NCBI RefSeq assembly: GCF_036002945.1
Contig: NZ_CP108529.1
Location: 6,753,001 to 6,817,000, forward strand
Source: Streptomyces sp. NBC_01224
GTDB taxonomy: Bacteria > Actinomycetota > Actinomycetes > Streptomycetales > Streptomycetaceae
Direction: 5' to 3'
Length of the DNA stretch: 64,000 bases
The position numbers were made by a program, and so were the translations under genes. This document shows, piece after piece, positions 1 through 64,000 of this stretch (the stretch's first letter is position 1; every line of letters begins with the position of its first letter). The notes below the pieces were generated by a model. The model saw only the letters and a program-made list of their open reading frames with translations. It searched no databases and had not been told where the DNA came from.

Positions 1-1
1 C

Positions 2-376
2 GACGAGGGCCAGATCACCGAGCCGTACTCCATCTCGGCCGGCCTCGACTACCCGGGCATCGGCCCGGAGCACGCGTACCTCAAGGACATCGGCCGCGGC
101 GAGTACCGCGCGGTCACCGACGACGCCGCCATGCAGTCGCTGCGCCTCCTCTCCCGTACCGAAGGGATCATTCCGGCCATCGAGAGCGCCCATGCGCTGG
201 CCGGAGCCCTGGAGGTCGGGAAGGAGCTCGGCAAGGACGGACTGCTCGTGGTCAATCTGTCCGGCCGCGGCGACAAGGACATGGACACGGCAGCCCGCTA
301 CTTCGGGCTGTACGACGCGACCGACGGGGTCGTCGAGGCCGACGTGGCCGACGGGGAAGAGGAGGTCACCAAGTGA
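2..376 (+). CDS. trpB: Tryptophan synthase beta chain, C-terminal part
   Basis: This is the last 124 codons of TrpB, the PLP enzyme that joins indole to L-serine to make L-tryptophan; the gene begins before the window. Visible are [13 protein letters not shown], the [13 protein letters not shown] segment that lines the active site, and [10 protein letters not shown], the serine loop that contacts the cofactor in known TrpB structures. The PLP lysine lies upstream and is not seen. The stop TGA overlaps the GTG start of the next gene by four bases, the usual trpB-trpA coupling for an alpha2beta2 complex that channels indole. Identification is secure. Confidence 0.96.
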
Positions 377-1185
377 GCGGCAATGTGGAGTTGTTGAGTT
401 CGTCCCTCGCACAGGCGAAGGCGGAGAACAGGGCCGCACTCATCGCGTACCTCCCGGCCGGCTTCCCGACCGTCGACGGCGCGATCGCCGCCGTGAAGGC
501 GGTCGTGGCGGGTGGTGCGGACATCGTCGAGGTGGGGCTGCCGCACAGCGACCCGGTGCTGGACGGCCCGGTCATCCAGACCGCCGACGACATCGCCCTG
601 CGCGGCGGCGTGAAGATCGCCGACGTGATGCGCACGGTCCGCGAGGCGTACGAGGCGACCGGTGTCCCGATCCTCGTCATGACGTACTGGAACCCGATCG
701 ACCGGTACGGCGTCGAGCGCTTCACGGCCGAGCTCGCCGAGGCGGGCGGCGCCGGGTGCATCCTGCCCGACCTGCCGGTCCAGGAGTCCGAACTGTGGCG
801 CGAACACGCTGACAAGCACGGTCTGGCGACCGTCTTCGTCGTCGCGCCCAGCAGCAAGGACGAGCGTCTCGCCACCATCACCGCGGTGGGCTCCGGCTTC
901 GTGTACGCGGCCTCGCTGATGGGTGTCACAGGCACCCGCGAGTCCGTCGGCGAGCAGGCCCAGGACCTGGTCGCGCGCACCCGCGCCACCACGTCCCTCC
1001 CGGTCTGCGTCGGACTCGGCGTCTCCAACGCCCGACAGGCCGCCGAGGTCGCGGGCTTCGCCGACGGGGTGATCGTCGGCTCGGCCTTCGTCAAGGGCAT
1101 GCTCGACGCCCCCGACGAGGAGGCGGGCCTGGCCGCGGTCCGCTCCCTGGCGGGCGAACTCGCCGAAGGCGTTCGAAAGCGCTGA
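373..1185 (+). CDS. trpA: Tryptophan synthase alpha chain
   Basis: TrpA, 270 residues, is a TIM barrel that cleaves indole-3-glycerol phosphate to indole and glyceraldehyde 3-phosphate. The catalytic glutamate and aspartate are seen in [18 protein letters not shown] (about residues 55-72), and the phosphate-binding GLGVSN and [11 protein letters not shown] segments are near the C-terminus. The GTG start is fixed by the GTGA overlap with the trpB stop. Length is normal for the family. A strong GC hairpin follows 30 bases after the stop and probably ends the trp transcript. Confidence 0.97.
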
Positions 1186-1215
1186 AACGGGTGTAATCCG
1201 AATGGGTGGACCTGG

Positions 1216-1247
1216 ACCCGGGGAGGCACGCACGTGCCTCCCCGGGT
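1216..1247 (+). terminator. Hairpin after trpA
   Basis: A perfect 14-bp inverted repeat (ACCCGGGGAGGCAC and its complement) with a four-base loop lies 30 bases after the trpA stop. No U-tract follows, as is common in Streptomyces. The hairpin contains an in-frame GTG at 1234, which argues against using that codon as the start of the next gene. Confidence 0.75.
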
Positions 1248-1260
1248 CGTTGCTGCGGGT

Positions 1261-2097
1261 GTGAGCGAGAAGAACGAACAGGGAAAAAGGGCCGCGCGAG
1301 ACCGGCTCGTCCAGCAGCGGGAACGCCAGAAGGCGCGCGAGCGCCGCAGGCGCATGCTGATCGTCGGCGCCGGCCTGGTGGGTGTGCTGGCGCTGGCCGC
1401 CGTCGTGGGCGTGATCGCCGCGAACACGGGCGGCAACAGCAGCAAGAGCAAGACGGCGGGCCCCGCCGTCGCGCCGTCCGGTGCGACCGGCAAGGACAGC
1501 CTGGCCATCCAGGTCGGCGCGGACGACGCCCCGTCCACACTCACCATCTGGGAAGACTTCCGCTGCCCGGTCTGCGCCCAGTTCGAGAACGCGTTCCGGG
1601 ACACCATCCACCAGTTGGGGAGCACCGGACAGATCAAGGTCGAGTACCACCTCGCCACGATCATCGACGGCAATCTCGGCGGCAGAGGGTCGCTGCGGGC
1701 GGCCAACGCCGCGGCCTGCGCACAGGACGCCGGCAAGTTCTCCGCGTATCACGACGTCCTCTACCGCAATCAGCCGCAGGAGTCCGTCGACGCCTTCGCC
1801 GACAACGCCAAGCTGATCGAGCTCTCCGGGAAGGTCCCCGGACTCGACACCGCCGCCTTCCGCGGTTGCGTGGAGGACGGCAAGCACGACAGCTGGGTCC
1901 AGAAGTCCAACACGGCGTTCCTGAAGGGCGGATTCGAGGGCACGCCGACCGCGCTGCTCAACGGTGAGTCGATCTTCCCGAAGAAGGGGAACGAACCGAT
2001 CACCGCGGCCAACCTGAAGAAGTGGGTCGCCGAGGCCAACAAGGTCAACAAGGGCAAGAAGCCGGGCACGGCCACCCCGGCACCGTCGGGCTCCTGA
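1261..2097 (+). CDS. DsbA-family membrane-anchored thiol:disulfide oxidoreductase
   Basis: A protein of 278 residues with a basic, charged N-terminus (KNEQGKRAARDRL...), one membrane segment at about residues 25-46 (LIVGAGLVGVLALAAVVGVI), a short linker and a thioredoxin-fold domain of the DsbA_4 type. The active-site pair is CPVC in EDFRCPVCAQF, and a cis-proline position follows in FEGTPTALLNG. It should face outside the membrane and oxidise or shuffle disulfides in exported proteins. The GTG at 1261 is chosen over the one at 1234 because the latter sits inside the trpA terminator hairpin; no strong Shine-Dalgarno is visible for either. The family is sure, the redox role is inferred. Confidence 0.85.
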   Translation: MSEKNEQGKRAARDRLVQQRERQKARERRRRMLIVGAGLVGVLALAAVVGVIAANTGGNSSKSKTAGPAVAPSGATGKDSLAIQVGADDAPSTLTIWEDFRCPVCAQFENAFRDTIHQLGSTGQIKVEYHLATIIDGNLGGRGSLRAANAAACAQDAGKFSAYHDVLYRNQPQESVDAFADNAKLIELSGKVPGLDTAAFRGCVEDGKHDSWVQKSNTAFLKGGFEGTPTALLNGESIFPKKGNEPITAANLKKWVAEANKVNKGKKPGTATPAPSGS

Positions 2098-2143
2098 GCG
2101 GTGTCCGACAGGGGGAACAGATGACCTGCCCGTTACCCACACG

Positions 2144-2178
2144 TTGCCGGGTGGGTTGCCGTACGCCCCACCCGGCAA
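2144..2178 (+). terminator. Hairpin between the DsbA-like gene and lgt
   Basis: Perfect 12-bp stem (TTGCCGGGTGGG and complement) with an 11-base loop, 46 bases after the upstream stop and 18 bases before the lgt start. It may terminate the upstream transcript or lie in the lgt leader. Confidence 0.5.
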
Positions 2179-2196
2179 GGTAGCGTCGACCCTGCC

Positions 2197-3168
2197 ATGG
2201 ACCTTGCTTACATTCCCAGCCCGTCGACCGGCGTGATCGAGCTCGGCCCGATCCCGCTCCGCGGCTACGCGTTCTGCATCATCATCGGTGTCTTCGTCGC
2301 CGTCTGGTTCGGCAACAAGCGCTGGATCGCCCGGGGCGGCAGAGCCGGCACCGTCGCCGACATCGCCGTCTGGGCCGTGCCCTTCGGTCTTGTCGGCGGC
2401 CGGCTCTACCACGTCATCACCGACTACCAGCTGTACTTCAGCGACGGTGAGGACTGGGTCGACGCCTTCAAGATCTGGCAGGGCGGCCTCGGCATCTGGG
2501 GTGCGATCGCGCTCGGCGCCGTCGGTGCCTGGATCGGCTGCCGCCGCCGCGGGATTCCGCTGCCGGCCTGGGCCGACGCGCTCGCCCCCGGTATCGCCCT
2601 GGCCCAGGCCTGCGGCCGCTGGGGCAACTGGTTCAACCAGGAGCTCTACGGCAAGCCGACCGATGTGCCGTGGGCGCTGAAGATCAGCGAGGGCCCCAAC
2701 CGGGTCGCCGGTACGTACCACCCGACGTTCCTGTACGAGTCGCTGTGGTGCATCGGCGTCGCCCTGCTGGTGATCTGGGCGGACCGGCGCTTCAGGCTCG
2801 GACACGGCCGGGCGTTCGCGCTTTACGTCGCCGCGTACTGCGCGGGGCGGGGCTGGATCGAGTACATGCGGGTCGACGAGGCCCACCACATCCTGGGCGT
2901 ACGGCTCAATGTGTGGACCGCGGGGATCGTGTTCGTGCTGGCGGTGCTGTACATGGTGATCTCGGCGAAGGTGCGGCCGGGGCGCGAGGAGATCGTGGAA
3001 CCGAACGCGGTGGACGCCGAGGGTGCGGAGGGCGGTGACGTCGCGGGTGACGCGGACGGTGCCGTTGCGCCTGATGCGGACGCGGACGGTGGCGCCGGGC
3101 ACACCGAGGACAGTGCCGCGCAGGCGCCGGAGAAGAACGGCACCGCGGAGGCGGCGAAGAACGGCTGA
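2197..3168 (+). CDS. lgt: Prolipoprotein diacylglyceryl transferase
   Basis: Lgt transfers diacylglycerol from phosphatidylglycerol to the lipobox cysteine of preprolipoproteins, the first step of lipoprotein maturation in the membrane. The protein (323 residues) has the expected run of membrane segments and the Lgt signature GRWGNWFNQELYGKPT at about residue 140, plus QGGLGIWGA. The last 50 or so residues form an Asp/Ala/Gly/Glu-rich acidic tail beyond the catalytic core, common in Streptomyces Lgt and probably cytoplasmic. Starts at ATG 2197. A 16-bp terminator hairpin follows directly. Substrates in this window include the LivK lipoprotein. Confidence 0.96.
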   Translation: MDLAYIPSPSTGVIELGPIPLRGYAFCIIIGVFVAVWFGNKRWIARGGRAGTVADIAVWAVPFGLVGGRLYHVITDYQLYFSDGEDWVDAFKIWQGGLGIWGAIALGAVGAWIGCRRRGIPLPAWADALAPGIALAQACGRWGNWFNQELYGKPTDVPWALKISEGPNRVAGTYHPTFLYESLWCIGVALLVIWADRRFRLGHGRAFALYVAAYCAGRGWIEYMRVDEAHHILGVRLNVWTAGIVFVLAVLYMVISAKVRPGREEIVEPNAVDAEGAEGGDVAGDADGAVAPDADADGGAGHTEDSAAQAPEKNGTAEAAKNG

Positions 3169-3185
3169 GCCGTGTGCGCTTGCAG

Positions 3186-3221
3186 GTGGGGGCCCCGAAC
3201 CTTCTGGTTCGGGGCCCCCAC
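3186..3221 (+). terminator. Terminator after lgt
   Basis: A 16-bp GC stem with a TTCT loop begins 18 bases after the lgt stop; a typical Streptomyces factor-independent terminator. Confidence 0.85.
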
Positions 3222-3464
3222 GCTTTACGCCGCCCTGCGGCCGACCGCGTGTCCTCAATCTTCCCCATGGCCTCAAGGGGCATGGGAGGGGCCCCTCGAC
3301 GGGCTTGATTGCGGCCTCGTGCCGTCGGTGTTCGCCATCTCCGGGCGGATGGATCAAACCCGCGCCCGTGTTCGAAACGCCGGGTGGGCAAAGTCGAGCC
3401 CGTCCGACGATCGAGGACGGAACCGTCAGGCGCGTGGGGCCCGCGCCGGACCCCGTCCAGTACC
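3222..3464. other. Non-coding gap between convergent lgt and citE-like gene
   Basis: No convincing gene. It holds one copy of a dispersed intergenic repeat (3397-3418) and GC-rich sequence without codon structure. Confidence 0.6.
3397..3418 (+). repeat. Dispersed intergenic repeat, copy 1
   Basis: AGCCCGTCCG then a variable six- to seven-base core then GAGGAC. The minus strand of 12398-12420 carries the same pattern. Sequences of this kind recur downstream of genes in Streptomyces; function unknown. Confidence 0.5.
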
Positions 3465-4283
3465 TCACCCGTCGATCCACCTCCGTGCCAGCGCCAGCGT
3501 ACGGCGGGCCGATGCCACTACCGCCGCGTCGACGAACCGGCCGTCGGGGAGAGCCAGCGCGCCCTCGTCCGTCGCGGCCGCCGCCACGATCTCCTTCGCC
3601 GCCTCGACCTCCTGTGCCGTCGGGCGGAACGCCTGCTCGATGACCGGGAGCTGGCGGGGATGGATCGCCGCCCGGCCCAGGAAACCCAGCGCGCGGCCAT
3701 GCGCGCAGGACGCCCAGAGGCCGTCCAGATCCCGTACGTCCGGGAACACCGACTGGGTGGGTGGCGCGAGCCCGGCCGCGCGGGCGGCGACCACGACCCG
3801 GCTGCGCGACCAGTCGAGTCCGGCGTCCTCCCGTACCCCCAGATCGGCCCGGAGGTCCGCCTCGCCCAGCGCGATGGAGCGGACCTGGGGATGGGAGGCG
3901 GCGACCGTGTACGCGTGCTCGATGCCGAGCGCCGATTCCAGCAGCGGACAGAGCGCGACCCCCGGTGCCACAGCCGCGATGTGATGGACGGACGCCGCAT
4001 GAGTGATCTTCGGCAGCCGGAGTTCGGCGAGGCCCGGCAGCCCGGCCAGGGCGAGGATGTCCGCCTCGGTGTGGACCCGGACATGGATCGGCACTGCCGC
4101 CTCCTCGATCGCCTCGGACAGGAGCTCGGCGGTGGCGGACCGTGCGTACTCCTTACGGTCCGGCGCGACCGCGTCCTCCAGATCGACGATCACCACATCC
4201 GCTCCCGAGTCGCGCGCCTTGCGCACCACCTCGGGCCGGTCCCCGGGGACGTACAGCAAGGTGAGGGGGACCGTCGCCGTCAC
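3465..4283 (-). CDS. CitE-type CoA ester lyase (HpcH/HpaI aldolase family)
   Basis: A 272-residue TIM-barrel lyase of the CitE family. The start LLYVPGDRPEVVRKA, then DVVIVDLEDAVAPDRKEYAR with the metal/CoA-facing acidic residues, LPKI, and the C-terminal IHPRQLPVIEQAF segment are diagnostic. Stand-alone CitE proteins (without citrate lyase alpha and gamma, absent here) cleave acyl-CoA substrates such as citramalyl-CoA or malyl-CoA. Its GTG start overlaps the stop of the CoA transferase by four bases, suggesting that the transferase makes the CoA thioester this lyase cleaves. The true substrate cannot be read from sequence. Confidence 0.87.
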   Translation of the reverse strand: MTATVPLTLLYVPGDRPEVVRKARDSGADVVIVDLEDAVAPDRKEYARSATAELLSEAIEEAAVPIHVRVHTEADILALAGLPGLAELRLPKITHAASVHHIAAVAPGVALCPLLESALGIEHAYTVAASHPQVRSIALGEADLRADLGVREDAGLDWSRSRVVVAARAAGLAPPTQSVFPDVRDLDGLWASCAHGRALGFLGRAAIHPRQLPVIEQAFRPTAQEVEAAKEIVAAAATDEGALALPDGRFVDAAVVASARRTLALARRWIDG

Positions 4284-5479
4284 AGGACGTGCTCCGCCCG
4301 CAGCGCGGCGATCTCCGGGCCCGACAGACCCAGCCCGGTGAGGATCTCGTCGGTGTCCGCACCGTGCGGCCGGCCCGCCCAGCGGATCGCGCCCGGTGTC
4401 CCCGAGAGACGGAACAGGACGTTCTGCATCCGCAGCGGCCCCAGCTCCGGGTCGTCGACCTCGGTGATGGAGTCCAGGGCCCGGTACTGCGGATCCTCCA
4501 TCACGTCCCGGATGTCGTGGATGGGCGCGATCGCCGCCTCCGCCTTCTCGAACGCGGAGAGCGCGTCCTCACGGGTGTGCCGGGCGATCCAGTTGCCGAC
4601 CGCCTCGTCGAGCTCGTCGGAGTGCTCGGCGCGGGTGGTGCCGGAGCCGAACCAGGGTTCGTCGATCAGCTCGGCCCGGCCGACCAGATGCATGACCCGT
4701 TCGGCGATCGACTGCGCGGACGTGGAGACGGCCACCCAGTGGCCGTCCGATGTGCGGTACGTATTGCGCGGGGCGTTGTTCCGGGAGCGGTTGCCGGTGC
4801 GCGGTTGTACGTAGCCGAGCTGGTCGTACCAGACCGGCTGCGGGCCGAGCACTGTCAGGATCGGCTCGATGATCGCCATGTCGACGATCTGCCCCTCCCC
4901 GGTCCTGTCGCGTCCGGCGAGTGCGGCCATCACGGCGTACGCGGTGGCCAGCGCCGCGATCGAGTCGGCGAGCCCGAACGGCGGCAGTGTGGGCGGCCCG
5001 TCCGGTTCCCCGGTGATCGCGGCGAATCCGCTCATCGCCTCGGCCAGTGTGCCGAAACCGGGGCGGTGCGCGTACGGGCCGAACTGGCCGAAGCCGGTGA
5101 CCCTGGCCAGCACCAGCCGCGGGTTGACGGCGTGCAGTTCCGCCCAGCCGAGGCCCCAGCGCTCCAGCGTTCCGGGCCGGAAGTTCTCGATGATCACATC
5201 GCTCCCGGCGGCCAGCCGGAGCAGGATGTCGCGCCCGCCGGGGCTGGACAGATCGAGGGTCAGATTGCGCTTGTTGCGGCCGAGCAGCTTCCACCACAGG
5301 CCGACGCCGTCCTTCGTGGGGCCGTGCCCGCGCGAGGGATCGGGCTTGCGCGGATGCTCGACCTTGATCACCTCGGCGCCGAAGTCGCCGAGCATGGTGG
5401 CGGAGAGGGGGCCTGCGAAGAGCGTGGCGAGGTCGATGACCCGCAGTCCGGTCAGAGGTGCCTGCGCAGTCGCGTTCAT
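4280..5479 (-). CDS. Family III (CaiB/BaiF) CoA transferase
   Basis: A 399-residue class III CoA transferase. Family marks are GLRVIDLATLFAGPLSATMLGDFGAEVIKVEHP at the N-terminus, NKRNLTLDLSSPGG, and the GFGQFGPYAHRPGF stretch; the catalytic aspartate is expected near DMAIIEPIL (about residue 195). These enzymes move CoA between carboxylic acids in the cytoplasm. The ATG overlaps the upstream kinase stop (ATGA) and the stop overlaps the CitE-like start, so it is coupled on both sides. The acid it activates is unknown. Confidence 0.88.
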   Translation of the reverse strand: MNATAQAPLTGLRVIDLATLFAGPLSATMLGDFGAEVIKVEHPRKPDPSRGHGPTKDGVGLWWKLLGRNKRNLTLDLSSPGGRDILLRLAAGSDVIIENFRPGTLERWGLGWAELHAVNPRLVLARVTGFGQFGPYAHRPGFGTLAEAMSGFAAITGEPDGPPTLPPFGLADSIAALATAYAVMAALAGRDRTGEGQIVDMAIIEPILTVLGPQPVWYDQLGYVQPRTGNRSRNNAPRNTYRTSDGHWVAVSTSAQSIAERVMHLVGRAELIDEPWFGSGTTRAEHSDELDEAVGNWIARHTREDALSAFEKAEAAIAPIHDIRDVMEDPQYRALDSITEVDDPELGPLRMQNVLFRLSGTPGAIRWAGRPHGADTDEILTGLGLSGPEIAALRAEHVL

Positions 5480-6360
5480 GCGGCGTCGATCTCGCTGCGG
5501 TACGGCATGGAGGTCGAGGCGCCCGGCCTCTGTACGCAGAGCGCGGCGGCGGACGACGACCAGGCCAGTGACTCCGGTACGGGCCGTCCCTCACCGAGGG
5601 CCACGGCGAGCGTGCCGACGAAGGTGTCCCCGGCCCCGGTGGTGTCGACGGCGGTGACCTCGGGGGCGGGGAAGAGGATGGGTTCGCTGCCCCGGGCCGC
5701 GTAGAGGCAGCCCTTCGAGCCGAGTGTGACGACGACCGCCGGGACCTGGCTGAGCAGGATCTGCGCTGCGGCATGGGGATCCGCGGAACCGGTGAGCTCG
5801 GCCGCCTCGGGCTCGTTGGGGATCAGCAGATCGATGCAGTCGAGGAGTTCGGAAGGCAGGGGCTGTACGGGGGAGGGGGTGAGGATGGTCCGTACGCCCT
5901 GGGCGTGGGCCACCCGCGCGCCCTCCATCACGGCGGGCAGCGGCAGCTCCAGCTGGAGGAGCAGCAGATCGGCTCCGGCGATGGCGGCCGTTTCACCGGG
6001 GCCGAGAGCGGTGACGGTGCCGTTGGCGCCGGGGATCACCACGATGGAGTTGGAGCCCATGTCGTCGACGACGATGTGCGCGGTGCCGCTGGGGCCGTCC
6101 GCGGTGTGCAGCAGATCGGTGTCGACGCCTGCGTGCTCCAGGTTGGACCGCAGCAGGGTGCCGTACTCGTCGTCGCCGACCGCGCCGATCATCATCACCT
6201 CGCCGCCCGCACGGGCGGCGGCGACGGCCTGGTTGGCGCCCTTGCCGCCGGGGATGGTGCGCAGCTCCCGTCCGGTGACGGTCTCTCCGCGCTCCGGAGC
6301 CCGTGCGACGTATGCGACAAGGTCCATATTGGTGCTGCCGAGCACCGCGATGCCGGTCAT
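5476..6360 (-). CDS. PfkB-family carbohydrate kinase, ribokinase-like
   Basis: A 294-residue PfkB kinase starting MTGIAVLGSTNMD. It has the sugar-binding glycine motif GGKGANQAVAAARAG (about residues 36-50) and the C-terminal signature DTTGAGDTFVGTLAVALGEG with the catalytic aspartate in GAGD. The N-terminus and GGKGANQ resemble ribokinase most closely. It sits directly after four ADP-ribosylglycohydrolase genes, overlapping the last by four bases, so phosphorylation of ribose released from ADP-ribosylated material is a reasonable inference. Start chosen at the ATG in the ATGA overlap; the open frame runs further upstream but without support. Confidence 0.88.
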   Translation of the reverse strand: MTGIAVLGSTNMDLVAYVARAPERGETVTGRELRTIPGGKGANQAVAAARAGGEVMMIGAVGDDEYGTLLRSNLEHAGVDTDLLHTADGPSGTAHIVVDDMGSNSIVVIPGANGTVTALGPGETAAIAGADLLLLQLELPLPAVMEGARVAHAQGVRTILTPSPVQPLPSELLDCIDLLIPNEPEAAELTGSADPHAAAQILLSQVPAVVVTLGSKGCLYAARGSEPILFPAPEVTAVDTTGAGDTFVGTLAVALGEGRPVPESLAWSSSAAALCVQRPGASTSMPYRSEIDAA

Positions 6361-7730
6361 GGGTGGAGTGCCTCCTTGTGGGTGAGCCGGTGGGTCTGTC
6401 CGGCGAGTGCGTCGAAGCCGATGGAGTCGAAGCCGGGGACGGACGTGGCGAGGCGGTTCTTCAGCGGGGTGGTCCAGCGGTCGGGCAGCGCGTCGGGGCT
6501 CCCGGCCAGCAGGCCGGCGAGTGAACCGGCAGTCGCACCGTTCGAGTCGGTATCCCAACCACCCGACACGGCACGGCAGATGGAGCCGGAGAAGTCGCCG
6601 TCGGCGTGCGTGAGGGCGGCGGCGAGCAGTGCGGCATTGGGCAGCACATGGACCCAGTGGTAGCTGCCGTACTCGGCGTGCAGCCGGTCGGCCACCGCGT
6701 CGAAGCAGCTCTCGCCGCGGGCCGCTCCGACACCGAAACGCACCGCGTGCGCGAATCGTGAACGGGGCGGGACCACACGCAGCCCGGCGGCCAGACAACC
6801 GTGCGCATCACTCCCGCCTCCGGCCGCCTCGGCGAGCGCCGCGGCGGTGAACATCGCCCCGTACACCCCGTTGGCGGTGTGGGTGAGGACCGCGTCCCGG
6901 TGCGCCTGCTCCGCCGCGGCCGACGGGTCGCCCGGATGCGTCCAGCCGTGCACATCGGCCCGGATCTGCGCACCGATCCACTCCCGGAACGGGTTGCGGT
7001 ACCTGGCGGTGTGCGGGGGCTCGATCCCGTCGAGCAGGTTGCGGTACGCGACCCGCTCGGCGGTGAACGTCCGGCCGGCCGGGAGTTCGTCGAGCCAGAG
7101 CCGGGCGAGATCGCAGGTGGTGAAGGACGGGCCGTACCGCTGGAGCAACAACACAGTCAGCAGGGGGTAGTTGAGGTCGTCGTCCTCCGGCATGCCGTCG
7201 ATGTTCTCGGCCAGGGAGGTAGGTGCGGAGCGACGGTTCCAGGGGTAGGTGGCGGCCAGTTCGGCGGGCAGCCCCTTGGCGGTGAACCAGGTGGCCAGCG
7301 GCCAGTTGTCGGTGGCGCGCGCCAGTGCGCGGATGCCGGCGAGCGGCAGTTTCTCGACCGGTTTGCCGAGCAGACAGCCGGCGGCCCGGCCCAGCCAGGC
7401 GGCGTGCAGGCGGTCCTGACTCACCGGCGGCGGGTCCGCGCGGGGGACCGGCCAGTCCGGGCAGGCGGCCCGGATCGCCATCAGCTCCGTCGGCTCATCA
7501 GCCTCCAACGGTGATTCCAGCAGGGCGAGTTCGTCGAGCAGCCGTTCGGCGAGTGCGCGCAGCTCGGGGGCCGCAGGGGTCGATGCGCCCGCGCGCTCCG
7601 GGGCGGGGGCGCCGCCCGCCTCGTACCACCGGCGCGCGATGGCCCGCGCGTCCCGTCCGTCCTCGGCCGCCTGGCGCAGCTCATGCCCGACCAGGTCCTC
7701 GGGCTGCACCCACGTCACCCGTACCTTCAT
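6357..7730 (-). CDS. ADP-ribosylglycohydrolase family protein, paralogue 1
   Basis: A 457-residue member of the DraG/ARH (ADP-ribosyl-GH) fold. After a 130-residue N-terminal extension come WLGRAAGCLLGKPVEKLP, the acidic pair-metal motif PEDDDLNYPLL, and the C-terminal metal motif GGWDTDSNGATAGSLAGLLAG, all compatible with a binuclear Mg site. Family members remove ADP-ribose from arginine or serine, or act on other N-glycosides. This version (GGWDTDSNGAT) belongs to the larger bacterial group distinct from classical DraG. Coupled to neighbours by ATGA overlaps on both sides. Confidence 0.86.
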   Translation of the reverse strand: MKVRVTWVQPEDLVGHELRQAAEDGRDARAIARRWYEAGGAPAPERAGASTPAAPELRALAERLLDELALLESPLEADEPTELMAIRAACPDWPVPRADPPPVSQDRLHAAWLGRAAGCLLGKPVEKLPLAGIRALARATDNWPLATWFTAKGLPAELAATYPWNRRSAPTSLAENIDGMPEDDDLNYPLLTVLLLQRYGPSFTTCDLARLWLDELPAGRTFTAERVAYRNLLDGIEPPHTARYRNPFREWIGAQIRADVHGWTHPGDPSAAAEQAHRDAVLTHTANGVYGAMFTAAALAEAAGGGSDAHGCLAAGLRVVPPRSRFAHAVRFGVGAARGESCFDAVADRLHAEYGSYHWVHVLPNAALLAAALTHADGDFSGSICRAVSGGWDTDSNGATAGSLAGLLAGSPDALPDRWTTPLKNRLATSVPGFDSIGFDALAGQTHRLTHKEALHP

Positions 7731-8914
7731 GGCGTACCCACCAGTGCGGCGAACGCCGACTCGTGTGCGCGGCGCCGGGCCGTGTCCCGTACGAACACGT
7801 CGCGGGAGACGTCGGCCAGGGTGCGCGCGGGGGCGTGCAGATCGAGCCGGCTGGCCTCGGCGACCGTTTTCACCCAGGTGGCAGGGATCGCCCGCTCACC
7901 GTGGAGCGCGCCCGCGATCGCGCCGCTCATCGTGGCGATCGAGTCGCAGTCCCGGCCGTAGTTGACCGAGCCGAGGACCGCGTGCCGGTAGTCGCCGTCC
8001 GCGACCAGAAGCATGCCGAGCGCGATCGGGAGCTCCTCGATGGAGTGCAGGCGGGACGGCCGGCGGGCGCCGAGGGACGGGGCGCGGTAGTCGGGGCCGA
8101 CGGTGTCGAAGGGTGCGACGGCGGTACGCAGTGGGGTCAGCGCCGACTCGAAGTCGCGGTGCCGTACGGCCACTTCGCACACCGCCTCGATGGCGGCACG
8201 CGTCCCGTCCTTGGCGAGCGACAGACAGGTGTCGACGACGGTGGCGGGCGTCGCGTCCGGGGCGCAGGCGGCGGCGACGGCCGCCGCGAGGACTCCGGCC
8301 GCCTCCCTGCCGTACGAGGACTGATGGGCACCGGCGACATCCAGCGCCTCGGCGTACGCGGCCTGCGGGTGGGCGGCGTTGACCAGCCCGACCGGCGCCA
8401 TGTACATCGCCGCACCGCAGTTGACGATGTTTCCGGAGCCCGCCTCGCGCGGATCGACGTGCCCGTAGTGCAGCCGCGCGACGATCCACTTCTCGGCGAG
8501 GAAGATCCGCTGGAGCGGCAGCGCGTCGGCCTCCAGCTCCGGGATCCAGCGGGGGGTGGAGATCAGCTCCGGCACGAGATGGTCGGCGACCGCGTACGCG
8601 TCGAGATGGTCGCGCACGGCGCAGTACACCCGCACCAGCGCATGGGTCATCAAGGTGTCGTCGGTGACGTGTCCGTCGCCCTTGTGGTACGGGGCGATGG
8701 GGCGGGCGGTACGCCAGTCGTCGCCGTCCCACGGGCCGACGACGCCGCTGATCCGCCCGCCGTGGCGTGCCACGATCTGCTCGGGGGACCGGCCCTCGAC
8801 CGGACCGCCGAGCGCGTCGCCGACCGCGGCGCCGACGAGCGCTCCCGTGATCCGTTCATCAAGTGTGAGTGCCGTGGTCTTCGCCTCGGACCGCATGGGC
8901 GTCGTGGATGTCAT
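7727..8914 (-). CDS. ADP-ribosylglycohydrolase family protein, paralogue 2
   Basis: A 395-residue ARH-fold protein with the motifs GAAVGDALGGPVEG near the N-terminus, TDDTLMTHAL (N-terminal metal ligands) and NYGRDCDSIATMSGAIAGALHG (C-terminal ligands), so the metal site appears intact. The ATG at 8914 is preferred, with GGGTGGA upstream; an ATG at 8896 is possible. Either start lies inside the end of paralogue 3, giving a 38-56 base overlap, longer than the other one- to four-base overlaps in this operon. Its stop overlaps paralogue 1 by ATGA. Confidence 0.85.
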   Translation of the reverse strand: MTSTTPMRSEAKTTALTLDERITGALVGAAVGDALGGPVEGRSPEQIVARHGGRISGVVGPWDGDDWRTARPIAPYHKGDGHVTDDTLMTHALVRVYCAVRDHLDAYAVADHLVPELISTPRWIPELEADALPLQRIFLAEKWIVARLHYGHVDPREAGSGNIVNCGAAMYMAPVGLVNAAHPQAAYAEALDVAGAHQSSYGREAAGVLAAAVAAACAPDATPATVVDTCLSLAKDGTRAAIEAVCEVAVRHRDFESALTPLRTAVAPFDTVGPDYRAPSLGARRPSRLHSIEELPIALGMLLVADGDYRHAVLGSVNYGRDCDSIATMSGAIAGALHGERAIPATWVKTVAEASRLDLHAPARTLADVSRDVFVRDTARRRAHESAFAALVGTP

Positions 8915-10148
8915 GTCCGAATTGTCCACCCGCAGGCTTCGGTTCCGTGTCTGCCAGCAGCCCGGCGAGTTCGATGAGATCGGTCCCCGCGAGTCGGGGC
9001 AACGCACACCCCGCCAGGGTGCGGCAGGCCTCGCGCCAGCCGTCCGGGAGGGTGCCGATGCCGCCGAGCGCGCCGGTCAGAGCGCCGGCCAGCGCGGGCG
9101 CCGAGTCGGCCACCCGTGACAGGCATGCCGCCGCGGGAATGGCCTGGGCGATCTGGCCGCGGGCTGCGGTGGCCAGGGCGAGGGCGACCGGGACGGTCTC
9201 GGCGGCGGCGATCCCGTAGCTGTAGACGTGGTCCACGATCTGATGCTCCAGCACCGGTACGAGGGCGAACGCGCCGGCCGCCTCGCCGACGAAGTCGCGG
9301 GCGATCCGGACGGCGTGGGCGGCGTTGCGGGCGATCTCCGTGCCGTCGGGGAGCTGGGCGAGCGCGGCGTTCACCGCGGTGTCCACGTCCGCACCGCCCA
9401 GGGCCTCGGCGATCGCGGCCGCCATCGCGCGGGCACCGTGCACACCGTCGCCGTCCTGGGTGTAGCGGGCGTCGAACTCGGCGAGGTCGGCGGCTGCGGC
9501 GGGGTTTGCGGGATGGGCGACGGCGAGCACGGCGGCCCGTACGCAGGCCGCGTCGTCGAAGTAGTGCGGATTGTCGTGCCCGGTGGCGGGTGGGCGCAAC
9601 CCGGCGGCGAGATTGCCGAGCCCGGCCCGCACCGAGATCCGGGCGCGCAGGGGGAGCACCGCGGACTCGACCTCGGGGGCACGGGCGGCAGCCGCGGCGA
9701 CCTCGGCCGCCAGAGCGTTCCAGGCGACGTCGATGGCGGCCCGCATCCGGCGTTCGGGGGACAGCCCGTGCAGCGGACCGGCCGCCGAGGTGAGCACGGT
9801 CCCGGCGGCGAACGCTGCCCATTCGGCGTCGTCGGAGGGCCCGAGGCGCAGGGGTTCGGGCGGCTGGTTGAGCGCGATGGGTACGGGCAGCGTGGTCGTG
9901 GCGTTCTGCTCGGCGAAGGTGTCGAGCTCCCGGGTGAGGCGCCGGGTCCACTCGGGCATCCTGGCGGCCCGGTGCCGCGCGGCCGGCCACCCGGCGGCGT
10001 CCCCGGAGGCGAGCCCGAGCAACAGCCCCTCGATCCGGGCCCTGTGCCCGGGGGCGGGACGGGCACGGATACGGGAGGCGGCGGTGCGGGGGGCGTCGTG
10101 CGGGGCGTCCCGGTGGGGGCCCTCCTGAGTGCCGCGCGCGGTGGTCAT
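8859..10148 (-). CDS. ADP-ribosylglycohydrolase family protein, paralogue 3 (degenerate metal site)
   Basis: A 429-residue ARH-fold protein that starts ARIEGLLLGLASGDAAGWPAARH after a 30-residue leader. The N-terminal DDT motif is replaced by PSDDAEWAAF and the usual GxDxDT of the C-terminus reads SRVADSAPALAGALTGALGG, keeping the helix pattern but only part of the ligands. It may bind one metal, act on another substrate or serve as a non-catalytic partner of its paralogues. The ATG overlaps the stop of paralogue 4 by one base (TGATG). Confidence 0.8.
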   Translation of the reverse strand: MTTARGTQEGPHRDAPHDAPRTAASRIRARPAPGHRARIEGLLLGLASGDAAGWPAARHRAARMPEWTRRLTRELDTFAEQNATTTLPVPIALNQPPEPLRLGPSDDAEWAAFAAGTVLTSAAGPLHGLSPERRMRAAIDVAWNALAAEVAAAAARAPEVESAVLPLRARISVRAGLGNLAAGLRPPATGHDNPHYFDDAACVRAAVLAVAHPANPAAAADLAEFDARYTQDGDGVHGARAMAAAIAEALGGADVDTAVNAALAQLPDGTEIARNAAHAVRIARDFVGEAAGAFALVPVLEHQIVDHVYSYGIAAAETVPVALALATAARGQIAQAIPAAACLSRVADSAPALAGALTGALGGIGTLPDGWREACRTLAGCALPRLAGTDLIELAGLLADTEPKPAGGQFGHDIHDAHAVRGEDHGTHT

Positions 10149-11350
10149 CACTCCACCACCGTTCCGCCCGTGGTGGGGGCGGCGGTGGACGGGGCGCCGG
10201 GCGGCGCGTACCCGGTGCCGGTGTCCCGCGCCGGGTCGCCCTCCGGCGCACCGGCGTCGTTCCGCGCGCCCTGGTACACCTCGTCCGCGTCGTCCGGGGT
10301 GAGCAACTCCGCGATGTCCAGGACGTGGTAGCCCCGCATCGACGGCAGGCAGCTGCCCCGGACCGGGCCGATCGCCTCCCCCCAGTGCCGCGGAATCGCG
10401 GACGCCCCGTGCAGGGCGCCGGCCAGGGCCCCCGCCACCGCGGCCGTCGTATCCGCGTCGCGGCCCATGTTGACCGCGGTCAGCACCGCCGTACGGAAGT
10501 CGCCGCGCGCCGCCGCGAACGCGCCGAAGGCCAGGCCGACCGCCTCGGGCGCCAGGTCCGTCCACGGATAGCCGCCGACGACAACCGCGGAGCGCACCGC
10601 GCGTTCCCTGGTGAGCCGGTCGGGGTACGTGCGCTGTGCGGCCGCCACCGCGCGCCGCAGCGAGCGCGCTGTCCAGGAGTCCATGGGAACGACGGACAGC
10701 GCGGCGGCGATCACCGACGCGACCCCCGCACCCACCATCGCAGCGGACACCCCGGCCGCCACCGCCTGGCCGCCGTAGATGCCCTCCCCGTCATGGCTGA
10801 CCCGCCCGTCCACCGCGACCAGCCGCGCCGCCTCGTCCGGCCGGCCCGCCGCGAAGACACCGAACGGCGCCGCCCGCATCGCCAGGCCGTCGCTCCAGGC
10901 ATGCCGGTGCTGGGCGGAGATCGGGGCGGCGAGGCCCCGGCGCAGATTCTCCAGCGTGCCCCGCTCACTGAACCCGGCGCCGCGGAACGGCCCCTCGTCC
11001 AGGTCGGCGATCCACAGATGCCAGGCCCGCTCCACATGGGTGACGGTCAGCGCCGAACCGTGCCGGGCGAGCAGCAGCCCGGAGAAGATCGCGTACTCCG
11101 TGTCGTCCGTACCCGCGGGGTCGTCGCTCACGAAGCCCTCGATCCGGCCCCAGCGACGACGGATCTCGGACGGCCGCAGATTCTCCGCCGGTGCGCCCAG
11201 CGCGTCACCGACCGCGAGACCGAGCAGGGAGCCCCGGGCCCGGTCGCCCAGGTTTTTCCGCGACACCTCGCCCCGGTCCGTGCCGCCCCGTACCGCCGCC
11301 TCCGTACCGCCCGTCCGCGGCTCTGCCGGATTTCCTGCAATCAACTCCAT
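10148..11350 (-). CDS. ADP-ribosylglycohydrolase family protein, paralogue 4 (first gene of the operon)
   Basis: A 400-residue ARH-fold protein with a complete motif set: GLAVGDALGAPAENL, GTDDTEYAIFSG and NMGRDADTTAAVAGALAGALHG. It is the first gene of the minus-strand run. The ATG at 11350 is the most plausible start, although the frame stays open far upstream. The DraG-like motif spacing suggests removal of ADP-ribose from a protein or nucleoside; the target is unknown. No ADP-ribosyltransferase, macrodomain or NUDIX gene is seen nearby. Confidence 0.85.
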   Translation of the reverse strand: MELIAGNPAEPRTGGTEAAVRGGTDRGEVSRKNLGDRARGSLLGLAVGDALGAPAENLRPSEIRRRWGRIEGFVSDDPAGTDDTEYAIFSGLLLARHGSALTVTHVERAWHLWIADLDEGPFRGAGFSERGTLENLRRGLAAPISAQHRHAWSDGLAMRAAPFGVFAAGRPDEAARLVAVDGRVSHDGEGIYGGQAVAAGVSAAMVGAGVASVIAAALSVVPMDSWTARSLRRAVAAAQRTYPDRLTRERAVRSAVVVGGYPWTDLAPEAVGLAFGAFAAARGDFRTAVLTAVNMGRDADTTAAVAGALAGALHGASAIPRHWGEAIGPVRGSCLPSMRGYHVLDIAELLTPDDADEVYQGARNDAGAPEGDPARDTGTGYAPPGAPSTAAPTTGGTVVE

Positions 11351-11473
11351 CGCGTCGACCCTTCGCTCACACCGAGCCAGTTCTCGTACCTGCTCGATCT
11401 GTGCCACGCGGAGCCCCGACAGAGGCCGATAATCGCAACAAAAGGGCCAGTCGGATGACGGCTCAGAGGCAGT

Positions 11474-11525
11474 AAGGCAGGCCGTACTTACCTGGTCACA
11501 GGGGCAGGTAAGTACGGCCTGCCTT
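11474..11525. promoter_or_regulatory. Perfect 21-bp inverted repeat between divergent genes
   Basis: AAGGCAGGCCGTACTTACCTG and its exact complement are separated by ten bases. It lies 124 bases upstream of the ADP-ribosylglycohydrolase operon and 90 bases upstream of the VIT gene. GCCTTTTTCG follows at 11538-11547, so read rightward it resembles a terminator or leader attenuator for the VIT gene; read as DNA it could be an operator. The role is not settled. Confidence 0.6.
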
Positions 11526-11614
11526 GCTGGCGGGGGGCCTTTTTCGTGCGTACTTTCGATGGTGTTGAGCGGGGGCGGAGCGCGTGAAACCCGCTGCCGG
11601 AGAAGGGGAGAGCT

Positions 11615-12349
11615 GTGTCCATCATCGAGACCGACGCCGTACTGCACGAGGCGCACCGCGACAACCACAGTCACCGCGATGTGAACGGCGGCTGGCTGCG
11701 CCCGGCGGTGTTCGGCGCCATGGACGGGCTGGTCTCCAACCTCGCGCTGATGACCGGCGTCGCGGGCGGTGCCGCCTCCCAGCAGACGATTGTGATCACC
11801 GGTCTGGCGGGCCTGGCCGCCGGTGCGTTCTCCATGGCGGCGGGCGAATACACCTCCGTCGCCTCGCAGCGCGAGCTCGTCGAGGCCGAACTCGACGTCG
11901 AGCGGCGCGAGTTGCGCAAGCATCCCAAGGACGAGGAGCGGGAGCTCGCCGAGCTCTACGAGTCCCGTGGCGTCGAGCCCGGGCTCGCCCGCGAGGTCGC
12001 ACGGCAGCTGTCGCGCGACCCGGAGCAGGCCCTGGAGATCCACGCCCGCGAGGAGCTCGGCATCGACCCGGGCGATCTGCCCTCGCCGCTCGTCGCCGCC
12101 GTTTCGTCGTTCGGCGCGTTCGCGCTGGGGGCCCTGCTGCCCGTACTGCCGTTCCTGCTCGGTGCGAGTGCGCTGTGGCCGGCCGTGCTGCTCGCGCTGG
12201 TCGGGCTGTTCGCCTGCGGTGCGGTGGTGGCCAGGGTGACGGCGCGCGGCTGGCTGTACAGCGGGCTGCGTCAGCTGGTGCTGGGCGGGGCCGCGGCGGC
12301 GATCACCTACGGTCTGGGCACGCTGTTCGGTGTGGCCGCCGGAAGCTAG
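11615..12349 (+). CDS. VIT/CCC1-family membrane transporter (iron/manganese)
   Basis: A 244-residue VIT1/CCC1 family protein. The first membrane segment carries the typical PAVFGAMDGLVSNLALMTGVAGG, followed by GLAGLAAGAFSMAAGEYTSVASQRE, a cytoplasmic helical region (about residues 85-145) rich in Glu/Arg with acidic residues that bind metal in the plant and fungal proteins, and three further C-terminal membrane segments. Family members move Fe2+ or Mn2+ out of the cytosol. The GTG start has GGGGAG seven bases upstream. A 21-bp inverted repeat in its leader may control it. Confidence 0.88.
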   Translation: MSIIETDAVLHEAHRDNHSHRDVNGGWLRPAVFGAMDGLVSNLALMTGVAGGAASQQTIVITGLAGLAAGAFSMAAGEYTSVASQRELVEAELDVERRELRKHPKDEERELAELYESRGVEPGLAREVARQLSRDPEQALEIHAREELGIDPGDLPSPLVAAVSSFGAFALGALLPVLPFLLGASALWPAVLLALVGLFACGAVVARVTARGWLYSGLRQLVLGGAAAAITYGLGTLFGVAAGS

Positions 12350-12376
12350 GGCTCCTGGGCAAGAGCGTGACATCGG

Positions 12377-12419
12377 GCCCGTCCGGCTGAAGGCTTTGTC
12401 CTCCAGATGCCGGACGGGC
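12377..12419 (+). terminator. Hairpin after the VIT gene, overlapping dispersed repeat copy 2
   Basis: GCCCGTCCGG pairs with CCGGACGGGC across a 23-base loop, 28 bases after the VIT stop. Its right arm belongs to the dispersed repeat at 12398-12420 (minus strand). Confidence 0.55.
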
Positions 12420-12420
12420 T
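12398..12420 (-). repeat. Dispersed intergenic repeat, copy 2
   Basis: On the minus strand it reads AGCCCGTCCG, a seven-base core and GAGGAC, matching copy 1 at 3397-3418. Confidence 0.5.
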
Positions 12421-12980
12421 TTGGGCCGATCGGCGGATGGGGGCGGCGTCGCGGGGCTGGGCACGCGCTCTCCCAAGGACTTAAGGGCCAGGGGCCCCTC
12501 CGGCGTTGTCGTCAGTCGACAACGCTCCGCGTTGCCTCCCTCCTCCGCCTTTCAGGTGTACGCACCCAGCCCCGCTCCTTCTCCCGCCCCCATTTGCCGG
12601 TCGGTCCTATTTCCGTAACGCGTCCGCCATTCGTGTGACGTACGTCTTGGCGTCCACCCCTGGGCGGACGGCTTCACCCGGCGTAAAATGAGTCCCTATA
12701 CAAGGCTGTGCATAGTTAGCCGTTACCTGGCGGTTTCGTTTCCTTTACCGCCGGGCATGAGCCGTAGACACCGCAGGCAACGACGCCTGCTCTCTGCGGT
12801 CTCCCCGGGCGCCGATTCTCCGACTGCGACCCACCCTCACCGCCTCACTCGGTGTCCGCATGTTGGAACGAGCTATCCGCTTCTTGAGAAGCGCCCCATC
12901 ATGTAATCTGCACCAAATTTCGCAGAGGGCCAACGTCGTCCCTCGGCACTGCATATGCCACGACGACGACGGGAGAGCCG
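12421..12980 (+). other. Long leader/promoter region of gltBD
   Basis: About 560 bases without a supported gene. It contains an 8-bp stem at 12504-12524 (CGTTGTCG/CGACAACG), an AT-richer stretch near 12686-12745 with a GlnR-like box, and a long probable leader. A short open frame at 12757-12906 (Arg-rich start) has no clear ribosome site or family and is not called. Confidence 0.5.
12722..12748 (-). promoter_or_regulatory. Candidate GlnR box upstream of gltB
   Basis: Read on the minus strand: GTAAA, six bases, GAAAC, six bases, GTAAC. This fits the Streptomyces GlnR pattern of alternating gTnAc and GaAAc half-sites with six-base spacers; a fourth half-site is poor. It lies about 230 bases before gltB, in keeping with nitrogen control of glutamate synthase, but binding is inferred only. 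Confidence 0.45.
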
Positions 12981-15900
12981 ATGCGTACCGACGCCTGGTC
13001 GCCCATGGACGGTCGCCCCGCCCAGCAGGGGATGTACGACCCCCGTAACGAGCACGACGCCTGCGGCGTCGGGTTCGTGGCCACTCTGACCGGTGTGGCC
13101 AGCCATGAGCTGGTCGAGCAGGCGCTGACCGTACTGCGCAACCTCGAACACCGCGGTGCCACCGGATCCGAGCCCGACTCCGGCGACGGCGCCGGAATCC
13201 TCCTCCAGGTCCCGGACGCCTTCCTCCGCGACGAGGTCGCCTTCGACCTCCCCGAGGCCGGTGCCTACGCCGTCGGAATCGCCTTCCTGCCCGCGGACGA
13301 CTCCACCGAGGCCGTCCAGAAGCTCGAGAAGATCGCCGCCGAGGAGGGCCTGAAGGTCCTCGGCTGGCGTGAGGTCCCGGTCAGCCCCGACCTCCTCGGC
13401 AGCGGCGCCCGCGCCACCATGCCCGAGTTCCGCCAGCTCTTCGTCGCGGACGGCGAGAGCACCGGCATCGCGCTCGACCGCAAGGCCTTCGTACTGCGCA
13501 AGCGCGCCGAGCGGGAGGCCGGGGTGTACTTCCCCTCGCTCTCCGCCCGCACGATCGTCTACAAGGGCATGCTCACCACCGGGCAGCTGGAGCCGTTCTT
13601 CCCGGACCTCTCCGACCGCCGCTTCGCCACCGCCGTCGCACTGGTGCACTCGCGCTTCTCCACGAACACCTTCCCGAGCTGGCCGCTCGCCCACCCGTAC
13701 CGCTTCGTCGCGCACAACGGCGAGATCAACACGGTCAAGGGCAACCGCAACTGGATGAAGGCCCGCGAGTCCCAGCTCGCGTCGAGCCTCTTCGGTACGG
13801 AGCAGCTGGACCGGATCTTCCCCGTCTGCACCCCGGACGCCTCCGACTCCGCCTCCTTCGACGAGGTCCTGGAACTGCTCCACCTCGGCGGCCGCTCGCT
13901 GCCGCACTCGGTGCTGATGATGGTCCCCGAGGCGTGGGAGAGCCCCGAGTCGATGAACGCCATGGATACAGCCCGGCGCGCCTTCTACCAGTACCACTCC
14001 ACGATGATGGAGCCCTGGGACGGCCCGGCCTGCGTCACCTTCACCGACGGCACCCAGGTCGGCGCGGTCCTGGACCGCAACGGTCTGCGCCCCGGCCGCT
14101 ACTGGGTCACCGACGACGGCCTCGTCGTGCTCTCCTCCGAGGTCGGTGTCCTGGACATCGACCCCGCGAAGGTCGTCCGCAAGGGCCGCCTCCAGCCCGG
14201 CAGGATGTTCCTCGTCGACACGGCCGAGGGCCGCATCATCGAGGACGACGAGATCAAGGCCGCCCTCGCCGCCGAGCAGCCGTACCAGGACTGGCTGGAG
14301 GCCGGCGAGATCGAGCTGGAGGACCTCCCCGAGCGGGAGCACATCGTGCACACGCACGCCTCCGTCACCCGCCGCCAGCAGACCTTCGGCTACACCGAGG
14401 AAGAGCTCCGCGTCATCCTCGCGCCGATGGCCCGCACCGCCGGCGAGCCGCTCGGCTCCATGGGTACGGACTCGCCGATCGCCGCCCTCTCCGAGCGTCC
14501 GCGGCTGCTCTTCGACTACTTCACCCAGCTGTTCGCGCAGGTTACCAACCCGCCGCTGGACGCCATCCGCGAGGAGCTCGTCACCTCGCTGCGCTCCACG
14601 CTCGGCCCGCAGGGCAACCTGCTGGAGCCGACCGCCGCGTCGTGCCGCAGCGTCACGCTGCCGTTCCCGGTGATCGACAACGACGAGCTGGCCAAGCTGA
14701 TACACATCAATGCCGACGGCGACATGCCGGGCATGAAGGCCGCCACGCTCTCCGGTCTCTACCGGGTCGGCGGTGGCGGCGATGCCCTCGCGGCGCGGAT
14801 CGAGCAGATCTGCACCGAGGTCGACGCCGCCATAGAGGACGGCGCCCGCCTGGTCGTCCTGTCCGACCGGCACTCCGACGCCGAGCACGCGCCGATCCCG
14901 TCGCTGCTGCTCACCTCGGCCGTCCACCACCACCTCATCCGCACCAAGCAGCGCACCCAGGTGGGTCTGCTGGTCGAGGCCGGAGACGTCCGCGAGGTCC
15001 ACCACGTCGCGCTGCTGATCGGTTACGGCGCCGCCGCGGTCAACCCGTACCTGGCGATGGAGTCCGTCGAGGACCTGGTCCGCGCCGGTACGTTCATCGA
15101 GGGCATCGAGCCCGAGAAGGCCATCCGGAACCTGATCTACGCGCTCGGCAAGGGCGTCCTGAAGGTCATGTCCAAGATGGGCATCTCAACCGTCGCCTCC
15201 TACCGCGGCGCCCAGGTCTTCGAGGCCGTCGGCCTCGACGAGGCCTTCGTGTCGAAGTACTTCAACGGCACCGCGACCAAGATCGGCGGCGCCGGACTCG
15301 ACGTCGTCGCCAAGGAAGTCGCCGCCCGGCACGCCAAGGGCTACCCCGCCTCCGGCATCTCCGCCTCGCACCGCGCGCTGGAGATCGGCGGCGAGTACCA
15401 GTGGCGCCGCGAGGGCGAGCCGCACCTGTTCGACCCGGAGACGGTCTTCCGCCTCCAGCACGCCACGCGCAACAAGCGCTACGACATCTTCAAGAAGTAC
15501 ACGGACCGGGTGAACGAGCAGTCCGAGCGGCTGATGACGCTGCGTGGTCTGTTCGGCTTCAAGAGCGACCGAGAGGCGATCCCGGTCGACGAGGTCGAGT
15601 CCGTCTCCGACATCGTCAAGCGCTTCTCCACCGGCGCCATGTCGTACGGCTCGATCTCCCGCGAGGCGCACGAGACCCTCGCCATCGCCATGAACCAGCT
15701 GGGCGGCAAGTCCAACACAGGTGAAGGCGGCGAGGACGCCGACCGGCTCTACGACCCGGCACGCCGCTCGTCCATCAAGCAGGTCGCCTCCGGCCGCTTC
15801 GGTGTGACCAGCGAGTACCTGGTCAACGCGGACGACATCCAGATCAAGATGGCGCAGGGCGCCAAGCCCGGAGAGGGCGGCCAGCTGCCCGGCCACAAGG

Positions 15901-17549
15901 TCTACCCGTGGGTCGCCAAGACCCGGCACTCCACCCCGGGCGTCGGTCTGATCTCGCCGCCGCCGCACCACGACATCTACTCCATCGAGGACCTGGCTCA
16001 GCTGATCCACGACCTCAAGAACGCCAACCCGGCGGCCCGCATCCACGTGAAGCTGGTCTCCGAGGTCGGTGTCGGCACGGTCGCCGCGGGTGTCTCCAAG
16101 GCGCACGCCGATGTCGTCCTGATCTCCGGCCACGACGGCGGAACGGGCGCCTCCCCGCTCACCTCGCTGAAGCACGCGGGCGGCCCCTGGGAGCTCGGCC
16201 TCGCCGAGACCCAGCAGACCCTGCTGCTCAACGGCCTGCGCGACCGCATCGTCGTGCAGACCGACGGCCAGCTGAAGACCGGCCGCGACGTCGTCATCGC
16301 CGCGCTGCTGGGCGCCGAGGAGTTCGGTTTCGCGACCGCGCCGCTCGTCGTCTCCGGCTGCGTCATGATGCGCGTCTGTCACCTGGACACCTGCCCGGTC
16401 GGCATCGCCACCCAGAACCCGGTCCTGCGGAGTCGGTTCGCCGGCAAGGCCGAGTACGTCGTCAACTTCTTCGAGTTCATCGCCCAGGAAGTCCGCGAGA
16501 TCCTCGCCGAGCTGGGCTTCCGTACGATCGAAGAGGCCGTCGGCCACGCCGAGCTGCTCGACACCGACCGTGCGATCACGCACTGGAAGGCGCAGGGCCT
16601 CGACCTGGAGCCCCTGTTCTACGTCCCGGAGCTGCCCGAGGGTGCGGTCCGCCACCAGCAGATCGAGCAGGACCACGGTCTCGCCAAGGCCCTCGACAAC
16701 GAGCTGATCAAGCTCGCCGCCGACGCCCTGAACGCGGAGAGCGCCGAGGACGCCCAGCCGGTCCGGGCCCAGATCGCGATCCGGAACATCAACCGGACCG
16801 TCGGCACCATGCTCGGCCACGAGGTGACGAAGAAGTTCGGCGGTGCGGGCCTGCCCGAGGACACCATCGACGTCACCTTCACCGGCTCCGCCGGCCAGTC
16901 GTTCGGCGCGTTCCTGCCGAGCGGTGTGACGCTGCGCCTGGAAGGCGACGCCAACGACTACGTCGGCAAGGGCCTCTCCGGCGGCCGCGTCATCGTCCGC
17001 CCGGACCGTGGCGCAGACCACCTCGCCGAGTACTCCACCATCGCGGGCAACACCATCGCCTACGGCGCCACCGGCGGCGAGCTGTTCCTCCGCGGCCGGA
17101 CCGGCGAGCGGTTCTGCGTACGCAACTCCGGCGCGACGGTCGTCTCGGAAGGCGTGGGCGACCACGGCTGCGAGTACATGACCGGCGGTCACGCCGTCGT
17201 ACTCGGCGAGACCGGACGCAACTTCGCCGCGGGTATGTCGGGCGGTGTCGCGTACGTCATCGACCTGGACCGCGACAACGTCAACGTCGGCAACCTCGAC
17301 GCGATCGAGGCACTCTCCGACACCGACAAGCAGTGGCTGCACGATGTGGTGCGCCGCCACCAGGAGGAGACCGGTTCCACGGTCGCCGAGAAGCTGCTTG
17401 CCGAGTGGGACACCGCGGTGGCCCGCTTCAGCAAGATCATCCCGTCCACCTACAAGGCAGTGCTCGCCGCCAAGGACGCCGCTGAGCTCGCCGGTCTCTC
17501 CGAACAGGAGACCACCGAGAAGATGATGGAGGCGGCGACCAATGGCTGA
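12981..17549 (+). CDS. gltB: Glutamate synthase (NADPH) large subunit
   Basis: GltB, 1522 residues, makes two glutamates from glutamine and 2-oxoglutarate with electrons from GltD. After a short propeptide, Cys28 in HDACGVGF would be the N-terminal nucleophile of the class II glutaminase domain; the matching [15 protein letters not shown] is present. The FMN/synthase domain follows in the middle third, with the 3Fe-4S ligands in [15 protein letters not shown] (about residues 1127-1141), and the C-terminal right-handed beta-helix domain carries the expected repeated glycine pattern ([18 protein letters not shown]). ATG start with GGGAGAG upstream. The stop overlaps gltD by eight bases. Confidence 0.97.
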
Positions 17550-19002
17550 CCCCAAGGGCTTCCTGACCACCGGGCGTGAGGTCGCCGAGACCCGCCCCGT
17601 CGGCGAGCGCGTCAAGGACTGGAACGAGGTCTACGTTCCGGGCTCGCTGCTCCCGATCATCAGCAAGCAGGCCGGCCGCTGCATGGACTGCGGCATTCCG
17701 TTCTGCCACAACGGCTGCCCGCTCGGAAACCTCATCCCCGAGTGGAACGACTACGCCTACCGCGAGGACTGGACTGCGGCGTCCGAGCGCCTGCACGCCA
17801 CGAACAACTTCCCGGAGTTCACCGGGCGGCTCTGCCCGGCCCCGTGCGAGTCGGCGTGTGTGCTCGGCATCAACCAGCCGGCCGTCACCATCAAGAACGT
17901 CGAAGTCTCCATCATCGACAAGGCGTGGGACAGCGGCGACGTAACCCCGCAGCCGCCCGAGCGGCTCTCCGGCAAGACCGTCGCCGTCATCGGCTCGGGC
18001 CCGGCGGGTCTCGCCGCGGCTCAGCAGCTGACCCGGGCCGGCCACACGGTCGCCGTCTTCGAGCGCGCGGACCGCATCGGAGGTCTTCTCCGGTACGGCA
18101 TCCCCGAGTTCAAGATGGAGAAGTCGCACATCAACCGCCGCATCGAGCAGATGCGCGCGGAAGGCACCAAGTTCCGTACGGAGGTGGAGATCGGCAAGGA
18201 CATCGAAGCCGCCAAGCTCCGCCGCCGGTACGACGCGGTCGTCATCGCCGCCGGTGCCACCGTCTCCCGCGATCTGTCCGTCCCGGGCCGTGAGCTGAAC
18301 GGCGTGCACTTCGCCATGGAGTACCTGCCGCTCGCCAACAAGGTGCAGGAGGGCGACCTGACGGTCTCCCCGATCACCGCCGAGGGCAAGCACGTCGTCG
18401 TCATCGGCGGAGGCGACACCGGCGCCGACTGCGTCGGCACCGCCCACCGCCAGGGCGCGCTCTCCGTCACCCAGCTGGAGATCATGCCGCGGCCGGGCGA
18501 GGACCGGAACGTCAACCAGCCCTGGCCGACCTTCCCGATGCTCTACAAGGTCACCTCCGCGCACGAGGAGGGCGGCGAGAGGGTCTACTCCGTCTCCACC
18601 ACCCACTTCGAGGGCGACGAGGACGGCAACGTCCAGGCCCTGCATCTGGTCGAGGTGGAGTTCAAGGACGGCAAGCTGGAGCAGAAGCCCGGCACCGAGC
18701 GGCGGATCCCGGCGCAGCTGGTCACGCTCGCCATGGGTTTCACCGGCACCGACCAGTCCAACGGCCTCGTCCAGCAGTTCGGTGTGACGCTCGACGAGCG
18801 TGGCAATGTCGCGCGCGACGCGGACTACGCCACCAACGTCGACGGAGTCTTCGTCGCCGGTGACGCGGGCCGCGGCCAGTCCCTCATCGTGTGGGCCATC
18901 GCCGAGGGCCGCTCCGCGGCACGCGGTGTGGACCGCTTCCTGACCGGAGCCAGCGCACTGCCGGCCCCGATCCGCCCGACGGACCGTGCTCTGATGGTCT
19001 GA
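17542..19002 (+). CDS. gltD: Glutamate synthase small subunit
   Basis: GltD, 486 residues, passes NADPH electrons through FAD and 4Fe-4S clusters to GltB. The N-terminal cysteines are at 47, 50, 55 and 59 ([13 protein letters not shown]) with a second group in [10 protein letters not shown] near residue 95. The FAD dinucleotide fold is [15 protein letters not shown] (about 151) and the NADPH fold [13 protein letters not shown] (about 290). C-terminal [18 protein letters not shown] closes the FAD site. Its ATG lies inside the end of gltB, so the subunits are translated together. A hairpin follows. Confidence 0.97.
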
Positions 19003-19049
19003 TCACGGCACACATAGACGTCCCGTACAAAGGCGTACGGAACTGAACG

Positions 19050-19092
19050 CGGCGCCTGCCCGTCCCCGACCGGACGATCTCGGCAGGCGCCG
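19050..19092. terminator. Hairpin between convergent gltD and rhomboid gene
   Basis: An 11-bp stem (CGGCGCCTGCC with GGCAGGCGCCG) and a 21-base loop between the two convergent genes; likely works in both directions. Confidence 0.65.
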
Positions 19093-19119
19093 TGGCGCGT
19101 TCCGGGGACGGGCGCAGGC

Positions 19120-20043
19120 TCACCCCGTCAGTGCGGACGTCTTGAGCACCACCAGCAGCACCAGCACGGCGAGCAGCACCACACCCGCGGCGGCCTGGAT
19201 CGTCGTACGCCGTTCCGCCGGTGCGTACGCGTACGCGACCGTGACGATGCCGCCCGTCAGCAGCCCGCCCAAGTGGCCCTGCCACGAGGTGAATCCGGCC
19301 GAGATCAGCATCCAGATCAGGAATCCGGCCATGAACCGGTTCACCGCCTGCATATCGCGTCCGAGGCGCCGGTTGATGACGTAGAACGCCGCACCGAGAC
19401 CGAAGATCGCACCCGAGGCACCCACTGTGCCGTCGAACGGCGCGATCAGATACACGAGGACCGAACCGCCCAGCGCGGACAGCAGATACAGCGCGAGGTA
19501 GCGGGCCCGGCCCAGCTGCTCCTCGACGACCCGGCCCAGATTCCACAGCGCGTACATGTTGAAGAGGATGTGCAGTACTCCGAACGGCAGCGAGCCGAAG
19601 GACGACCCGCCCGGCGGGAGATGCAGGAAGGCCCCGGTCAGCAGCCGGTACCACTCGCCGTCCACCACGCCGATCACATCGAAGCCGGGGAAGCCCCCGG
19701 CCTCGTAGACGTACTGGCCTCCGTCCGGGCCGTTCAGCCCCGCACCGAGCATCGCGAACCGGTCGACGATCCCCGGGCGGACCAACTCGCCCAGATACGC
19801 CAGGATGTTCAGGCCCATCAGCACATACGTGACGAGCGGCACCGCGGTCCTGGACACCGCACCGCCGAACACCGTGCGCGCCTGCCGGACAGAACGCTGC
19901 CCCTCCTTCACGCACTCCACGCAGTGGTGACCGACAGCGGCCTCACGCATGCAGTCGGGGCAGATGAATCGTTCACAGCGGGTGCAGCTCACATACGTCT
20001 CGTACGACGGATGGCGATAGCAGGTGGTGACCGCGGCCTCCAC
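19120..20043 (-). CDS. Rhomboid-family intramembrane serine protease with N-terminal zinc finger
   Basis: Of 307 residues, the first 50 form a Cys/His-rich zinc-binding module ([23 protein letters not shown]) like those in actinobacterial rhomboids. Then follow about six membrane helices with the conserved [13 protein letters not shown], the catalytic serine in GASGAIFG and the catalytic histidine in [12 protein letters not shown]. Such proteases cut single-pass membrane proteins within the bilayer. The GTG at 20043 is chosen because GAAGGAG lies six bases before it; a GTG five codons upstream overlaps that ribosome site. Confidence 0.92.
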
Positions 20044-20181
20044 GGCAGGCTCCTTCACGGGTGGGCGGACACGAGCGGCCGGTGGGGACGGCGGCGATCA
20101 AGATAGCGAACACCGCCGCCCCGGGTATATCCGGGTGCCTTACGCTCAGGGTTCTGACACGTCGAGGATCGGAGAATCCGC

Positions 20182-20925
20182 ATGGCCGGCTCGTCCGCCG
20201 CAACAGATCCGGCCATCAGCCTCCGCAAGATCGAGGAGACCGCACCCGCGCTGGTCAGCCTCTACAAGAGTGCTTCCGTCCCGCTGACGAAGCACGGCTT
20301 GGGCGGGGAGCGCGCAGCGGTATATCTGGTGCTCGACTACTCCGGCTCCATGAAGGAGTACTACAAGGACGGCAGCGTCCAGGCCCTGGCGGACCGGGTG
20401 CTGGGTCTCTCGGCACATCTGGACGACGACGGCCGCGTACCGGTCGTCTTCTTCTCCACCGATGTCGACGCCGTCACCGACATAGCCCTGGACAACCACC
20501 GCGGCCGGGTCGACGCGATCGTGGCGGGCCTGGGGCACATGGGGAAGACCAGCTACCACCTGGCCATGGACGCCGTCATCGACCACTACATCGACAGCGG
20601 CTCGACCGCCCCCGCGCTCGTCGTCTTCCAGACGGACGGCGGTCCGATCAGCAAGCACGCGGCGGAACGCTATCTGTGCAAGGCGGCGAAACTGCCACTG
20701 TTCTGGCAGTTCATCGGCTTCGGTAACAAGCAGAGTACGCAGTTCGACTTCCTGCACAAGCTCGATGAACTGGCCGTACCCGCCAAGCGCCCCATAGACA
20801 ACGCGGGCTTCTTCCACGCCGGACTCGACCCGCGCAAGGTCCCGGACGCCGAACTGTACGACCGGCTGGTCGCCGAATTCCCGCAGTGGCTGGCTGCGGC
20901 CCGGGCACAGGGGATCGTCAAGTGA
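20182..20925 (+). CDS. VWA-domain protein (TerF/tellurium-resistance-like)
   Basis: A 247-residue, single-domain von Willebrand factor A protein with no signal peptide. The metal-dependent adhesion motif is complete: DYSGSMKEY (DxSxS), the threonine in MGKTSYH and the aspartate in FQTDGGP. Cytoplasmic VWA proteins of this type appear in the tellurite/stress (Ter) systems, where they are thought to scaffold complexes. No ter genes are nearby; instead its stop overlaps the HutD-like gene by GTGA. Confidence 0.82.
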   Translation: MAGSSAATDPAISLRKIEETAPALVSLYKSASVPLTKHGLGGERAAVYLVLDYSGSMKEYYKDGSVQALADRVLGLSAHLDDDGRVPVVFFSTDVDAVTDIALDNHRGRVDAIVAGLGHMGKTSYHLAMDAVIDHYIDSGSTAPALVVFQTDGGPISKHAAERYLCKAAKLPLFWQFIGFGNKQSTQFDFLHKLDELAVPAKRPIDNAGFFHAGLDPRKVPDAELYDRLVAEFPQWLAAARAQGIVK

Positions 20926-21512
20926 CGGCCCGGGTGCTGCGGGCGGCCGACCGCACGGCCACGCCCTGGAAGAACGGCGGGGGAGTCACCCGCGAGATCG
21001 CGGCGTCCCCCGAGGGCGCGCCGCTGGACGCCTTCGACTGGCGCGTCAGCCTCGCCGATGTGTCCCGGGACGGGCCGTTCTCCTCGTTCCCCGGGGTCGA
21101 CCGCACACTGACCGTGGTCGAGGGCGCCGGGATGGACCTCATGGTGGGCGGCGAGCACCACATCGTCGACGAGCAGTACTGGCCGCATGACTTCCCCGGT
21201 GACCTGGAGACGGAGGGCCGGCTGCTCGGTGGCCCGGTCGTGAACTTCAATGTGATGTACCGCAGGGAACGTACGAGCGCGGAGGTCGCGGTGGTACGCG
21301 GCACCGTCCGGCTGTCGGTGCCCGAGGGCGGGGCGGTTCTGGCCGTCGCGCTGGAGGACGGTGCGGTGGTCGACGGCCAGGACATCGAACTCGACCGCTA
21401 CGACGCGTTGTTGGCGCAGGGTGAATCGCCGGGAGTGCTGCGGACGCTGGGGTGGGCGCTGGTGGTCACCCTGTCGGCCGGCAGCGCGCCGCCGGCCGGT
21501 CCCGCCCGGTAG
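20922..21512 (+). CDS. HutD-family cupin protein
   Basis: A 196-residue HutD family (bicupin) protein. The TPWKNGGGVTREIA start, DWRVSLADVSRDGPFSSFPGVDRTLTVVEG and the PHDFPGD segment are the family hallmarks. HutD is linked to histidine utilisation in proteobacteria, probably as a sensor or limiter of urocanate or formylglutamate pools; no hut genes are seen here. The GTG start overlaps the VWA stop by four bases, so the two are translationally coupled. Confidence 0.83.
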   Translation: MTARVLRAADRTATPWKNGGGVTREIAASPEGAPLDAFDWRVSLADVSRDGPFSSFPGVDRTLTVVEGAGMDLMVGGEHHIVDEQYWPHDFPGDLETEGRLLGGPVVNFNVMYRRERTSAEVAVVRGTVRLSVPEGGAVLAVALEDGAVVDGQDIELDRYDALLAQGESPGVLRTLGWALVVTLSAGSAPPAGPAR

Positions 21513-21656
21513 GGACCGTGGGCAATCGCTGCTCGGCAACCCGGTGGGAGGCTCTGCCAGTGGCGTCGCTACGCGCGCGATGCCGAACAATTTCTCAACG
21601 GACACGGGCCGGGAATCCGGACAGAAGATGTCGGGATTCCAGGCTTTCATGGCCCC

Positions 21657-22163
21657 ATGACATCGAGTTCCTGGAAAGAGTTCCAGTCGGCACAGCCGGC
21701 CTTCGCCGACGCCGTTCAGGCCCGTTTCGGGCAGTACAAGCACCACGTCCTGGCGACCCTGCGCAAGGACGGATCGCCGCGCGTGACCGGCCTCGAAGTG
21801 GATTTCCGGCTGGGTGAGCCGTTCCTCGGCATGATGCCGAACTCGCGCAAGGCGCTGGACCTGCACCGCGATCCGCGGTTCGCGGTGCAGGCCAACCCCG
21901 GACCGGACGCCGAGATGGCCGACGGGGACGTCCGGCTCTCCGGCCGCGCGGTGGAGGTGACCGACCCCGTCGTGCTGGCCCGCTTCATCGAGGAGGTGAA
22001 GCCGCCGGAACCCTTCCATCTCTTCCGGGTGGAGCTGACCGAGGTGGTACGCACCGGTCTCGAAGGCGGCGACACCCTGGTCATCCAGGTATGGCGCCCC
22101 GGTCACCCGCTGCGCACCTTCCGAAGGGGCAACGACGACGGCTCACTGGGCGAAATCCTCTGA
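21657..22163 (+). CDS. PPOX-class split-barrel flavoprotein (FMN or F420 binding)
   Basis: A 168-residue pyridoxamine-5'-phosphate-oxidase-like split barrel: HHVLATLRKDGSPRVTGLEVDF, LGMMPNSRKALDLHRDPR and VRLSGRAVEV are the typical strands and helix. In actinobacteria such proteins are often F420-dependent reductases or F420/FMN/heme carriers; the substrate cannot be told. It starts at ATG 21657 after a 144-base gap with no recognised signal. Its last 21 bases overlap the 3' end of the convergent acyl-CoA dehydrogenase gene. Confidence 0.8.
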   Translation: MTSSSWKEFQSAQPAFADAVQARFGQYKHHVLATLRKDGSPRVTGLEVDFRLGEPFLGMMPNSRKALDLHRDPRFAVQANPGPDAEMADGDVRLSGRAVEVTDPVVLARFIEEVKPPEPFHLFRVELTEVVRTGLEGGDTLVIQVWRPGHPLRTFRRGNDDGSLGEIL

Positions 22164-23180
22164 CACGGAGGGCCGGGCGGCAGGCGCGGCCGGCCCGTCG
22201 GCGAGCACCCGCGCGCGGCAAGCCCCCGGCGTCCCCCACGCCTCCCGCAGCGGTCGCGCCTTCCGCAGCCACAGCGACAGATCCAGCTCCTGCGTGTATC
22301 CCACCGCGCCGTGCAACTGCAGTGCCGCCCGCGCCGCCGCGTACCCCGCCTCGCCCGCCGTCACCTTGGCCGCCGCCACCTCGGCACCGGCGTCCGGCGC
22401 CTCCCCGGCGAGCGCGAGCGCCGCCCCGTACAGCAGCGGGCGGGCGAACTCCAGCCCGATCAGCGTGTCCGCGAGCCGGTGCTTGACCGCCTGGAAGGAA
22501 CCGATCGCCGTACCGAACTGGGTGCGCTGCTTCACATACGCGACCGTGGCCCGCAGCAGCGCCTCGCCGGTGCCGAGCGCCTGCGCGGCCGTGGCGAACG
22601 CCGCCCACCGAGCGGCCCGCCCCGAGGCCTGTGCCACCCGGGGCCCGGATGCGAGCAGCTCCCCGCCCGGACCGGGGCGCCACAGCCGCCGGGCCGGGTC
22701 GGACGACACGCTGAGCGCGCCGGGCCCGGGGGCGAGCCGCAGCTCGTCGCCGGTCACAGTGAACACCGCGTCCACGGCATCCGCGTCCAGCGCATACGGC
22801 CCGTACCCGTCCATCCGGAGCGTCGCCGATGCCGCACCGGACGCCAGCCGCGGCAGCCACTCCTTGGCCGCCGCGCCGCCCACACCCCCCAGCAGCACCC
22901 CGGCCGCGACCGTCTCCACAACCGGTCCCGGCACCGCGTGCCGCCCCAACTCGGTGAAGGCGGCTGCGAGTTCGACCGGTAGCGGTCCGACGCCGTCGTA
23001 CGTTTCCGGTATCGCCAGGGCGAACACCCCCGTCTGTGCCAGCCGCGCCCACAGGGCCCTGCCCGGTCCGTGGTTCCCTGCGGCCCAGGCGCGTACCACC
23101 GCAGGGGTGTCCGAGGCGGTCAGCATCGCGTCCAGCGAGCGGGCGAACTCCCGCTGCTCGTCGTCGAGGAGGAAACGCAT
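22143..23180 (-). CDS. Acyl-CoA dehydrogenase-like subunit, short form (FadE, beta type)
   Basis: A 345-residue acyl-CoA dehydrogenase homologue. FLLDDEQREFARSLDAML starts the helical domain; ATVAYVKQRTQFGTAIGSFQAVKHRLAD and ALQLHGAVGYTQELDLSLWLRKA are the C-terminal FAD-facing parts. The middle beta domain is shortened and the usual catalytic glutamate near the C-terminus is not evident. Actinobacterial steroid degraders use alpha2beta2 FadE enzymes built from one such short and one full-length gene, and the full-length partner lies directly upstream with a TGATG overlap. Inferred role: a desaturation step of HIP or side-chain CoA thioesters. Confidence 0.83.
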   Translation of the reverse strand: MRFLLDDEQREFARSLDAMLTASDTPAVVRAWAAGNHGPGRALWARLAQTGVFALAIPETYDGVGPLPVELAAAFTELGRHAVPGPVVETVAAGVLLGGVGGAAAKEWLPRLASGAASATLRMDGYGPYALDADAVDAVFTVTGDELRLAPGPGALSVSSDPARRLWRPGPGGELLASGPRVAQASGRAARWAAFATAAQALGTGEALLRATVAYVKQRTQFGTAIGSFQAVKHRLADTLIGLEFARPLLYGAALALAGEAPDAGAEVAAAKVTAGEAGYAAARAALQLHGAVGYTQELDLSLWLRKARPLREAWGTPGACRARVLADGPAAPAARPSVSEDFAQ

Positions 23181-24325
23181 CAGCGCCGTCCCTTCGGCAG
23201 GCCGAGCAGCCGCTCGGCGATGATGTCGCGCTGGATCTCGTTCGTACCGGCGTAGATGGGGCCCGCGAGGGAGAAGACGTACCCCTCGGCCCACTCGGAC
23301 TCCGCCAGTTCCGCGTCCGGGCCCAGCAGATCGAGCGCCGTCTCGTGCAGAGCGATGTCGTACTCGGACCAGAACACCTTGTTCAGGCTGGACTCCGCGC
23401 CGATGTCGGCCCCCGCCGCGAAGCGTGAGGCGTTGGTGCAGGTGAAGAGCTGATACGCGCGCGCCCCGATCACCGCGTCCGCCACCCGGTCCCGCAGCGC
23501 CGTGTCGGACGGGTCGCCGTGAGTGCGCCACAGCCCGGCCAGCCGGTCCGCGGCGGCCAGGAAGCGGCCGGGGGAGCGGAGCGTCAGTCCGCGCTCGTTG
23601 CCCGTTGTCGACATGGCGATACGCCAGCCCTGTCCGGGCTCCCCGATGATGTCCTCGTCCGGTACGAACACCTCGTCCAGGAACAGCTCGGCGAAGGCGG
23701 GCTTGCCGTCGAGCCGCCCGATCGGCCGGACCGAAACCCCCGGCGCCGACAGGTCGAACATCAGATACGTCAGCCCGTGGTGCGGCTTCGCGGCCTCGGG
23801 ATCCGTGCGGAAGATGCCGAACGCCCGGTCCGCGAACGCGGCCCGCGAGGACCAGGTCTTCTGCCCCGAGAGCAGCCAGCCGCCGTCCGTGCGCACCGCC
23901 CGTGAGCGCAGTGACGCCAGGTCCGAGCCCGACTCCGGCTCGGACCAGGCCTGCGCCCAGATCACCTCCCCGCTCGCCACCGACGGCAGGACCCGGGCCC
24001 GCTGCTCCTTCGTGGCGTGGTCGAAGAGCGTCGGGGCGAGAAGGCTGATGCCGTTCTGCGAGACCCGGCCGGGGCCGCCCGCCGCGTAGTACTCCTCCTC
24101 GAATGTCAGCCACCGGAAGATGTCGACGGCCCGGCCGCCGTACTCGGCTGGCCAGGAGACGACCGACCAGCGGTCCGCGTACAGCCGCGCCTCCCACTCC
24201 CGGTGCGCGGTGAAGCCCTCGGCGGTCTCCAGGGACGGCAGCGGCTCGGCGGGTACGTTGGCCCGCAGCCACTGCCGCGCCTCGGCCCGGAACTCCTCCT
24301 CCTCGGCCGTGTACGACAGATCCAT
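23180..24325 (-). CDS. Acyl-CoA dehydrogenase, full-length (FadE, alpha type)
   Basis: A 381-residue acyl-CoA dehydrogenase with the FAD motifs WAQAWSEPESGSDLASL and GQKTWSSRAAFADRAFGIFRT, and the C-terminal GPIYAGTNEIQRDIIAERLLG. The pairing with the short homologue behind it suggests a heterotetramer like mycobacterial FadE31-32 or FadE33-type enzymes of steroid ring breakdown. Start at the ATG in TGATG, overlapping the hydratase stop by one base; a GTG one codon earlier is equally possible. Transcribed from the KstR2-type operator at 25221. Confidence 0.87.
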   Translation of the reverse strand: MDLSYTAEEEEFRAEARQWLRANVPAEPLPSLETAEGFTAHREWEARLYADRWSVVSWPAEYGGRAVDIFRWLTFEEEYYAAGGPGRVSQNGISLLAPTLFDHATKEQRARVLPSVASGEVIWAQAWSEPESGSDLASLRSRAVRTDGGWLLSGQKTWSSRAAFADRAFGIFRTDPEAAKPHHGLTYLMFDLSAPGVSVRPIGRLDGKPAFAELFLDEVFVPDEDIIGEPGQGWRIAMSTTGNERGLTLRSPGRFLAAADRLAGLWRTHGDPSDTALRDRVADAVIGARAYQLFTCTNASRFAAGADIGAESSLNKVFWSEYDIALHETALDLLGPDAELAESEWAEGYVFSLAGPIYAGTNEIQRDIIAERLLGLPKGRR

Positions 24326-25206
24326 CACGCACCCGCCTTCTTCATCGAGGCGATGTCCATGCCGCCGAGCGGGTCCGCCGCCGTCTCCGCGTTGTGCGCA
24401 TGGGCGAGATGGTGCAGCCCGAAGACCGAGTCCATGCCGGTGTGCAGCCCCTGAAGGTCCTCGGCCTGGTTGACCGCACGCTTGGTGAGGGCCAGCCCCA
24501 GACGCGGCATCCCGGCGATCCGCAATGCCAATTCATGGGTACGCCCGGCGAGTTCGCCGCGCTCCACCACCTTGTTCACCATGCCGACCTCGTGCGCCCG
24601 GCGGGCGCTCATCCGGTCGCCGGTGAACAGGAACTCCTTCGCGATCCGGGGCGGCATCACCCAGGGGTGTGCGAAGTACTCGACGCCCGGGATGCCCATC
24701 CGCACCACCGGATCGGCGAAGAAGGCGTCCTCGCTCGCCACGATCAGATCGCAGATCCAGGCGAGCATCAGCCCGCCGGCCACACACGCGCCCTGGACGG
24801 AGGCGATGACCGGCTTCGGCAGCTCGCGCCAGCGCCTGCACATGCCGAGATAGACCTCCGACTCGCGGGCGAAGCGGCTCTCCGCGCCGGTCTTGTCGGA
24901 GTGGTCCCACCACAGACCTGCCCTGCGCTCGAAGGGCAGATGCGCATCGCGCCCGGGCGTGCCGATGTCATGGCCCGCAGAGAAGTGCTCCCCGGCGCCC
25001 GCCAGCACGACCACCTTGACCTCGGAGTCCTCGGCGGCCCGGTAGAACGCGGCGTCCAGGGCGTAGGTCATCGCCGAGTTCTGGGCGTTGCGGTAACGCG
25101 GGCGGTTCAGCGTCACGTACGCGACCGGGCCCCGGCGCTCGTACAGCACGGGATCGGACTGGAGGTCACCGGTGTCACCGGCAGATGTGTCGTGGGCATC
25201 GAGCAT
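24325..25206 (-). CDS. Enoyl-CoA hydratase/isomerase family protein
   Basis: A 293-residue crotonase-fold enzyme. The oxyanion-hole segments are GEHFSAGHDIG and GACVAGGLMLAW, and the family helix VVRMGIPGVEYFAHPWVMP follows. The insert between the first oxyanion segment and the helix (DAHLPFERRAGLWWDHSDK) is longer than in fatty-acid hydratases. It leads the leftward operon of the steroid block; the expected step is hydration after the FadE desaturation (compare EchA13-like enzymes). ATG 25206 is chosen, with AAGGA seven bases upstream. Confidence 0.87.
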   Translation of the reverse strand: MLDAHDTSAGDTGDLQSDPVLYERRGPVAYVTLNRPRYRNAQNSAMTYALDAAFYRAAEDSEVKVVVLAGAGEHFSAGHDIGTPGRDAHLPFERRAGLWWDHSDKTGAESRFARESEVYLGMCRRWRELPKPVIASVQGACVAGGLMLAWICDLIVASEDAFFADPVVRMGIPGVEYFAHPWVMPPRIAKEFLFTGDRMSARRAHEVGMVNKVVERGELAGRTHELALRIAGMPRLGLALTKRAVNQAEDLQGLHTGMDSVFGLHHLAHAHNAETAADPLGGMDIASMKKAGA

Positions 25207-25220
25207 CGGCTCATCCTTCC

Positions 25221-25238
25221 CTAACAAGTGTTTGGTAG
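25221..25238. promoter_or_regulatory. KstR2-type operator, site 1
   Basis: CTAACAAGTGTTTGGTAG. Its core AACAAGTGTTTGGT fits the reported KstR2 motif AnCAAGnnCTTGnT with one mismatch. It lies between the divergent hydratase and SDR genes and would cover both promoters. A near-identical site is at 33822-33841. Confidence 0.75.
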
Positions 25239-25299
25239 GTTAACGTACGAGCGCGAGGACCGTCGAGGATCCGCGGGCCGAGACCGAGGAGGCGCGGGC

Positions 25300-26082
25300 G
25301 TGAGCGCACCGCAGTACGTACCCGGACACGGCCTGCTGGCCGGCCGCAGCGCCGTCGTCACCGCAGCCGCGGGCGCCGGAATCGGCGGCGCCACCGCCCG
25401 TAAATTCCTTGAGGAGGGCGCCCGCATCGTCATCGGCGACGCGCACGCCCGTCGGCTGCAGGAGACCGAGCAGGCGCTCGCCGAGGAGTTCGGCGCGGAC
25501 CATGTCGCGTCACTGCCCTGCGACGTCACCGACGAGACCCAGGTCCAGGCGCTCTTCGCGCTCGCCGAACAGACCCACGGCGGCCTCGACATCGTCGTCA
25601 ACAACGCCGGCCTCGGCGGCACCGCCGAACTCACCGAGATGACCGACGAACAGTGGACCAAGGTCCTCGACGTCACCCTGAACGGCACCTTCCGCTGTAC
25701 CCGGGCCGCCCTGCGCTCGCTCAAGGCGGCGGGCCGCGGCGGCATCGTCGTCAACAACGCCTCTGTCGTCGGCTGGCGGGCCCAGAGCGGCCAGGCCCAC
25801 TACGCCGCCGCCAAGGCGGGCGTCATGGCGCTCACCCGGTGCGCCGCGATCGAGGCCGCCGAGTACGGCGTACGCGTCAACGCCGTCGCCCCCAGCCTCG
25901 CCATGCACCCGCATCTGGTGAAGGTCACCTCCGCCGAACTCCTCGACGAACTGACCGAGAAGGAGGCGTTCGGCCGCTACGCCGAGCCGTGGGAGATCGC
26001 CAACGTCATCGTCTTCCTCGCCAGCGGCTACTCCTCCTACATGACGGGCGAGGTCGTCTCCGTCAGTAACCGGCATGCCTGA
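25300..26082 (+). CDS. ipdF: SDR-family dehydrogenase, IpdF-like (Rv3559c type)
   Basis: A 260-residue short-chain dehydrogenase. The NAD site is VVTAAAGAGIGGATARKF, then DVTDETQ, VVNNAGLGG, and the catalytic Ser-Tyr-Lys in NNASVVGWRAQSGQAHYAAAKAG. I recognise strong resemblance to mycobacterial Rv3559c (IpdF), including WRAQ...HYAAAKAGVMALTRC and the C-terminal YSSYMTGEVVSVS; IpdF works on the HIP-derived ring intermediate. The GTG at 25300 has GAGGAGG seven bases upstream. It heads an operon with kstR2 (30-base gap) and fadA6 (31-base gap). Confidence 0.83.
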   Translation: MSAPQYVPGHGLLAGRSAVVTAAAGAGIGGATARKFLEEGARIVIGDAHARRLQETEQALAEEFGADHVASLPCDVTDETQVQALFALAEQTHGGLDIVVNNAGLGGTAELTEMTDEQWTKVLDVTLNGTFRCTRAALRSLKAAGRGGIVVNNASVVGWRAQSGQAHYAAAKAGVMALTRCAAIEAAEYGVRVNAVAPSLAMHPHLVKVTSAELLDELTEKEAFGRYAEPWEIANVIVFLASGYSSYMTGEVVSVSNRHA

Positions 26083-26112
26083 CGGGAGGACGGCCGGGCG
26101 GAGAATGGGCGG

Positions 26113-26724
26113 GTGCCTACCAAGAAGAAGCCCCAGGTGACCCCCTCGCCCGAGCGTCGCCGCGAACTGCTCGCCACCGCCGCCGAGGTGTTCGCCGCGC
26201 AGGGATACAACGCCACCACCGTCCGCAGAATCGCGGACGCGGCCGGGATGCTCGCGGGCAGCCTCTACTACCACTTCGATTCCAAGGAATCGATGATCGA
26301 CGAGATCCTCTCGACCTTCCTCACCGAACTCTGGGACGGGTACGACGCGGTGCTCGCCGCCGGGCTCGGACCCCGGGAGACCATCGAGGCCCTCGTCACC
26401 GAGTCCTTCCGGGAGATCGACCGGCACCGCGCCGCCGTCGCCATCTACCAGAAGGAGTCCAGGCACCTGGCCACCCAGCCGCGCTTCCAGTACCTCGTCG
26501 ACTCCCAGCAGAAGTTCGAGAAGGCCTGGCTCGGCACGCTGGAACGCGGCGTCGCCGACAAGACCTTCCGCGCCGACCTCGACATCCGCCTCACCTACCG
26601 CTTCGTCCGCGACACCGTCTGGGTCGCGGCGTCCTGGTACCGGCCGGGCGGACAGCACAGCCCCGAGGAGATCGCCCGCCAGTACCTCTCGATGGTTCTG
26701 GACGGCATCGCCCTCGACACCTGA
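26113..26724 (+). CDS. kstR2: TetR-family repressor, KstR2-like
   Basis: A 203-residue TetR regulator. The helix-turn-helix is RRELLATAAEVFAAQGYNATTVRRIADAAGMLAGSLYYHF split over residues 14-53, and the C-terminal half keeps the KstR2 pattern YQKESRHLATQPRFQYL, DLDIRLTYRFVRDTVWV and WYRPGGQ. KstR2 represses the HIP (steroid rings C/D) genes and is released by HIP-CoA in mycobacteria. The matching operators at 25221 and 33822 flank the two catabolic blocks, and its own operon starts at the first one, so autoregulation is likely. GTG start. Confidence 0.85.
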   Translation: MPTKKKPQVTPSPERRRELLATAAEVFAAQGYNATTVRRIADAAGMLAGSLYYHFDSKESMIDEILSTFLTELWDGYDAVLAAGLGPRETIEALVTESFREIDRHRAAVAIYQKESRHLATQPRFQYLVDSQQKFEKAWLGTLERGVADKTFRADLDIRLTYRFVRDTVWVAASWYRPGGQHSPEEIARQYLSMVLDGIALDT

Positions 26725-26755
26725 CCCCACCCGAGCTCACCGAGGAGCAGAAGTC

Positions 26756-27913
26756 ATGGCCGAGGCATACATCGTCGAAGCGGTACGCACTCCGGTCGGC
26801 CGGCGCAGGGGAGGACTCGGCTCGGTCCACCCCGCCGACCTCGGCGCCCATGTCATCAAGGCCCTCGTCGAGCGGACCGGAATCGACCCGGCGGCCGTCG
26901 AGGACGTGGTCTTCGGCTGCCTCGACACCGTCGGACCGCAGGCCGGTGACATCGCCCGCACCTGCTGGCTGGCGGCCGGACTGCCCGAGGAGGTCCCCGG
27001 CGTCACCGTCGACCGGCAGTGCGGCTCCTCCCAGCAGGCCGTGCACTTCGCCGCCCAGGGCGTCCTGTCCGGCACCCAGGACCTCGTCGTCGCGGGCGGC
27101 ACGCAGAACATGACGCAGATCCCGATCGCCTTCGCCTCCCGTCAGGCCGCCGAGCCCCTCGGCCTGACGGACGGCCCGTACGCGGGCAGCGAGGGCTGGC
27201 GCGCCCGGTACGGCGACGCACCGGTCAACCAGTTCCACGGTGCCCAGCTGATCGCCGAGAAGTGGGACATCAGCCGCCAGGACATGGAGGAGTTCGCCCT
27301 CCGCTCCCACCGGCGTGCGATCCGCGCCATCGACGAGGGCCGCTTCGCGCGCGAGACCGTCGCCTACGGCGACATCACCACCGACGAGGGGCCGCGCCGC
27401 GACACCACCCTGGAGAAGATGGCGGCCCTCAAGCCGGTCCTGGACGGCGGCACGATCACCGCCGCCTGTTCCTCGCAGGTCTCCGACGGGGCCGCCGCCA
27501 TGCTCATCGCGTCCGAGCGCGCCGTGGCCGAGCACGGTCTCACCCCGCGCGCCCGCATCCACCACCTGTCGGTGCGCGGCGAGGATCCGATCCGCATGCT
27601 TTCGGCGCCGATCCCGGCCACCGCGCACGCGCTCAAGAAGAGCGGAATGACCATCGACGACATCGACCTGGTCGAGATCAACGAGGCATTCGCCCCGGTC
27701 GTCCTGGCCTGGCTGAAAGAAACCGGAGCCGACCCGGACAAGGTCAACGTCAACGGCGGCGCGATCGCCCTGGGTCACCCGCTCGGCGCAACCGGTACAA
27801 AATTGATGACGACGCTGCTGCACGAGCTGGAGCGCACCGGCGGCCGCTACGGGCTGCAGACCATGTGCGAGGGCGGCGGCCAGGCGAACGTGACCATCAT
27901 CGAGCGGCTCTGA
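26756..27913 (+). CDS. fadA6: Acetyl-CoA acyltransferase (thiolase), FadA6-like
   Basis: A 385-residue degradative thiolase. The nucleophilic cysteine is in VDRQCGSSQQAV (about residue 89), the histidine in GGAIALGHPLGATG, and the second cysteine in TMCEGGGQANVTIIERL; NEAFAP is also present. Length and the VDRQCGSSQQ and FGCLDTVGPQAGDIARTCWLAAG segments match mycobacterial FadA6, which performs the last thiolysis in C/D-ring breakdown. ATG with GAGGAGCAG upstream. It is the last gene of the ipdF-kstR2-fadA6 operon. Confidence 0.87.
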   Translation: MAEAYIVEAVRTPVGRRRGGLGSVHPADLGAHVIKALVERTGIDPAAVEDVVFGCLDTVGPQAGDIARTCWLAAGLPEEVPGVTVDRQCGSSQQAVHFAAQGVLSGTQDLVVAGGTQNMTQIPIAFASRQAAEPLGLTDGPYAGSEGWRARYGDAPVNQFHGAQLIAEKWDISRQDMEEFALRSHRRAIRAIDEGRFARETVAYGDITTDEGPRRDTTLEKMAALKPVLDGGTITAACSSQVSDGAAAMLIASERAVAEHGLTPRARIHHLSVRGEDPIRMLSAPIPATAHALKKSGMTIDDIDLVEINEAFAPVVLAWLKETGADPDKVNVNGGAIALGHPLGATGTKLMTTLLHELERTGGRYGLQTMCEGGGQANVTIIERL

Positions 27914-28232
27914 CCAGGTCACCGAACCCTTCCGGCAGGGCTCCGGGAACAAGTTTCGGCAGAGTTCCGAGCTCGCTCCGGGCCAGTTACCCCAAGGGCC
28001 CGGGCAAAAAATCCGCCGGCCGGCGGCGCGGCGTGTTCCACCGCCGGTCGGCAGAACGTGCTACGGTTGCCGAGTTGCAGTTTTGGTACCCATGAACTTT
28101 ATGTGCGCCTGACGGGAATGCTTCCTCAGGCGCATTATTGTTTTCCGGCTTTCTCCGGATGGGGCTCAATGCGGCGACTTGGAATTCGTAAAGTGCGGAT
28201 TTCCGGCACTGCACCTCTTTTAGGAGAATGAC
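27914..28232 (+). other. Intergenic region and cold-shock gene leader
   Basis: No gene in these 319 bases. The right half is AT-richer than its surroundings and is a likely promoter and long 5' leader of the cold-shock gene, with a stem followed by a T-rich stretch at 28104-28145 and a strong TTAGGAG ribosome site. Confidence 0.55.
28104..28145 (+). promoter_or_regulatory. Terminator-like hairpin in the cold-shock gene leader
   Basis: A 9-bp stem (TGCGCCTGA/TCAGGCGCA, 28104-28134) with a 13-base loop is followed by TTATTGTTTTCC. It lies about 90 bases before the start codon. It may be a leader attenuator or a temperature-responsive fold of the kind known for csp mRNAs. Confidence 0.5.
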
Positions 28233-28436
28233 ATGGCTACTGGAACCGTGAAGTGGTTCAACTCGGAAAAGGGCTTCGGCTTCATCGAGCAGGACGGCGG
28301 CGGCGCCGACGTCTTCGCCCACTACTCCAACATCGCCACCTCGGGCTTCCGTGAGCTCCAGGAGGGCCAGAAGGTCTCCTTCGACGTCACGCAGGGCCAG
28401 AAGGGCCCGCAGGCGGAGAACATCGTCCCGGCCTAA
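28233..28436 (+). CDS. Cold-shock protein (CspA family)
   Basis: A 67-residue single cold-shock domain: [17 protein letters not shown] contains RNP1 (KGFGFI) and VFAHYS is RNP2. The five-strand OB fold binds single-stranded RNA and DNA and acts as an RNA chaperone. Length and sequence are typical of Streptomyces SC7.0-like Csp. ATG with TTAGGAG seven bases upstream. A terminator follows and a DEAD-box helicase gene lies downstream in the same direction, a functional pair in cold adaptation. Confidence 0.96.
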
Positions 28437-28460
28437 TTGCCGGACGCGTACCTCGCAGCC

Positions 28461-28489
28461 GGGGCCCGCACCGTGAAGGTGCGGGTCCC
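28461..28489 (+). terminator. Terminator after the cold-shock gene
   Basis: A 12-bp stem with one G-U pair and a GTGAA loop, 25 bases after the stop codon. Confidence 0.8.
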
Positions 28490-28566
28490 GGCTTGTGCTG
28501 TCCCCGGGACGTGGCGAAGAAGCGCGCCGTCCCGCAGCGCTCCCCCAGTAGTCCCACGCAGTTCCC

Positions 28567-28596
28567 AGGAATCCCTAGGAATCCTCAGGAATCCCC
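28567..28596 (+). repeat. Three tandem 10-bp repeats before the helicase gene
   Basis: AGGAATCCCT, AGGAATCCTC, AGGAATCCCC directly in series, followed by the true ribosome site CAGGAGGG. Each unit holds an AGGA that could act as a standby ribosome site. Confidence 0.7.
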
Positions 28597-28613
28597 CAGG
28601 AGGGCAATTCCGT

Positions 28614-30290
28614 ATGACCCGCTCCGAACGCCAGGACCGCCCCGCCCGCAACCGCCCGTCGAGGGGGCGCGGCACGGCCCCGGCAAAGGCAACCGCTAAG
28701 GGTTCCGGCAAGGGATCCGGCAAGGCGTCGCCCCGTCGCAGGGCCACGCCGCCGCAGGGCGAATTCGCCCTGCCCGAAACCATGACCCCCGCACTGCCCG
28801 CCGTCGAGGCGTTCGCCGAGCTGGACATGCCCGCAGCCCTGCTGAAAACCCTTGCCGCGCAGGGCGTCACCGATCCGTTCCCGATCCAGGGCGCCACCCT
28901 GCCGAACTCGCTCGCCGGCCGGGACATCCTCGGCCGCGGCCGCACCGGCTCCGGCAAGACCCTCGCCTTCGGCCTCGCGTTGCTGGCCCGCACCGGCGGG
29001 CGGCGCGCCGAGCCGCGCGCCCCGCTCGCCCTGGTGCTCGTCCCGACCCGTGAGCTCGCCCAGCAGGTCACCGACGCGCTGACGCCGTACGCGACGTCCG
29101 TGAACCTGCGCCTGGCCACCGTCGTCGGCGGCATGTCGATCAGCAAACAGTCCGGCACGCTGCGCCGCGGCGCCGAGGTGCTCGTCGCCACGCCCGGACG
29201 GCTGAAGGACCTCATCGAGCGCGGCGACTGCCGCCTCGACCAGGTCGCCATCACCGTCCTCGACGAGGCCGACCAGATGGCGGACATGGGCTTCATGCCG
29301 CAGGTCGTCGCGCTGCTCAAGCAGGTCGAGCCGGACGGTCAGCGGATGCTCTTCTCCGCGACCCTGGACAAGAACATCGACCGGCTGGTCAAGATGTTCC
29401 TGACCGACCCGGTCGTGCACTCGGTCGACCCGTCCGCGGGCGCGGTCACCACCATGGAGCACCATGTGCTGCACGTGGCCGACGAGACCGACAAGAAGGC
29501 CGTCGCCACCAGGATCGCTGCCCGCGACGGCCGGGTGATCATGTTCGTGGACACCAAGCGTGCCGCCGACCGCTTCGCCAAGCGGCTGCTCGCCAGCGGT
29601 GTACGGGCTGCCGCCCTGCACGGCGGGCGTTCGCAGCCGCAGCGCAACCGGACGCTGGACCAGTTCAAGAACGGCCAGGTCACCGCGCTCGTCGCGACGA
29701 ATGTGGCGGCGCGCGGCATTCATGTCGACGACCTCGACCTGGTCGTGAACGTGGACCCGCCGACCGATCACAAGGACTACCTCCACCGCGGCGGGCGCAC
29801 GGCGCGTGCCGGGGAGTCCGGCAGCGTCGTCACCCTGGTGCTGCCCGAGGAGAAGCGGGAGATGACCCGGCTGATGGCCGACGCGGGCATCGCTCCGCGG
29901 ACCACCCGGATCAAGTCCAGCGACGAGGAACTCACCCGGATCACCGGGGCCCGTGAGCCGTCCGGCGTCGCGATCGTCATCGAGGTCCCCCAGCCGACCC
30001 CGCCGAAGCCGCGCACGCGGTCGGGCGGGGCCGCGGCCGGTGGCGCGGGCTTCCGCTCGGGCAGCCGCGGCCGGGGCCGGCGCGGTGGTGCCGGGCAGGG
30101 CGGCGGTGGTGAAGGCCGGGGTACGGGGGCTTCCTCCGCCCGCGGCGGCGGTGCGGGCGGCTCGGCTCGTGGCGCCGGTGCCGGTGCCGGTGGTGGCCGT
30201 GGCGAGGCACGCGGTGCCGGGGCCGGGCGTTCCGGGTCCGGGGCCGGACGCGGTGGTGCGGCGGCGGGGCGTGGCCGCAGGGCCGCGTAG
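28614..30290 (+). CDS. DEAD-box ATP-dependent RNA helicase
   Basis: A 558-residue helicase. A basic N-terminus (about 55 residues, Lys/Arg/Gly) precedes the core with GRTGSGKT (motif I), PTRELAQQV (Ia), TPGR (Ib), LDEADQMAD (II), FSATLD (III), TNVAARGIHVDD (V) and HRGGRTARAG (VI). The last 120 residues are Gly/Arg/Ala/Ser low complexity with RGG-like elements that bind RNA. Likely unwinds RNA at low temperature or in ribosome assembly. ATG 28614 has AGGAGG 10 bases upstream; earlier in-frame starts would lie in the terminator of the csp gene. Confidence 0.94.
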   Translation: MTRSERQDRPARNRPSRGRGTAPAKATAKGSGKGSGKASPRRRATPPQGEFALPETMTPALPAVEAFAELDMPAALLKTLAAQGVTDPFPIQGATLPNSLAGRDILGRGRTGSGKTLAFGLALLARTGGRRAEPRAPLALVLVPTRELAQQVTDALTPYATSVNLRLATVVGGMSISKQSGTLRRGAEVLVATPGRLKDLIERGDCRLDQVAITVLDEADQMADMGFMPQVVALLKQVEPDGQRMLFSATLDKNIDRLVKMFLTDPVVHSVDPSAGAVTTMEHHVLHVADETDKKAVATRIAARDGRVIMFVDTKRAADRFAKRLLASGVRAAALHGGRSQPQRNRTLDQFKNGQVTALVATNVAARGIHVDDLDLVVNVDPPTDHKDYLHRGGRTARAGESGSVVTLVLPEEKREMTRLMADAGIAPRTTRIKSSDEELTRITGAREPSGVAIVIEVPQPTPPKPRTRSGGAAAGGAGFRSGSRGRGRRGGAGQGGGGEGRGTGASSARGGGAGGSARGAGAGAGGGRGEARGAGAGRSGSGAGRGGAAAGRGRRAA

Positions 30291-30305
30291 CGGTACGGAT
30301 GACGT

Positions 30306-30333
30306 GCGGTGACCGGATTTGTCCGGTCACCGC
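30306..30333. terminator. Bidirectional terminator between helicase gene and ipdC
   Basis: Perfect 12-bp stem GCGGTGACCGGA with TTTG loop between convergent genes. Confidence 0.85.
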
Positions 30334-30340
30334 TTCGTCC

Positions 30341-31405
30341 TCAGTCGCCGGACGGGCCCACGGCGCCCGACACCGCGCCCAGCGCCGCGCAGGCCTCCTC
30401 CATCACCCGCTCCACCAGCTCCGCACAGCTGGGCAGATCCTCGATCAGGCCCGCCACCTGGCCCGATGCCATCACACCCAGATCCGTGCGGCCGTCGACC
30501 ATGGACGCCTTCAGGAGCATCGGGGTGTTGGCGGCCAGCAGGACCTGGCTCCAGGACAGGTCCTTGCCGTGCTTCATCGCGAGACCGTCGCGCACCATCC
30601 GGGACCAGCTGGTCCCGGAGATCCGCTTGAACCCCGCCGCCCGGCGCACCGCCTGGGCCAACGCCCGGATCCGGCCCGCGTTCTCCAGCGCGGCGACCAT
30701 CTCCGTACGCAGCATCCGGTGCGGGAGCCCGTCCACCGCCGTGGTGACCGTTACGTCCTTGACGCCCGCCGCCAGATAGCGGGCCTTCACCGCGTCCGGC
30801 ACGGTCGAGTCCGACGTCAGCAGGAACCGCGTGCCCATCGCGATGCCCGCCGCCCCGTACGCCAGCGCAGCGACCAGGCCCCGGCCGTCGTGGAAGCCAC
30901 CCGCCGCGATCACCGGGATGTCCACCGCATCGACAACCTGGGGCAGCAGCACGGTGGTTGCCACATCACCGGTGTGGCCGCCGCCCTCGCCGCCCTGCAC
31001 GATCACCGCGTCCGCGCCCCACGCCGCGACCTTCTCGGCATGGCGCCGGGCACCTATCGACGGGATCACGACCACGCCCGCGTCCTTCAGCTCGGCGATG
31101 AGCTCCTTCGAAGGGGCGAGCGCGAAGGACGCCACCTTCACGCCTTCGTCGACGATGATCCGTACCCGCTCGCGCGCATCACCGGCGTCGGCGCGCAGAT
31201 TGACGCCGAACGGCTCGTCCGTACGGGACTTGACCTCCCGTACCGCTGCCCGCAGCTGCTCCGCGGTCATCGTCGCGGAGGCCAGGATGCCGAGCGCGCC
31301 CGCGCGGGCCGTGGCGGAGACCAGGCGGGGGCCCGCGACCCAGCCCATGCCGGTCTGGACTATGGGGTGGCGGACGCCGGCAAGATCCGTGAGCGCGGTC
31401 CGCAT
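30341..31405 (-). CDS. ipdC: Flavin-dependent oxidoreductase, IpdC-like (nitronate monooxygenase fold)
   Basis: A 354-residue TIM-barrel FMN enzyme of the nitronate monooxygenase family: PIVQTGMGWVAGPRLVSATARAG, FGVNLRAD, GADAVIVQGGEGGGHTG and PVIAAGGFHDGRGLVAALAYGAAGI. Sequence and place (last gene of an echA20-ipdA-ipdB-ipdC run) match mycobacterial Rv3553/IpdC, which acts on the HIP-CoA-derived bicycle before ring D is opened. True nitronate oxidation is unlikely. The ATG overlaps the ipdB stop (TGATG). Confidence 0.86.
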   Translation of the reverse strand: MRTALTDLAGVRHPIVQTGMGWVAGPRLVSATARAGALGILASATMTAEQLRAAVREVKSRTDEPFGVNLRADAGDARERVRIIVDEGVKVASFALAPSKELIAELKDAGVVVIPSIGARRHAEKVAAWGADAVIVQGGEGGGHTGDVATTVLLPQVVDAVDIPVIAAGGFHDGRGLVAALAYGAAGIAMGTRFLLTSDSTVPDAVKARYLAAGVKDVTVTTAVDGLPHRMLRTEMVAALENAGRIRALAQAVRRAAGFKRISGTSWSRMVRDGLAMKHGKDLSWSQVLLAANTPMLLKASMVDGRTDLGVMASGQVAGLIEDLPSCAELVERVMEEACAALGAVSGAVGPSGD

Positions 31406-32145
31406 CAGACCCCGACCTCGCGGTTCCGGGTGCCCTTCGGGTCGATGACCTCGCGGATCAGGCCCAGCTCCTCGGCGGTCGGCTCCCGGGTGCAGGGGAT
31501 GTCGTCCGCGATCGTGAGCGCGAAGCCGGTGGCCTCGCGGACCTCGTCGGCGGTGACGCCGGGGTGCAGCGAGGCGAGGCGCATCGAGCGGTCCGGGGTC
31601 GCGAAGTCGAGGACGCCGAGATCGGTGACGACGCGCGGGATGCGGTGGTAGCGGGTCGCCGACGGACCGGCTGCCGCGGCACTGTCGTGACCGACCCCGC
31701 AGATCATGTCGACGCGCTCGACGAAGACCCGGGGGGAGTGCTTGGGCACCCAGTAACTGACCGGGTGGTTCAGGGTGTTGACCGGGGCGCCGCGTACGCC
31801 GAGGAGCTGGCGGGTGGGCTGTTCCCAGTCGCCGATGCAGGAGATGTTCTGGTTGCCGAACCGGTCGATCTGGCTCGCTCCCATCATCACGTGACGCCTG
31901 CCGCCCGTGACCATGGTGAGGTGTTGGCGGTACGGCAGCCAGCCCTCCGTCGTGCCGTCCGGGCCGACGATCAGCGCCTCGCCGTCGGTGAGCAGCAGAT
32001 CGGGCGAGAAGGTGCGTCTGGCGAGCCGGGCGCCGACGGACGGGACGAGTCCCATAGGGCTGGCGAGCACCTCCCCGTTGTCGCGCCAGGCATCGGCGCA
32101 GGCGATCACGCAGTACTCGGCCCGGGTCACGGTCCGGTTGCTCAC
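31405..32145 (-). CDS. ipdB: Steroid ring hydrolase subunit IpdB (CoA-transferase fold, beta)
   Basis: A 246-residue member of the family I CoA-transferase fold: RAEYCVIACADAWRDNGEVLASPMG, LLLTDGEALIVG, VMMGASQIDRFGNQNIS and PRVVTDLGVLDF. The transferase glutamate is not used in IpdAB, which is a hydrolase that opens the last (C) ring of COCHEA-CoA. The pattern and the pairing with IpdA match Rv3552. GTG start in a GTGA overlap with ipdA. Confidence 0.87.
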   Translation of the reverse strand: MSNRTVTRAEYCVIACADAWRDNGEVLASPMGLVPSVGARLARRTFSPDLLLTDGEALIVGPDGTTEGWLPYRQHLTMVTGGRRHVMMGASQIDRFGNQNISCIGDWEQPTRQLLGVRGAPVNTLNHPVSYWVPKHSPRVFVERVDMICGVGHDSAAAAGPSATRYHRIPRVVTDLGVLDFATPDRSMRLASLHPGVTADEVREATGFALTIADDIPCTREPTAEELGLIREVIDPKGTRNREVGV

Positions 32146-33056
32146 TTCTGCTCCTCGTGCCAGGCCTGGACGGCCGACTGATAGCTCTTCTCGTCGCCCT
32201 GTGCGGGCAGGAAGCGGTCGCTGAAGGCCGCCCAGGCGTCGGGGTCGGCGGCCGCGGTCGCGTACGCCTTCTGGAACGCCTCGTCGCGCGGGCGGTCGGG
32301 GGCGCAGGAGGTGAAGTGCGCGCCGTTCGGGGTCTCGACGACGCCGGTGACGGAGTGCCGCTTGACGAGGAGGGTCTGCGGGGCCGCCTTCTCGGTCAAC
32401 TCGGCAGTTTCCACCAGGCGTTCGCAGGAGACGTACGCTTTGTCGGCGGCCTCGCAGAACAGGTCGTCGAAGTACGGGTCCGGGCCGAGGTACTGGCCGT
32501 TGCCGAACCGGTCGGCTCGGTTCATGTGGACCAGCGCCGCGTCCATCCGCAGGGCGGGCATCGCGACGAACTCCTCGCCGTCCGCGTACGGCGATGTGAC
32601 CGTACGCAGGCCCGGGTTGACCCGCATCACGTCCGAACCGATACCGGCGCGGACGGGGAGGAACGGCAGCCGGTTCGCGGCGGCGTGCAGCCCCCACATG
32701 AACATGGCCTCGTCGACCTCCATCAGCTCGAACGCGCCGCGCTGGCGGGCCGCCCTGAAGTGGGGTTCGAGCGGGATCGAGTCGAGTGTGGCGAAGGCGG
32801 CGACCAGTTTGCGGATCTTGCCGGCGGCGGCGAGCAGGCCGACGTCGGGGCCGCCGTACGAGACCACGGTGAGGTCGGTGATCGGGGAGCGGAGCAGCGC
32901 CCGGACCAGTGCCATCGGCTTTCGGCGGGAGCCCCAGCCGCCGATGCCGATCGTCATCCCGCTGCTGAGCCGGGAGACGACGTCCTGCGCTGTCATGGTC
33001 TTGTCGGTTCTGTCGGTTCTGTCGGTTCTGTCGGTACCGATTCCGGTCATGGTCAT
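32142..33056 (-). CDS. ipdA: Steroid ring hydrolase subunit IpdA (CoA-transferase fold, alpha)
   Basis: A 304-residue alpha subunit: SGMTIGIGGWGSRRKPMALVRALLRS, DLTVVSYGGPDVGLLAAAGK, LPFLPVRAGIGSDV and NRADRFGNGQY. GGWGSRRKPMA is the element I associate with Rv3551/IpdA. With IpdB it hydrolyses COCHEA-CoA, the last carbon ring left from steroids. The extreme N-terminus has a small in-frame repeat (TDRTDRTDRTDK, from a 9-base tandem repeat) between two possible ATGs; ATG 33056 has GGAGG nine bases upstream and is preferred. Confidence 0.87.
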   Translation of the reverse strand: MTMTGIGTDRTDRTDRTDKTMTAQDVVSRLSSGMTIGIGGWGSRRKPMALVRALLRSPITDLTVVSYGGPDVGLLAAAGKIRKLVAAFATLDSIPLEPHFRAARQRGAFELMEVDEAMFMWGLHAAANRLPFLPVRAGIGSDVMRVNPGLRTVTSPYADGEEFVAMPALRMDAALVHMNRADRFGNGQYLGPDPYFDDLFCEAADKAYVSCERLVETAELTEKAAPQTLLVKRHSVTGVVETPNGAHFTSCAPDRPRDEAFQKAYATAAADPDAWAAFSDRFLPAQGDEKSYQSAVQAWHEEQK

Positions 33057-33059
33057 GCG

Positions 33060-33803
33060 TCATACCTCCTTGCCGAAGGTGTCGCGGACGCGGTCGGCGA
33101 CACCGCTGAGATTGGCCTCGAAGGTGAAGCCCTGCTCGAAGCGGTAGCTGCGGCGTACGTCCACCGGGTCGATGCCGTTGATCGCGGCCTTCGCCAGCCG
33201 GATCAGATACCCGTCCTTACGGGCGATCTCGCCCGCCAACTCCATTGCTGCATCCAGGAGTTCATCGCGCGGCACAACCTTCCAGACCGAGCCGTGGGCG
33301 TGCAGTTCTGCGGCGGTGGCGGTGCGCGAGGTGTAGTACAACGCGCGCATCAGATGCTGCGGCACGAGCCGGGCGAGATGGGTTGCGGCCCCGAGCGCGC
33401 CCCGGTCCAGCTCGGGCAGGCCGAATGTCGCATCGTCGCTCGCCACGATCGCGTCCGCGTTGCCGACGAGGCCGATGCCGCCACCGAGGCAGAAGTCGTT
33501 CACCGCGGCGACGACCGGGACCTCGCACTCGTACACGGCCGAAAACGCCTCGTAGCAGCCGCGGTTGGCGCCGATCAGGGCGGCGTGACCGGTGTCGCGC
33601 TGCATCTCCTTGATGTCGACGCCCGCGTTGAATCCACGCCCGGCGGCGGCCAGCACGACACAGCGGACCTCGGGATCGCGGCCCGCGGCCCGGAGGGCGT
33701 CGGCGAGGTCGTACCAGCCCTGTACGGGGAGCGCGTTGACGGGCGGGTAGTCGACCGTGACGAGGGAGATGCCCTTGCCGGGACTTGCGGTGGAGACACC
33801 CAT
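33060..33803 (-). CDS. echA20: EchA20-like ring-opening crotonase
   Basis: A 247-residue crotonase close to Rv3550/EchA20: ISLVTVDYPPVNALPVQGWYDLADAL, GRGFNAGVDIKEMQRDTG, FCLGGGIGLVGNADAIVASDDATFGLPE and GALGAATHLARLVPQHLMR. EchA20 cleaves ring D of the HIP-derived CoA ester by a retro-Claisen-type hydrolysis. ATG 33803 gives the length of the mycobacterial protein; an ATG at 33833 is in frame but lies inside the operator. It leads the operon with ipdA (three-base gap), ipdB and ipdC. Confidence 0.88.
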   Translation of the reverse strand: MGVSTASPGKGISLVTVDYPPVNALPVQGWYDLADALRAAGRDPEVRCVVLAAAGRGFNAGVDIKEMQRDTGHAALIGANRGCYEAFSAVYECEVPVVAAVNDFCLGGGIGLVGNADAIVASDDATFGLPELDRGALGAATHLARLVPQHLMRALYYTSRTATAAELHAHGSVWKVVPRDELLDAAMELAGEIARKDGYLIRLAKAAINGIDPVDVRRSYRFEQGFTFEANLSGVADRVRDTFGKEV

Positions 33804-33821
33804 GGGCGAATCAGCTACCTT

Positions 33822-33841
33822 TCCACCAAACATTTGTTAGG
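33822..33841. promoter_or_regulatory. KstR2-type operator, site 2
   Basis: On the minus strand CCTAACAAATGTTTGGTGG. Core AACAAATGTTTGGT has two mismatches to AnCAAGnnCTTGnT and differs from site 1 only at the central G/A within the core. It lies between divergent echA20 and the second SDR gene. Confidence 0.72.
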
Positions 33842-33889
33842 TGTGGAAGGTAGCAGCCTGCCCCCGCATCGCCAACAAGGAGATGTGTG

Positions 33890-34879
33890 ATGACCGCAAG
33901 CAGCGACGGACGGGACAGGGGAAGCGAAGGGGGGAACGACGGAGGAAGCGTCGGTGGACTGTGCGACGGACGCGTCGTGATCGTGACGGGTGCCGGGCGC
34001 GGGCTCGGCCGTGCCCACGCGCTCGCCTTCGCCGCCGAGGGGGCGAAGGTCGTGGTCAACGATCTCGGTGTCGGCCCGGACGGCGACGGGGGCTCGGCCG
34101 GTCCGGCCCGGCAGGTGGTCGACGAGATCGTGGCGGCAGGCGGCGAAGCGGTCGCCCACGGGGGCGACATCGCCACGACGGAGGGGGCGGCGTCGCTGAT
34201 CACTGCCGCGCTGGAGACCTTCGGGCGACTGGACACGCTGGTCAACAACGCCGGATTTCTGCGCGACCGGATGCTGGTGAATCTGGACGAGGACGACTGG
34301 GACGCGGTGATGCGGGTCCATCTGAAAGGCCACTTCCTGCCACTGAAGCATGCCGCCGCGCACTGGCGGGCCGAGGCGAAGGCCGGCCGCGCCCCGGTGG
34401 CCCGGGTGGTCAACACAAGCTCCGGTGCGGGGCTGCTCGGGAGCGTCGGACAGGGCAATTACTCCGCTGCGAAGGCGGGCATCGTGGGCCTGACGCTCGT
34501 CGCGGCCGCGGAGATGGGACGGTACGGGGTCCAGGTCAACGCGATCGCCCCGGCGGCACGGACCCGGATGACCGAGCAGACGTTCGCGGAGACGATGGCG
34601 GCGCCGGGGGAGGGGGAGTTCGACGCGATGGCCCCCGAGAACGTGTCCCCGCTGGTGGTGTGGCTCGGCTCGGCCGCGAGTGACGGGGTGACCGGGCGGG
34701 TCTTCGAGGCGGAGGCCGGCCGGATCACGGTTATGGAGGGCTGGCGCCCCGGTCCCACCGCGGACCGGCGGGCGCGGTGGGCGCCGGCGGAGGCGGGGGA
34801 AGCGGCACGGAAGCTGCTGTCGGAGGCAGAGCCGGCGCAGCCGGTGTACGGGGCGAAATCCAGCCGTCGGCGAGGCTGA
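33890..34879 (+). CDS. SDR-family dehydrogenase (Rv3548c type)
   Basis: A 329-residue short-chain dehydrogenase of the MFE-2/hydroxyacyl-CoA type: VVIVTGAGRGLGRAHALAFAAEGAKVVVNDLG, DTLVNNAGFLRDRML, catalytic NTSSGAGLLGSVGQGNYSAAKAG, and an APAARTRMTEQTF C-terminal segment. The match to Rv3548c of the mycobacterial KstR2 regulon is close. Role inferred: oxidation of a beta-hydroxyacyl-CoA in C/D-ring breakdown. ATG 33890 has AAGGAG seven bases upstream. The single gene faces away from echA20 across operator site 2. Confidence 0.85.
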   Translation: MTASSDGRDRGSEGGNDGGSVGGLCDGRVVIVTGAGRGLGRAHALAFAAEGAKVVVNDLGVGPDGDGGSAGPARQVVDEIVAAGGEAVAHGGDIATTEGAASLITAALETFGRLDTLVNNAGFLRDRMLVNLDEDDWDAVMRVHLKGHFLPLKHAAAHWRAEAKAGRAPVARVVNTSSGAGLLGSVGQGNYSAAKAGIVGLTLVAAAEMGRYGVQVNAIAPAARTRMTEQTFAETMAAPGEGEFDAMAPENVSPLVVWLGSAASDGVTGRVFEAEAGRITVMEGWRPGPTADRRARWAPAEAGEAARKLLSEAEPAQPVYGAKSSRRRG

Positions 34880-34975
34880 CTATTCACTCTCTCCGGTGTT
34901 CGAGGTGCGGGGGTTCGGATGCGGGCGCCTGCGGCGGGCTTTCCCGGCCCGCCCCTTCCCGCAGCCGCGGTTGCT

Positions 34976-35902
34976 TCAGGTGCTGCAGTCCAGGACCGTC
35001 CGGCACAACCCGCACCGGGCCCGTACCCGGCCGCGTACCGGAACGCGGATGCGCTGGTGGCAGGTGGGGCAGGCGAAGGAGACCCGGAGGCCTTGCGGGC
35101 CGTTGTCGAAGGTGTACGGGGCGTCGGGACCCGGGGCCGCTCCCGCACCCGGATGGTGCTGGGCGTACCGCCGGTCCTTGGCGTAGCGGCGCCGGCCCGC
35201 CCAGCCGGCCGCCGCGAGGGGCGGCTGCCGGGTGTCGTGGAGGGCCTGGGTGCGCCCCTTCGTGTACGCCGTGTACGCCTGCGGACTCGTGAACCACGGG
35301 GAGGGATCCTCGTCGAAGGCGAACGCCCGCTTGGCGAGGACGTATCCGAACTCCTCCGGGGTGAGATAGCCGAGCTTCTGGCTGGAGACGGCGTCCTCAC
35401 GGAAGGCGTCCAGCAGCAGCCAGCCCGCGCCCAGATACGTCGTCGCGGTGTCGGTGAGGATCTCGTTGTCGCGCGTACCGGGGAACTCCAGGCCGAGGCG
35501 GTGCAGCAGCACATGCATGACCTCGTGCGAGAGCGCGGCGCCGATGTCCCTGCGATGGGTGCGGAAGCGGTCGTTGAGTTCGATGAAGTACTCCGGTCCC
35601 GCGGCGAGTTCGACACCGGCGGCGTGTTCCATCTCCCGGAAGCCGACGATCATGCGGGCCTCCGGCAGGTGCAGATGCTGGACCATGGCCCGCGCCACCC
35701 GCTGGGCGCCGAGGTACAGATCGTCCTGGTCGGAGAAAGCGGCGTCGGCGGGGGCGAGGCTCGTGGCGTAACCGCGGACACCGTCGTACGACAGCCTCCG
35801 GTACAGCGCCGTGATCGCGGACCGGACGGTGTCGAGATGAGGGAAGCCGTGGACGACCGGACTTCCGCCGCCCCGGCCGTGTTCCCGGCTGCTGTCCGTC
35901 AC
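34976..35902 (-). CDS. Putative HExxH metalloprotein with C-terminal zinc ribbon
   Basis: A 308-residue protein I do not recognise by name. A zincin-like motif is clear: ALSHEVMHVLLHRLGL (HExxH) about residue 145, followed by DNEILTDTATTYLGAGWLLLDAF, where the glutamate or aspartate may be the third ligand. The C-terminus carries a treble-clef-like ribbon CPTCHQRIRVP...RCGLC. There is no signal peptide, so a cytoplasmic metallopeptidase or regulator is more likely than a secreted protease. GTG start. It is convergent with the SDR gene. Confidence 0.7.
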   Translation of the reverse strand: MTDSSREHGRGGGSPVVHGFPHLDTVRSAITALYRRLSYDGVRGYATSLAPADAAFSDQDDLYLGAQRVARAMVQHLHLPEARMIVGFREMEHAAGVELAAGPEYFIELNDRFRTHRRDIGAALSHEVMHVLLHRLGLEFPGTRDNEILTDTATTYLGAGWLLLDAFREDAVSSQKLGYLTPEEFGYVLAKRAFAFDEDPSPWFTSPQAYTAYTKGRTQALHDTRQPPLAAAGWAGRRRYAKDRRYAQHHPGAGAAPGPDAPYTFDNGPQGLRVSFACPTCHQRIRVPVRGRVRARCGLCRTVLDCST

Positions 35903-36012
35903 GCCCCCGCCCCCGTCCGCGACGATCGACCGGCCTCCACTGTAGCCGCAGCGACGTGAGTGATCTTGGCCGAAAAGTGAACCTTGTGAGGCCCGTGATC
36001 ATTTCCCGATAA

Positions 36013-36903
<891 letters not shown>

Positions 36904-36934
36904 CGGCCCGACCGGCCCGACCGGCCCCACCGCA

Positions 36935-38749
36935 TCAGCTCTGAGCACCCCCGGGTGTGCCCGTCCGGACGGGCACACCCGGACCCAGCTCCACCCACGG
37001 ATCCCCGGCGCCCTCCACCTCCAGCACCCACACCTCGTTGACGCCCTCCCGCAGCACGGGACCCGGCACATACAGCGTCCGCTGCGGACCCGCCGACCAG
37101 TACCGTCCCAGACAGAAACCGTTCACCCACACGAACCCGCGCGTCCAGCCCGGCAGTTCGAGCCCCGCGTGATCCGGAGGGCCCGCGAGTCCCGAATCCG
37201 CCGACTCGAAAGAACCCCGGTACAGCCCGGCACGGCCCCTCTCGGCGACCCCGCCGAAAGGCACCGCGTCCACCGCACCCGGTTCCTCGAAAGCGGCCAG
37301 CCGCAGCCCCCGCGCCCGTACCCCGTGCAGATACTGCCGTTCGTGCCGGACGCCGCCCGTGATGCCTTTCGGCTCGCCCAGCCGCGGCCCGTAATTGACC
37401 CGGCCCAGTGACTCCACCCACAGCTCGACCTCCGCGGGCCCGGCCACCGGCTCGTCGAGGGTGGTGCTCTCGCCGCTCAGCACACCTTGCCGGACGCCGT
37501 TCACATACACCACCGCACGGTCCCGGAGCCCGGAGACACCCAGCGCATAGGGGCGTCGCAATCCCGGAACGGTGACCTCGTACCGCACCAGGCCCCGGTC
37601 CACGCCCAGTTCCTCGAACGTCGGCGGAACACCGGACTCTGCCCGTTCCGGGTCGCCCAGCACCTCCAGGACCACCGACAGGGGTGCCCACTCGGTCAGC
37701 TCCGCCCGCACCGGTGCCGGGGGCCCGACCGGCTCCGGCGGCAGCTCCGGAAGCGGACCGTCCGCGAACTCCGCCAGGACCTTCCGGAACAGCCAGAACT
37801 TCTCCGTCGGCCGCCCGTACTCGTCGATCGGCGCATCGTAGTCGTATGACGTCACCGTCGGCTGAAGATCCTGGTCCTGCACCGGACCCGAGCGGTTCGC
37901 CCCCGCCCAGCCCGCAAAGTTCGTCCCCCCGTGCGCCATGTAGACATTCACCGACGCCCCGCACTCCAGAATCTCCCGCAGGGCCTTTGCCGCCTCCGCC
38001 GGATCCCGTACCGCCGGCGCGGCACCCCAGTGCTCGAACCACCCGCACCAGAACTCCATGCACATCAGCGGCCCCTTCGGCTGATGGCGGCGCAGCACCT
38101 CGAAGGCCTCCCGCGCACCCGACCCGAAGTTCACCGTGGCGAGCAGCCCCGGCACGGAGCCGCCGGTGAGCATGTGGTCCTCCGGCCCGTCGGAGGTGAA
38201 CAGCGGCACGGTCACCCCGCGCTCCCGCAGCATCCCGGCCACCCGTTGCAGATAGACCCGATCGGTGCCGTAGCTCCCGTACTCGTTCTCCGCCTGAACC
38301 ATGATCACCGGGCCGCCGCGTCCGATCTGCCGCTGCACCACCTGCGGCAGCAGCGCCGTGAACCACCGCTCCACGGCACCCAGATACTCCTCGTCACGGG
38401 TCCGCACCCGTCGCCCGAACCGCCCCGTCACCCAGGCCGGCAGACCGCCGTTCTCCCACTCGGCACAGATGTACGGTCCCGGGCGGACGATCGCCCACAG
38501 TCCGGCCCGCTGCGCCGCGTCCAGGAACCTGCCCAGCGCCGCCACGTCCCGGAAGCGACCGGGCTGCGGCTCATGGAGATTCCACGGCACATATGTCTCG
38601 ACACAGTTGAGACCCATGGCGCGCAGCATCGACAGCCGGTGGTCCCACTGCGCCTCATGGACCCGGAAATAGTGCAGGGCCCCCGACAGCAGCCGTACGG
38701 GCTTCCCGTCGAGCCGGAAGTGGTCGTCCCCCACGGTGAAGTCAGCCAT
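36935..38749 (-). CDS. GH35 beta-galactosidase
   Basis: A 604-residue GH35 enzyme: FRLDGKPVRLLSGALHYFRVH, WNLHEPQPGRFRF-type segment, RPGPYICAEWENGGLPAW, acid/base glutamate in VQAENEYGSYG and nucleophile in CMEFWCGWFEHWG. Jelly-roll domains follow (RYEVTVPG..., GFVWVNGFCLGRYW). No signal peptide, so it acts on imported galactosides. The adjacent divergent AraC regulator probably controls it. ATG 38749 is the conserved start. Its 3' end contains a perfect 32-base palindrome that may terminate sprT from the other side. Confidence 0.92.
   Translation of the reverse strand: MADFTVGDDHFRLDGKPVRLLSGALHYFRVHEAQWDHRLSMLRAMGLNCVETYVPWNLHEPQPGRFRDVAALGRFLDAAQRAGLWAIVRPGPYICAEWENGGLPAWVTGRFGRRVRTRDEEYLGAVERWFTALLPQVVQRQIGRGGPVIMVQAENEYGSYGTDRVYLQRVAGMLRERGVTVPLFTSDGPEDHMLTGGSVPGLLATVNFGSGAREAFEVLRRHQPKGPLMCMEFWCGWFEHWGAAPAVRDPAEAAKALREILECGASVNVYMAHGGTNFAGWAGANRSGPVQDQDLQPTVTSYDYDAPIDEYGRPTEKFWLFRKVLAEFADGPLPELPPEPVGPPAPVRAELTEWAPLSVVLEVLGDPERAESGVPPTFEELGVDRGLVRYEVTVPGLRRPYALGVSGLRDRAVVYVNGVRQGVLSGESTTLDEPVAGPAEVELWVESLGRVNYGPRLGEPKGITGGVRHERQYLHGVRARGLRLAAFEEPGAVDAVPFGGVAERGRAGLYRGSFESADSGLAGPPDHAGLELPGWTRGFVWVNGFCLGRYWSAGPQRTLYVPGPVLREGVNEVWVLEVEGAGDPWVELGPGVPVRTGTPGGAQS
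36951..36982. terminator. Perfect 32-base palindrome in the 3' end of the GH35 gene
   Basis: Sixteen bases (CCGGGTGTGCCCGTCC) followed at once by their exact complement. It begins 48 bases after the convergent sprT stop and encodes part of the C-terminus of the galactosidase (PGVPVRTGTPG). Likely terminator for sprT. Confidence 0.6.
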
Positions 38750-38904
38750 CGTGCTCGTACTCTCCTGTGCGTGCGGTCCCCCGGGGCCGCGCCGCCCAGG
38801 GGTCGCACGACGGCACGCACCACGGAGCGGGCGAACCCGGGAGGAATGTTGCAACCAACCTTCGCCCCCTGGCGTGCGGCCGGTCCATGGACAAAGATCA
38901 CTGC

Positions 38905-38942
38905 TGTTTGGACACAATTGTTCGGACGCGAAATGTTCGGAC
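38905..38942 (+). promoter_or_regulatory. Three spaced TGTTYGGAC repeats, candidate AraC-type operators
   Basis: TGTTTGGAC at 38905, TGTTCGGAC at 38919 and at 38934, same orientation, 14 and 15 bases apart. They lie between the divergent GH35 and AraC genes and end 33 bases before the regulator start. Direct repeats of this kind fit AraC-family binding. Confidence 0.65.
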
Positions 38943-38975
38943 CAATGCAAAGAAAAGGGGGAGGAAGGAAGGCCG

Positions 38976-39869
38976 ATGTACCACACCTGGATGCGCTTCT
39001 TCACTCCCAGCCCGCTCCACCACCGGCTGGGCCTCGTCTGCCTGGGCGTGGGGCTGCAGCACGGCGCCCTGCCGACGGTCGGCCCGCGCACCCTGGACCA
39101 CCATGTGGCCGTCGTCATCAACTCCGGCAGCGGCTGGTTCATCGGAGCCGACGGCCGCCGGGTGCCCGTCGTCGCACCCAGCCTGATCTGGCTGACCCCC
39201 GGCACCCCGCACCACTACGGCGCCGATCCCGGCAGCGGCTGGGACGAGAGTTTCGTCGACTTCACCGGCCCCGCCACCGCCACGTACACCGAGCTCGGCT
39301 ACATCGAGCCCGACCGCCCGCTCGTCCCGCTCGCCGACACGGCGGGCCCCCGCGCAGCGGTGGGGCGGATGGTGCGCGCGGCACGTCGCGGCAACCCGCT
39401 GCTGGAGGTCGAGACCGGCGCCGCCGTGCATGAACTCCTCGTCGCCCTGCGCCGGGCCCGCGCCGATGTCAGCCCCGACGGCGACCCGGTCCTGCAGGCC
39501 CTCGCCCGAGACGCCTTCCAGCCGCTCTCCGTCGCAGAGCACGCGGCCCGGCACGGCATGACACCCGCCGAACTGCGCACGGCGGTACGGCGGGGCGCGG
39601 GCTGCAGCCCGAAGGACTACCTCCTCGGCATCCGGCTCGGCCGCGCCAAGGAGCTCCTCGCCGCCACCGACCTGCCGGTCGCCGCGGTCGCCCGACGCGT
39701 CGGCTACGACGACCCGGCGTACTTCTCCCGCCTCTTCGCCCGCCGGGTCGGCACCGCCCCGGTCCGGTTCCGCGATCAGCAGGGCCGCAGCGTCCCGGGC
39801 GGCTGGAGCGACCAGGTCCCGGACCCGGAGCACCCACCGACGATCACCCCCCTGGGCCCGGCCGTCTAA
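38976..39869 (+). CDS. AraC/XylS-family transcriptional regulator
   Basis: A 297-residue regulator. The N-terminal cupin domain (about 1-140: DHHVAVVINSGSGWFIGADG, LIWLTPGTPHHYGADPGSGWDESFVDFTG) should bind a sugar, and the C-terminal double helix-turn-helix holds SVAEHAARHGMTPAELRTAVRR and VAAVARRVGYDDPAYFSRLFARRVG. Divergent from the GH35 gene, it probably activates it in response to a galactoside. ATG 38976 follows GGAGGAAGGAAGG. The three repeats just upstream are likely binding sites. Confidence 0.9.
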   Translation: MYHTWMRFFTPSPLHHRLGLVCLGVGLQHGALPTVGPRTLDHHVAVVINSGSGWFIGADGRRVPVVAPSLIWLTPGTPHHYGADPGSGWDESFVDFTGPATATYTELGYIEPDRPLVPLADTAGPRAAVGRMVRAARRGNPLLEVETGAAVHELLVALRRARADVSPDGDPVLQALARDAFQPLSVAEHAARHGMTPAELRTAVRRGAGCSPKDYLLGIRLGRAKELLAATDLPVAAVARRVGYDDPAYFSRLFARRVGTAPVRFRDQQGRSVPGGWSDQVPDPEHPPTITPLGPAV

Positions 39870-39992
39870 CGACCTCGCCCACGATTGGCAGGGGGAGAAG
39901 GAGCGGCGTCCGGGGCCTTCGAATCCAAGGCGGAGGTCCCGGACACCGCGACGCCGCTGGCAATCGCGGGCGAGGTCGTAAGCTCGCTGACC

Positions 39993-40331
39993 ATGACCAC
40001 GAGGGACATCGACGAGTCCGTGAGCGCGGAACTGAACCGGCTGCGCGAGAGCATCGACAACATTGACGCCGCTGTTGTCCATATGCTCGCCGAGCGCTTC
40101 AAGTGCACCCAGCAGGTCGGCCACCTCAAGGCCGCCCACCAGCTCCCCCCGGCCGACCCGGCCCGCGAGAGCCGGCAGATCGCCCGGCTGAGGCAGCTGG
40201 CGGAGAGCGCGCATCTGGATCCGGCCTTCGCGGAGAAGCTGCTGAACTTCATCGTGGCGGAGGTCATCCGCCACCATGAACGGATCGCGGAGGAGTCGGC
40301 GACGAACGGGAAGACCGGCGCCGGGTCGTGA
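39993..40331 (+). CDS. Chorismate mutase (AroQ type)
   Basis: A 112-residue all-helical AroQ chorismate mutase, converting chorismate to prephenate for Phe/Tyr synthesis. The pattern LRESIDNIDAAVVHMLAERFKCTQQVGHLKA and PARESRQIARLRQLAE carries the usual active-site Arg, Lys and Glu. No signal peptide and no fused dehydratase or dehydrogenase, so a stand-alone cytoplasmic enzyme. ATG 39993 is preferred. A hairpin lies 45 bases after the stop. Confidence 0.88.
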   Translation: MTTRDIDESVSAELNRLRESIDNIDAAVVHMLAERFKCTQQVGHLKAAHQLPPADPARESRQIARLRQLAESAHLDPAFAEKLLNFIVAEVIRHHERIAEESATNGKTGAGS

Positions 40332-40375
40332 ACGGGGGCAGGGCTTGAATCCTGCGGACCGACAGCCGAGGCTGT

Positions 40376-40401
40376 GACCACCGGGGGCGCTCCCGGTGGT
40401 C
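40376..40401 (+). terminator. Terminator after the chorismate mutase gene
   Basis: Perfect 10-bp stem GACCACCGGG with a six-base loop. Confidence 0.7.
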
Positions 40402-40416
40402 GGGGGGACGGTACGC

Positions 40417-40695
40417 ATGGGTCTGCTTGCGCAAGGCGTCGCCGCAGTGGCCGGACGGGAACCGCCGCCCGCCTGGGTGACGGCCTCCCTCTGCCTCCTC
40501 CTGATCGGTGTCGGCGTGTTCGTCGCGGCGGACTTCCGGGGCATTCCGCGGCAGTGGCACGAGTGGATGGGCGGCAGGGAGGATGGAAGGTTCTCCCGTT
40601 CCTTCGCCCACCAGAGACTGATCGGGATCGGCTTGGCGGCCGGGGGAGTGTGGGGACTGGCGGCAGTCGCTCTCCACTTCTTGTCTTCTCAATGA
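40417..40695 (+). CDS. Small membrane protein, unknown function
   Basis: A 92-residue protein with two hydrophobic segments (about residues 20-40, AWVTASLCLLLIGVGVFVAA, and 72-88, GIGLAAGGVWGLAAVALHFL) separated by a polar loop with WHEWMGG. No family recognised. ATG with GGGGGACGG upstream. It is convergent with, and overlaps by seven bases, the next membrane protein gene. Confidence 0.6.
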   Translation: MGLLAQGVAAVAGREPPPAWVTASLCLLLIGVGVFVAADFRGIPRQWHEWMGGREDGRFSRSFAHQRLIGIGLAAGGVWGLAAVALHFLSSQ

Positions 40696-41516
40696 GCTGA
40701 GGGCGGCTCGCCTCGAACCGAGGGCGGTTCGCCCGCCCGGTGCGATGGATACGGGCCGGACCGCCCGGCCGACCGCCTGCGCCTCGACCACGCCACCCAG
40801 GCACTTACCAGCAGACCGAGTCCCGTGGCCAGGACCACGAGCCCGGCCGAGGCCGACTCGTTGACATGGTGCCCGTTGCCCTGCGGCGTGGGCAGCCCGG
40901 CGGCCGCGTAGTGGGGGAGGAGCAGCAGTCCCGCTCCCACCAGCGCGGGCACCGCCCAGCCGACGCTTTCGCGGCGCGAGGACCGGGCGGACACCAGAGC
41001 ACCCGCCGTCAGAAGCACCGCGCAGCCCAGTGCCGGCAGCACCGTGTAGGTCAGCCATTCGGACAGCAACGGCCGCCAGTACCACTCCGATTCGGGCCTC
41101 GGCCCGTCGAAGTAGTACAGGGTCCGCGGCTGCGGCGCACCCATGAAGTCCCGGACCGACCCGGGCACCAGCCCGCCCAGCAGCCCGCCGCCGAAGACCA
41201 GCCCCGCGAAACGCGGCACCCCGCCGTCCTCCTTCCGGCAGGCCGCACGGCCGATTCGGAGGCTCAGCACGGCACACCAGCCGGCCAGCAGCCCCAGGAA
41301 CACGCCCTTGACCGCGCCGTAACCGATCGGAGTCCAGACATTCCAGGGGTAGTTCTCCATGTGCGCGGCGCGCCGGCTCCCCGCGAGACACCAGGCAACC
41401 GCACCCGCCGCCACGCCCCATGGCACGACCCCCACGGCCCGCCGCCGTGCGACGTCCGCGCCCGTCCCCGAAGCCCCACGCACCGCTTTGGACACTGCTT
41501 GCCTCATATGACCCAT
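40689..41516 (-). CDS. Multi-pass membrane protein, unknown function
   Basis: About 275 residues with five or so membrane segments (VVPWGVAAGAVAWCLA, GAVKGVFLGLLAGWCAVL, FAGLVFGGGLLGGLVPG, LTYTVLPALGCAVLLTAGAL, AVPALVGAGLLLLPHYAA and SAGLVVLATGLGLLVSAW) and a Ser/Pro/Arg-rich C-terminal tail. No family recognised. The start is uncertain: ATG 41516 (MGHMRQ) or ATG 41507. The end overlaps the convergent small membrane gene. Confidence 0.6.
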   Translation of the reverse strand: MGHMRQAVSKAVRGASGTGADVARRRAVGVVPWGVAAGAVAWCLAGSRRAAHMENYPWNVWTPIGYGAVKGVFLGLLAGWCAVLSLRIGRAACRKEDGGVPRFAGLVFGGGLLGGLVPGSVRDFMGAPQPRTLYYFDGPRPESEWYWRPLLSEWLTYTVLPALGCAVLLTAGALVSARSSRRESVGWAVPALVGAGLLLLPHYAAAGLPTPQGNGHHVNESASAGLVVLATGLGLLVSAWVAWSRRRRSAGRSGPYPSHRAGEPPSVRGEPPSAH

Positions 41517-41603
41517 CTGCCCCAATGTCCCCGCCGAGCTCGGCTGTCGTTGATGATGCGGCTCTGTGATGCGTTTGGTCAGAGGTCTCTCATCATGGCC
41601 TGA

Positions 41604-42158
41604 TCAATGAGGTGCGTGCAGACCTGTGATCATCATGTGGATCAGCAGGTCGTAGCTCTCGTCCAGCTTCTCCGGGAGCCCGAACGCGCCCTCGGCCTCC
41701 AGAACCGCGAAGCCGTGGACGGCCGCGCGCAGGCAGCGGGCTGCGTGGATCGCTGCGGAGTCTGCCATTCCATACGCACGGAAAGTGGCGAGCATGATGT
41801 TGATCAGTCGCGTCCCCGCCTCGGCCGTGCGCGGCTCGGGCGTCTGGATCAGCGCCGAGTATCGGTGGGGGTGCCGCAGCACGTAGTGCCGCCAGGCCAT
41901 CATGAGCGCGCGGATCGCCTCGTCGGCGGAGCGGCCCAGCACGGCCTCACCGACCTGGTCCGCGATCTCGTTCATGATCCGCGCCGACATGAGGTCGCGC
42001 AGCTCTGCCAGATTGCGCACGTGCTTGTAGAGGGACGGGGTAGCGACGCCTGCCCGGCCGGCCACCGCCGACAAGGTCAGGGCGGCGGGGCCTCTCTCAT
42101 CGATGATCAGCAGCGCGACATCGACGACGGCATCCGTGGTGAGCGCTGCCCTAGCCAC
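41604..42158 (-). CDS. TetR/AcrR-family regulator (WHG-domain type)
   Basis: A 184-residue TetR regulator: helix-turn-helix ALTLSAVAGRAGVATPSLYKHV at about 25-46, C-terminal domain RHPHRYSALIQTP, ARCLRAAVHGFAVLEAEGAFGLP, typical of the TetR_C_33 (WHG) group. The GTG start overlaps the hydrolase stop by eight bases, so it is the second gene of a two-gene operon that it probably represses through the AT-rich repeat region at 43001-43038. Confidence 0.87.
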   Translation of the reverse strand: MARAALTTDAVVDVALLIIDERGPAALTLSAVAGRAGVATPSLYKHVRNLAELRDLMSARIMNEIADQVGEAVLGRSADEAIRALMMAWRHYVLRHPHRYSALIQTPEPRTAEAGTRLINIMLATFRAYGMADSAAIHAARCLRAAVHGFAVLEAEGAFGLPEKLDESYDLLIHMMITGLHAPH

Positions 42159-42987
42159 GCGCGCCGACCTTGAGGAAGGCCAGGACGGCGGTAGCGACTT
42201 CGTCCGGGAACTGGACGTGCGGGTAGTGACCGGCTCCCTCGATCATCTCGAGCCTACCGAGCCCTGCGGGCATCTCGGCCACGATGCCCGCTCCCTCGGC
42301 CCTGGGGTCGACCCAGTCGGGGTCGAGTGTGCCCTCGATGACCAGGGCAGGGCACTGGATGGCGTCGAGACAGGCACCGGCGTCCGTGGGCGCGGACATG
42401 CCCATCTTGCTGACGACGGCCATCCGGCCGGGCCGGCGCAGGTCGGCGTCGAGGGCGGCGACATGGCCGGCGTAACCGGCGGGCTTGACTCCCGGGTAGG
42501 CATGGTCGAGGTAGCGCTTCCACAGCCCGACGCTGCGCAGCAGGCCGGCGCCCATGAGCAGGCCCATGCCCTTGCGGTAGCGGGTGTGGGACATCAGAGC
42601 ACTCGGGCTGATCTTCTGTGCGCGGGTGAACGGGCTGATCTCGACGATGGCGCTGACCAGTTCGGGCTCCTGGGCCGCGGCGATGGTGGCGGCGCCGCCG
42701 GCGAAGGAGTGGCCCACGACGACAGCGGGGCCGCCCAGGTGCCTGATCAGGGCGAGGATGTCGGCCGCTGCGTCGGTGCGGGTGTAGGACGCCCAGCCGG
42801 TGCTGGACTCACCGTGGCCGCGCTGGTCCATGCTGGCGACCCGCAATCCGGCCGTCGCGAGCCGGGAGGCCACATCTCGGTAGGCCGCCCTGTTGTCACC
42901 CATGCCGTGGGCCAGCACGACCAGCGGGCCCTCGCCCGTCACCTCGTACGCGAGCTGTCCGCTGTCGATAGTCAAGAACTCGGTCAC
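42151..42987 (-). CDS. Alpha/beta-fold hydrolase
   Basis: A 278-residue alpha/beta hydrolase. Oxyanion segment HGMGDNRAAYRDV, SMDQRGHGES, nucleophile elbow VVGHSFAGGAA (serine about 98), acid in EGTLDPDWVDP and histidine in GAGHYPHVQFPDEV. Resembles esterase/haloperoxidase-like members; substrate unknown. GTG 42987 is chosen since GGAGGG lies five bases before it; another GTG two codons earlier touches that site. Coupled to the TetR gene. Confidence 0.88.
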   Translation of the reverse strand: MTEFLTIDSGQLAYEVTGEGPLVVLAHGMGDNRAAYRDVASRLATAGLRVASMDQRGHGESSTGWASYTRTDAAADILALIRHLGGPAVVVGHSFAGGAATIAAAQEPELVSAIVEISPFTRAQKISPSALMSHTRYRKGMGLLMGAGLLRSVGLWKRYLDHAYPGVKPAGYAGHVAALDADLRRPGRMAVVSKMGMSAPTDAGACLDAIQCPALVIEGTLDPDWVDPRAEGAGIVAEMPAGLGRLEMIEGAGHYPHVQFPDEVATAVLAFLKVGARG

Positions 42988-43000
42988 GTCCACCCTCCGG

Positions 43001-43038
43001 GGCTAATGAATATAGCCATCAAGCTAATGTGATTAGCC
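43001..43038. promoter_or_regulatory. AT-rich nested inverted repeat, candidate TetR operator
   Basis: GGCTAAT at 43001 pairs with ATTAGCC at 43032; inside them TAGC (43013) and GCTA (43023) form a second inverted pair. It lies just upstream of the hydrolase-TetR operon. Confidence 0.55.
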
Positions 43039-43283
43039 GATGGTGTCAACCCTCGTTCCAAGGGAGCGGGACCTCACCTCTGCGCGGGAGCGCCGCCGCT
43101 GTACACCGATGGGCGAGCTCGGAGGGCATCAGCTGCGCGCCCCGGCCTTCAGGCGGCAAGCGCTACGCGGGAGCGCACGTTCCTCGACTCTTCCCAAGGA
43201 CGCCAGGCCGTGTCTGACAATGATCACGTTGCCGCTCGTTCTTGCCGAGGCGGAGGCGTACTCGAGATGGAAAGGTCTTGCAC
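43039..43283. other. Intergenic gap without a recognised gene
   Basis: 245 bases with no supported reading frame. Possibly the promoter of the hypothetical gene that follows. Confidence 0.5.
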
Positions 43284-43811
43284 GTGATCAACCAACAGGG
43301 CAGCCCACGCCGCAAGTTCGTACTCGCAGACGGATTGACTCCCGCAGACATCGAGCATGTGCACCGCGAGGCGCTCCGTGTCCTGCGCTCCGACATCGAC
43401 ACAGCCCACCTCGACGCCTACAGCGACGAAGCCTGGCCGCCCGCCGTACTGAACTCCTGTGAACGCGCGCTGTCCCTCGCCCATGAGGAGGTCGCGAGCG
43501 GCGCTCGCTCCCAGCGGCACGACCTCGGGATGGGCATCGGCATCGACGTGCGCGACGACAAACAGTTCGAAGTGCTCGAGGACCTTGTTCCCTACACGAT
43601 CAACGCCGAAGGCTGGCAAGGCAACTGCTCGATCTTCAGCGCGAACGACACGGGAACCTCTCTGTGCATTGCCGTCACCCAGGAGCAGGAGGCAGCACTC
43701 CTTTCCCGGCTGGACGCGCTGGGTGTCTCGTCGACGGCCCTTGCTCCCCTCCCACCCCGAAGGCGACGCTGGGGTGCCCTCGTGGCTCGGACGCGCGGAG
43801 TCGGAGAATGA
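43284..43811 (+). CDS. Hypothetical protein
   Basis: A 175-residue protein with no family I recognise. It is soluble, mixed alpha/beta in appearance, with acidic N-terminal helices (ADIEHVHREALRVLRSDIDT) and a C-terminal stretch QEQEAALLSRLDALGV. GTG 43284 has GGAAAGG eight bases upstream and is preferred over a TTG further out. Codon use fits the neighbourhood. It stands alone between a TetR/hydrolase operon and another orphan gene. Confidence 0.55.
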   Translation: MINQQGSPRRKFVLADGLTPADIEHVHREALRVLRSDIDTAHLDAYSDEAWPPAVLNSCERALSLAHEEVASGARSQRHDLGMGIGIDVRDDKQFEVLEDLVPYTINAEGWQGNCSIFSANDTGTSLCIAVTQEQEAALLSRLDALGVSSTALAPLPPRRRRWGALVARTRGVGE

Positions 43812-43937
43812 GCGAGGTGAGGTGCAGCCCAACCTGTCATGGCGCCTGCCGACGCCTGCACCGCCACCACGCACGCAAGGCCGAGCACTTCCTGGCGCCC
43901 GTCGCCGTATCCGCGCCGCTCATCGTCCGGCGCCGCG

Positions 43938-44360
43938 TCACTCGGCGGAGCGATCGTGCGGCAGTGACGTCGGCCCATTACCGAAGTTGCGACTCAGCAG
44001 GGCGGTGAAAAGCTTCAGCCACCCCCTGTGGGGCTGGTTGTCCCTGTCGATCAGGAAACGCGCTGTCTGCAGTGGGTCACACGGCGGCTGACCTGCCTGG
44101 TGGAGTTGCCAGTAGCGGGCCACTCTCCGCTCCAGATCGGCCAGGTCAACTCCGTCGGTTCTGGTCAGAACGACCGGTCCCTCCCACGCTTCAGGGGCGG
44201 TGAGCGCCAGCACTCGACCGTCAGGGGTGTAGGCCGCCGTGTACTCGCCCTCCGACACATCGATCGCCTCCAGGTAGTTCGTGGCGTGCACGAAGGACTC
44301 GAAGACGTTCAGGTCTTCGTCCCGGTCGAAGACGAGCACGGCGTCGGGAGGGAGATCCAT
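43938..44360 (-). CDS. Hypothetical protein
   Basis: A 140-residue soluble protein. The N-terminal part (AVLVFDRDEDLNVFESFVHATNYLEAIDVSEGEYTAAYTPDGRVLAL, read in pieces) looks like a small alpha/beta domain seen in some Streptomyces toxin-neighbour proteins, but I cannot assign it. The C-terminus has WLKLFTALLSRNF. ATG 44360. No operon partner; it converges on the preceding hypothetical gene. Confidence 0.55.
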   Translation of the reverse strand: MDLPPDAVLVFDRDEDLNVFESFVHATNYLEAIDVSEGEYTAAYTPDGRVLALTAPEAWEGPVVLTRTDGVDLADLERRVARYWQLHQAGQPPCDPLQTARFLIDRDNQPHRGWLKLFTALLSRNFGNGPTSLPHDRSAE

Positions 44361-44664
44361 GCGAGCACTGTGACAGCCACTTCCGTCGTGCCTCCACCGA
44401 AATAGGCGGCGCCGCGGTCACGATCACGCGGCTTGGAGGCGGTCCATGAGCATGGTCCCTGATTGACGGCTTGGCTGCCTGAGGTGTCTCCCCGACCCGC
44501 ATGTCGTGGCGCCCGACGGCGAGTACCGGACGTGCCGCGGTGACCGGGAATGACGAGGGTGGGCGCCCCTCACGGCGAGATCTCCTCCGGCGGGCGGTTC
44601 GCCGTCTCCTCCACGAAGGTGCCCGCCACCACCGCGCCCACCAGTGCCGAACAGACGTCCTCCG
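44361..44664. other. Intergenic gap, possible gene remnant
   Basis: No whole gene. The minus strand of about 44578-44670 reads ...EDVCSALVGAVVAGTFVEE and stops, with coding-like codons but no start; it could be the tail of a lost gene downstream of marR, or chance. Confidence 0.3.
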
Positions 44665-44700
44665 TCGCCGGACGGGCCCGATTTCCCGCCCGTCCGGCGA
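44665..44700. terminator. Terminator after marR
   Basis: Perfect 13-bp stem TCGCCGGACGGGC with a 10-base loop, 11 bases after the marR stop. Confidence 0.8.
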
Positions 44701-44710
44701 TCAGGGACGC

Positions 44711-45247
44711 CTACGCGTCCTCCTCCGCCGCCAGCACCGACCGCTCCAGCTTCTCCAGCAACCGGGCCAGCTGCCGGCACTCCGCGGGAGTCAGCCCCGC
44801 CAGCATCCGCCGCTCATTGTCCAAGTGCTCCGCGAACAGCTCGTCGATCGTCGACAGACCTTCGTCCGTGAGCCGCGAGTGCACCACCCGACGGTCCTGA
44901 GGATCACGCTCCCGCAGGATCAGCCCGTCCTTCTCCAGACGGTCGATCCGCAGCGTGACCCCCGCCGAACTGATCAAACCGGAATCGGCCAGCTCACCCG
45001 CCGTACGACGGAACGGCGCCCCCGCCCTGCGCAGCGCCGTCAGCACATCGAACCCGGCCATCGACAGGCCCTTGCGCTCCACCGGCCGGGAGATCGCCGC
45101 GCTGTACCGCAGGAACGCCCGGTGCAGCCGGCCGAACACCTCCAGCGGAGCCGTATCCAGATCCGGCCGCTCCCGCCGCCAGTCCTCGACGATCGACGCC
45201 ACCGCGTCCTGCCGCGTCGCGGAAGCGGAAGCTGCGTTCTTCGCCAT
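44711..45247 (-). CDS. MarR-family transcriptional regulator
   Basis: A 178-residue MarR protein with the winged helix FRRTAGELADSGLISSAGVTLRIDRLEKDGLILRERDPQDRRVVHSRLTDEG spanning about residues 80-130, where the DxRxx wing is DPQDRRVV. It starts at ATG 45247 with GGAG upstream. The palindrome TAAGAATCTTA 34 bases upstream is a likely own operator. Divergent from pepN. Effector unknown. Confidence 0.9.
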   Translation of the reverse strand: MAKNAASASATRQDAVASIVEDWRRERPDLDTAPLEVFGRLHRAFLRYSAAISRPVERKGLSMAGFDVLTALRRAGAPFRRTAGELADSGLISSAGVTLRIDRLEKDGLILRERDPQDRRVVHSRLTDEGLSTIDELFAEHLDNERRMLAGLTPAECRQLARLLEKLERSVLAAEEDA

Positions 45248-45280
45248 TCCGGGCACTCCTCCGTACAGGAACACAACGGG

Positions 45281-45291
45281 TAAGAATCTTA
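45281..45291. promoter_or_regulatory. Palindrome TAAGAATCTTA, candidate MarR operator
   Basis: Perfect 5+1+5 palindrome, AT-rich in a GC-rich setting, between the divergent marR and pepN genes. Confidence 0.5.
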
Positions 45292-45399
45292 GCCCTGAAA
45301 GGCCCACCGATCCTGCCCGCCCAGCTTCCCGCCGAGCCCTCGATCAGCCCTGGGAGAACCCGCCTGCGCCCCGCCCGGGCCGTACGGCAGCATGGGTGC

Positions 45400-47904
45400 A
45401 TGTCCGTACTGACGCGCGACGAAGCGCAGACCCGAGCCCAGTTCCTCGACGTACACCGGTACACGATCGACCTCGATCTGACCGGAGGGGAGGAGACCTT
45501 CGACTCCCGCACCGTCATCCAGTTCACCGCAGCCGCGGCCGGAGACACGTTCGTCGAACTCAAGCCCGCCACGCTGCGCTCGATCAGCCTCGACGGACAG
45601 CCCCTCGACCCCGCCGACCTCACCGAGAACCGCTTCCCGCTCACCGCGCTCACCGCCGGCGCACACGAACTGCGCATCGACGCCACCATGCGCTACTCCC
45701 GCACCGGCGAAGGCATGCACCGCTTCACCGACCCGACCGACGGCGAGACGTACCTCTACACCCAACTGTTCATGGAGGACGTCCAGCGCGTCTTCGCCGC
45801 GTTCGACCAGCCCGACCTCAAATCCGTCTTCGAGCTCACCGTCACCGCCCCCGAAGGCTGGACCGTCCTCGGCAACGGCGTCGCAGAGCACCGCGGCGAC
45901 GGCCGGTGGACCCTGGCGGCCACCCCGCTGATCTCCACCTACCTCGTCGCCGTCGCCGCAGGCCCCTGGCACTCCGTGACCACCGAACACGCCGGACTGC
46001 CCTTCGGTATCCACTGCCGCCGCTCACTCGCCCCGTACCTCGACGCGGACGCCGACGAGATCCTCGACATCACCCGCGCCTGCTTCGACCGCTTCCACGA
46101 GAAGTTCGACGAGCCCTACCCCTTCGACTCCTACGACCAGGCATTCGTCCCCGAGTTCAACGCGGGCGCCATGGAGAACCCCGGACTCGTCACCTTCCGC
46201 GACGAGTTCATCTACCGCTCCGCCGTCACCGACACCGAACGCCAGACCCGCGGCATGGTCATCGCCCACGAGATGGCCCACATGTGGTTCGGCGACCTCG
46301 TCACCCTCGCCTGGTGGGACGACATCTGGCTCAACGAGTCCTTCGCCGAGTACATGGGCTACCAGACCCTCGCCGAAGCCACCCGCTTCACCGACACCTG
46401 GGTCGACTTCGGCGTCGCCCGCAAGGGCTGGGGATACGACGCCGACCAGCGCCCCTCCACCCACCCCGTCGCCCCCGACCCCGCAGCCGTCCCCGACACC
46501 GCGTCCGCGATGCTCAACTTCGACGGCATCTCCTACGCCAAGGGCGCATCCGCCCTGCGCCAACTCGTCGCCTGGCTCGGCGAGAAGGACTTCCTGGCCG
46601 GCATCAACACCCACTTCGCCCGCCACAAGTTCGCCAACGCCACCCTCGCCGACTTCATCGACAACCTCGCATCGGCCACCGACCGCGACGTCCACGCCTG
46701 GGCCGACGCCTGGCTGCGCACCACCGGAGTCGACACCCTCACCCCCCGGGTCGAGGAGTCCGACGGCATGTGGTCCCTCACCGTCGACCACGACGGCAGC
46801 CGCCCCCACCGCATCGCCGTCGGCGCATACGACCACGCCCCGGACGCCCACCCCGGCCCCGACCGCCTCGTCCTGCGCGACCGGTTCGAGATGGACGTCC
46901 CCCAGAACGACACGGTCAAGGCGCTGCCCGGCCGACGCCCCGCCCTCGTCGTCCTCAACGACAGCGACCTCAGCTACGCCAAGGTCCGCCTCGACACCAA
47001 GTCCTGGGACACCGTCGTACGCGACCTGTCCGGCATCCCCGACGCACTGACCCGCGCCGTCGTCTGGAACACCGCCCGCGACCTGGTCCGCGACGGCGAA
47101 CTCGCCCCCACCACCTACCTCGAAGCGGCCCGCGCACACCTCCCGCACGAGACCGACCTCGCCCTCGCCCAAGGCGTACTCGCCTTCGCCGACACCCAGA
47201 TCGCCGGCCGCTACCTCGCCCCCGAGAACCGCCCCGCCGCCCTCGCCACCCTCACCTCCCTCTGCCGCGACCTCATCCGCCGCACCGAGGACGGCCACAA
47301 CCCCGGCCTGCGCCTCGTCGCCGTACGCCACCTCATCGACGCCGCCACCCAGCCCGACACCATCCAGGACTGGCTCACCAACGGCACCGTCCCCGGCGGA
47401 CCCGAACTCGACCCCGAACTGCGCTGGCGCATCCTCACCCGCCTCGCCGTCCTCGGCGCCGCCGACGAAACCGCCATCGCCGCCGAACTCGAACAGGACC
47501 CCAGCGCCACCGGACAGGAAGGCGCCGCCCGCTGCCGGGCAGCCCTCCCCACCCCCGAGGCCAAGGCCGCCGCCTGGCACACCCTGTTCAACGACGACAG
47601 CCTCTCCAACTACCTCTTCACCGCCACCGCCCAAGGCTTCTGGCAGCCCGAACAAGCCGACCTCGTACGGGACTACGTGCCCCGCTACTACCCCGAGGCG
47701 ACCCGGCTCGCCGCCCGCCGCGGCCCCGCCATCGCCGAAGCCGCCGGCCGCTACGCCTTCCCCGCCTACGCCGTCGACGCCGACAGCCTCCACCTCGGCG
47801 AACAGGCCCTGAACGACAAGGACCTCATCCCGGCCCTGCGCCGCAAGCTCATCGACCAGATCGACGACCTGCGCCGCGCCCTCGCCGTACGCGACACCCA
47901 CTGA
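45400..47904 (+). CDS. pepN: Aminopeptidase N (M1 family)
   Basis: An 834-residue M1 metallopeptidase that removes N-terminal residues from peptides in the cytoplasm. The exopeptidase motif is GAMENPG (about 262) and the zinc site HEMAHMWFGDLVTLAWWDDIWLNE split as HExxH plus E 18 residues on (about 289-311). N-terminal beta domain and long C-terminal helical domain fit the bacterial ClpN/PepN length. ATG start. A 12-bp hairpin with a long loop follows the stop. Confidence 0.95.
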   Translation: MSVLTRDEAQTRAQFLDVHRYTIDLDLTGGEETFDSRTVIQFTAAAAGDTFVELKPATLRSISLDGQPLDPADLTENRFPLTALTAGAHELRIDATMRYSRTGEGMHRFTDPTDGETYLYTQLFMEDVQRVFAAFDQPDLKSVFELTVTAPEGWTVLGNGVAEHRGDGRWTLAATPLISTYLVAVAAGPWHSVTTEHAGLPFGIHCRRSLAPYLDADADEILDITRACFDRFHEKFDEPYPFDSYDQAFVPEFNAGAMENPGLVTFRDEFIYRSAVTDTERQTRGMVIAHEMAHMWFGDLVTLAWWDDIWLNESFAEYMGYQTLAEATRFTDTWVDFGVARKGWGYDADQRPSTHPVAPDPAAVPDTASAMLNFDGISYAKGASALRQLVAWLGEKDFLAGINTHFARHKFANATLADFIDNLASATDRDVHAWADAWLRTTGVDTLTPRVEESDGMWSLTVDHDGSRPHRIAVGAYDHAPDAHPGPDRLVLRDRFEMDVPQNDTVKALPGRRPALVVLNDSDLSYAKVRLDTKSWDTVVRDLSGIPDALTRAVVWNTARDLVRDGELAPTTYLEAARAHLPHETDLALAQGVLAFADTQIAGRYLAPENRPAALATLTSLCRDLIRRTEDGHNPGLRLVAVRHLIDAATQPDTIQDWLTNGTVPGGPELDPELRWRILTRLAVLGAADETAIAAELEQDPSATGQEGAARCRAALPTPEAKAAAWHTLFNDDSLSNYLFTATAQGFWQPEQADLVRDYVPRYYPEATRLAARRGPAIAEAAGRYAFPAYAVDADSLHLGEQALNDKDLIPALRRKLIDQIDDLRRALAVRDTH

Positions 47905-47925
47905 CCCAAACGGTCGGCACCACCC

Positions 47926-47967
47926 GTGCCCGGCGCCACCCCCACCACACAGGGAGGCGCCGGGCAC
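47926..47967 (+). terminator. Terminator after pepN
   Basis: Perfect 12-bp stem GTGCCCGGCGCC with an 18-base loop, 21 bases after the stop. Confidence 0.7.
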
Positions 47968-47994
47968 ACCCATATCCGACGCCACACCCATATC
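47966..47994 (+). repeat. Direct repeats ACACCCATATC upstream of the decarboxylase operon
   Basis: Two identical 11-base copies at 47966 and 47984, 18 bases apart, about 105 bases before the decarboxylase start. Possible regulator sites. No DmdR/IdeR-type iron box is visible. Confidence 0.55.
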
Positions 47995-48097
47995 ACCGAA
48001 ACCCCCGACAACACCCCTCCACCCAACCCACATCCCCCTTTCGAGTTCAGATCACCGAGCTCAGCGGCCGCGCCCCCGAAAACCCGGACAAGCTGGC

Positions 48098-49531
48098 ATG
48101 TCCACCCATGCGCACCCGAAGGGCCCCGCAACCATGCCCACCCCACCCCTCGCCGGCTCGACCACCGGCCCCGCCGCCCTGCGCCCCCTCATCGACACCG
48201 TCCTCACCGCACTGCACGACGGCGCCCACCGCCGCGACGGCCCCCTCCCCACAGGCGGACCCGACGCCGTCACCCCCCGGATGCGCACCGCCACCCACCC
48301 CGTCATCCCCGACCACGGCACCGGCCCCCACGACGCACTGCACACCCTCATCAGCGCCCTCGCCGAAGGCGCCGCAGACCCCGCAGACCCACTCTGCGCC
48401 GCCCACCTCCACACCCCACCCCTCGCCCTCGCCGCCGCCGCAGACCTCGCCGCCTCCGCCCTCAACCCCTCCATGGACTCCTGGGACCAGGCCCCCGCAG
48501 CCTCCGCCCTCGAAGCCGACATCACCGCCGCACTCGCCACCGAGATCTACCCCCACCAACCCTCACCCGACGCACTCATCACCACCGGCGGCACCGAAGC
48601 CAACCAACTCGCCCTGCTCCTCGCCCGCGAACGCAACGGCCCCGTACAGACCATCTGCGCCACAAACGCCCACCACAGCATCACCCGCGCCGCCTGGCTC
48701 CTCGGCCTCCCCGCACCCGTCGTCATCCCCGCCCCCACAGGCGTCATGGACCTCGCCGCACTCGACGAAGCCCTCACCGAACTCCACCGCCCCCTGCTCG
48801 TCACCGCCACCGCAGGCACCACCGACACCGGCCAGATCGACCCACTCGCCGACATCGCCGACCTCTGCACCACCCACGGCGCCGAACTCCACATCGACGC
48901 CGCCTACGGCGGACCCCTCCTCTTCAGCCCCACCCACCGAGGCAAGGTCCACGGCCTCGACCGCGCCCACAGCGTCACCCTCGACCTGCACAAACTCGGC
49001 TGGCAACCCGCACCCGCAGGAATCCTCGCCACCCCCGACCGCACCCACCTCGACGTACTCCACCACCGCGCCTCCTACCTCAACGCCGACGACGACACCG
49101 AAGCCGGCCTCCCCGACCTCCTCGGCCGCTCCCTGCGCACCACACGCCGCCCCGACGCCCTCAAGATCGCCGTCACCCTCAAAGCCCTCGGCCGCACCGG
49201 ACTCGCCGACCTCATCGACCACACCATCGCCGCCGCCCACCACCTCGCCGACCTCATCGCCAAAACCCCCACCCTCGACCTCTACGACCGCCCCACCATC
49301 AGCACCGTCCTCTTCCGCCCCACCGACGCCGACGACAACACCGTCGCCACCATCCGCCGCACCCTCCTCACCCGAGGCCACGCCGTACTCGGCCGCGCCC
49401 ACACAGACAACCGCCTCTGGCTCAAAGCCACCCTCCTCAACCCCCACACCACCCCCGACGACCTCCGCACACTCCTCGACCTCGTCAACCACCTCGCCAA
49501 CGACCTCGCGGAAGGCAACACCCCCCGATGA
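48098..49531 (+). CDS. PLP-dependent group II decarboxylase, DesA/DABA decarboxylase-like
   Basis: A 477-residue PLP decarboxylase: substrate/PLP segment TTGGTEANQLALLLARE, ATNAHHSITRAAWLLG, DAAYGG and the PLP lysine in SVTLDLHKLGWQPAPAG (about residue 298). The group includes lysine decarboxylases of siderophore paths (DesA) and diaminobutyrate decarboxylases. The overlap (ATGA) with an N-hydroxylase gene suggests it makes a diamine such as cadaverine or putrescine for hydroxylation. Sequence differs clearly from the desferrioxamine DesA I remember. ATG 48098 or 48134. Confidence 0.82.
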   Translation: MSTHAHPKGPATMPTPPLAGSTTGPAALRPLIDTVLTALHDGAHRRDGPLPTGGPDAVTPRMRTATHPVIPDHGTGPHDALHTLISALAEGAADPADPLCAAHLHTPPLALAAAADLAASALNPSMDSWDQAPAASALEADITAALATEIYPHQPSPDALITTGGTEANQLALLLARERNGPVQTICATNAHHSITRAAWLLGLPAPVVIPAPTGVMDLAALDEALTELHRPLLVTATAGTTDTGQIDPLADIADLCTTHGAELHIDAAYGGPLLFSPTHRGKVHGLDRAHSVTLDLHKLGWQPAPAGILATPDRTHLDVLHHRASYLNADDDTEAGLPDLLGRSLRTTRRPDALKIAVTLKALGRTGLADLIDHTIAAAHHLADLIAKTPTLDLYDRPTISTVLFRPTDADDNTVATIRRTLLTRGHAVLGRAHTDNRLWLKATLLNPHTTPDDLRTLLDLVNHLANDLAEGNTPR

Positions 49532-50946
49532 CCGACCTGCCCACCCCCGAGACCGACCAGCCACACGACCTCGTCGGCATCGGCATCGGCCCCTTCAACC
49601 TCTCCCTCGCCGCACTCGCCCACGGCATCCCCGGCAACCCCCACCCCCTCACCACCGCCTTCTACGAACAACGCCCCGCCTTCCACTGGCACCCCGGCCT
49701 CCTCATCGACGGAGCCAGCCTCCAAGTCCCCTTCCTCGCCGACCTCGTCACCCTCGCCGACCCCGCAAGCCCCTGGACCTTCCTCAACTACCTGCGCAAC
49801 CGCGACCGGCTCTTCCCCTTCTACTTCGCCGAGCGCTTCCACATCCAACGCGCCGAATACGACGCCTACTGCCGCTGGGTCAGCGACCAACTCCTCGGCC
49901 TCCACTTCAGCCACCAGGTCGACGCCGTCCGCTGGAACAACGAACGCAGCCTCTTCGAAGTCGACTTCACCCAACTCGACACCGACGGCGAAGCCGAAGC
50001 ACTCGGCCGCACACACACCCGCCACATCGCCCTCGGAATCGGCACCGAGCCCTACATCCCCGACCCCCTCAAACCCCTCACCGAAGCCGAATCCCTCCCC
50101 GTCATCCACTCCGCCGACTACCTCCACCACCGCGAAACACTCCTGAACGCCGAACACATCACCGTCATCGGATCCGGACAGTCCGGCGCCGAAATCTTCC
50201 TCGACCTCCTGCGCGCCCGCCCCACAGGCCACGAAAAACTCCACTGGCTCGCCCGCACCCAGGCCTTCGCACCCATGGAGTACTCCAAACTCGGCCTGGA
50301 ACACTTCACCCCCGACTACAGCCGCTACTTCCACGCCCTGCCCGAATCCGTACGCGACGAACTCGTCCCCCACCAATGGCAGCTCCACAAAGGCATCGAC
50401 GCCGACACCATCGCCGCCATCCACGACGAGCTCTACCGCCGAACCCTCCACGGCGGCTGGCCCGACGCCACCCTCACCCCCGGAGTCTCCGTACGCACCG
50501 CAGGACGCGTCGCCAACACCCGCATCGAACTCCACCTCGAACACACCCAGCAGAACACCCGATCCCGCCTCACCACCGACGCCGTCATCCTCGCCACCGG
50601 CTACCGCGAACGCTCCCTCGACCGCATCCTCACCGGCCTCGACCCCTACATGCGCCGCGACACCTCCGCACGCCCCCGCATCGACGACCGGTTCCGCCTC
50701 GTCCTCGACCCCACCGTCACCGGCAACGTCTACGTACAGAACGCCGAACGCCACACCCACGGCGTCGGCGCCCCCGACCTCGGACTCGCCGCCTGGCGCA
50801 GCGCCACCATCCTCAACAACCTCACCGACACCAACGCCTACCCCCTCCCGGAACGCACCGCCTTCACCACCTTCGGCCTCACCCCCCAGACCCCACCCGT
50901 CCCCACCCAGAACCCCGACCTCATCCCCCTCGTCCAAGGCAACTGA
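49528..50946 (+). CDS. Lysine/ornithine or diamine N-monooxygenase (SidA/IucD/DesB family)
   Basis: A 472-residue flavin N-hydroxylating monooxygenase: FAD fold DLVGIGIGPFNLSLAAL, HPGLLIDGASLQVPFLADLV, PWTFLNYLRNRDRLFPFYF, NADPH fold ITVIGSGQSGAEIFLDLL and ATGYRERSL. Such enzymes hydroxylate a terminal amine to make hydroxamate siderophores. Coupled by ATGA to the decarboxylase. The expected acyltransferase (DesC) and NIS synthetase (DesD) are not in the window; the next gene is a convergent nucleotidase. Confidence 0.87.
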   Translation: MTDLPTPETDQPHDLVGIGIGPFNLSLAALAHGIPGNPHPLTTAFYEQRPAFHWHPGLLIDGASLQVPFLADLVTLADPASPWTFLNYLRNRDRLFPFYFAERFHIQRAEYDAYCRWVSDQLLGLHFSHQVDAVRWNNERSLFEVDFTQLDTDGEAEALGRTHTRHIALGIGTEPYIPDPLKPLTEAESLPVIHSADYLHHRETLLNAEHITVIGSGQSGAEIFLDLLRARPTGHEKLHWLARTQAFAPMEYSKLGLEHFTPDYSRYFHALPESVRDELVPHQWQLHKGIDADTIAAIHDELYRRTLHGGWPDATLTPGVSVRTAGRVANTRIELHLEHTQQNTRSRLTTDAVILATGYRERSLDRILTGLDPYMRRDTSARPRIDDRFRLVLDPTVTGNVYVQNAERHTHGVGAPDLGLAAWRSATILNNLTDTNAYPLPERTAFTTFGLTPQTPPVPTQNPDLIPLVQGN

Positions 50947-50975
50947 CACCCGCCCCCCCACACACACAGACAGAA

Positions 50976-51011
50976 GGCGGCCGCCCCCTCCACAAGGAGA
51001 AGACGGCCGCC
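50976..51011. terminator. Hairpin between convergent monooxygenase and nucleotidase genes
   Basis: 8-bp stem GGCGGCCG/CGGCCGCC with a 20-base loop. Confidence 0.55.
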
Positions 51012-51044
51012 GACCCACACCAGTACACCCCCAGGGGCGACCGC

Positions 51045-52856
51045 CTAGAACACCGGCGTACCGTCCCGCGTCAGACGCCAGTCCACCGAAGCGAACCGCG
51101 CACCATCCACCGAACCCTTCGCCTGCACCCACGCGATGATCGTGTTACGGATCTCCTCCGAGTTCGCCCACAACTGCTTGGCACCCGGCACATGCGGGAA
51201 ATTGCCACCACCGCTCGCCCGATAGTTGTTCACCGCCAGCACGAACCGAGCCGCCGGATCGATCGGCTTGCCCTCGAACGACAGATTCACGATCCGCGAA
51301 CCATTCGGCTTCGCAATATCGATCTCGTACGTCAGACCCGACACCGCGTCGTAGTTGTAGTCCGGAGTGTTGTCCGCGTTCGTCAGCTTCGCCGTGTCCA
51401 CCGGAGCACCGGCCGCCGTCTGCACGTAGTACCGGGCCGAGAACTCCAGATAATCCCTGATCTGCGCACCGGTCAGCAGCCGCGCCTCAAGGGTGTTCTC
51501 GAACGGGTACAGACCCGCCGCGTCCTTGATCGTCACATTCCCCGCCGGGATCTGCGCCGTACGCGAGAAACAGGACGCCTGCGAGAGGACGGGAAGCGCC
51601 GCGTACTCACCACCCGCCAGCGCCGCCTTCACCGTCTCCGCCTGGACGACATTGATCAGATCAATGATCGGCTCGTCCTTCCACGCTGCCTCCGCCGTCG
51701 TCATCGCCGCCGTGGACGTACCGATGACCTGATTGACGTACGCCACAACCTTCTCGTGCTCGTCCATGAGCAGCTTCGTGATCTCCGGATCCTCGGCCAC
51801 GGTGTTGGAGTTCAACACCTGCGAACCCGCCTTCTCCACCACCCAGCGGCCCTTCTCCCACACCAGATCGAAGTCGAACAGCGTCAGCCGCTGCCCCCAC
51901 TTCAACGGCTCCGAGAGCACCACCTTCTTGCCGGTCTGCTTGTTCTCCACGAAATACTCGGGAATCTCCAGATGCGCATGCCCGACCAGGATCGCGTCGA
52001 TACCCGGAACCTGCTCGGCCACCAGACCCGCCGCATTCTCGACATACGGGACCTGATCACCGTACGACGACGTACCACTGGTGCCCGAGTGCGCCGAAAC
52101 GATCACGACATCCGCACCCATGGAACGCAGCCGCGGCACGAACTTCGCCGCCTGCTCCTCCAGGCCGGGGAACACCATCTTCCCGCCGACATTCGCCTTG
52201 TCCCAGATGGCGATACCCGGGTTGGTCAGACCCAGGATCGCGACCTTCACATCCGGACCGTGCGGAGTACGCATCTTCTTGATCACGTACGGGGCGAACG
52301 CCGGCCGCAACGTCTTCGCGTCCAGCGCGTTCGCACCCAGCAGCGGGAAGTCGCACTGCTCCTCGAACTTCCGCAGCACCGGGATGCCGTAGTTGAACTC
52401 GTGATTGCCGAGCGCCGCGGCGTCATAGCCGATCGCGTTCATCGCCTGCGCCATCGGGTGCACCGGGCCGCGCTTCGCCGTGATCGGATCGATCTTGGCG
52501 TAGTAGTACGACAACTGGGTGCCCTGGATCGTGTCACCCGCATCGATCATCAGGGTGTTGTGGCGGCCCTTCTCCCGGCGCACCTGGTCCACCAGCGTCG
52601 AGATCTTCGCCAGACCGACGTCGTTGTGGGCCTTGTCGTCGAACTCCTTGTCGGTGAAGTAGTCCCAGTTGAAGACGTTCCCGTGCAGATCGGTGGTGCC
52701 CATCACGGTGAACGAGTACCGCTTCGGCGGACGCCCGTGGCCGTGCCCCTCGCCATGACCGTGGGCCGCGGCGGGAACGGCGGAACCACCAGCGATCGCC
52801 ACACCGGCACCGGCGGCCGCCGATGTGCCCAGGAACGTCCTACGGTTCAGCGGCAT
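51045..52856 (-). CDS. TAT-exported 5'-nucleotidase / metallophosphoesterase
   Basis: A 603-residue UshA/CpdB-like enzyme. Twin-arginine signal LNRRTFLGTSAAAG then a His/Gly-rich linker (HGHGEGHGHG). The dinuclear metal site is seen in MGTTDLHGN, DAGDTIQG, LGNHEFNYG, VSAHSG and VGHAHLE. The C-terminal 5'-nucleotidase domain includes NNYRASGGGNFP. It would hydrolyse nucleotides or cyclic nucleotides outside the membrane, giving phosphate. ATG 52856 has GGGAG five bases upstream; an earlier GTG overlaps that site. Three 16-base tandem repeats lie in its upstream region. Confidence 0.91.
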   Translation of the reverse strand: MPLNRRTFLGTSAAAGAGVAIAGGSAVPAAAHGHGEGHGHGRPPKRYSFTVMGTTDLHGNVFNWDYFTDKEFDDKAHNDVGLAKISTLVDQVRREKGRHNTLMIDAGDTIQGTQLSYYYAKIDPITAKRGPVHPMAQAMNAIGYDAAALGNHEFNYGIPVLRKFEEQCDFPLLGANALDAKTLRPAFAPYVIKKMRTPHGPDVKVAILGLTNPGIAIWDKANVGGKMVFPGLEEQAAKFVPRLRSMGADVVIVSAHSGTSGTSSYGDQVPYVENAAGLVAEQVPGIDAILVGHAHLEIPEYFVENKQTGKKVVLSEPLKWGQRLTLFDFDLVWEKGRWVVEKAGSQVLNSNTVAEDPEITKLLMDEHEKVVAYVNQVIGTSTAAMTTAEAAWKDEPIIDLINVVQAETVKAALAGGEYAALPVLSQASCFSRTAQIPAGNVTIKDAAGLYPFENTLEARLLTGAQIRDYLEFSARYYVQTAAGAPVDTAKLTNADNTPDYNYDAVSGLTYEIDIAKPNGSRIVNLSFEGKPIDPAARFVLAVNNYRASGGGNFPHVPGAKQLWANSEEIRNTIIAWVQAKGSVDGARFASVDWRLTRDGTPVF

Positions 52857-52870
52857 TTCGTCTCCCACAT

Positions 52871-52918
52871 CTCAGTTCTCATACAGCTCAGTTCTCGTAC
52901 AGCTCAGTTCTCGCAGTG
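52871..52918. repeat. Three tandem 16-base repeats upstream of the nucleotidase gene
   Basis: CTCAGTTCTCATACAG, CTCAGTTCTCGTACAG and a third copy CTCAGTTCTCG... in direct series, ending 14 bases from the nucleotidase start. They do not fit the PhoP box unit I know. Operator array or leader repeat. Confidence 0.75.
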
Positions 52919-53023
52919 CACAACGCGCGTAGATAATGACCCACGAGCCACACCCGGCAACACCCCTTGCGGGTTTCGATCTGATGACCACCCGCTGTCG
53001 TACCCGGATGCGAGAGTGGACCC

Positions 53024-53728
53024 ATGACCGACACCCCACCGCCCTACGGCACCCCCGACCACCCCCGCGTCGCCGTCCGAGGCGAAGCCCGCCTCGAAGT
53101 CGACCCCGAGACCGCCCACATCGGCATCACCGTCAGCGCCCGCGGAAAAGACCGCCGCGCAGCCCTCGAAGACCTCACCCGACGCAACAACCACGTCCTC
53201 GAACTCGCACGGTCCTACGGACAAGCAGTCGAAAAACTCGAAACCGGCGCATTCTCCATCACCCCCGAACTCACCCAACGCGGCCGCGACGAAAAAATCC
53301 GCGCCTACCACGGCCGCGTCCACGTCAGCGCCGTCCTCAACGACTTCACCGCACTGGGCGAATTCACCACCCGCGTCGCCGACCTCGACATGACACGCGT
53401 CAACGGCCCCTGGTGGGCCCTGCGCCCCGACTCACCCGCCCACGCGAACGCCCGCCGCCAGGCCGTACGCGAAGCCGTCCAACGCGCCCGCGAATACGCC
53501 GACGCCCTCGGCGCCCACCTCACCGCCCTGGTCGAACTCGCCGACCTCGGCGCGGAGAACGCCGCCCCGGCCATGGCCATGCCCGTCGCACCCGGAGGCA
53601 TCCGGGGACGCGCGGCATACGGCGGGGCAGCCGCCGAACCCGCCCCGGCCCTCGACCTGGAACCACAACGCCAGACGGTCTACGCCCAGGTGAACGCCCG
53701 CTTCACCATGTCACCGCCAAAACTATAA
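53024..53728 (+). CDS. SIMPL-domain protein (DUF541)
   Basis: A 234-residue SIMPL/DUF541 protein: RVAVRGEARLEVDPETAHIGITVSARGKDRRAALEDL, FSITPELTQRG, YHGRVHVSAVLNDF and NARRQAVREAVQRAREYADALGA are the family pattern. No signal peptide or membrane segment, so cytoplasmic, unlike the periplasmic E. coli YggE-like members. Function in the family is poorly known (oxidative stress is suggested). ATG 53024. Confidence 0.85.
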   Translation: MTDTPPPYGTPDHPRVAVRGEARLEVDPETAHIGITVSARGKDRRAALEDLTRRNNHVLELARSYGQAVEKLETGAFSITPELTQRGRDEKIRAYHGRVHVSAVLNDFTALGEFTTRVADLDMTRVNGPWWALRPDSPAHANARRQAVREAVQRAREYADALGAHLTALVELADLGAENAAPAMAMPVAPGGIRGRAAYGGAAAEPAPALDLEPQRQTVYAQVNARFTMSPPKL

Positions 53729-53853
53729 AGAGAACGCTCATCCGAGCACCCCGGCGCACAATTCAACACTTGTCAATAACCCTTCACCCAAAGGTTGTTG
53801 GGTCGTCATGCGGGGCCAATTAACTACCCGTAGGTAAGGTCTAGGCTCAAACC

Positions 53854-55287
53854 ATGCGCCGAGCAAAAATCGTCTGTACCCTGGGCCCCGCCACCGACAC
53901 ATACGACCAGATCAAGGCACTGGTCGAAGCGGGAATGGACATCGCCCGCCTCAACCTCAGCCACGGCACCTACACCGAACACGAAGAGCGATACCACCGT
54001 GTACGCAAGGCCTCCGACGAGAGCGGACACAGCGTCGGGATCCTCGCCGACCTTCAAGGCCCGAAGATCCGCCTCGGACGCTTCCGCGAAGGCCCCGTAC
54101 TCCTTGAACGCGGCGACAGCTTCACCATCACCGTCGAACCCATGGAAGGCGACCGCCACACCTGCGGCACCACCTACGACGGCCTCGCCACCGACGTCAC
54201 CACCGGCGAACACATCCTCGTCGACGACGGCCGCGTCACCCTCGAAGTCACCGAAGTGGACGGCCCCCGCGTACACACCACCGTCATCGAGGGCGGCATG
54301 GTCTCCGACCACAAAGGCCTCAACCTCCCCGGCGTCGCCGTCTCCGTCCCCGCACTCTCCGAAAAGGACATCGAAGACCTCCGCTGGGCCCTGCGCACCG
54401 GCGCCGACATCATCGCTCTCTCCTTCGTACGCAGCGGCCGCGACATCGAGGACGTCCACCGCATCATGGACGAGGAGGGCCGCCGCCTCCCCGTCATCGC
54501 CAAGGTGGAGAAGCCCCAGGCCGTCGAGAACATCGACGGCATCGTCGCCGCCTTCGACGGCATCATGGTCGCCCGCGGCGACCTCGGCGTCGAAATGCCG
54601 CTGGAACAGGTGCCGATCGTCCAGAAGCGCGCGATCAAACTCGCCAAACGCAACGCAAAGCCGGTCATCGTCGCCACCCAGATGCTCGACTCGATGATCG
54701 ACAACTCCCGCCCCACCCGCGCCGAAGCCTCCGACGTCGCCAACGCGGTCATCGACGGCACGGACGCGGTGATGCTCTCCGGCGAGACCAGCGTGGGCAA
54801 GTACCCCATCGAGACGGTCCGCACGATGTCCCGCATCGTCGAAGCCGCCGAGGAGGACATCCTCGCCAAGGGCCTCCCGCCCCTGAACGACCGCAACAAG
54901 CCCCGCACCCAGGGCGGCGCGGTGGCCCGCGCGGCGGCCGAGATGGGCGACTTCCTCGGAGCCAAGTTCCTGGTCGCCTTCACCCAGAGCGGCGACACGG
55001 TCAGGCGCCTCTCCCGCTACCGCTCACCCATCCCGCTCCTGGCCTTCACCCCGGACCCGGCCACCCGCTCCCAGCTGAACCTGACCTGGGGCGTCGAGAC
55101 CTTCCTCGGCCCGCACGTGGAATCGACGGATGCGATGGTGGCCCAGGTCGACGAGGAACTGCTGAAGATCGGCCGCTGCGAGAAGGGCGACATCGTGGTC
55201 ATCACGGCCGGCTCCCCGCCGGGAGTCCCGGGCTCGACGAACCTGGTCCGGGTGCACCACATCGGTGAGGACGACAGTCCGAAGTAG
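53854..55287 (+). CDS. pyk: Pyruvate kinase
   Basis: A 477-residue pyruvate kinase converting PEP and ADP to pyruvate and ATP. MRRAKIVCTLGPAT, MDIARLNLSHG, GILADLQGPKIRLG, the active-site lysine in PVIAKVEKPQAVEN, MVARGDLGVEMP and ATQMLDSMIDNSRPTRAEASDVANAV are present; C-terminal allosteric domain complete. ATG 53854, with TAAGGT at 53833-53838 as a possible -10 element. It is followed closely by a convergent LAGLIDADG gene (eight-base gap). Confidence 0.97.
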   Translation: MRRAKIVCTLGPATDTYDQIKALVEAGMDIARLNLSHGTYTEHEERYHRVRKASDESGHSVGILADLQGPKIRLGRFREGPVLLERGDSFTITVEPMEGDRHTCGTTYDGLATDVTTGEHILVDDGRVTLEVTEVDGPRVHTTVIEGGMVSDHKGLNLPGVAVSVPALSEKDIEDLRWALRTGADIIALSFVRSGRDIEDVHRIMDEEGRRLPVIAKVEKPQAVENIDGIVAAFDGIMVARGDLGVEMPLEQVPIVQKRAIKLAKRNAKPVIVATQMLDSMIDNSRPTRAEASDVANAVIDGTDAVMLSGETSVGKYPIETVRTMSRIVEAAEEDILAKGLPPLNDRNKPRTQGGAVARAAAEMGDFLGAKFLVAFTQSGDTVRRLSRYRSPIPLLAFTPDPATRSQLNLTWGVETFLGPHVESTDAMVAQVDEELLKIGRCEKGDIVVITAGSPPGVPGSTNLVRVHHIGEDDSPK

Positions 55288-55295
55288 ATCGGTCG

Positions 55296-56075
55296 TCAGT
55301 ACTTCGGCCCGACGTGGGCGTCCATGAGAGCGACGGACGCCCGTCGGGCGACGGAGATGTTGTACCCCTTGCCTGCACGGGTGCAGTGCGTCCACTCGAT
55401 GCCGAGCTTGTCGAGGGTGTCGGTGTAGAGCTGCCGGATGTCGTCCGAGACGTTCGTGAACCAGTACCGCGGATACTCGTACCGCTTCCGCACGCCACCG
55501 ACCATCCGAGTCGTCCAGTTCATGTTCCGGCAGCCGTCGGAGTGGATGAGTCCGCGGATGAAGTCCCAGGGGTGGGCGTCGACGATTTCCTGCTGCCAGG
55601 GTTCGAGGATGATGGGGCGCTCGTGCTTCCTGCCGGGGCCGTGTTGTGGGAATACGCATGTCCAGTGCTTTGTATAGGACTTGACCTCGACGCAGCCGTT
55701 TCTCTGGCGGCGTCCGGTGCGTGGCATGGGCATCACCCTGCGCATTGCCGATTCTGCTTCTTCGATCAGGCCGGGCCATGTGTCGCCGCAGAAGATCGAC
55801 AGGTGGTGCTGCTTGGGCTTGGAGACGATGTGGCCGTCGCCGAGGTAGAGCCCCAGTAGATACGCGTACGCAGCGCGATCGATGCTCCGACCCGTACATG
55901 CAGGGCAGTCGGTGGGCTGCTCATATTGCACGCCGCGGCTCTTGCGGTCTTGGTGCAGCCACCAGCCGATTGTTCCACGAGGAACGTTGAGGAGTTCTGC
56001 AACCGCTCGATTGGTGGAGCCACTCCGCAAGAGGGTGAGCGCTTCGTCACGTATCGATGGATTGTGCTGTTCCAT
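55296..56075 (-). CDS. LAGLIDADG-type homing endonuclease-like protein with HTH
   Basis: A 259-residue protein: helix-turn-helix STNRAVAELLNVPRGTIGWWL (about 20-40), a CPAC pair (57, 60), first LAGLIDADG helix YLLGLYLGDGHI (about 71-82) and second FIRGLIHSDGC (about 173). Two motifs suggest a monomeric enzyme. It is free-standing, not inside an intron or intein, and lies between pyk and the tRNA gene. May be a mobile element or a domesticated DNA-binding protein. ATG 56075 preferred; base use is lower in GC than its neighbours. Confidence 0.75.
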   Translation of the reverse strand: MEQHNPSIRDEALTLLRSGSTNRAVAELLNVPRGTIGWWLHQDRKSRGVQYEQPTDCPACTGRSIDRAAYAYLLGLYLGDGHIVSKPKQHHLSIFCGDTWPGLIEEAESAMRRVMPMPRTGRRQRNGCVEVKSYTKHWTCVFPQHGPGRKHERPIILEPWQQEIVDAHPWDFIRGLIHSDGCRNMNWTTRMVGGVRKRYEYPRYWFTNVSDDIRQLYTDTLDKLGIEWTHCTRAGKGYNISVARRASVALMDAHVGPKY

Positions 56076-56186
56076 GGAGTGGAGTCTTGTGCGACCTTCG
56101 CTGGCGTGCGCCGGAATCGAAGGCGCGTTCACCGACAAGGATGAAGATCGCAAACAGGCGTCTTAACCTTGGAATCGAAGGGGGAG

Positions 56187-56259
56187 TGCCCCGAGTCGGA
56201 TTCGAACCGACGCTGTATGGGTTTTGAATCCATGGCCTCTACCGCTGGGCTACCGGGGC
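56187..56259 (-). tRNA. tRNA with CAA anticodon, type I body
   Basis: 73 bases. Acceptor GCCCCGG/TCGGGGC (one G-U), D-arm GCC...GGC with AGCGGTAGA loop, anticodon arm ATGGA-TTCAAAA-CCCAT, five-base variable loop ACAGC, T-arm GTCGG-TTCGAAT-CCGAC, discriminator A; CCA not encoded. The loop gives anticodon CAA (Leu, codon UUG). Real leucine tRNAs have a long variable arm, which is missing, and the anticodon stem has an A-C mismatch next to the loop. Confidence 0.8.
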
Positions 56260-56361
56260 CCCTTCGAAACGAAGGAACCCGAAGGACCTCCGTGCCTCAA
56301 ACATACCGTAACTAGGTAGGCTCTTGGCAGCAGTACCCCTGTCTTGAACAAGGAGCCTCCA

Positions 56362-57024
56362 GTGACCGCCCCCGAGTCGCCCCAGCCCGTCGCCGACGAC
56401 GACAAGTCGCACGTTCCGCCGCTGACGACCCGCGTCGTCATCGCCGAGGACGAGGCGCTCATCCGTCTCGACCTCAAAGAGATGCTGGAGGAAGAGGGCT
56501 ACGCGGTCGTCGGTGAGGCCGGGGACGGGCAGAAGGCCGTCGAGCTCGCCCGGGAGCACCGGCCGGACCTGGTCATCCTCGATGTGAAGATGCCGATCCT
56601 GGACGGGATCTCCGCCGCGGAGAAGATCGCCGAGGAGTCCATCGCGCCGGTCCTGATGCTCACCGCGTTCTCGCAGCGCGATCTCGTCGAGCGGGCGCGG
56701 GACGCCGGGGCGATGGCGTATCTCGTGAAGCCGTTCAGCAAGAGCGATGTGGTGCCGGCCATTGAGATGGCGGTGTCGCGGTTCGCGGAGCTGAAGGCGT
56801 TGGAGGGTGAGGTCGCCGACCTCGCGCAGCGGCTGGAGACGCGGAAGTTGGTGGATCGGGCGAAGAGCATTCTGCAGACGGATTACGGTCTGTCGGAGCC
56901 GGCCGCGTTCCGGTGGATCCAGAAGACGTCGATGGACCGGCGGCTGTCGATGCAGCAGCTTGCCGAGGCGTTGATCGAGGATGCCGAGGAGAAGAAGAGG
57001 GCGGCGAAGGACGGCGACCAGTAG
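56362..57024 (+). CDS. pdtaR: ANTAR-domain response regulator (PdtaR-like)
   Basis: A 220-residue response regulator. Receiver domain: VVIAEDEALIRLDLKEML with the acidic pair, phosphoacceptor aspartate in LVILDVKMPILDG, and the lysine in YLVKPFSKSD. A coiled linker leads to the RNA-binding ANTAR domain LVDRAKSILQTDYGLSEPAAFRWIQKTSMDRRLSMQQLAEALIE. PdtaR in actinobacteria is phosphorylated by PdtaS and acts on terminator/antiterminator RNA. GTG 56362 has AAGGAG six bases upstream. A terminator follows; the position next to pyk is conserved. Confidence 0.92.
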   Translation: MTAPESPQPVADDDKSHVPPLTTRVVIAEDEALIRLDLKEMLEEEGYAVVGEAGDGQKAVELAREHRPDLVILDVKMPILDGISAAEKIAEESIAPVLMLTAFSQRDLVERARDAGAMAYLVKPFSKSDVVPAIEMAVSRFAELKALEGEVADLAQRLETRKLVDRAKSILQTDYGLSEPAAFRWIQKTSMDRRLSMQQLAEALIEDAEEKKRAAKDGDQ

Positions 57025-57042
57025 GTACGCGTACTTGAGAGA

Positions 57043-57075
57043 GGCCCGTACCCCGGATCGATCGGGGTGCGGGCC
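57043..57075. terminator. Terminator between the ANTAR gene and livF
   Basis: 13-bp stem with one T-G pair (GGCCCGTACCCCG) and a seven-base loop, between convergent genes. Confidence 0.8.
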
Positions 57076-57098
57076 TTACTCGTTCGGTCGGGCGGGGT

Positions 57099-57815
57099 TC
57101 AGTCCTCGCCGAGGTAGGCCTTGCGGACGGACTCGTCGTGGAGGAGGTCCGCGCCGGTGCCGGAGAGGACGATCTTGCCGACCTCCATGACGTGGCCGTG
57201 GTCGGCGAGGGAGAGCGCGGCCTGGGCGTTCTGCTCGACGAGCAGGATGGTGGTGCCCTGTGCCTTGAGTTCGACGATGGTCTCCACGATCTTCTGCATC
57301 ATGATCGGGGAGAGGCCCATGGAGGGTTCGTCGAGCATCAGGAGCTTGGGCTGGCACATCAGGGCCCTGCCCATGGCGAGCATCTGCTGTTCGCCGCCCG
57401 AGAGGGTTCCGGCGGCCTGCTTGCGGCGTTCCCCGAGGATGGGGAAGAGGTCGTAGGCGCGCTGGATGTCCTTTTCGATGCCTGCCTTGTCGTTGCGGAG
57501 GTAGGCGCCGAGCTGGAGGTTCTCGGTGATCGTCAGCCGGGGGAAGATGTGTCGTCCCTCGGGGGAGTGGGCGAGGCCGAGGGAGACGATCTTGTGGGCC
57601 GGGATGTTGTTGAGCGGTTTGCCGTCGAAGAGGATGCTGCCGCCGACGGGCTTGAGGAGCCCGGAGAGGGTGCGCAGGGTGGTGGTCTTGCCCGCACCGT
57701 TGGTGCCGATGAGGGTGACGACCTGGCCGGCTTCGACGGTGAAGGAGATGCCCTTGACGGCTTCGATCTTGCCGTAGGCGACGCGGAGGTCCTCGACCTC
57801 TAGCAGTGCGGTCAT
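57099..57815 (-). CDS. livF: Branched-chain amino acid ABC transporter ATPase LivF
   Basis: A 238-residue ABC ATPase: Walker A LIGTNGAGKTTT, Q-loop, signature LSGGEQQMLAMGRALM, Walker B LLMLDEPSMGLSP and H-loop VEQNAQAALSLADHG. VEQN...A is the LivF mark. Last gene of livKHMGF; ATG overlaps livG (ATGA). Confidence 0.95.
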   Translation of the reverse strand: MTALLEVEDLRVAYGKIEAVKGISFTVEAGQVVTLIGTNGAGKTTTLRTLSGLLKPVGGSILFDGKPLNNIPAHKIVSLGLAHSPEGRHIFPRLTITENLQLGAYLRNDKAGIEKDIQRAYDLFPILGERRKQAAGTLSGGEQQMLAMGRALMCQPKLLMLDEPSMGLSPIMMQKIVETIVELKAQGTTILLVEQNAQAALSLADHGHVMEVGKIVLSGTGADLLHDESVRKAYLGED

Positions 57816-58744
57816 CGGGTGTCCTCCTCCTCGGTGCTGGTGGTGTCGGTGGCGTCAGCGGTGCCGGTGGTGTCGGCGGTGCTGTCGGCCGTCTTGGTGG
57901 CGCCTGCTTCGGCGGCTTCGACTTCGGCGACTTCTTCGGCGCCGGGGGCGCCTTCGAAGGGGGTGCCGAGGTAGGCGGCGACGACGCGTTCGTCGCTCTG
58001 GACGACGTCGGAGGTGCCTTCGACGAGTTTCTCGCCCTGGACGAGGACGGCGACGCGGTCGCAGAGGTTGAAGATGAACCGCATGTCGTGCTCGATGACG
58101 AGGACGGCGATGCCCTGGTCGCGGATGGCGAAGATGAGTTCTTCGGTGACGCGGGTTTCCTGCGGGTTCATGCCGGCGGTGGGCTCGTCGAGGAGCAGGA
58201 GTCCGGGGTCGCTGGCCAGTGCGCGGGCGATTTCCAGCTTGCGCTGGTCTCCGTAGGGGAGGTTGCGCGCGAGGTGGTCGGCCTTGTCCTGGAGGCCGAT
58301 GAACTCCAGGAGCTGCATTGCTCGTTCGCGGCTGGCGTGTTCGGCCTTGGTGAAGCCGGGGAGCCGCAGGAGGGCGGACCAGAGGCCTTCCTTGGTTCTG
58401 GTGTGGCGTCCGACGAGGACGTTTTCCAGGACGGTCATGTTGGCGAAGAGCCGGATGTTCTGGAAGGTGCGGGCGATGCCTGCCTGGGTGACGAGGTGGG
58501 GCTTGGGCGGCAGGACGGTGCCCTTGTAGCTGACCTTGCCCTCGGTGGGGACGTACAGGCCGGTGAGGCAGTTGAAGAAGGTGGTCTTACCGGCGCCGTT
58601 GGGGCCGATGAGGCCGACGATCTCGCCCGCGTTGACGGTGAGGTCGACGTTGCGTACGGCGGTGAGGCCGCCGAAGCGCATGGTGACGCCGCTTGCGTCG
58701 AGGACGGTGGTGGCGGTTTTCGTGGTGGTGGTCATGGTGGTCAC
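57812..58744 (-). CDS. livG: Branched-chain amino acid ABC transporter ATPase LivG
   Basis: A 310-residue ABC ATPase: Walker A LIGPNGAGKTTFFNCLTG, signature YGDQRKLEIARALA (LivG form), Walker B LLLDEPTAGMNPQET, H-loop VIEHDMRFIFNLCDR. The last 50 residues are a Thr/Asp/Ala/Glu-rich tail absent from most LivG. GTG start in a GTGA overlap with livM; a repeated MTTMTTTTK start leaves small doubt on the exact codon. Confidence 0.94.
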   Translation of the reverse strand: MTTMTTTTKTATTVLDASGVTMRFGGLTAVRNVDLTVNAGEIVGLIGPNGAGKTTFFNCLTGLYVPTEGKVSYKGTVLPPKPHLVTQAGIARTFQNIRLFANMTVLENVLVGRHTRTKEGLWSALLRLPGFTKAEHASRERAMQLLEFIGLQDKADHLARNLPYGDQRKLEIARALASDPGLLLLDEPTAGMNPQETRVTEELIFAIRDQGIAVLVIEHDMRFIFNLCDRVAVLVQGEKLVEGTSDVVQSDERVVAAYLGTPFEGAPGAEEVAEVEAAEAGATKTADSTADTTGTADATDTTSTEEEDTR

Positions 58745-60537
58745 GCCCCCGCCTTGGCGATGCCGGCGCCGGTCTCTTCGGACTGCCGTGGCTCCGGTAC
58801 GTCGAGCTGGTCGGTCTCGTGGAATTCGAGCTGCTTCCTGCGGTCGGCGACCAGGCCTTCGGGGCGCAGGCGCATCAGGAGGATGAGCGCGACGCCGAAG
58901 AGGAAGAGCTGGTAGTCCTGCATGAACTGCAGCTTGGCCGGGATGAGGTAGAGCAGTGCGGCGCCGACGAGGGGGCCGCTGAGGGTTCCCATGCCGCCGA
59001 GGATGACGGCGGCGAGGAGGAATGCGGAGTTGGGCGGTACGGAGCCGGCGAACTGGTACTGCTCGGGTGTCACGGTGTAGTTGACGTGTGCCTGGACGGT
59101 TCCGGCGAGGCCGGCGAGGGTGGCGCCGAGGGCGAAGGCCAGCAGTTTGAGCCGGAAGGCGTTGATGCCCATGGCGGTGGCTGCGGTCTCGTCCTCGCGG
59201 ATGGCGACCCAGGCGCGGCCGATGCGGGATTCTCCGGAGCGGCGGAAGACGAGGACGACGACGGCGGTGAAGACGAGCATCAGCAGGTAGTAGTTGGCGG
59301 ACCTGCCGAGGTTGAAGCCGAGGATGTCGTGCTTGAGCCCGAAGTCGAATCCGAAGAAGTTGAGGTCGGGGATGCTCGGGATGCCCTGGGAGCCGTTGGT
59401 GAGGTCGGGTCCGCTGTTTCCGTTGAGGTTGTTCACGGTGAGGCGGAAGATTTCACCGAAGCCGAGGGTGACGATGGCCAGGTAGTCGCCGCGTAGTCGC
59501 AGGGTGGGGGCGCCGATGAGGACGCCGAAGACGAGCGAGGCGGCGGCGCCGGTGAGGACGGCGGCCCAGAAGGGGAATTCGACGCCGATGGCCGACATGG
59601 TGGAGCCGGAGACCAGGGCGGCGGCGTAGGCGCCGACGCCGAGGAAGGCGACGTATCCGAGGTCGAGGAGGCCGGCGAGGCCGACGACGACGTTGAGGCC
59701 GAGTGCCACGGTCGCGAAGATGAGGATGTTGGCGCCGATGAGCGCGTATTCCTCCTTCTGCTGTGTGAACGGGAAGCAGACGGCTGCGACGAGGGCGGCG
59801 GCGAGGGTGATGTTGCGGTGCTTCGTGGTCAGTGTGGTGAGGCGGGAGACGAGTCCGGCGCGGTGGAGTGCGGTGAAGGCGAAGCCGACGGTGATGAGGA
59901 AGCCGATGAAGAGTTCGGCGTAGTCGGTGTCGATGCCGTAGGCGAAGACCTGGAGGCCGATGCCGAAGGCTACGGCGATGGTGAGGATTTCGGCCCAGGC
60001 GGGGAGGGTCTTGGCGCGGCGGGCCGGCGGGGCGCTGAGGCTGTTGCGGAAGCGTTGCCAGGCGCCGGCCGCTGTGGTGCTGGGGAGCTGCTGGTCGCCG
60101 GGGAGTCCGAGTGCGGCGACGGCGGCGATGAGTGCGCCGATGCCGCTGACCCAGGCGCCGGGTTCCAGGTTGACGACGCCGCCGAGGTCGTACGCGATGG
60201 CGCCGATGGTGTAGCCGGTGGTGCCGAAGGTGCCGAGCGCCAGGAGGCGGACGGGGCTGTTGGTGCCGCCGGGGGTGAGCCAGCCGAGGCCTCGGATGCC
60301 GTATCCGGACAGCGCGAAGAGCAGGGTGAGTGCGGCGCTGATGAGGGTGAGGACCTGGAGGCCGCCGGGGTAGCCGGTGACGGTGAGGTCGCCGGGGAAT
60401 TCGCTGGTCCAGGTCCAGGCGAGGAAGGTGCCGGCGAGTGCGACGGCGGCGCCTGCGAGGGTGGCGATGCGGGCCGCGGCTGCGGGGATCGCGAGGAAGG
60501 GGGCGGCCCCGGGTGCGGTGGTGTGGTTGGTGGTCAT
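58741..60537 (-). CDS. livM: Branched-chain amino acid ABC transporter permease LivM, extended
   Basis: A 598-residue permease. The C-terminal 330 residues hold the LivM core (YALIGANILIFATVALGLNVVVGLAGLLDLGYVAFLGVGAYAAAL in pieces, GDYLAIVTLGFGEI and the EAA-like ESRIGRAWVAIREDE). The N-terminal 270 residues add several membrane segments not present in E. coli LivM but usual in Streptomyces. ATG 60537 is taken; a GTG three codons before would overlap livH. Confidence 0.93.
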   Translation of the reverse strand: MTTNHTTAPGAAPFLAIPAAAARIATLAGAAVALAGTFLAWTWTSEFPGDLTVTGYPGGLQVLTLISAALTLLFALSGYGIRGLGWLTPGGTNSPVRLLALGTFGTTGYTIGAIAYDLGGVVNLEPGAWVSGIGALIAAVAALGLPGDQQLPSTTAAGAWQRFRNSLSAPPARRAKTLPAWAEILTIAVAFGIGLQVFAYGIDTDYAELFIGFLITVGFAFTALHRAGLVSRLTTLTTKHRNITLAAALVAAVCFPFTQQKEEYALIGANILIFATVALGLNVVVGLAGLLDLGYVAFLGVGAYAAALVSGSTMSAIGVEFPFWAAVLTGAAASLVFGVLIGAPTLRLRGDYLAIVTLGFGEIFRLTVNNLNGNSGPDLTNGSQGIPSIPDLNFFGFDFGLKHDILGFNLGRSANYYLLMLVFTAVVVLVFRRSGESRIGRAWVAIREDETAATAMGINAFRLKLLAFALGATLAGLAGTVQAHVNYTVTPEQYQFAGSVPPNSAFLLAAVILGGMGTLSGPLVGAALLYLIPAKLQFMQDYQLFLFGVALILLMRLRPEGLVADRRKQLEFHETDQLDVPEPRQSEETGAGIAKAGA

Positions 60538-60542
60538 CGGTA

Positions 60543-61472
60543 TCACGCCCGATCCGCGACGCGTTCGCCGAGCAGGCCCTGGGGGCGGAGCAGCAGGACG
60601 ATGATGAGGAGGACGAAGGCCCATACGTCCTTCCAGGCGCCGCCGCCGAAGAGTTCCATGCCGGGGACGTTGCTCATGTAGCCGGTGGCGAGGGATTCGG
60701 CGATGCCGAGTACGACGCCGCCGAGCATGGCGCCGTAGATGTTGCCGATGCCGCCGAGTACGGCTGCGGTGAAGGCCTTGAGGCCCATGATGAAGCCCAT
60801 TTTGAAGCCGATCTGGCCGTTTTTGAGCCCGTAGGCGACGGCGGCGACGGCGGCGAACGCGGCACCGATGGCGAAGGCCATGACGATGATGCGGTCGGTG
60901 TTGATGCCCATGAGTTTTGCGGTGTCGGGGTCCTGGCTGGTGGCCTGCATGCCGCGGCCGGAGCGGGTCTTGGAGACGAAGAGCCCGAGGGCGAGCATGC
61001 AGATGGGTGCCGTGATGAGGACGAAGAGGTCACCGCGTTGGATGTGGGCGCCGAAGATGTCGATCGCTTCGCCCTTGAACTGGGGGAAGGAGCGATCTTT
61101 CTTGGCGTCGGGGTACCACTTCCAGATGGCCTGCTGGAGTGCGAGGGAGAGTCCGATCGCGGTGATCAGCGGGGCCAGTCGGGGGGCGCCCCGCAGGGGC
61201 CGGTAGGCGAAGCGTTCGGCGGCTGTGCTGACGGCGACGGAGCATATGACGCCGCCGATGATCATGAGTGGGATGATTGCGAGGAGGGAGACGCCGGCCG
61301 GCATCCAGAGGTACACGGTGAGAGCTCCGAAGCCTCCGATCATGAAGATCTCGCCGTGGGCGAAGTTGATGAGCTGGATGATTCCGTAGACCATCGTGTA
61401 GCCGATCGCGATGAGACCGTACATCGCGCCGAGGATGAGTCCATTGGCCAGCTGTTGCGGCAGTTCGTTCAC
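60543..61472 (-). CDS. livH: Branched-chain amino acid ABC transporter permease LivH
   Basis: A 309-residue permease with eight or so membrane helices: QLANGLILGAMYGLIAIGYTMVYGIIQLINFAHG is the LivH start, GLKAFTAAVLGGIGNIYGAMLGG the permease loop. GTG 61472 has GGAGG upstream. It is separated from livK by a strong hairpin that probably lowers its expression relative to the binding protein. Confidence 0.95.
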   Translation of the reverse strand: MNELPQQLANGLILGAMYGLIAIGYTMVYGIIQLINFAHGEIFMIGGFGALTVYLWMPAGVSLLAIIPLMIIGGVICSVAVSTAAERFAYRPLRGAPRLAPLITAIGLSLALQQAIWKWYPDAKKDRSFPQFKGEAIDIFGAHIQRGDLFVLITAPICMLALGLFVSKTRSGRGMQATSQDPDTAKLMGINTDRIIVMAFAIGAAFAAVAAVAYGLKNGQIGFKMGFIMGLKAFTAAVLGGIGNIYGAMLGGVVLGIAESLATGYMSNVPGMELFGGGAWKDVWAFVLLIIVLLLRPQGLLGERVADRA

Positions 61473-61505
61473 CGCAGGGCCTCCGTGGAGTGGTTCGGAT
61501 ATGGC

Positions 61506-61540
61506 ACCGCGCGGGAGCGCTGGTAGCGCTCCCGCGCGGT
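61506..61540 (-). terminator. Strong hairpin between livK and livH
   Basis: Perfect 16-bp stem ACCGCGCGGGAGCGCT with a three-base loop. Likely partial terminator or mRNA-end stabiliser that keeps livK mRNA high. Confidence 0.75.
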
Positions 61541-61582
61541 CTGGTGTCAGTCAGTGCGTGTCCGGGAGGGCACGGCTGGGGG

Positions 61583-62806
61583 TCAGGGCTTGTAGGCCTC
61601 GCTGAGCTTGGAGGTCCACTTGCCGCCGTCGACCTGGTAGGCGGTCATCATGGTGTTGGTGGTGTCGCCGTACTCGTCGAAGGAGACGGGGCCGGTGACG
61701 CCGTCGAACTTGACCTTGCTCATGGCGTCGAGGACCTTGACGCGGGCGTTGTCGGGGAGCTTGCCGTTGTTCTCGGAGACGGCGAGCTTGACGGCCTCGA
61801 TGATTGCCCAGGTGGCGTCGTAGGTGCCGCCGCCGTAGGCCTCGTAGGCGTCCTTGTATCCGGCCGTCTTGTAGTCCGCGATGAACTTCTTGGCGGAGTC
61901 GAGTTCCTCGACGGGCTTGCCGACGGAGGTGGCGATGTCGCCCTGGGCCTTCTTGTTGAGCTTGATGAAGTCGGCGCTGTACATGCCGTCGCCGCCCATG
62001 AGGGGGATCTGGACGCTGTCCTTGAGCTGCTGGCTCAGGGGTGCGCCGGCGGGGTACTCGCCGCCGTAGTAGACGGCCTTGGCGCCGGACTTCTTGACCT
62101 TGGTGACGACGGCGTTGAAGTCGCGGTCGTCGGGGTTGACGTGGTCGGAGCCGACGATCTTGCCGCCGAGGGTGGTGAAGGTCGCCTTGAAGGAGGCGGC
62201 GAGACCGGCGCCGTACGGCTTCTGGTCGTCGATGAGGTAGACCTGCTTGATCTTCGCGTCGTTGAAGAGGTACTTCGCTGCGAAGGCGCCCTGGATCTGG
62301 TCCGTGGTGGCGGTGCGGAAGTAGGTCTTGTAGGGGCGCTTCTTGTCGCCGGTCTTCCAGTTCTCGCCCTGGGTGAGTTCGGTGCCCGTGTTGGCGGGGG
62401 AGACCTGGGTGAGGCTGGCGTCGTTGAGCGGCTTCTGCATCGACTGGGAGACGCCGGAGTTCAGCGGGCCGACGACGCCGACGACGGTGTCGTCGTCGAT
62501 GAACTTCTGGGCGTTCTGCTGGCCGACGGAGGGCTGTGCCTGGTCGTCGAGCGGCTTGACCTCGAACTTGATGCCGGGGACGGTCTTTTCCTTGTTCGCC
62601 GTCTTGGCGGCGAGGTCCGCGGAGTTCTTGATGCCGAGGCCGAGGGCGGACAGGTCGCCGGTGATGGGCGCGTCGACGCCGATGACGACGGTCTGGGTGT
62701 CGCCGCTGCTGCTCTTCTTGCTGTCGTCGCGCGACCCGCAGGCGGTGAGTGTCAGTGCTCCTGTGGTGAGCACTGTGGTGAGGATGAGCAAAGAACGGTG
62801 TCGCAC
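61583..62806 (-). CDS. livK: Branched-chain amino acid ABC transporter binding lipoprotein LivK
   Basis: A 407-residue lipoprotein: signal MRHRSLLILTTVLTTGAL, lipobox LTAC with Cys23, then a Ser/Asp linker and a periplasmic-binding fold type I (VVIGVDAPITGDLSALG, VVGVVGPLNSGVSQSM, LIDDQKPYGAGLAASF, EAYGGGTYDATWA). It should capture Leu/Ile/Val or related ligands outside the membrane and is a substrate for Lgt. Head of the liv operon; ATG 62806. Confidence 0.95.
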   Translation of the reverse strand: MRHRSLLILTTVLTTGALTLTACGSRDDSKKSSSGDTQTVVIGVDAPITGDLSALGLGIKNSADLAAKTANKEKTVPGIKFEVKPLDDQAQPSVGQQNAQKFIDDDTVVGVVGPLNSGVSQSMQKPLNDASLTQVSPANTGTELTQGENWKTGDKKRPYKTYFRTATTDQIQGAFAAKYLFNDAKIKQVYLIDDQKPYGAGLAASFKATFTTLGGKIVGSDHVNPDDRDFNAVVTKVKKSGAKAVYYGGEYPAGAPLSQQLKDSVQIPLMGGDGMYSADFIKLNKKAQGDIATSVGKPVEELDSAKKFIADYKTAGYKDAYEAYGGGTYDATWAIIEAVKLAVSENNGKLPDNARVKVLDAMSKVKFDGVTGPVSFDEYGDTTNTMMTAYQVDGGKWTSKLSEAYKP

Positions 62807-63392
62807 GAAAGGTCCTTTCCCTGGCGCGGCCTCCTCTGCTTGAGGTGCCGTGTCGTTCGCCGGGCCGTACTGGTTGGTACAGGGCCGTGCTGCAGACGCG
62901 CCCGGCGGCGCGGTGACTGGCGGTGACTCTAGGCGCAGGTGTGGGGGTCCGGGATGGGTCCGCCGCAGGATGTGACTGTCTTGTTATGCCCTTGAGCAAG
63001 GCTTGAGGTGGCTGTGCGGACATGTACGGCTTTTTGCCGGTCGGTGAAATGACCGCATCGTGAGAACGCGCAGCTCTGCTAAGGGGCTTGAGCTGATCTT
63101 GCTGCTGTCGCGTGTCGAGGGGTGAAGTGGACGTTATGAGGGCATGACGAGTCGCCCGGCGTCTGTGGGGCCGGGTTCCGAGTGCTGCGCGGAGACGTTG
63201 CGCATTGCGTACTTGTTACGCAGTGTTACATCGAGGTCGATGTGGTCGACGCGGTGTGGTGTGCGCGGGGTGCGTGTCGGGTGTGGCTGGGGTGCTGAGT
63301 TGGTCATACAACCAGCTTTGCGGTCAAGGGTGTTGGCCGGTTCGGTTGCTCAATGATGCCTTGAGTATGGGTGGTTGTGGGTGGGAATGGCG
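62807..63392. other. Divergent-free promoter region upstream of livK
   Basis: About 586 bases without a supported gene. Includes a GCGGTGACT direct repeat near 62907-62930, GTTAC pairs at 63215 and 63225, and AT-rich patches that may hold the livK promoter. Nothing firm is seen. Confidence 0.45.
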
Positions 63393-63424
63393 CTGCCCGG
63401 CCGGAATGCGGTCCGGCCGGGCAG
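63393..63424 (-). terminator. Terminator after the thioesterase gene
   Basis: Perfect 13-bp stem CTGCCCGGCCGGA with a six-base loop, 37 bases past the stop of the minus-strand gene. Confidence 0.8.
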
Positions 63425-63460
63425 TGGTGTCGGGGGTGTCGTGCGGTGCGTTTCGGTCGG

Positions 63461-63931
63461 TCAGGCGGCGTCGTTCTGCGGTGCGTTGCGGAGCATGCAG
63501 GTGAGGCGGGCGGTGCAGACCCGCTTGTCGTGCTCATCGGTGATGACGATCTCGTACGTGGCGGTGGAGCGGCCGCGGTGTACGGGGGTGGCGACGCCCG
63601 TGACGAGTCCGCTCCGTACCCCTCGGTGATGGGTGCAGTTCAGGTCGACACCGACAGCGAGCTTGGTGACGCCGCCGTGGAGCATGGAGCCGACCGAGCC
63701 GAGGGTTTCGGCGAGGACGGCGGAGGCGCCGCCGTGGAGCAGTCCGTACGGCTGGGTGTTGCCCTCGACGGGCATGGTGCCGACGACGCGGTCCGCGGAG
63801 GCTTCGACGATCGTGACGCCCATCCGCTCGCCGAGGTGGCCGGCGGAGAAGAGTGCGGGCAGGTCGACGCCGAGTGCGGCGTACTCGTCGATGATCTCCT
63901 GGGGGAACTTGGGTGCGGTGTGCTCGCCCAT
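63461..63931 (-). CDS. PaaI-family hotdog thioesterase
   Basis: A 156-residue hotdog-fold acyl-CoA thioesterase: NTQPYGLLHGGASAVLAETLGS has the HGG...E active-site pattern, followed by VGVDLNCTHHRGVRSG. It hydrolyses aryl- or acyl-CoA. ATG 63931. Placed next to the liv operon but separated by a terminator and promoter region. Confidence 0.92.
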   Translation of the reverse strand: MGEHTAPKFPQEIIDEYAALGVDLPALFSAGHLGERMGVTIVEASADRVVGTMPVEGNTQPYGLLHGGASAVLAETLGSVGSMLHGGVTKLAVGVDLNCTHHRGVRSGLVTGVATPVHRGRSTATYEIVITDEHDKRVCTARLTCMLRNAPQNDAA

Positions 63932-64000
63932 GGGGTCCGGCTCCGATCGTCTGCGTGGTTCATAGCTTTATTGCTGTGTGCATCGTTCTTATCAGACGAC
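63932..64000. other. Upstream flank of the thioesterase gene
   Basis: Sixty-nine AT-richer bases at the window edge; probably the thioesterase promoter. No further gene visible. Confidence 0.4.

Follow-up and report, generated by a model that had tools for sequence, protein, structure and literature searches.

A KstR2-Type Steroid C/D-Ring Module in Streptomyces sp. NBC_01224 and a Distant FadD3 Locus That May Complete It

Gene Content of the Cluster

The 64,000-nucleotide stretch of Streptomyces sp. NBC_01224 DNA analysed in this work (hereinafter, the window) harbors, at positions 22143-34879, a gene cluster whose predicted nature of KstR2-type HIP (steroid C/D-ring) module was confirmed by sequence comparison. 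It is probable that this is a working, KstR2-repressed module, and that a second regulon supplies it with HIP or an acid of similar hydrindane structure. The module comprises KstR2, IpdF, FadA6, IpdC, IpdB, IpdA, EchA20, a Rv3548c-like SDR, a hydratase, and the FadE31/FadE32 pair, and each of these genes corresponds to a genuine, long ORF with a high GC3 at the coordinates given. The original prediction had listed ten genes of the KstR2 regulon; the identities were upheld by the NCBIfam, PDB, and Nocardia farcinica matches, while the count had to be raised to eleven. The assignment to Streptomyces was also correct, since 79 of the 80 kept loci are named Streptomyces and the other one Actinacidiphila.

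Ten proteins (IpdB being outside the scan) were compared with the NCBIfam models at their curated cut-offs, which were exceeded by five of them: the IpdF-like SDR (25228-26082, plus strand; PRK07831, 446.2 vs. 336 bits; 64% identity to N. farcinica), the FadA6-like thiolase (26756-27913, plus strand; PRK07801, 711.1 vs. 591 bits; 67%), the EchA20-like putative ring D hydrolase (33060-33833, minus strand; PRK07938, 413.9 vs. 260 bits; 69%), the Rv3548c-like SDR (33887-34879, plus strand; PRK07791, 499.3 vs. 373 bits; 65-68%), and the enoyl-CoA hydratase (24325-25227, minus strand; PRK08290, 439.3 vs. 280 bits; 74%). We take these five models to include the M. tuberculosis proteins named. Both FadEs, KstR2, IpdC, and IpdA remained below the cut-off of every specific NCBIfam model. 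The KstR2-like TetR repressor (26113-26724, plus strand; 54% identity to N. farcinica) has its best PDB matches in 2ibd (E 2e-66) and in two KstR2 entries, 4w97 and 4w1u (E about 7e-56). The IpdC-like flavoprotein (30341-31405, minus strand) shares 68% identity with its N. farcinica counterpart, and the FabK-like NCBIfam model was under its cut-off. As for the putative ring C hydrolase, the best PDB matches of both the alpha subunit IpdA (32142-33056, minus strand; 57%) and the beta subunit IpdB (31405-32145, minus strand; 55%) are 6co6, 6co9, 6coj, and 6con (6co6_A, E 3.2e-98, and 6co6_B, E 2.6e-88, respectively). Two hydrolase-type residues are present, i.e., a Gly of IpdB at the position of RHA1 Gly57 and the Glu of IpdA that is replaced by Ala in entry 6coj.

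The longest-ORF starts of the IpdF, hydratase, and EchA20 genes overlap the candidate operators described below, and the probable starts were therefore moved inward, near 25300, 25206, and 33803, respectively. The hydratase gene was found in just 14 of the 62 full-length named loci and thus does not belong to the core of the module. A DEAD-box helicase gene (28437-30290, plus strand; PF00270 and PF00271), present in 35 of the same 62 loci, lies within the span of the cluster and was judged to be unrelated to the pathway.

The predicted pair of a short and a long FadE is present and could be refined by comparison with FadE30-33 of N. farcinica. The short FadE (22143-23180, minus strand), a putative MOODA-CoA dehydrogenase subunit, is 51% identical to FadE32 vs. 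31% to FadE33, and the long one (23180-24328, minus strand) is 65% identical to FadE31 vs. 37% to FadE30. On these identities, the pair is assigned to FadE31/FadE32, i.e., to the late, MOODA-CoA stage, and not to FadE30/FadE33; the HIP activation and side-chain genes are therefore absent from the cluster, and neither the ORFs nor the N. farcinica comparison revealed FadD3, FadE30, or FadE33 within it. An assignment to IpdE1/IpdE2 was discarded, since the best model for the short FadE (IpdE2) scored 131.8 bits vs. a cut-off of 450 and the N. farcinica sequences pointed to FadE31/FadE32.

If the enzymes act as in the mycobacterial pathway, the module would take apart rings C and D, i.e., the hydrindane portion, of a steroid or of a molecule resembling one: IpdF and IpdC would convert 5-OH-HIC-CoA into HIEC-CoA, EchA20 would hydrolyse ring D and IpdAB ring C, FadA6 would remove acetyl-CoA to give MOODA-CoA, and FadE31/FadE32, together with the hydratase, would start the beta-oxidation of the latter.

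Candidate Operators

Two KstR2-like candidate operators, AACAAGTGTTTGGT (25223-25236; one mismatch to the consensus AnCAAGnnCTTGnT, taken from PMC3068626) and ACCAAACATTTGTT (33825-33838; two mismatches), sit in the two divergent promoters of the cluster, and their positions are conserved across other Streptomyces. Both were found in 16 of the 20 fetched Streptomyces loci, and at least two operators occur in 48 of the 62 full-length named loci. In the shuffle control, two hits were reached in 5 of 100 shuffles, the one-mismatch operator being weak by itself, and a genome-wide search with a loose palindrome gave no excess (26 sites vs. 31 for the control). Repression of the module by KstR2 is likely.

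Comparison with Known Systems

The KstR2 regulon of M. tuberculosis, M. smegmatis, and Rhodococcus jostii RHA1 (Rv3548c-Rv3565) has ten genes in common with the window (KstR2, IpdF, FadA6, IpdC, IpdB, IpdA, EchA20, the Rv3548c-type SDR, FadE31, and FadE32), as well as the KstR2-type palindromes in divergent promoters. Differently from this regulon, no fadD3, fadE30, fadE33, or Rv3549c-type gene was detected in the window cluster, which has two operators rather than the three of mycobacteria (PMC3068626), with a core drifted to CAAAC.NTTG. The HIP region of N. farcinica (NZ_LN868939.1) contains counterparts for all eleven genes, and the likeness extends to the hydratase adjoining fadE31, whose counterpart is located between fadD3 and fadE31; unlike the window, it harbors fadD3, FadE30, and FadE33 alongside the HIP genes and, within the stretches read, genes in the HsaA, HsaC, HsaD, KshA, and KstD positions. 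All eleven genes (66-89% identity) were also disclosed in a plasmid region of Streptomyces sp. NBC_00841, which, unlike the window, carries FadE30, a FadE33-like gene, an SDR in the Rv3549c position, and HsaE/F/G-type genes (recognized by eye), and has a FadD3-like stretch at its edge. Lastly, fadD3 is likewise located outside the steroid clusters of Saccharopolyspora hirsuta (PMC8708139); differently from the window, the ring A/B genes and fadE30/fadE33 are inside them, and the organism degrades cholesterol.

The Second Locus

The window lacks both FadD3 and the ring A/B genes, as had been anticipated; when the search was extended to the whole genome, HsaC had no match at E<=1e-40, and a FadD3-family ligase was found. 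It maps at 3.935 Mb (NF005801, 830.7 bits vs. a cut-off of 657), in a locus (3.93-3.99 Mb) lying about 2.8 Mb from the window and also containing a FadE30-like dehydrogenase (56-61% to FadE30), a FadE33-like one (only about 40% to FadE33), and Ltp2/ChsH2-type genes, i.e., homologues of steroid side-chain genes. Among the FadE types compared, each of the two dehydrogenases is closest to the one after which it is named. These genes adjoin a palindrome (CTGAC-N4-CGTCAG) that is distinct from the KstR2-like one. Since the entry enzymes are missing from the cluster and their relatives are found in this locus, the two loci probably represent a single split pathway, in which the ligase and the FadE30-like and FadE33-like enzymes would supply the entry CoA ester; the carbon source, HIP or a close hydrindane acid, would be either imported or generated by the second regulon out of a larger compound. 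The idea that KstR2 controls the FadD3 locus was rejected: no ANCAANNNNTTGNT site exists within 3.9065-4.0240 Mb, and the two-mismatch matches near FadD3 were discounted because they sit within genes. As no KstR2-like box was seen there, the two loci do not appear to be under one regulator.

Distribution in Streptomyces

IpdA was found in 103 of 150 Streptomyces genomes, that is, about two thirds of the species sampled; an internal stop was reported in some of these matches (over the aligned stretch) and none in the genome under study. The ten cluster genes other than the hydratase recur jointly in 15 of the 20 other Streptomyces loci fetched, and so the cluster is not due to chance. In the 150 genomes, IpdA and a FadD3-like gene occur together in 98 cases, IpdA only in 5, the ligase only in 3, and neither in 44 (Fisher p 1e-28, a value that ignores kinship). 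On the basis of identity bands rather than of an E-value label, 100/103 IpdA carriers vs. 3/47 non-carriers possess a FadE30 in the cluster or a FadE30-like gene in the core; the core copy was found in 83 of the 86 carriers without a cluster FadE30 and in 7 of the 17 with one, as if the two genes replaced each other. Nevertheless, the core gene is not simply FadE30, since they coexist in those seven genomes.

A marker-gene tree of 63 genomes was also used, which took in 23 of the 103 carriers. A marker hit was obtained in 44 non-carriers, four of which were left out, as were the three non-carriers lacking such a hit. On this tree, the FadE30-like gene follows IpdA in a mean of 5.7/6 independent pairs differing in IpdA (median p 0.03), where the label stands for any hit better than about 1e-79 and also catches a 45% paralogue, which probably accounts for it in two genomes, neither of them in the tree. 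The same test for FadD3, with all five IpdA carriers lacking the ligase deliberately included, was not significant (4.0/6 pairs, median p 0.125).

This distribution contrasts with a 2016 survey (PMC4810484), in which 55 of 57 Streptomyces genomes are scored as without a steroid pathway, and a dedicated C/D-ring module in so many species would imply either a wide scavenging of partly degraded soil steroids or another entry into the same intermediates. A common soil genus may thus be consuming a steroid-like compound. The Streptomyces module also offers a homologue of the M. tuberculosis IpdAB pathway, IpdAB being described as important for the survival of that bacterium (PMC5380842).

Ring A/B Genes and Alternative Explanations

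HsaC matches at E<=1e-40 were obtained in 26 of the 150 Streptomyces genomes and in 23 of the 103 IpdA carriers. Such a scarcity, together with the diverged relatives that stand in for FadE30 and FadE33, would fit a module working on a non-steroid hydrindane or another bicyclic keto acid (e.g., from a terpenoid), HIP not being its natural substrate; we regard this as rather unlikely, since identities to the N. farcinica counterparts reach 54-69% for KstR2, IpdAB, IpdC, EchA20, and FadA6, and the second locus contains the side-chain gene homologues. Complete steroid degradation, with ring A/B genes that are located elsewhere and have diverged past the reach of the searches, is still less credible, given the failure to match HsaC here at a threshold passed by those 26 genomes. 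For KstD, all 63 candidates were scored and none reached E<=1e-15, but that query also misses three of six Streptomyces with HsaC near ipdA. One Rieske protein, the only such hit, scores 75.5 bits against a Pfam KshA_C cut-off of 23.3, but its gene neighbours, judged by eye from the ORF starts, include no steroid genes, and it counts as no more than a candidate KshA. The six PF11887 matches at 1.127-1.133 Mb, corresponding to one mce operon that may or may not be of the Mce4 steroid-uptake type, and the homologues of HsaB, the Rv3538-position hydratase, and Ltp2 that adjoin the CTGAC palindrome are the remaining points in favor of full degradation. Finally, the missing HsaC might be taken to mean that the cluster is what remains of an ancestral steroid pathway and no longer works, which is highly improbable: the ORFs are intact, with no internal stop in IpdA, operators and gene content are conserved in many species, and gains and losses of the cluster are accompanied by those of a distant locus.

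The CTGAC Palindrome

Going back to the working C/D-ring module fed by a second regulon, we tentatively suggest, as a possibility that is less probable than not, that a dispersed CTGAC-N4-CGTCAG regulon provides it with a hydrindane acyl-CoA, through an undescribed pathway of most Streptomyces. Its substrate would be a steroid-like polycyclic isoprenoid, opened by a route without HsaC, and the regulon would make use of its own side-chain genes of the Ltp2/ChsH2 type, together with flavin-dependent oxygenases, amidohydrolases, and a FadD3-type ligase. The palindrome has 34 exact sites in the genome, 27 of which are outside 3.93-3.99 Mb, the clustering in this region being partly circular in that the motif was first spotted there. 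Twenty-two of the 27 outside sites, in 20 stretches, were inspected: seven (in six stretches) adjoin catabolic-looking genes (FadE, LLM/SDR, SDR, MaoC-type hydratase, ferredoxin reductase, and DUF35/thiolase), the others being within ORFs or near unrelated genes. As a candidate regulator of the palindrome, we considered the product of a conserved TetR gene (PF19352) located at 3944265. A CTGAC site with one mismatch lies at the start of this gene, but it is partly formed by the start codon itself, and the PDB search with the gene product yielded weak TetR matches only. The S. coelicolor thiolase SCO4502 may also map to this second locus, and none of the conclusions depends on it.

Gene Content of the Cluster

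The KstR2-type gene set for the steroid C/D rings (HIP), located at 22143-34879 of the window in a genome of 10.0 Mb, comprises eleven pathway genes and an embedded DEAD-box helicase gene (28437-30290), the latter being present in 35 of the 62 full-length named loci and missing elsewhere. The original prediction had counted ten KstR2-regulon-like genes; their identities are supported by NCBIfam, PDB and Nocardia farcinica comparisons, whereas the number must be corrected to eleven. Five of the ten scanned proteins passed a specific NCBIfam cut-off, which was not reached by both FadEs, KstR2, IpdC and IpdA. KstR2, IpdA and IpdB were placed by PDB sequence matches, and the proteins below the cut-off also by comparison with N. 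farcinica, whose counterparts share 51-74% identity with the cluster genes. In the PDB sequence matches, IpdB retains a glycine at the position of RHA1 IpdB Gly57, where, according to a passage of PMC5380842, CoA transferases carry the catalytic glutamate, and IpdA retains a glutamate where entry 6coj has alanine.

In N. farcinica the gene order is FadA6, KstR2, IpdF, FadE30, FadD3, hydratase, FadE31, FadE32, FadE33, with names assigned from the M. tuberculosis regulon order in Table 1 of PMC5380842. The predicted short/long FadE pair is indeed present and can be specified as FadE31/FadE32: the long protein is 65% identical to N. farcinica FadE31 vs 37% to FadE30, and the short one 51% to FadE32 vs 31% to FadE33. 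FadE32 is annotated in the same table's paper as MOODA-CoA dehydrogenase; FadE30 and FadE33 correspond to IpdE1 and IpdE2, acting on 5-OH-HIP-CoA (PMC8708139). Thus, by sequence assignment, the cluster contains putative ring-opening and late steps and is without FadD3 and IpdE1/IpdE2.

Just past the cluster lie genes for a trypsin-family protease (36061-36903) and a family 35 beta-galactosidase (36935-39205); the window also harbors both glutamate synthase subunits, large and small (12981-19002), an M1 aminopeptidase (45400-47904) and a tRNA-Leu (CAA) gene (56186-56259).

A Second Locus and the Ring A/B Genes

As predicted, FadD3 is missing from the cluster, and the whole-genome search placed its best match far off, at 3935043-3936545, a ligase 54% identical to N. 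farcinica FadD3 and above the FadD3-family NCBIfam cut-off. Adjoining it are a thiolase-like protein (PDB 6ok1, E 1.7e-95; lipid-transfer model PRK07855, 579 vs 469 bits cut-off), a protein with ChsH2 zinc-ribbon and OB domains, and a crotonase. Farther along, FadE33-like (about 40%) and FadE30-like (56-61%) genes are joined by another long/short FadE pair. The locus also encodes a flavin reductase 47% identical to the N. farcinica HsaB-position protein. The activating ligase and the first dehydrogenases would be supplied from this second locus.

Ring A/B genes had been reported absent from the window, and for HsaC this holds genome-wide (no match at E ≤ 1e-40). KstD was found in none of the 150 genus genomes (E ≤ 1e-80) and not here at E ≤ 1e-15 among 63 scored candidates, a weak test because the query missed three of six HsaC-bearing Streptomyces. 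The KshA search returned a single doubtful Rieske protein, and the genome has one mce operon.

Distribution and Possible Linkage of the Two Loci

IpdA occurs in 103 of 150 genomes sampled from the genus (E ≤ 1e-40) and, phylum-wide, in 27/296 genomes and 16/198 genera (E ≤ 1e-60). The named relatives' loci (79 Streptomyces and one Actinacidiphila) are the best 80 of at least 575 confirmed. IpdA, IpdB, IpdC, EchA20 and the SDR are each present in all 62 full-length ones, followed by FadA6 (60), KstR2 (59), IpdF (58), FadE31 (53) and FadE32 (50), with FadE30 in at least six and KshA and HsaF in at least four each; these counts cover 10 kb on each side of ipdA and are lower bounds. The PRK08290 hydratase (24325-25227), shared by the window and N. 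farcinica and seen in only 14 of these loci, is a patchy member of the module.

Over the 150 genomes, IpdA and the FadD3-like ligase occur together in 98, IpdA alone in five, the ligase alone in three (two of them less than 80% complete) and neither in 44. A FadE30, either cluster-adjacent or as a core FadE30-like gene, is carried by 100/103 IpdA carriers vs 3/47 others. The core copy is found in 83/86 carriers without a cluster FadE30 vs 7/17 with one (Fisher p 2e-7, kinship ignored), which suggests that the two are interchangeable. On a single-gene tree (mqnA, 63 genomes) IpdA requires 12 changes; over well-supported branches, the FadE30-like gene follows IpdA in a mean of 5.7 of six independent pairs (median p 0.03), and never or almost never takes the opposite direction. 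FadD3 follows IpdA in a mean of 4.0 of the six pairs, another 1.9 being undecided, and the result is not significant (median p 0.125); the five exceptional carriers had been put into this tree deliberately.

HsaC is present in 26/150 genomes, 23 of them IpdA carriers. In six genomes it lies within 20 kb of ipdA, with FadE30 beside the cluster in all six; these look like true steroid degraders, and the genome studied here is not among them. In the linear plasmid of Streptomyces sp. NBC_00841 (a 1.5 Mb record; locus L034, 725934-756749), the HIP module is accompanied by FadE30 and HsaE/F/G-type genes, so a more complete set can be carried outside the chromosome.

PMC4810484 describes the steroid pathway as missing in 55 of 57 Streptomyces genomes. 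Among the titles and abstracts listed by searches of an open-licence library, none described this module in Streptomyces. The component parts are already known; the new element appears to be their split arrangement across the genus.

Putative Regulatory Sites

In the known KstR2 system the effector is HIP-CoA. The published motif, AnCAAGnnCTTGnT, has three sites in mycobacteria (PMC3068626). Similar boxes lie in two divergent promoters of the window: at 25223 AACAAGTGTTTGGT, which differs from the motif at one position, and at 33825 ACCAAACATTTGTT, which differs at two. Taken alone, these matches are weak evidence, since two one-mismatch hits were also reached in 5 of 100 window shuffles and the loose palindrome is not enriched genome-wide (26 sites vs 31 for the control). 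It is conservation that carries the case: of 20 Streptomyces loci fetched, 16 have both boxes, two have one and two have none; 48 of the 62 full-length named loci have at least two; and the equivalent promoters in N. farcinica and NBC_00841 contain sites as well.

A different palindrome, CTGAC-N4-CGTCAG, marks the second locus, with seven exact sites in 60 kb (3930859-3991285) beside acyl-CoA and oxygenase genes, and 34 distinct exact sites genome-wide vs 3 for the reversed control. It recurs at the FadD3-like promoter in 7/7 other fetched genomes, as a matching half-site pair in six and with an altered spacer in locus L058. Genes near other such sites include one for a hydratase that shares 51% identity with the neighbor of the KstD-position gene in N. 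farcinica, and one for a FadE that matches a FadE of stretch L033 from that species, likewise at 51%. On the whole, the pattern looks like a putative regulon. Further sites are scattered over the genome loci L053, L087-L089 and L233-L252.
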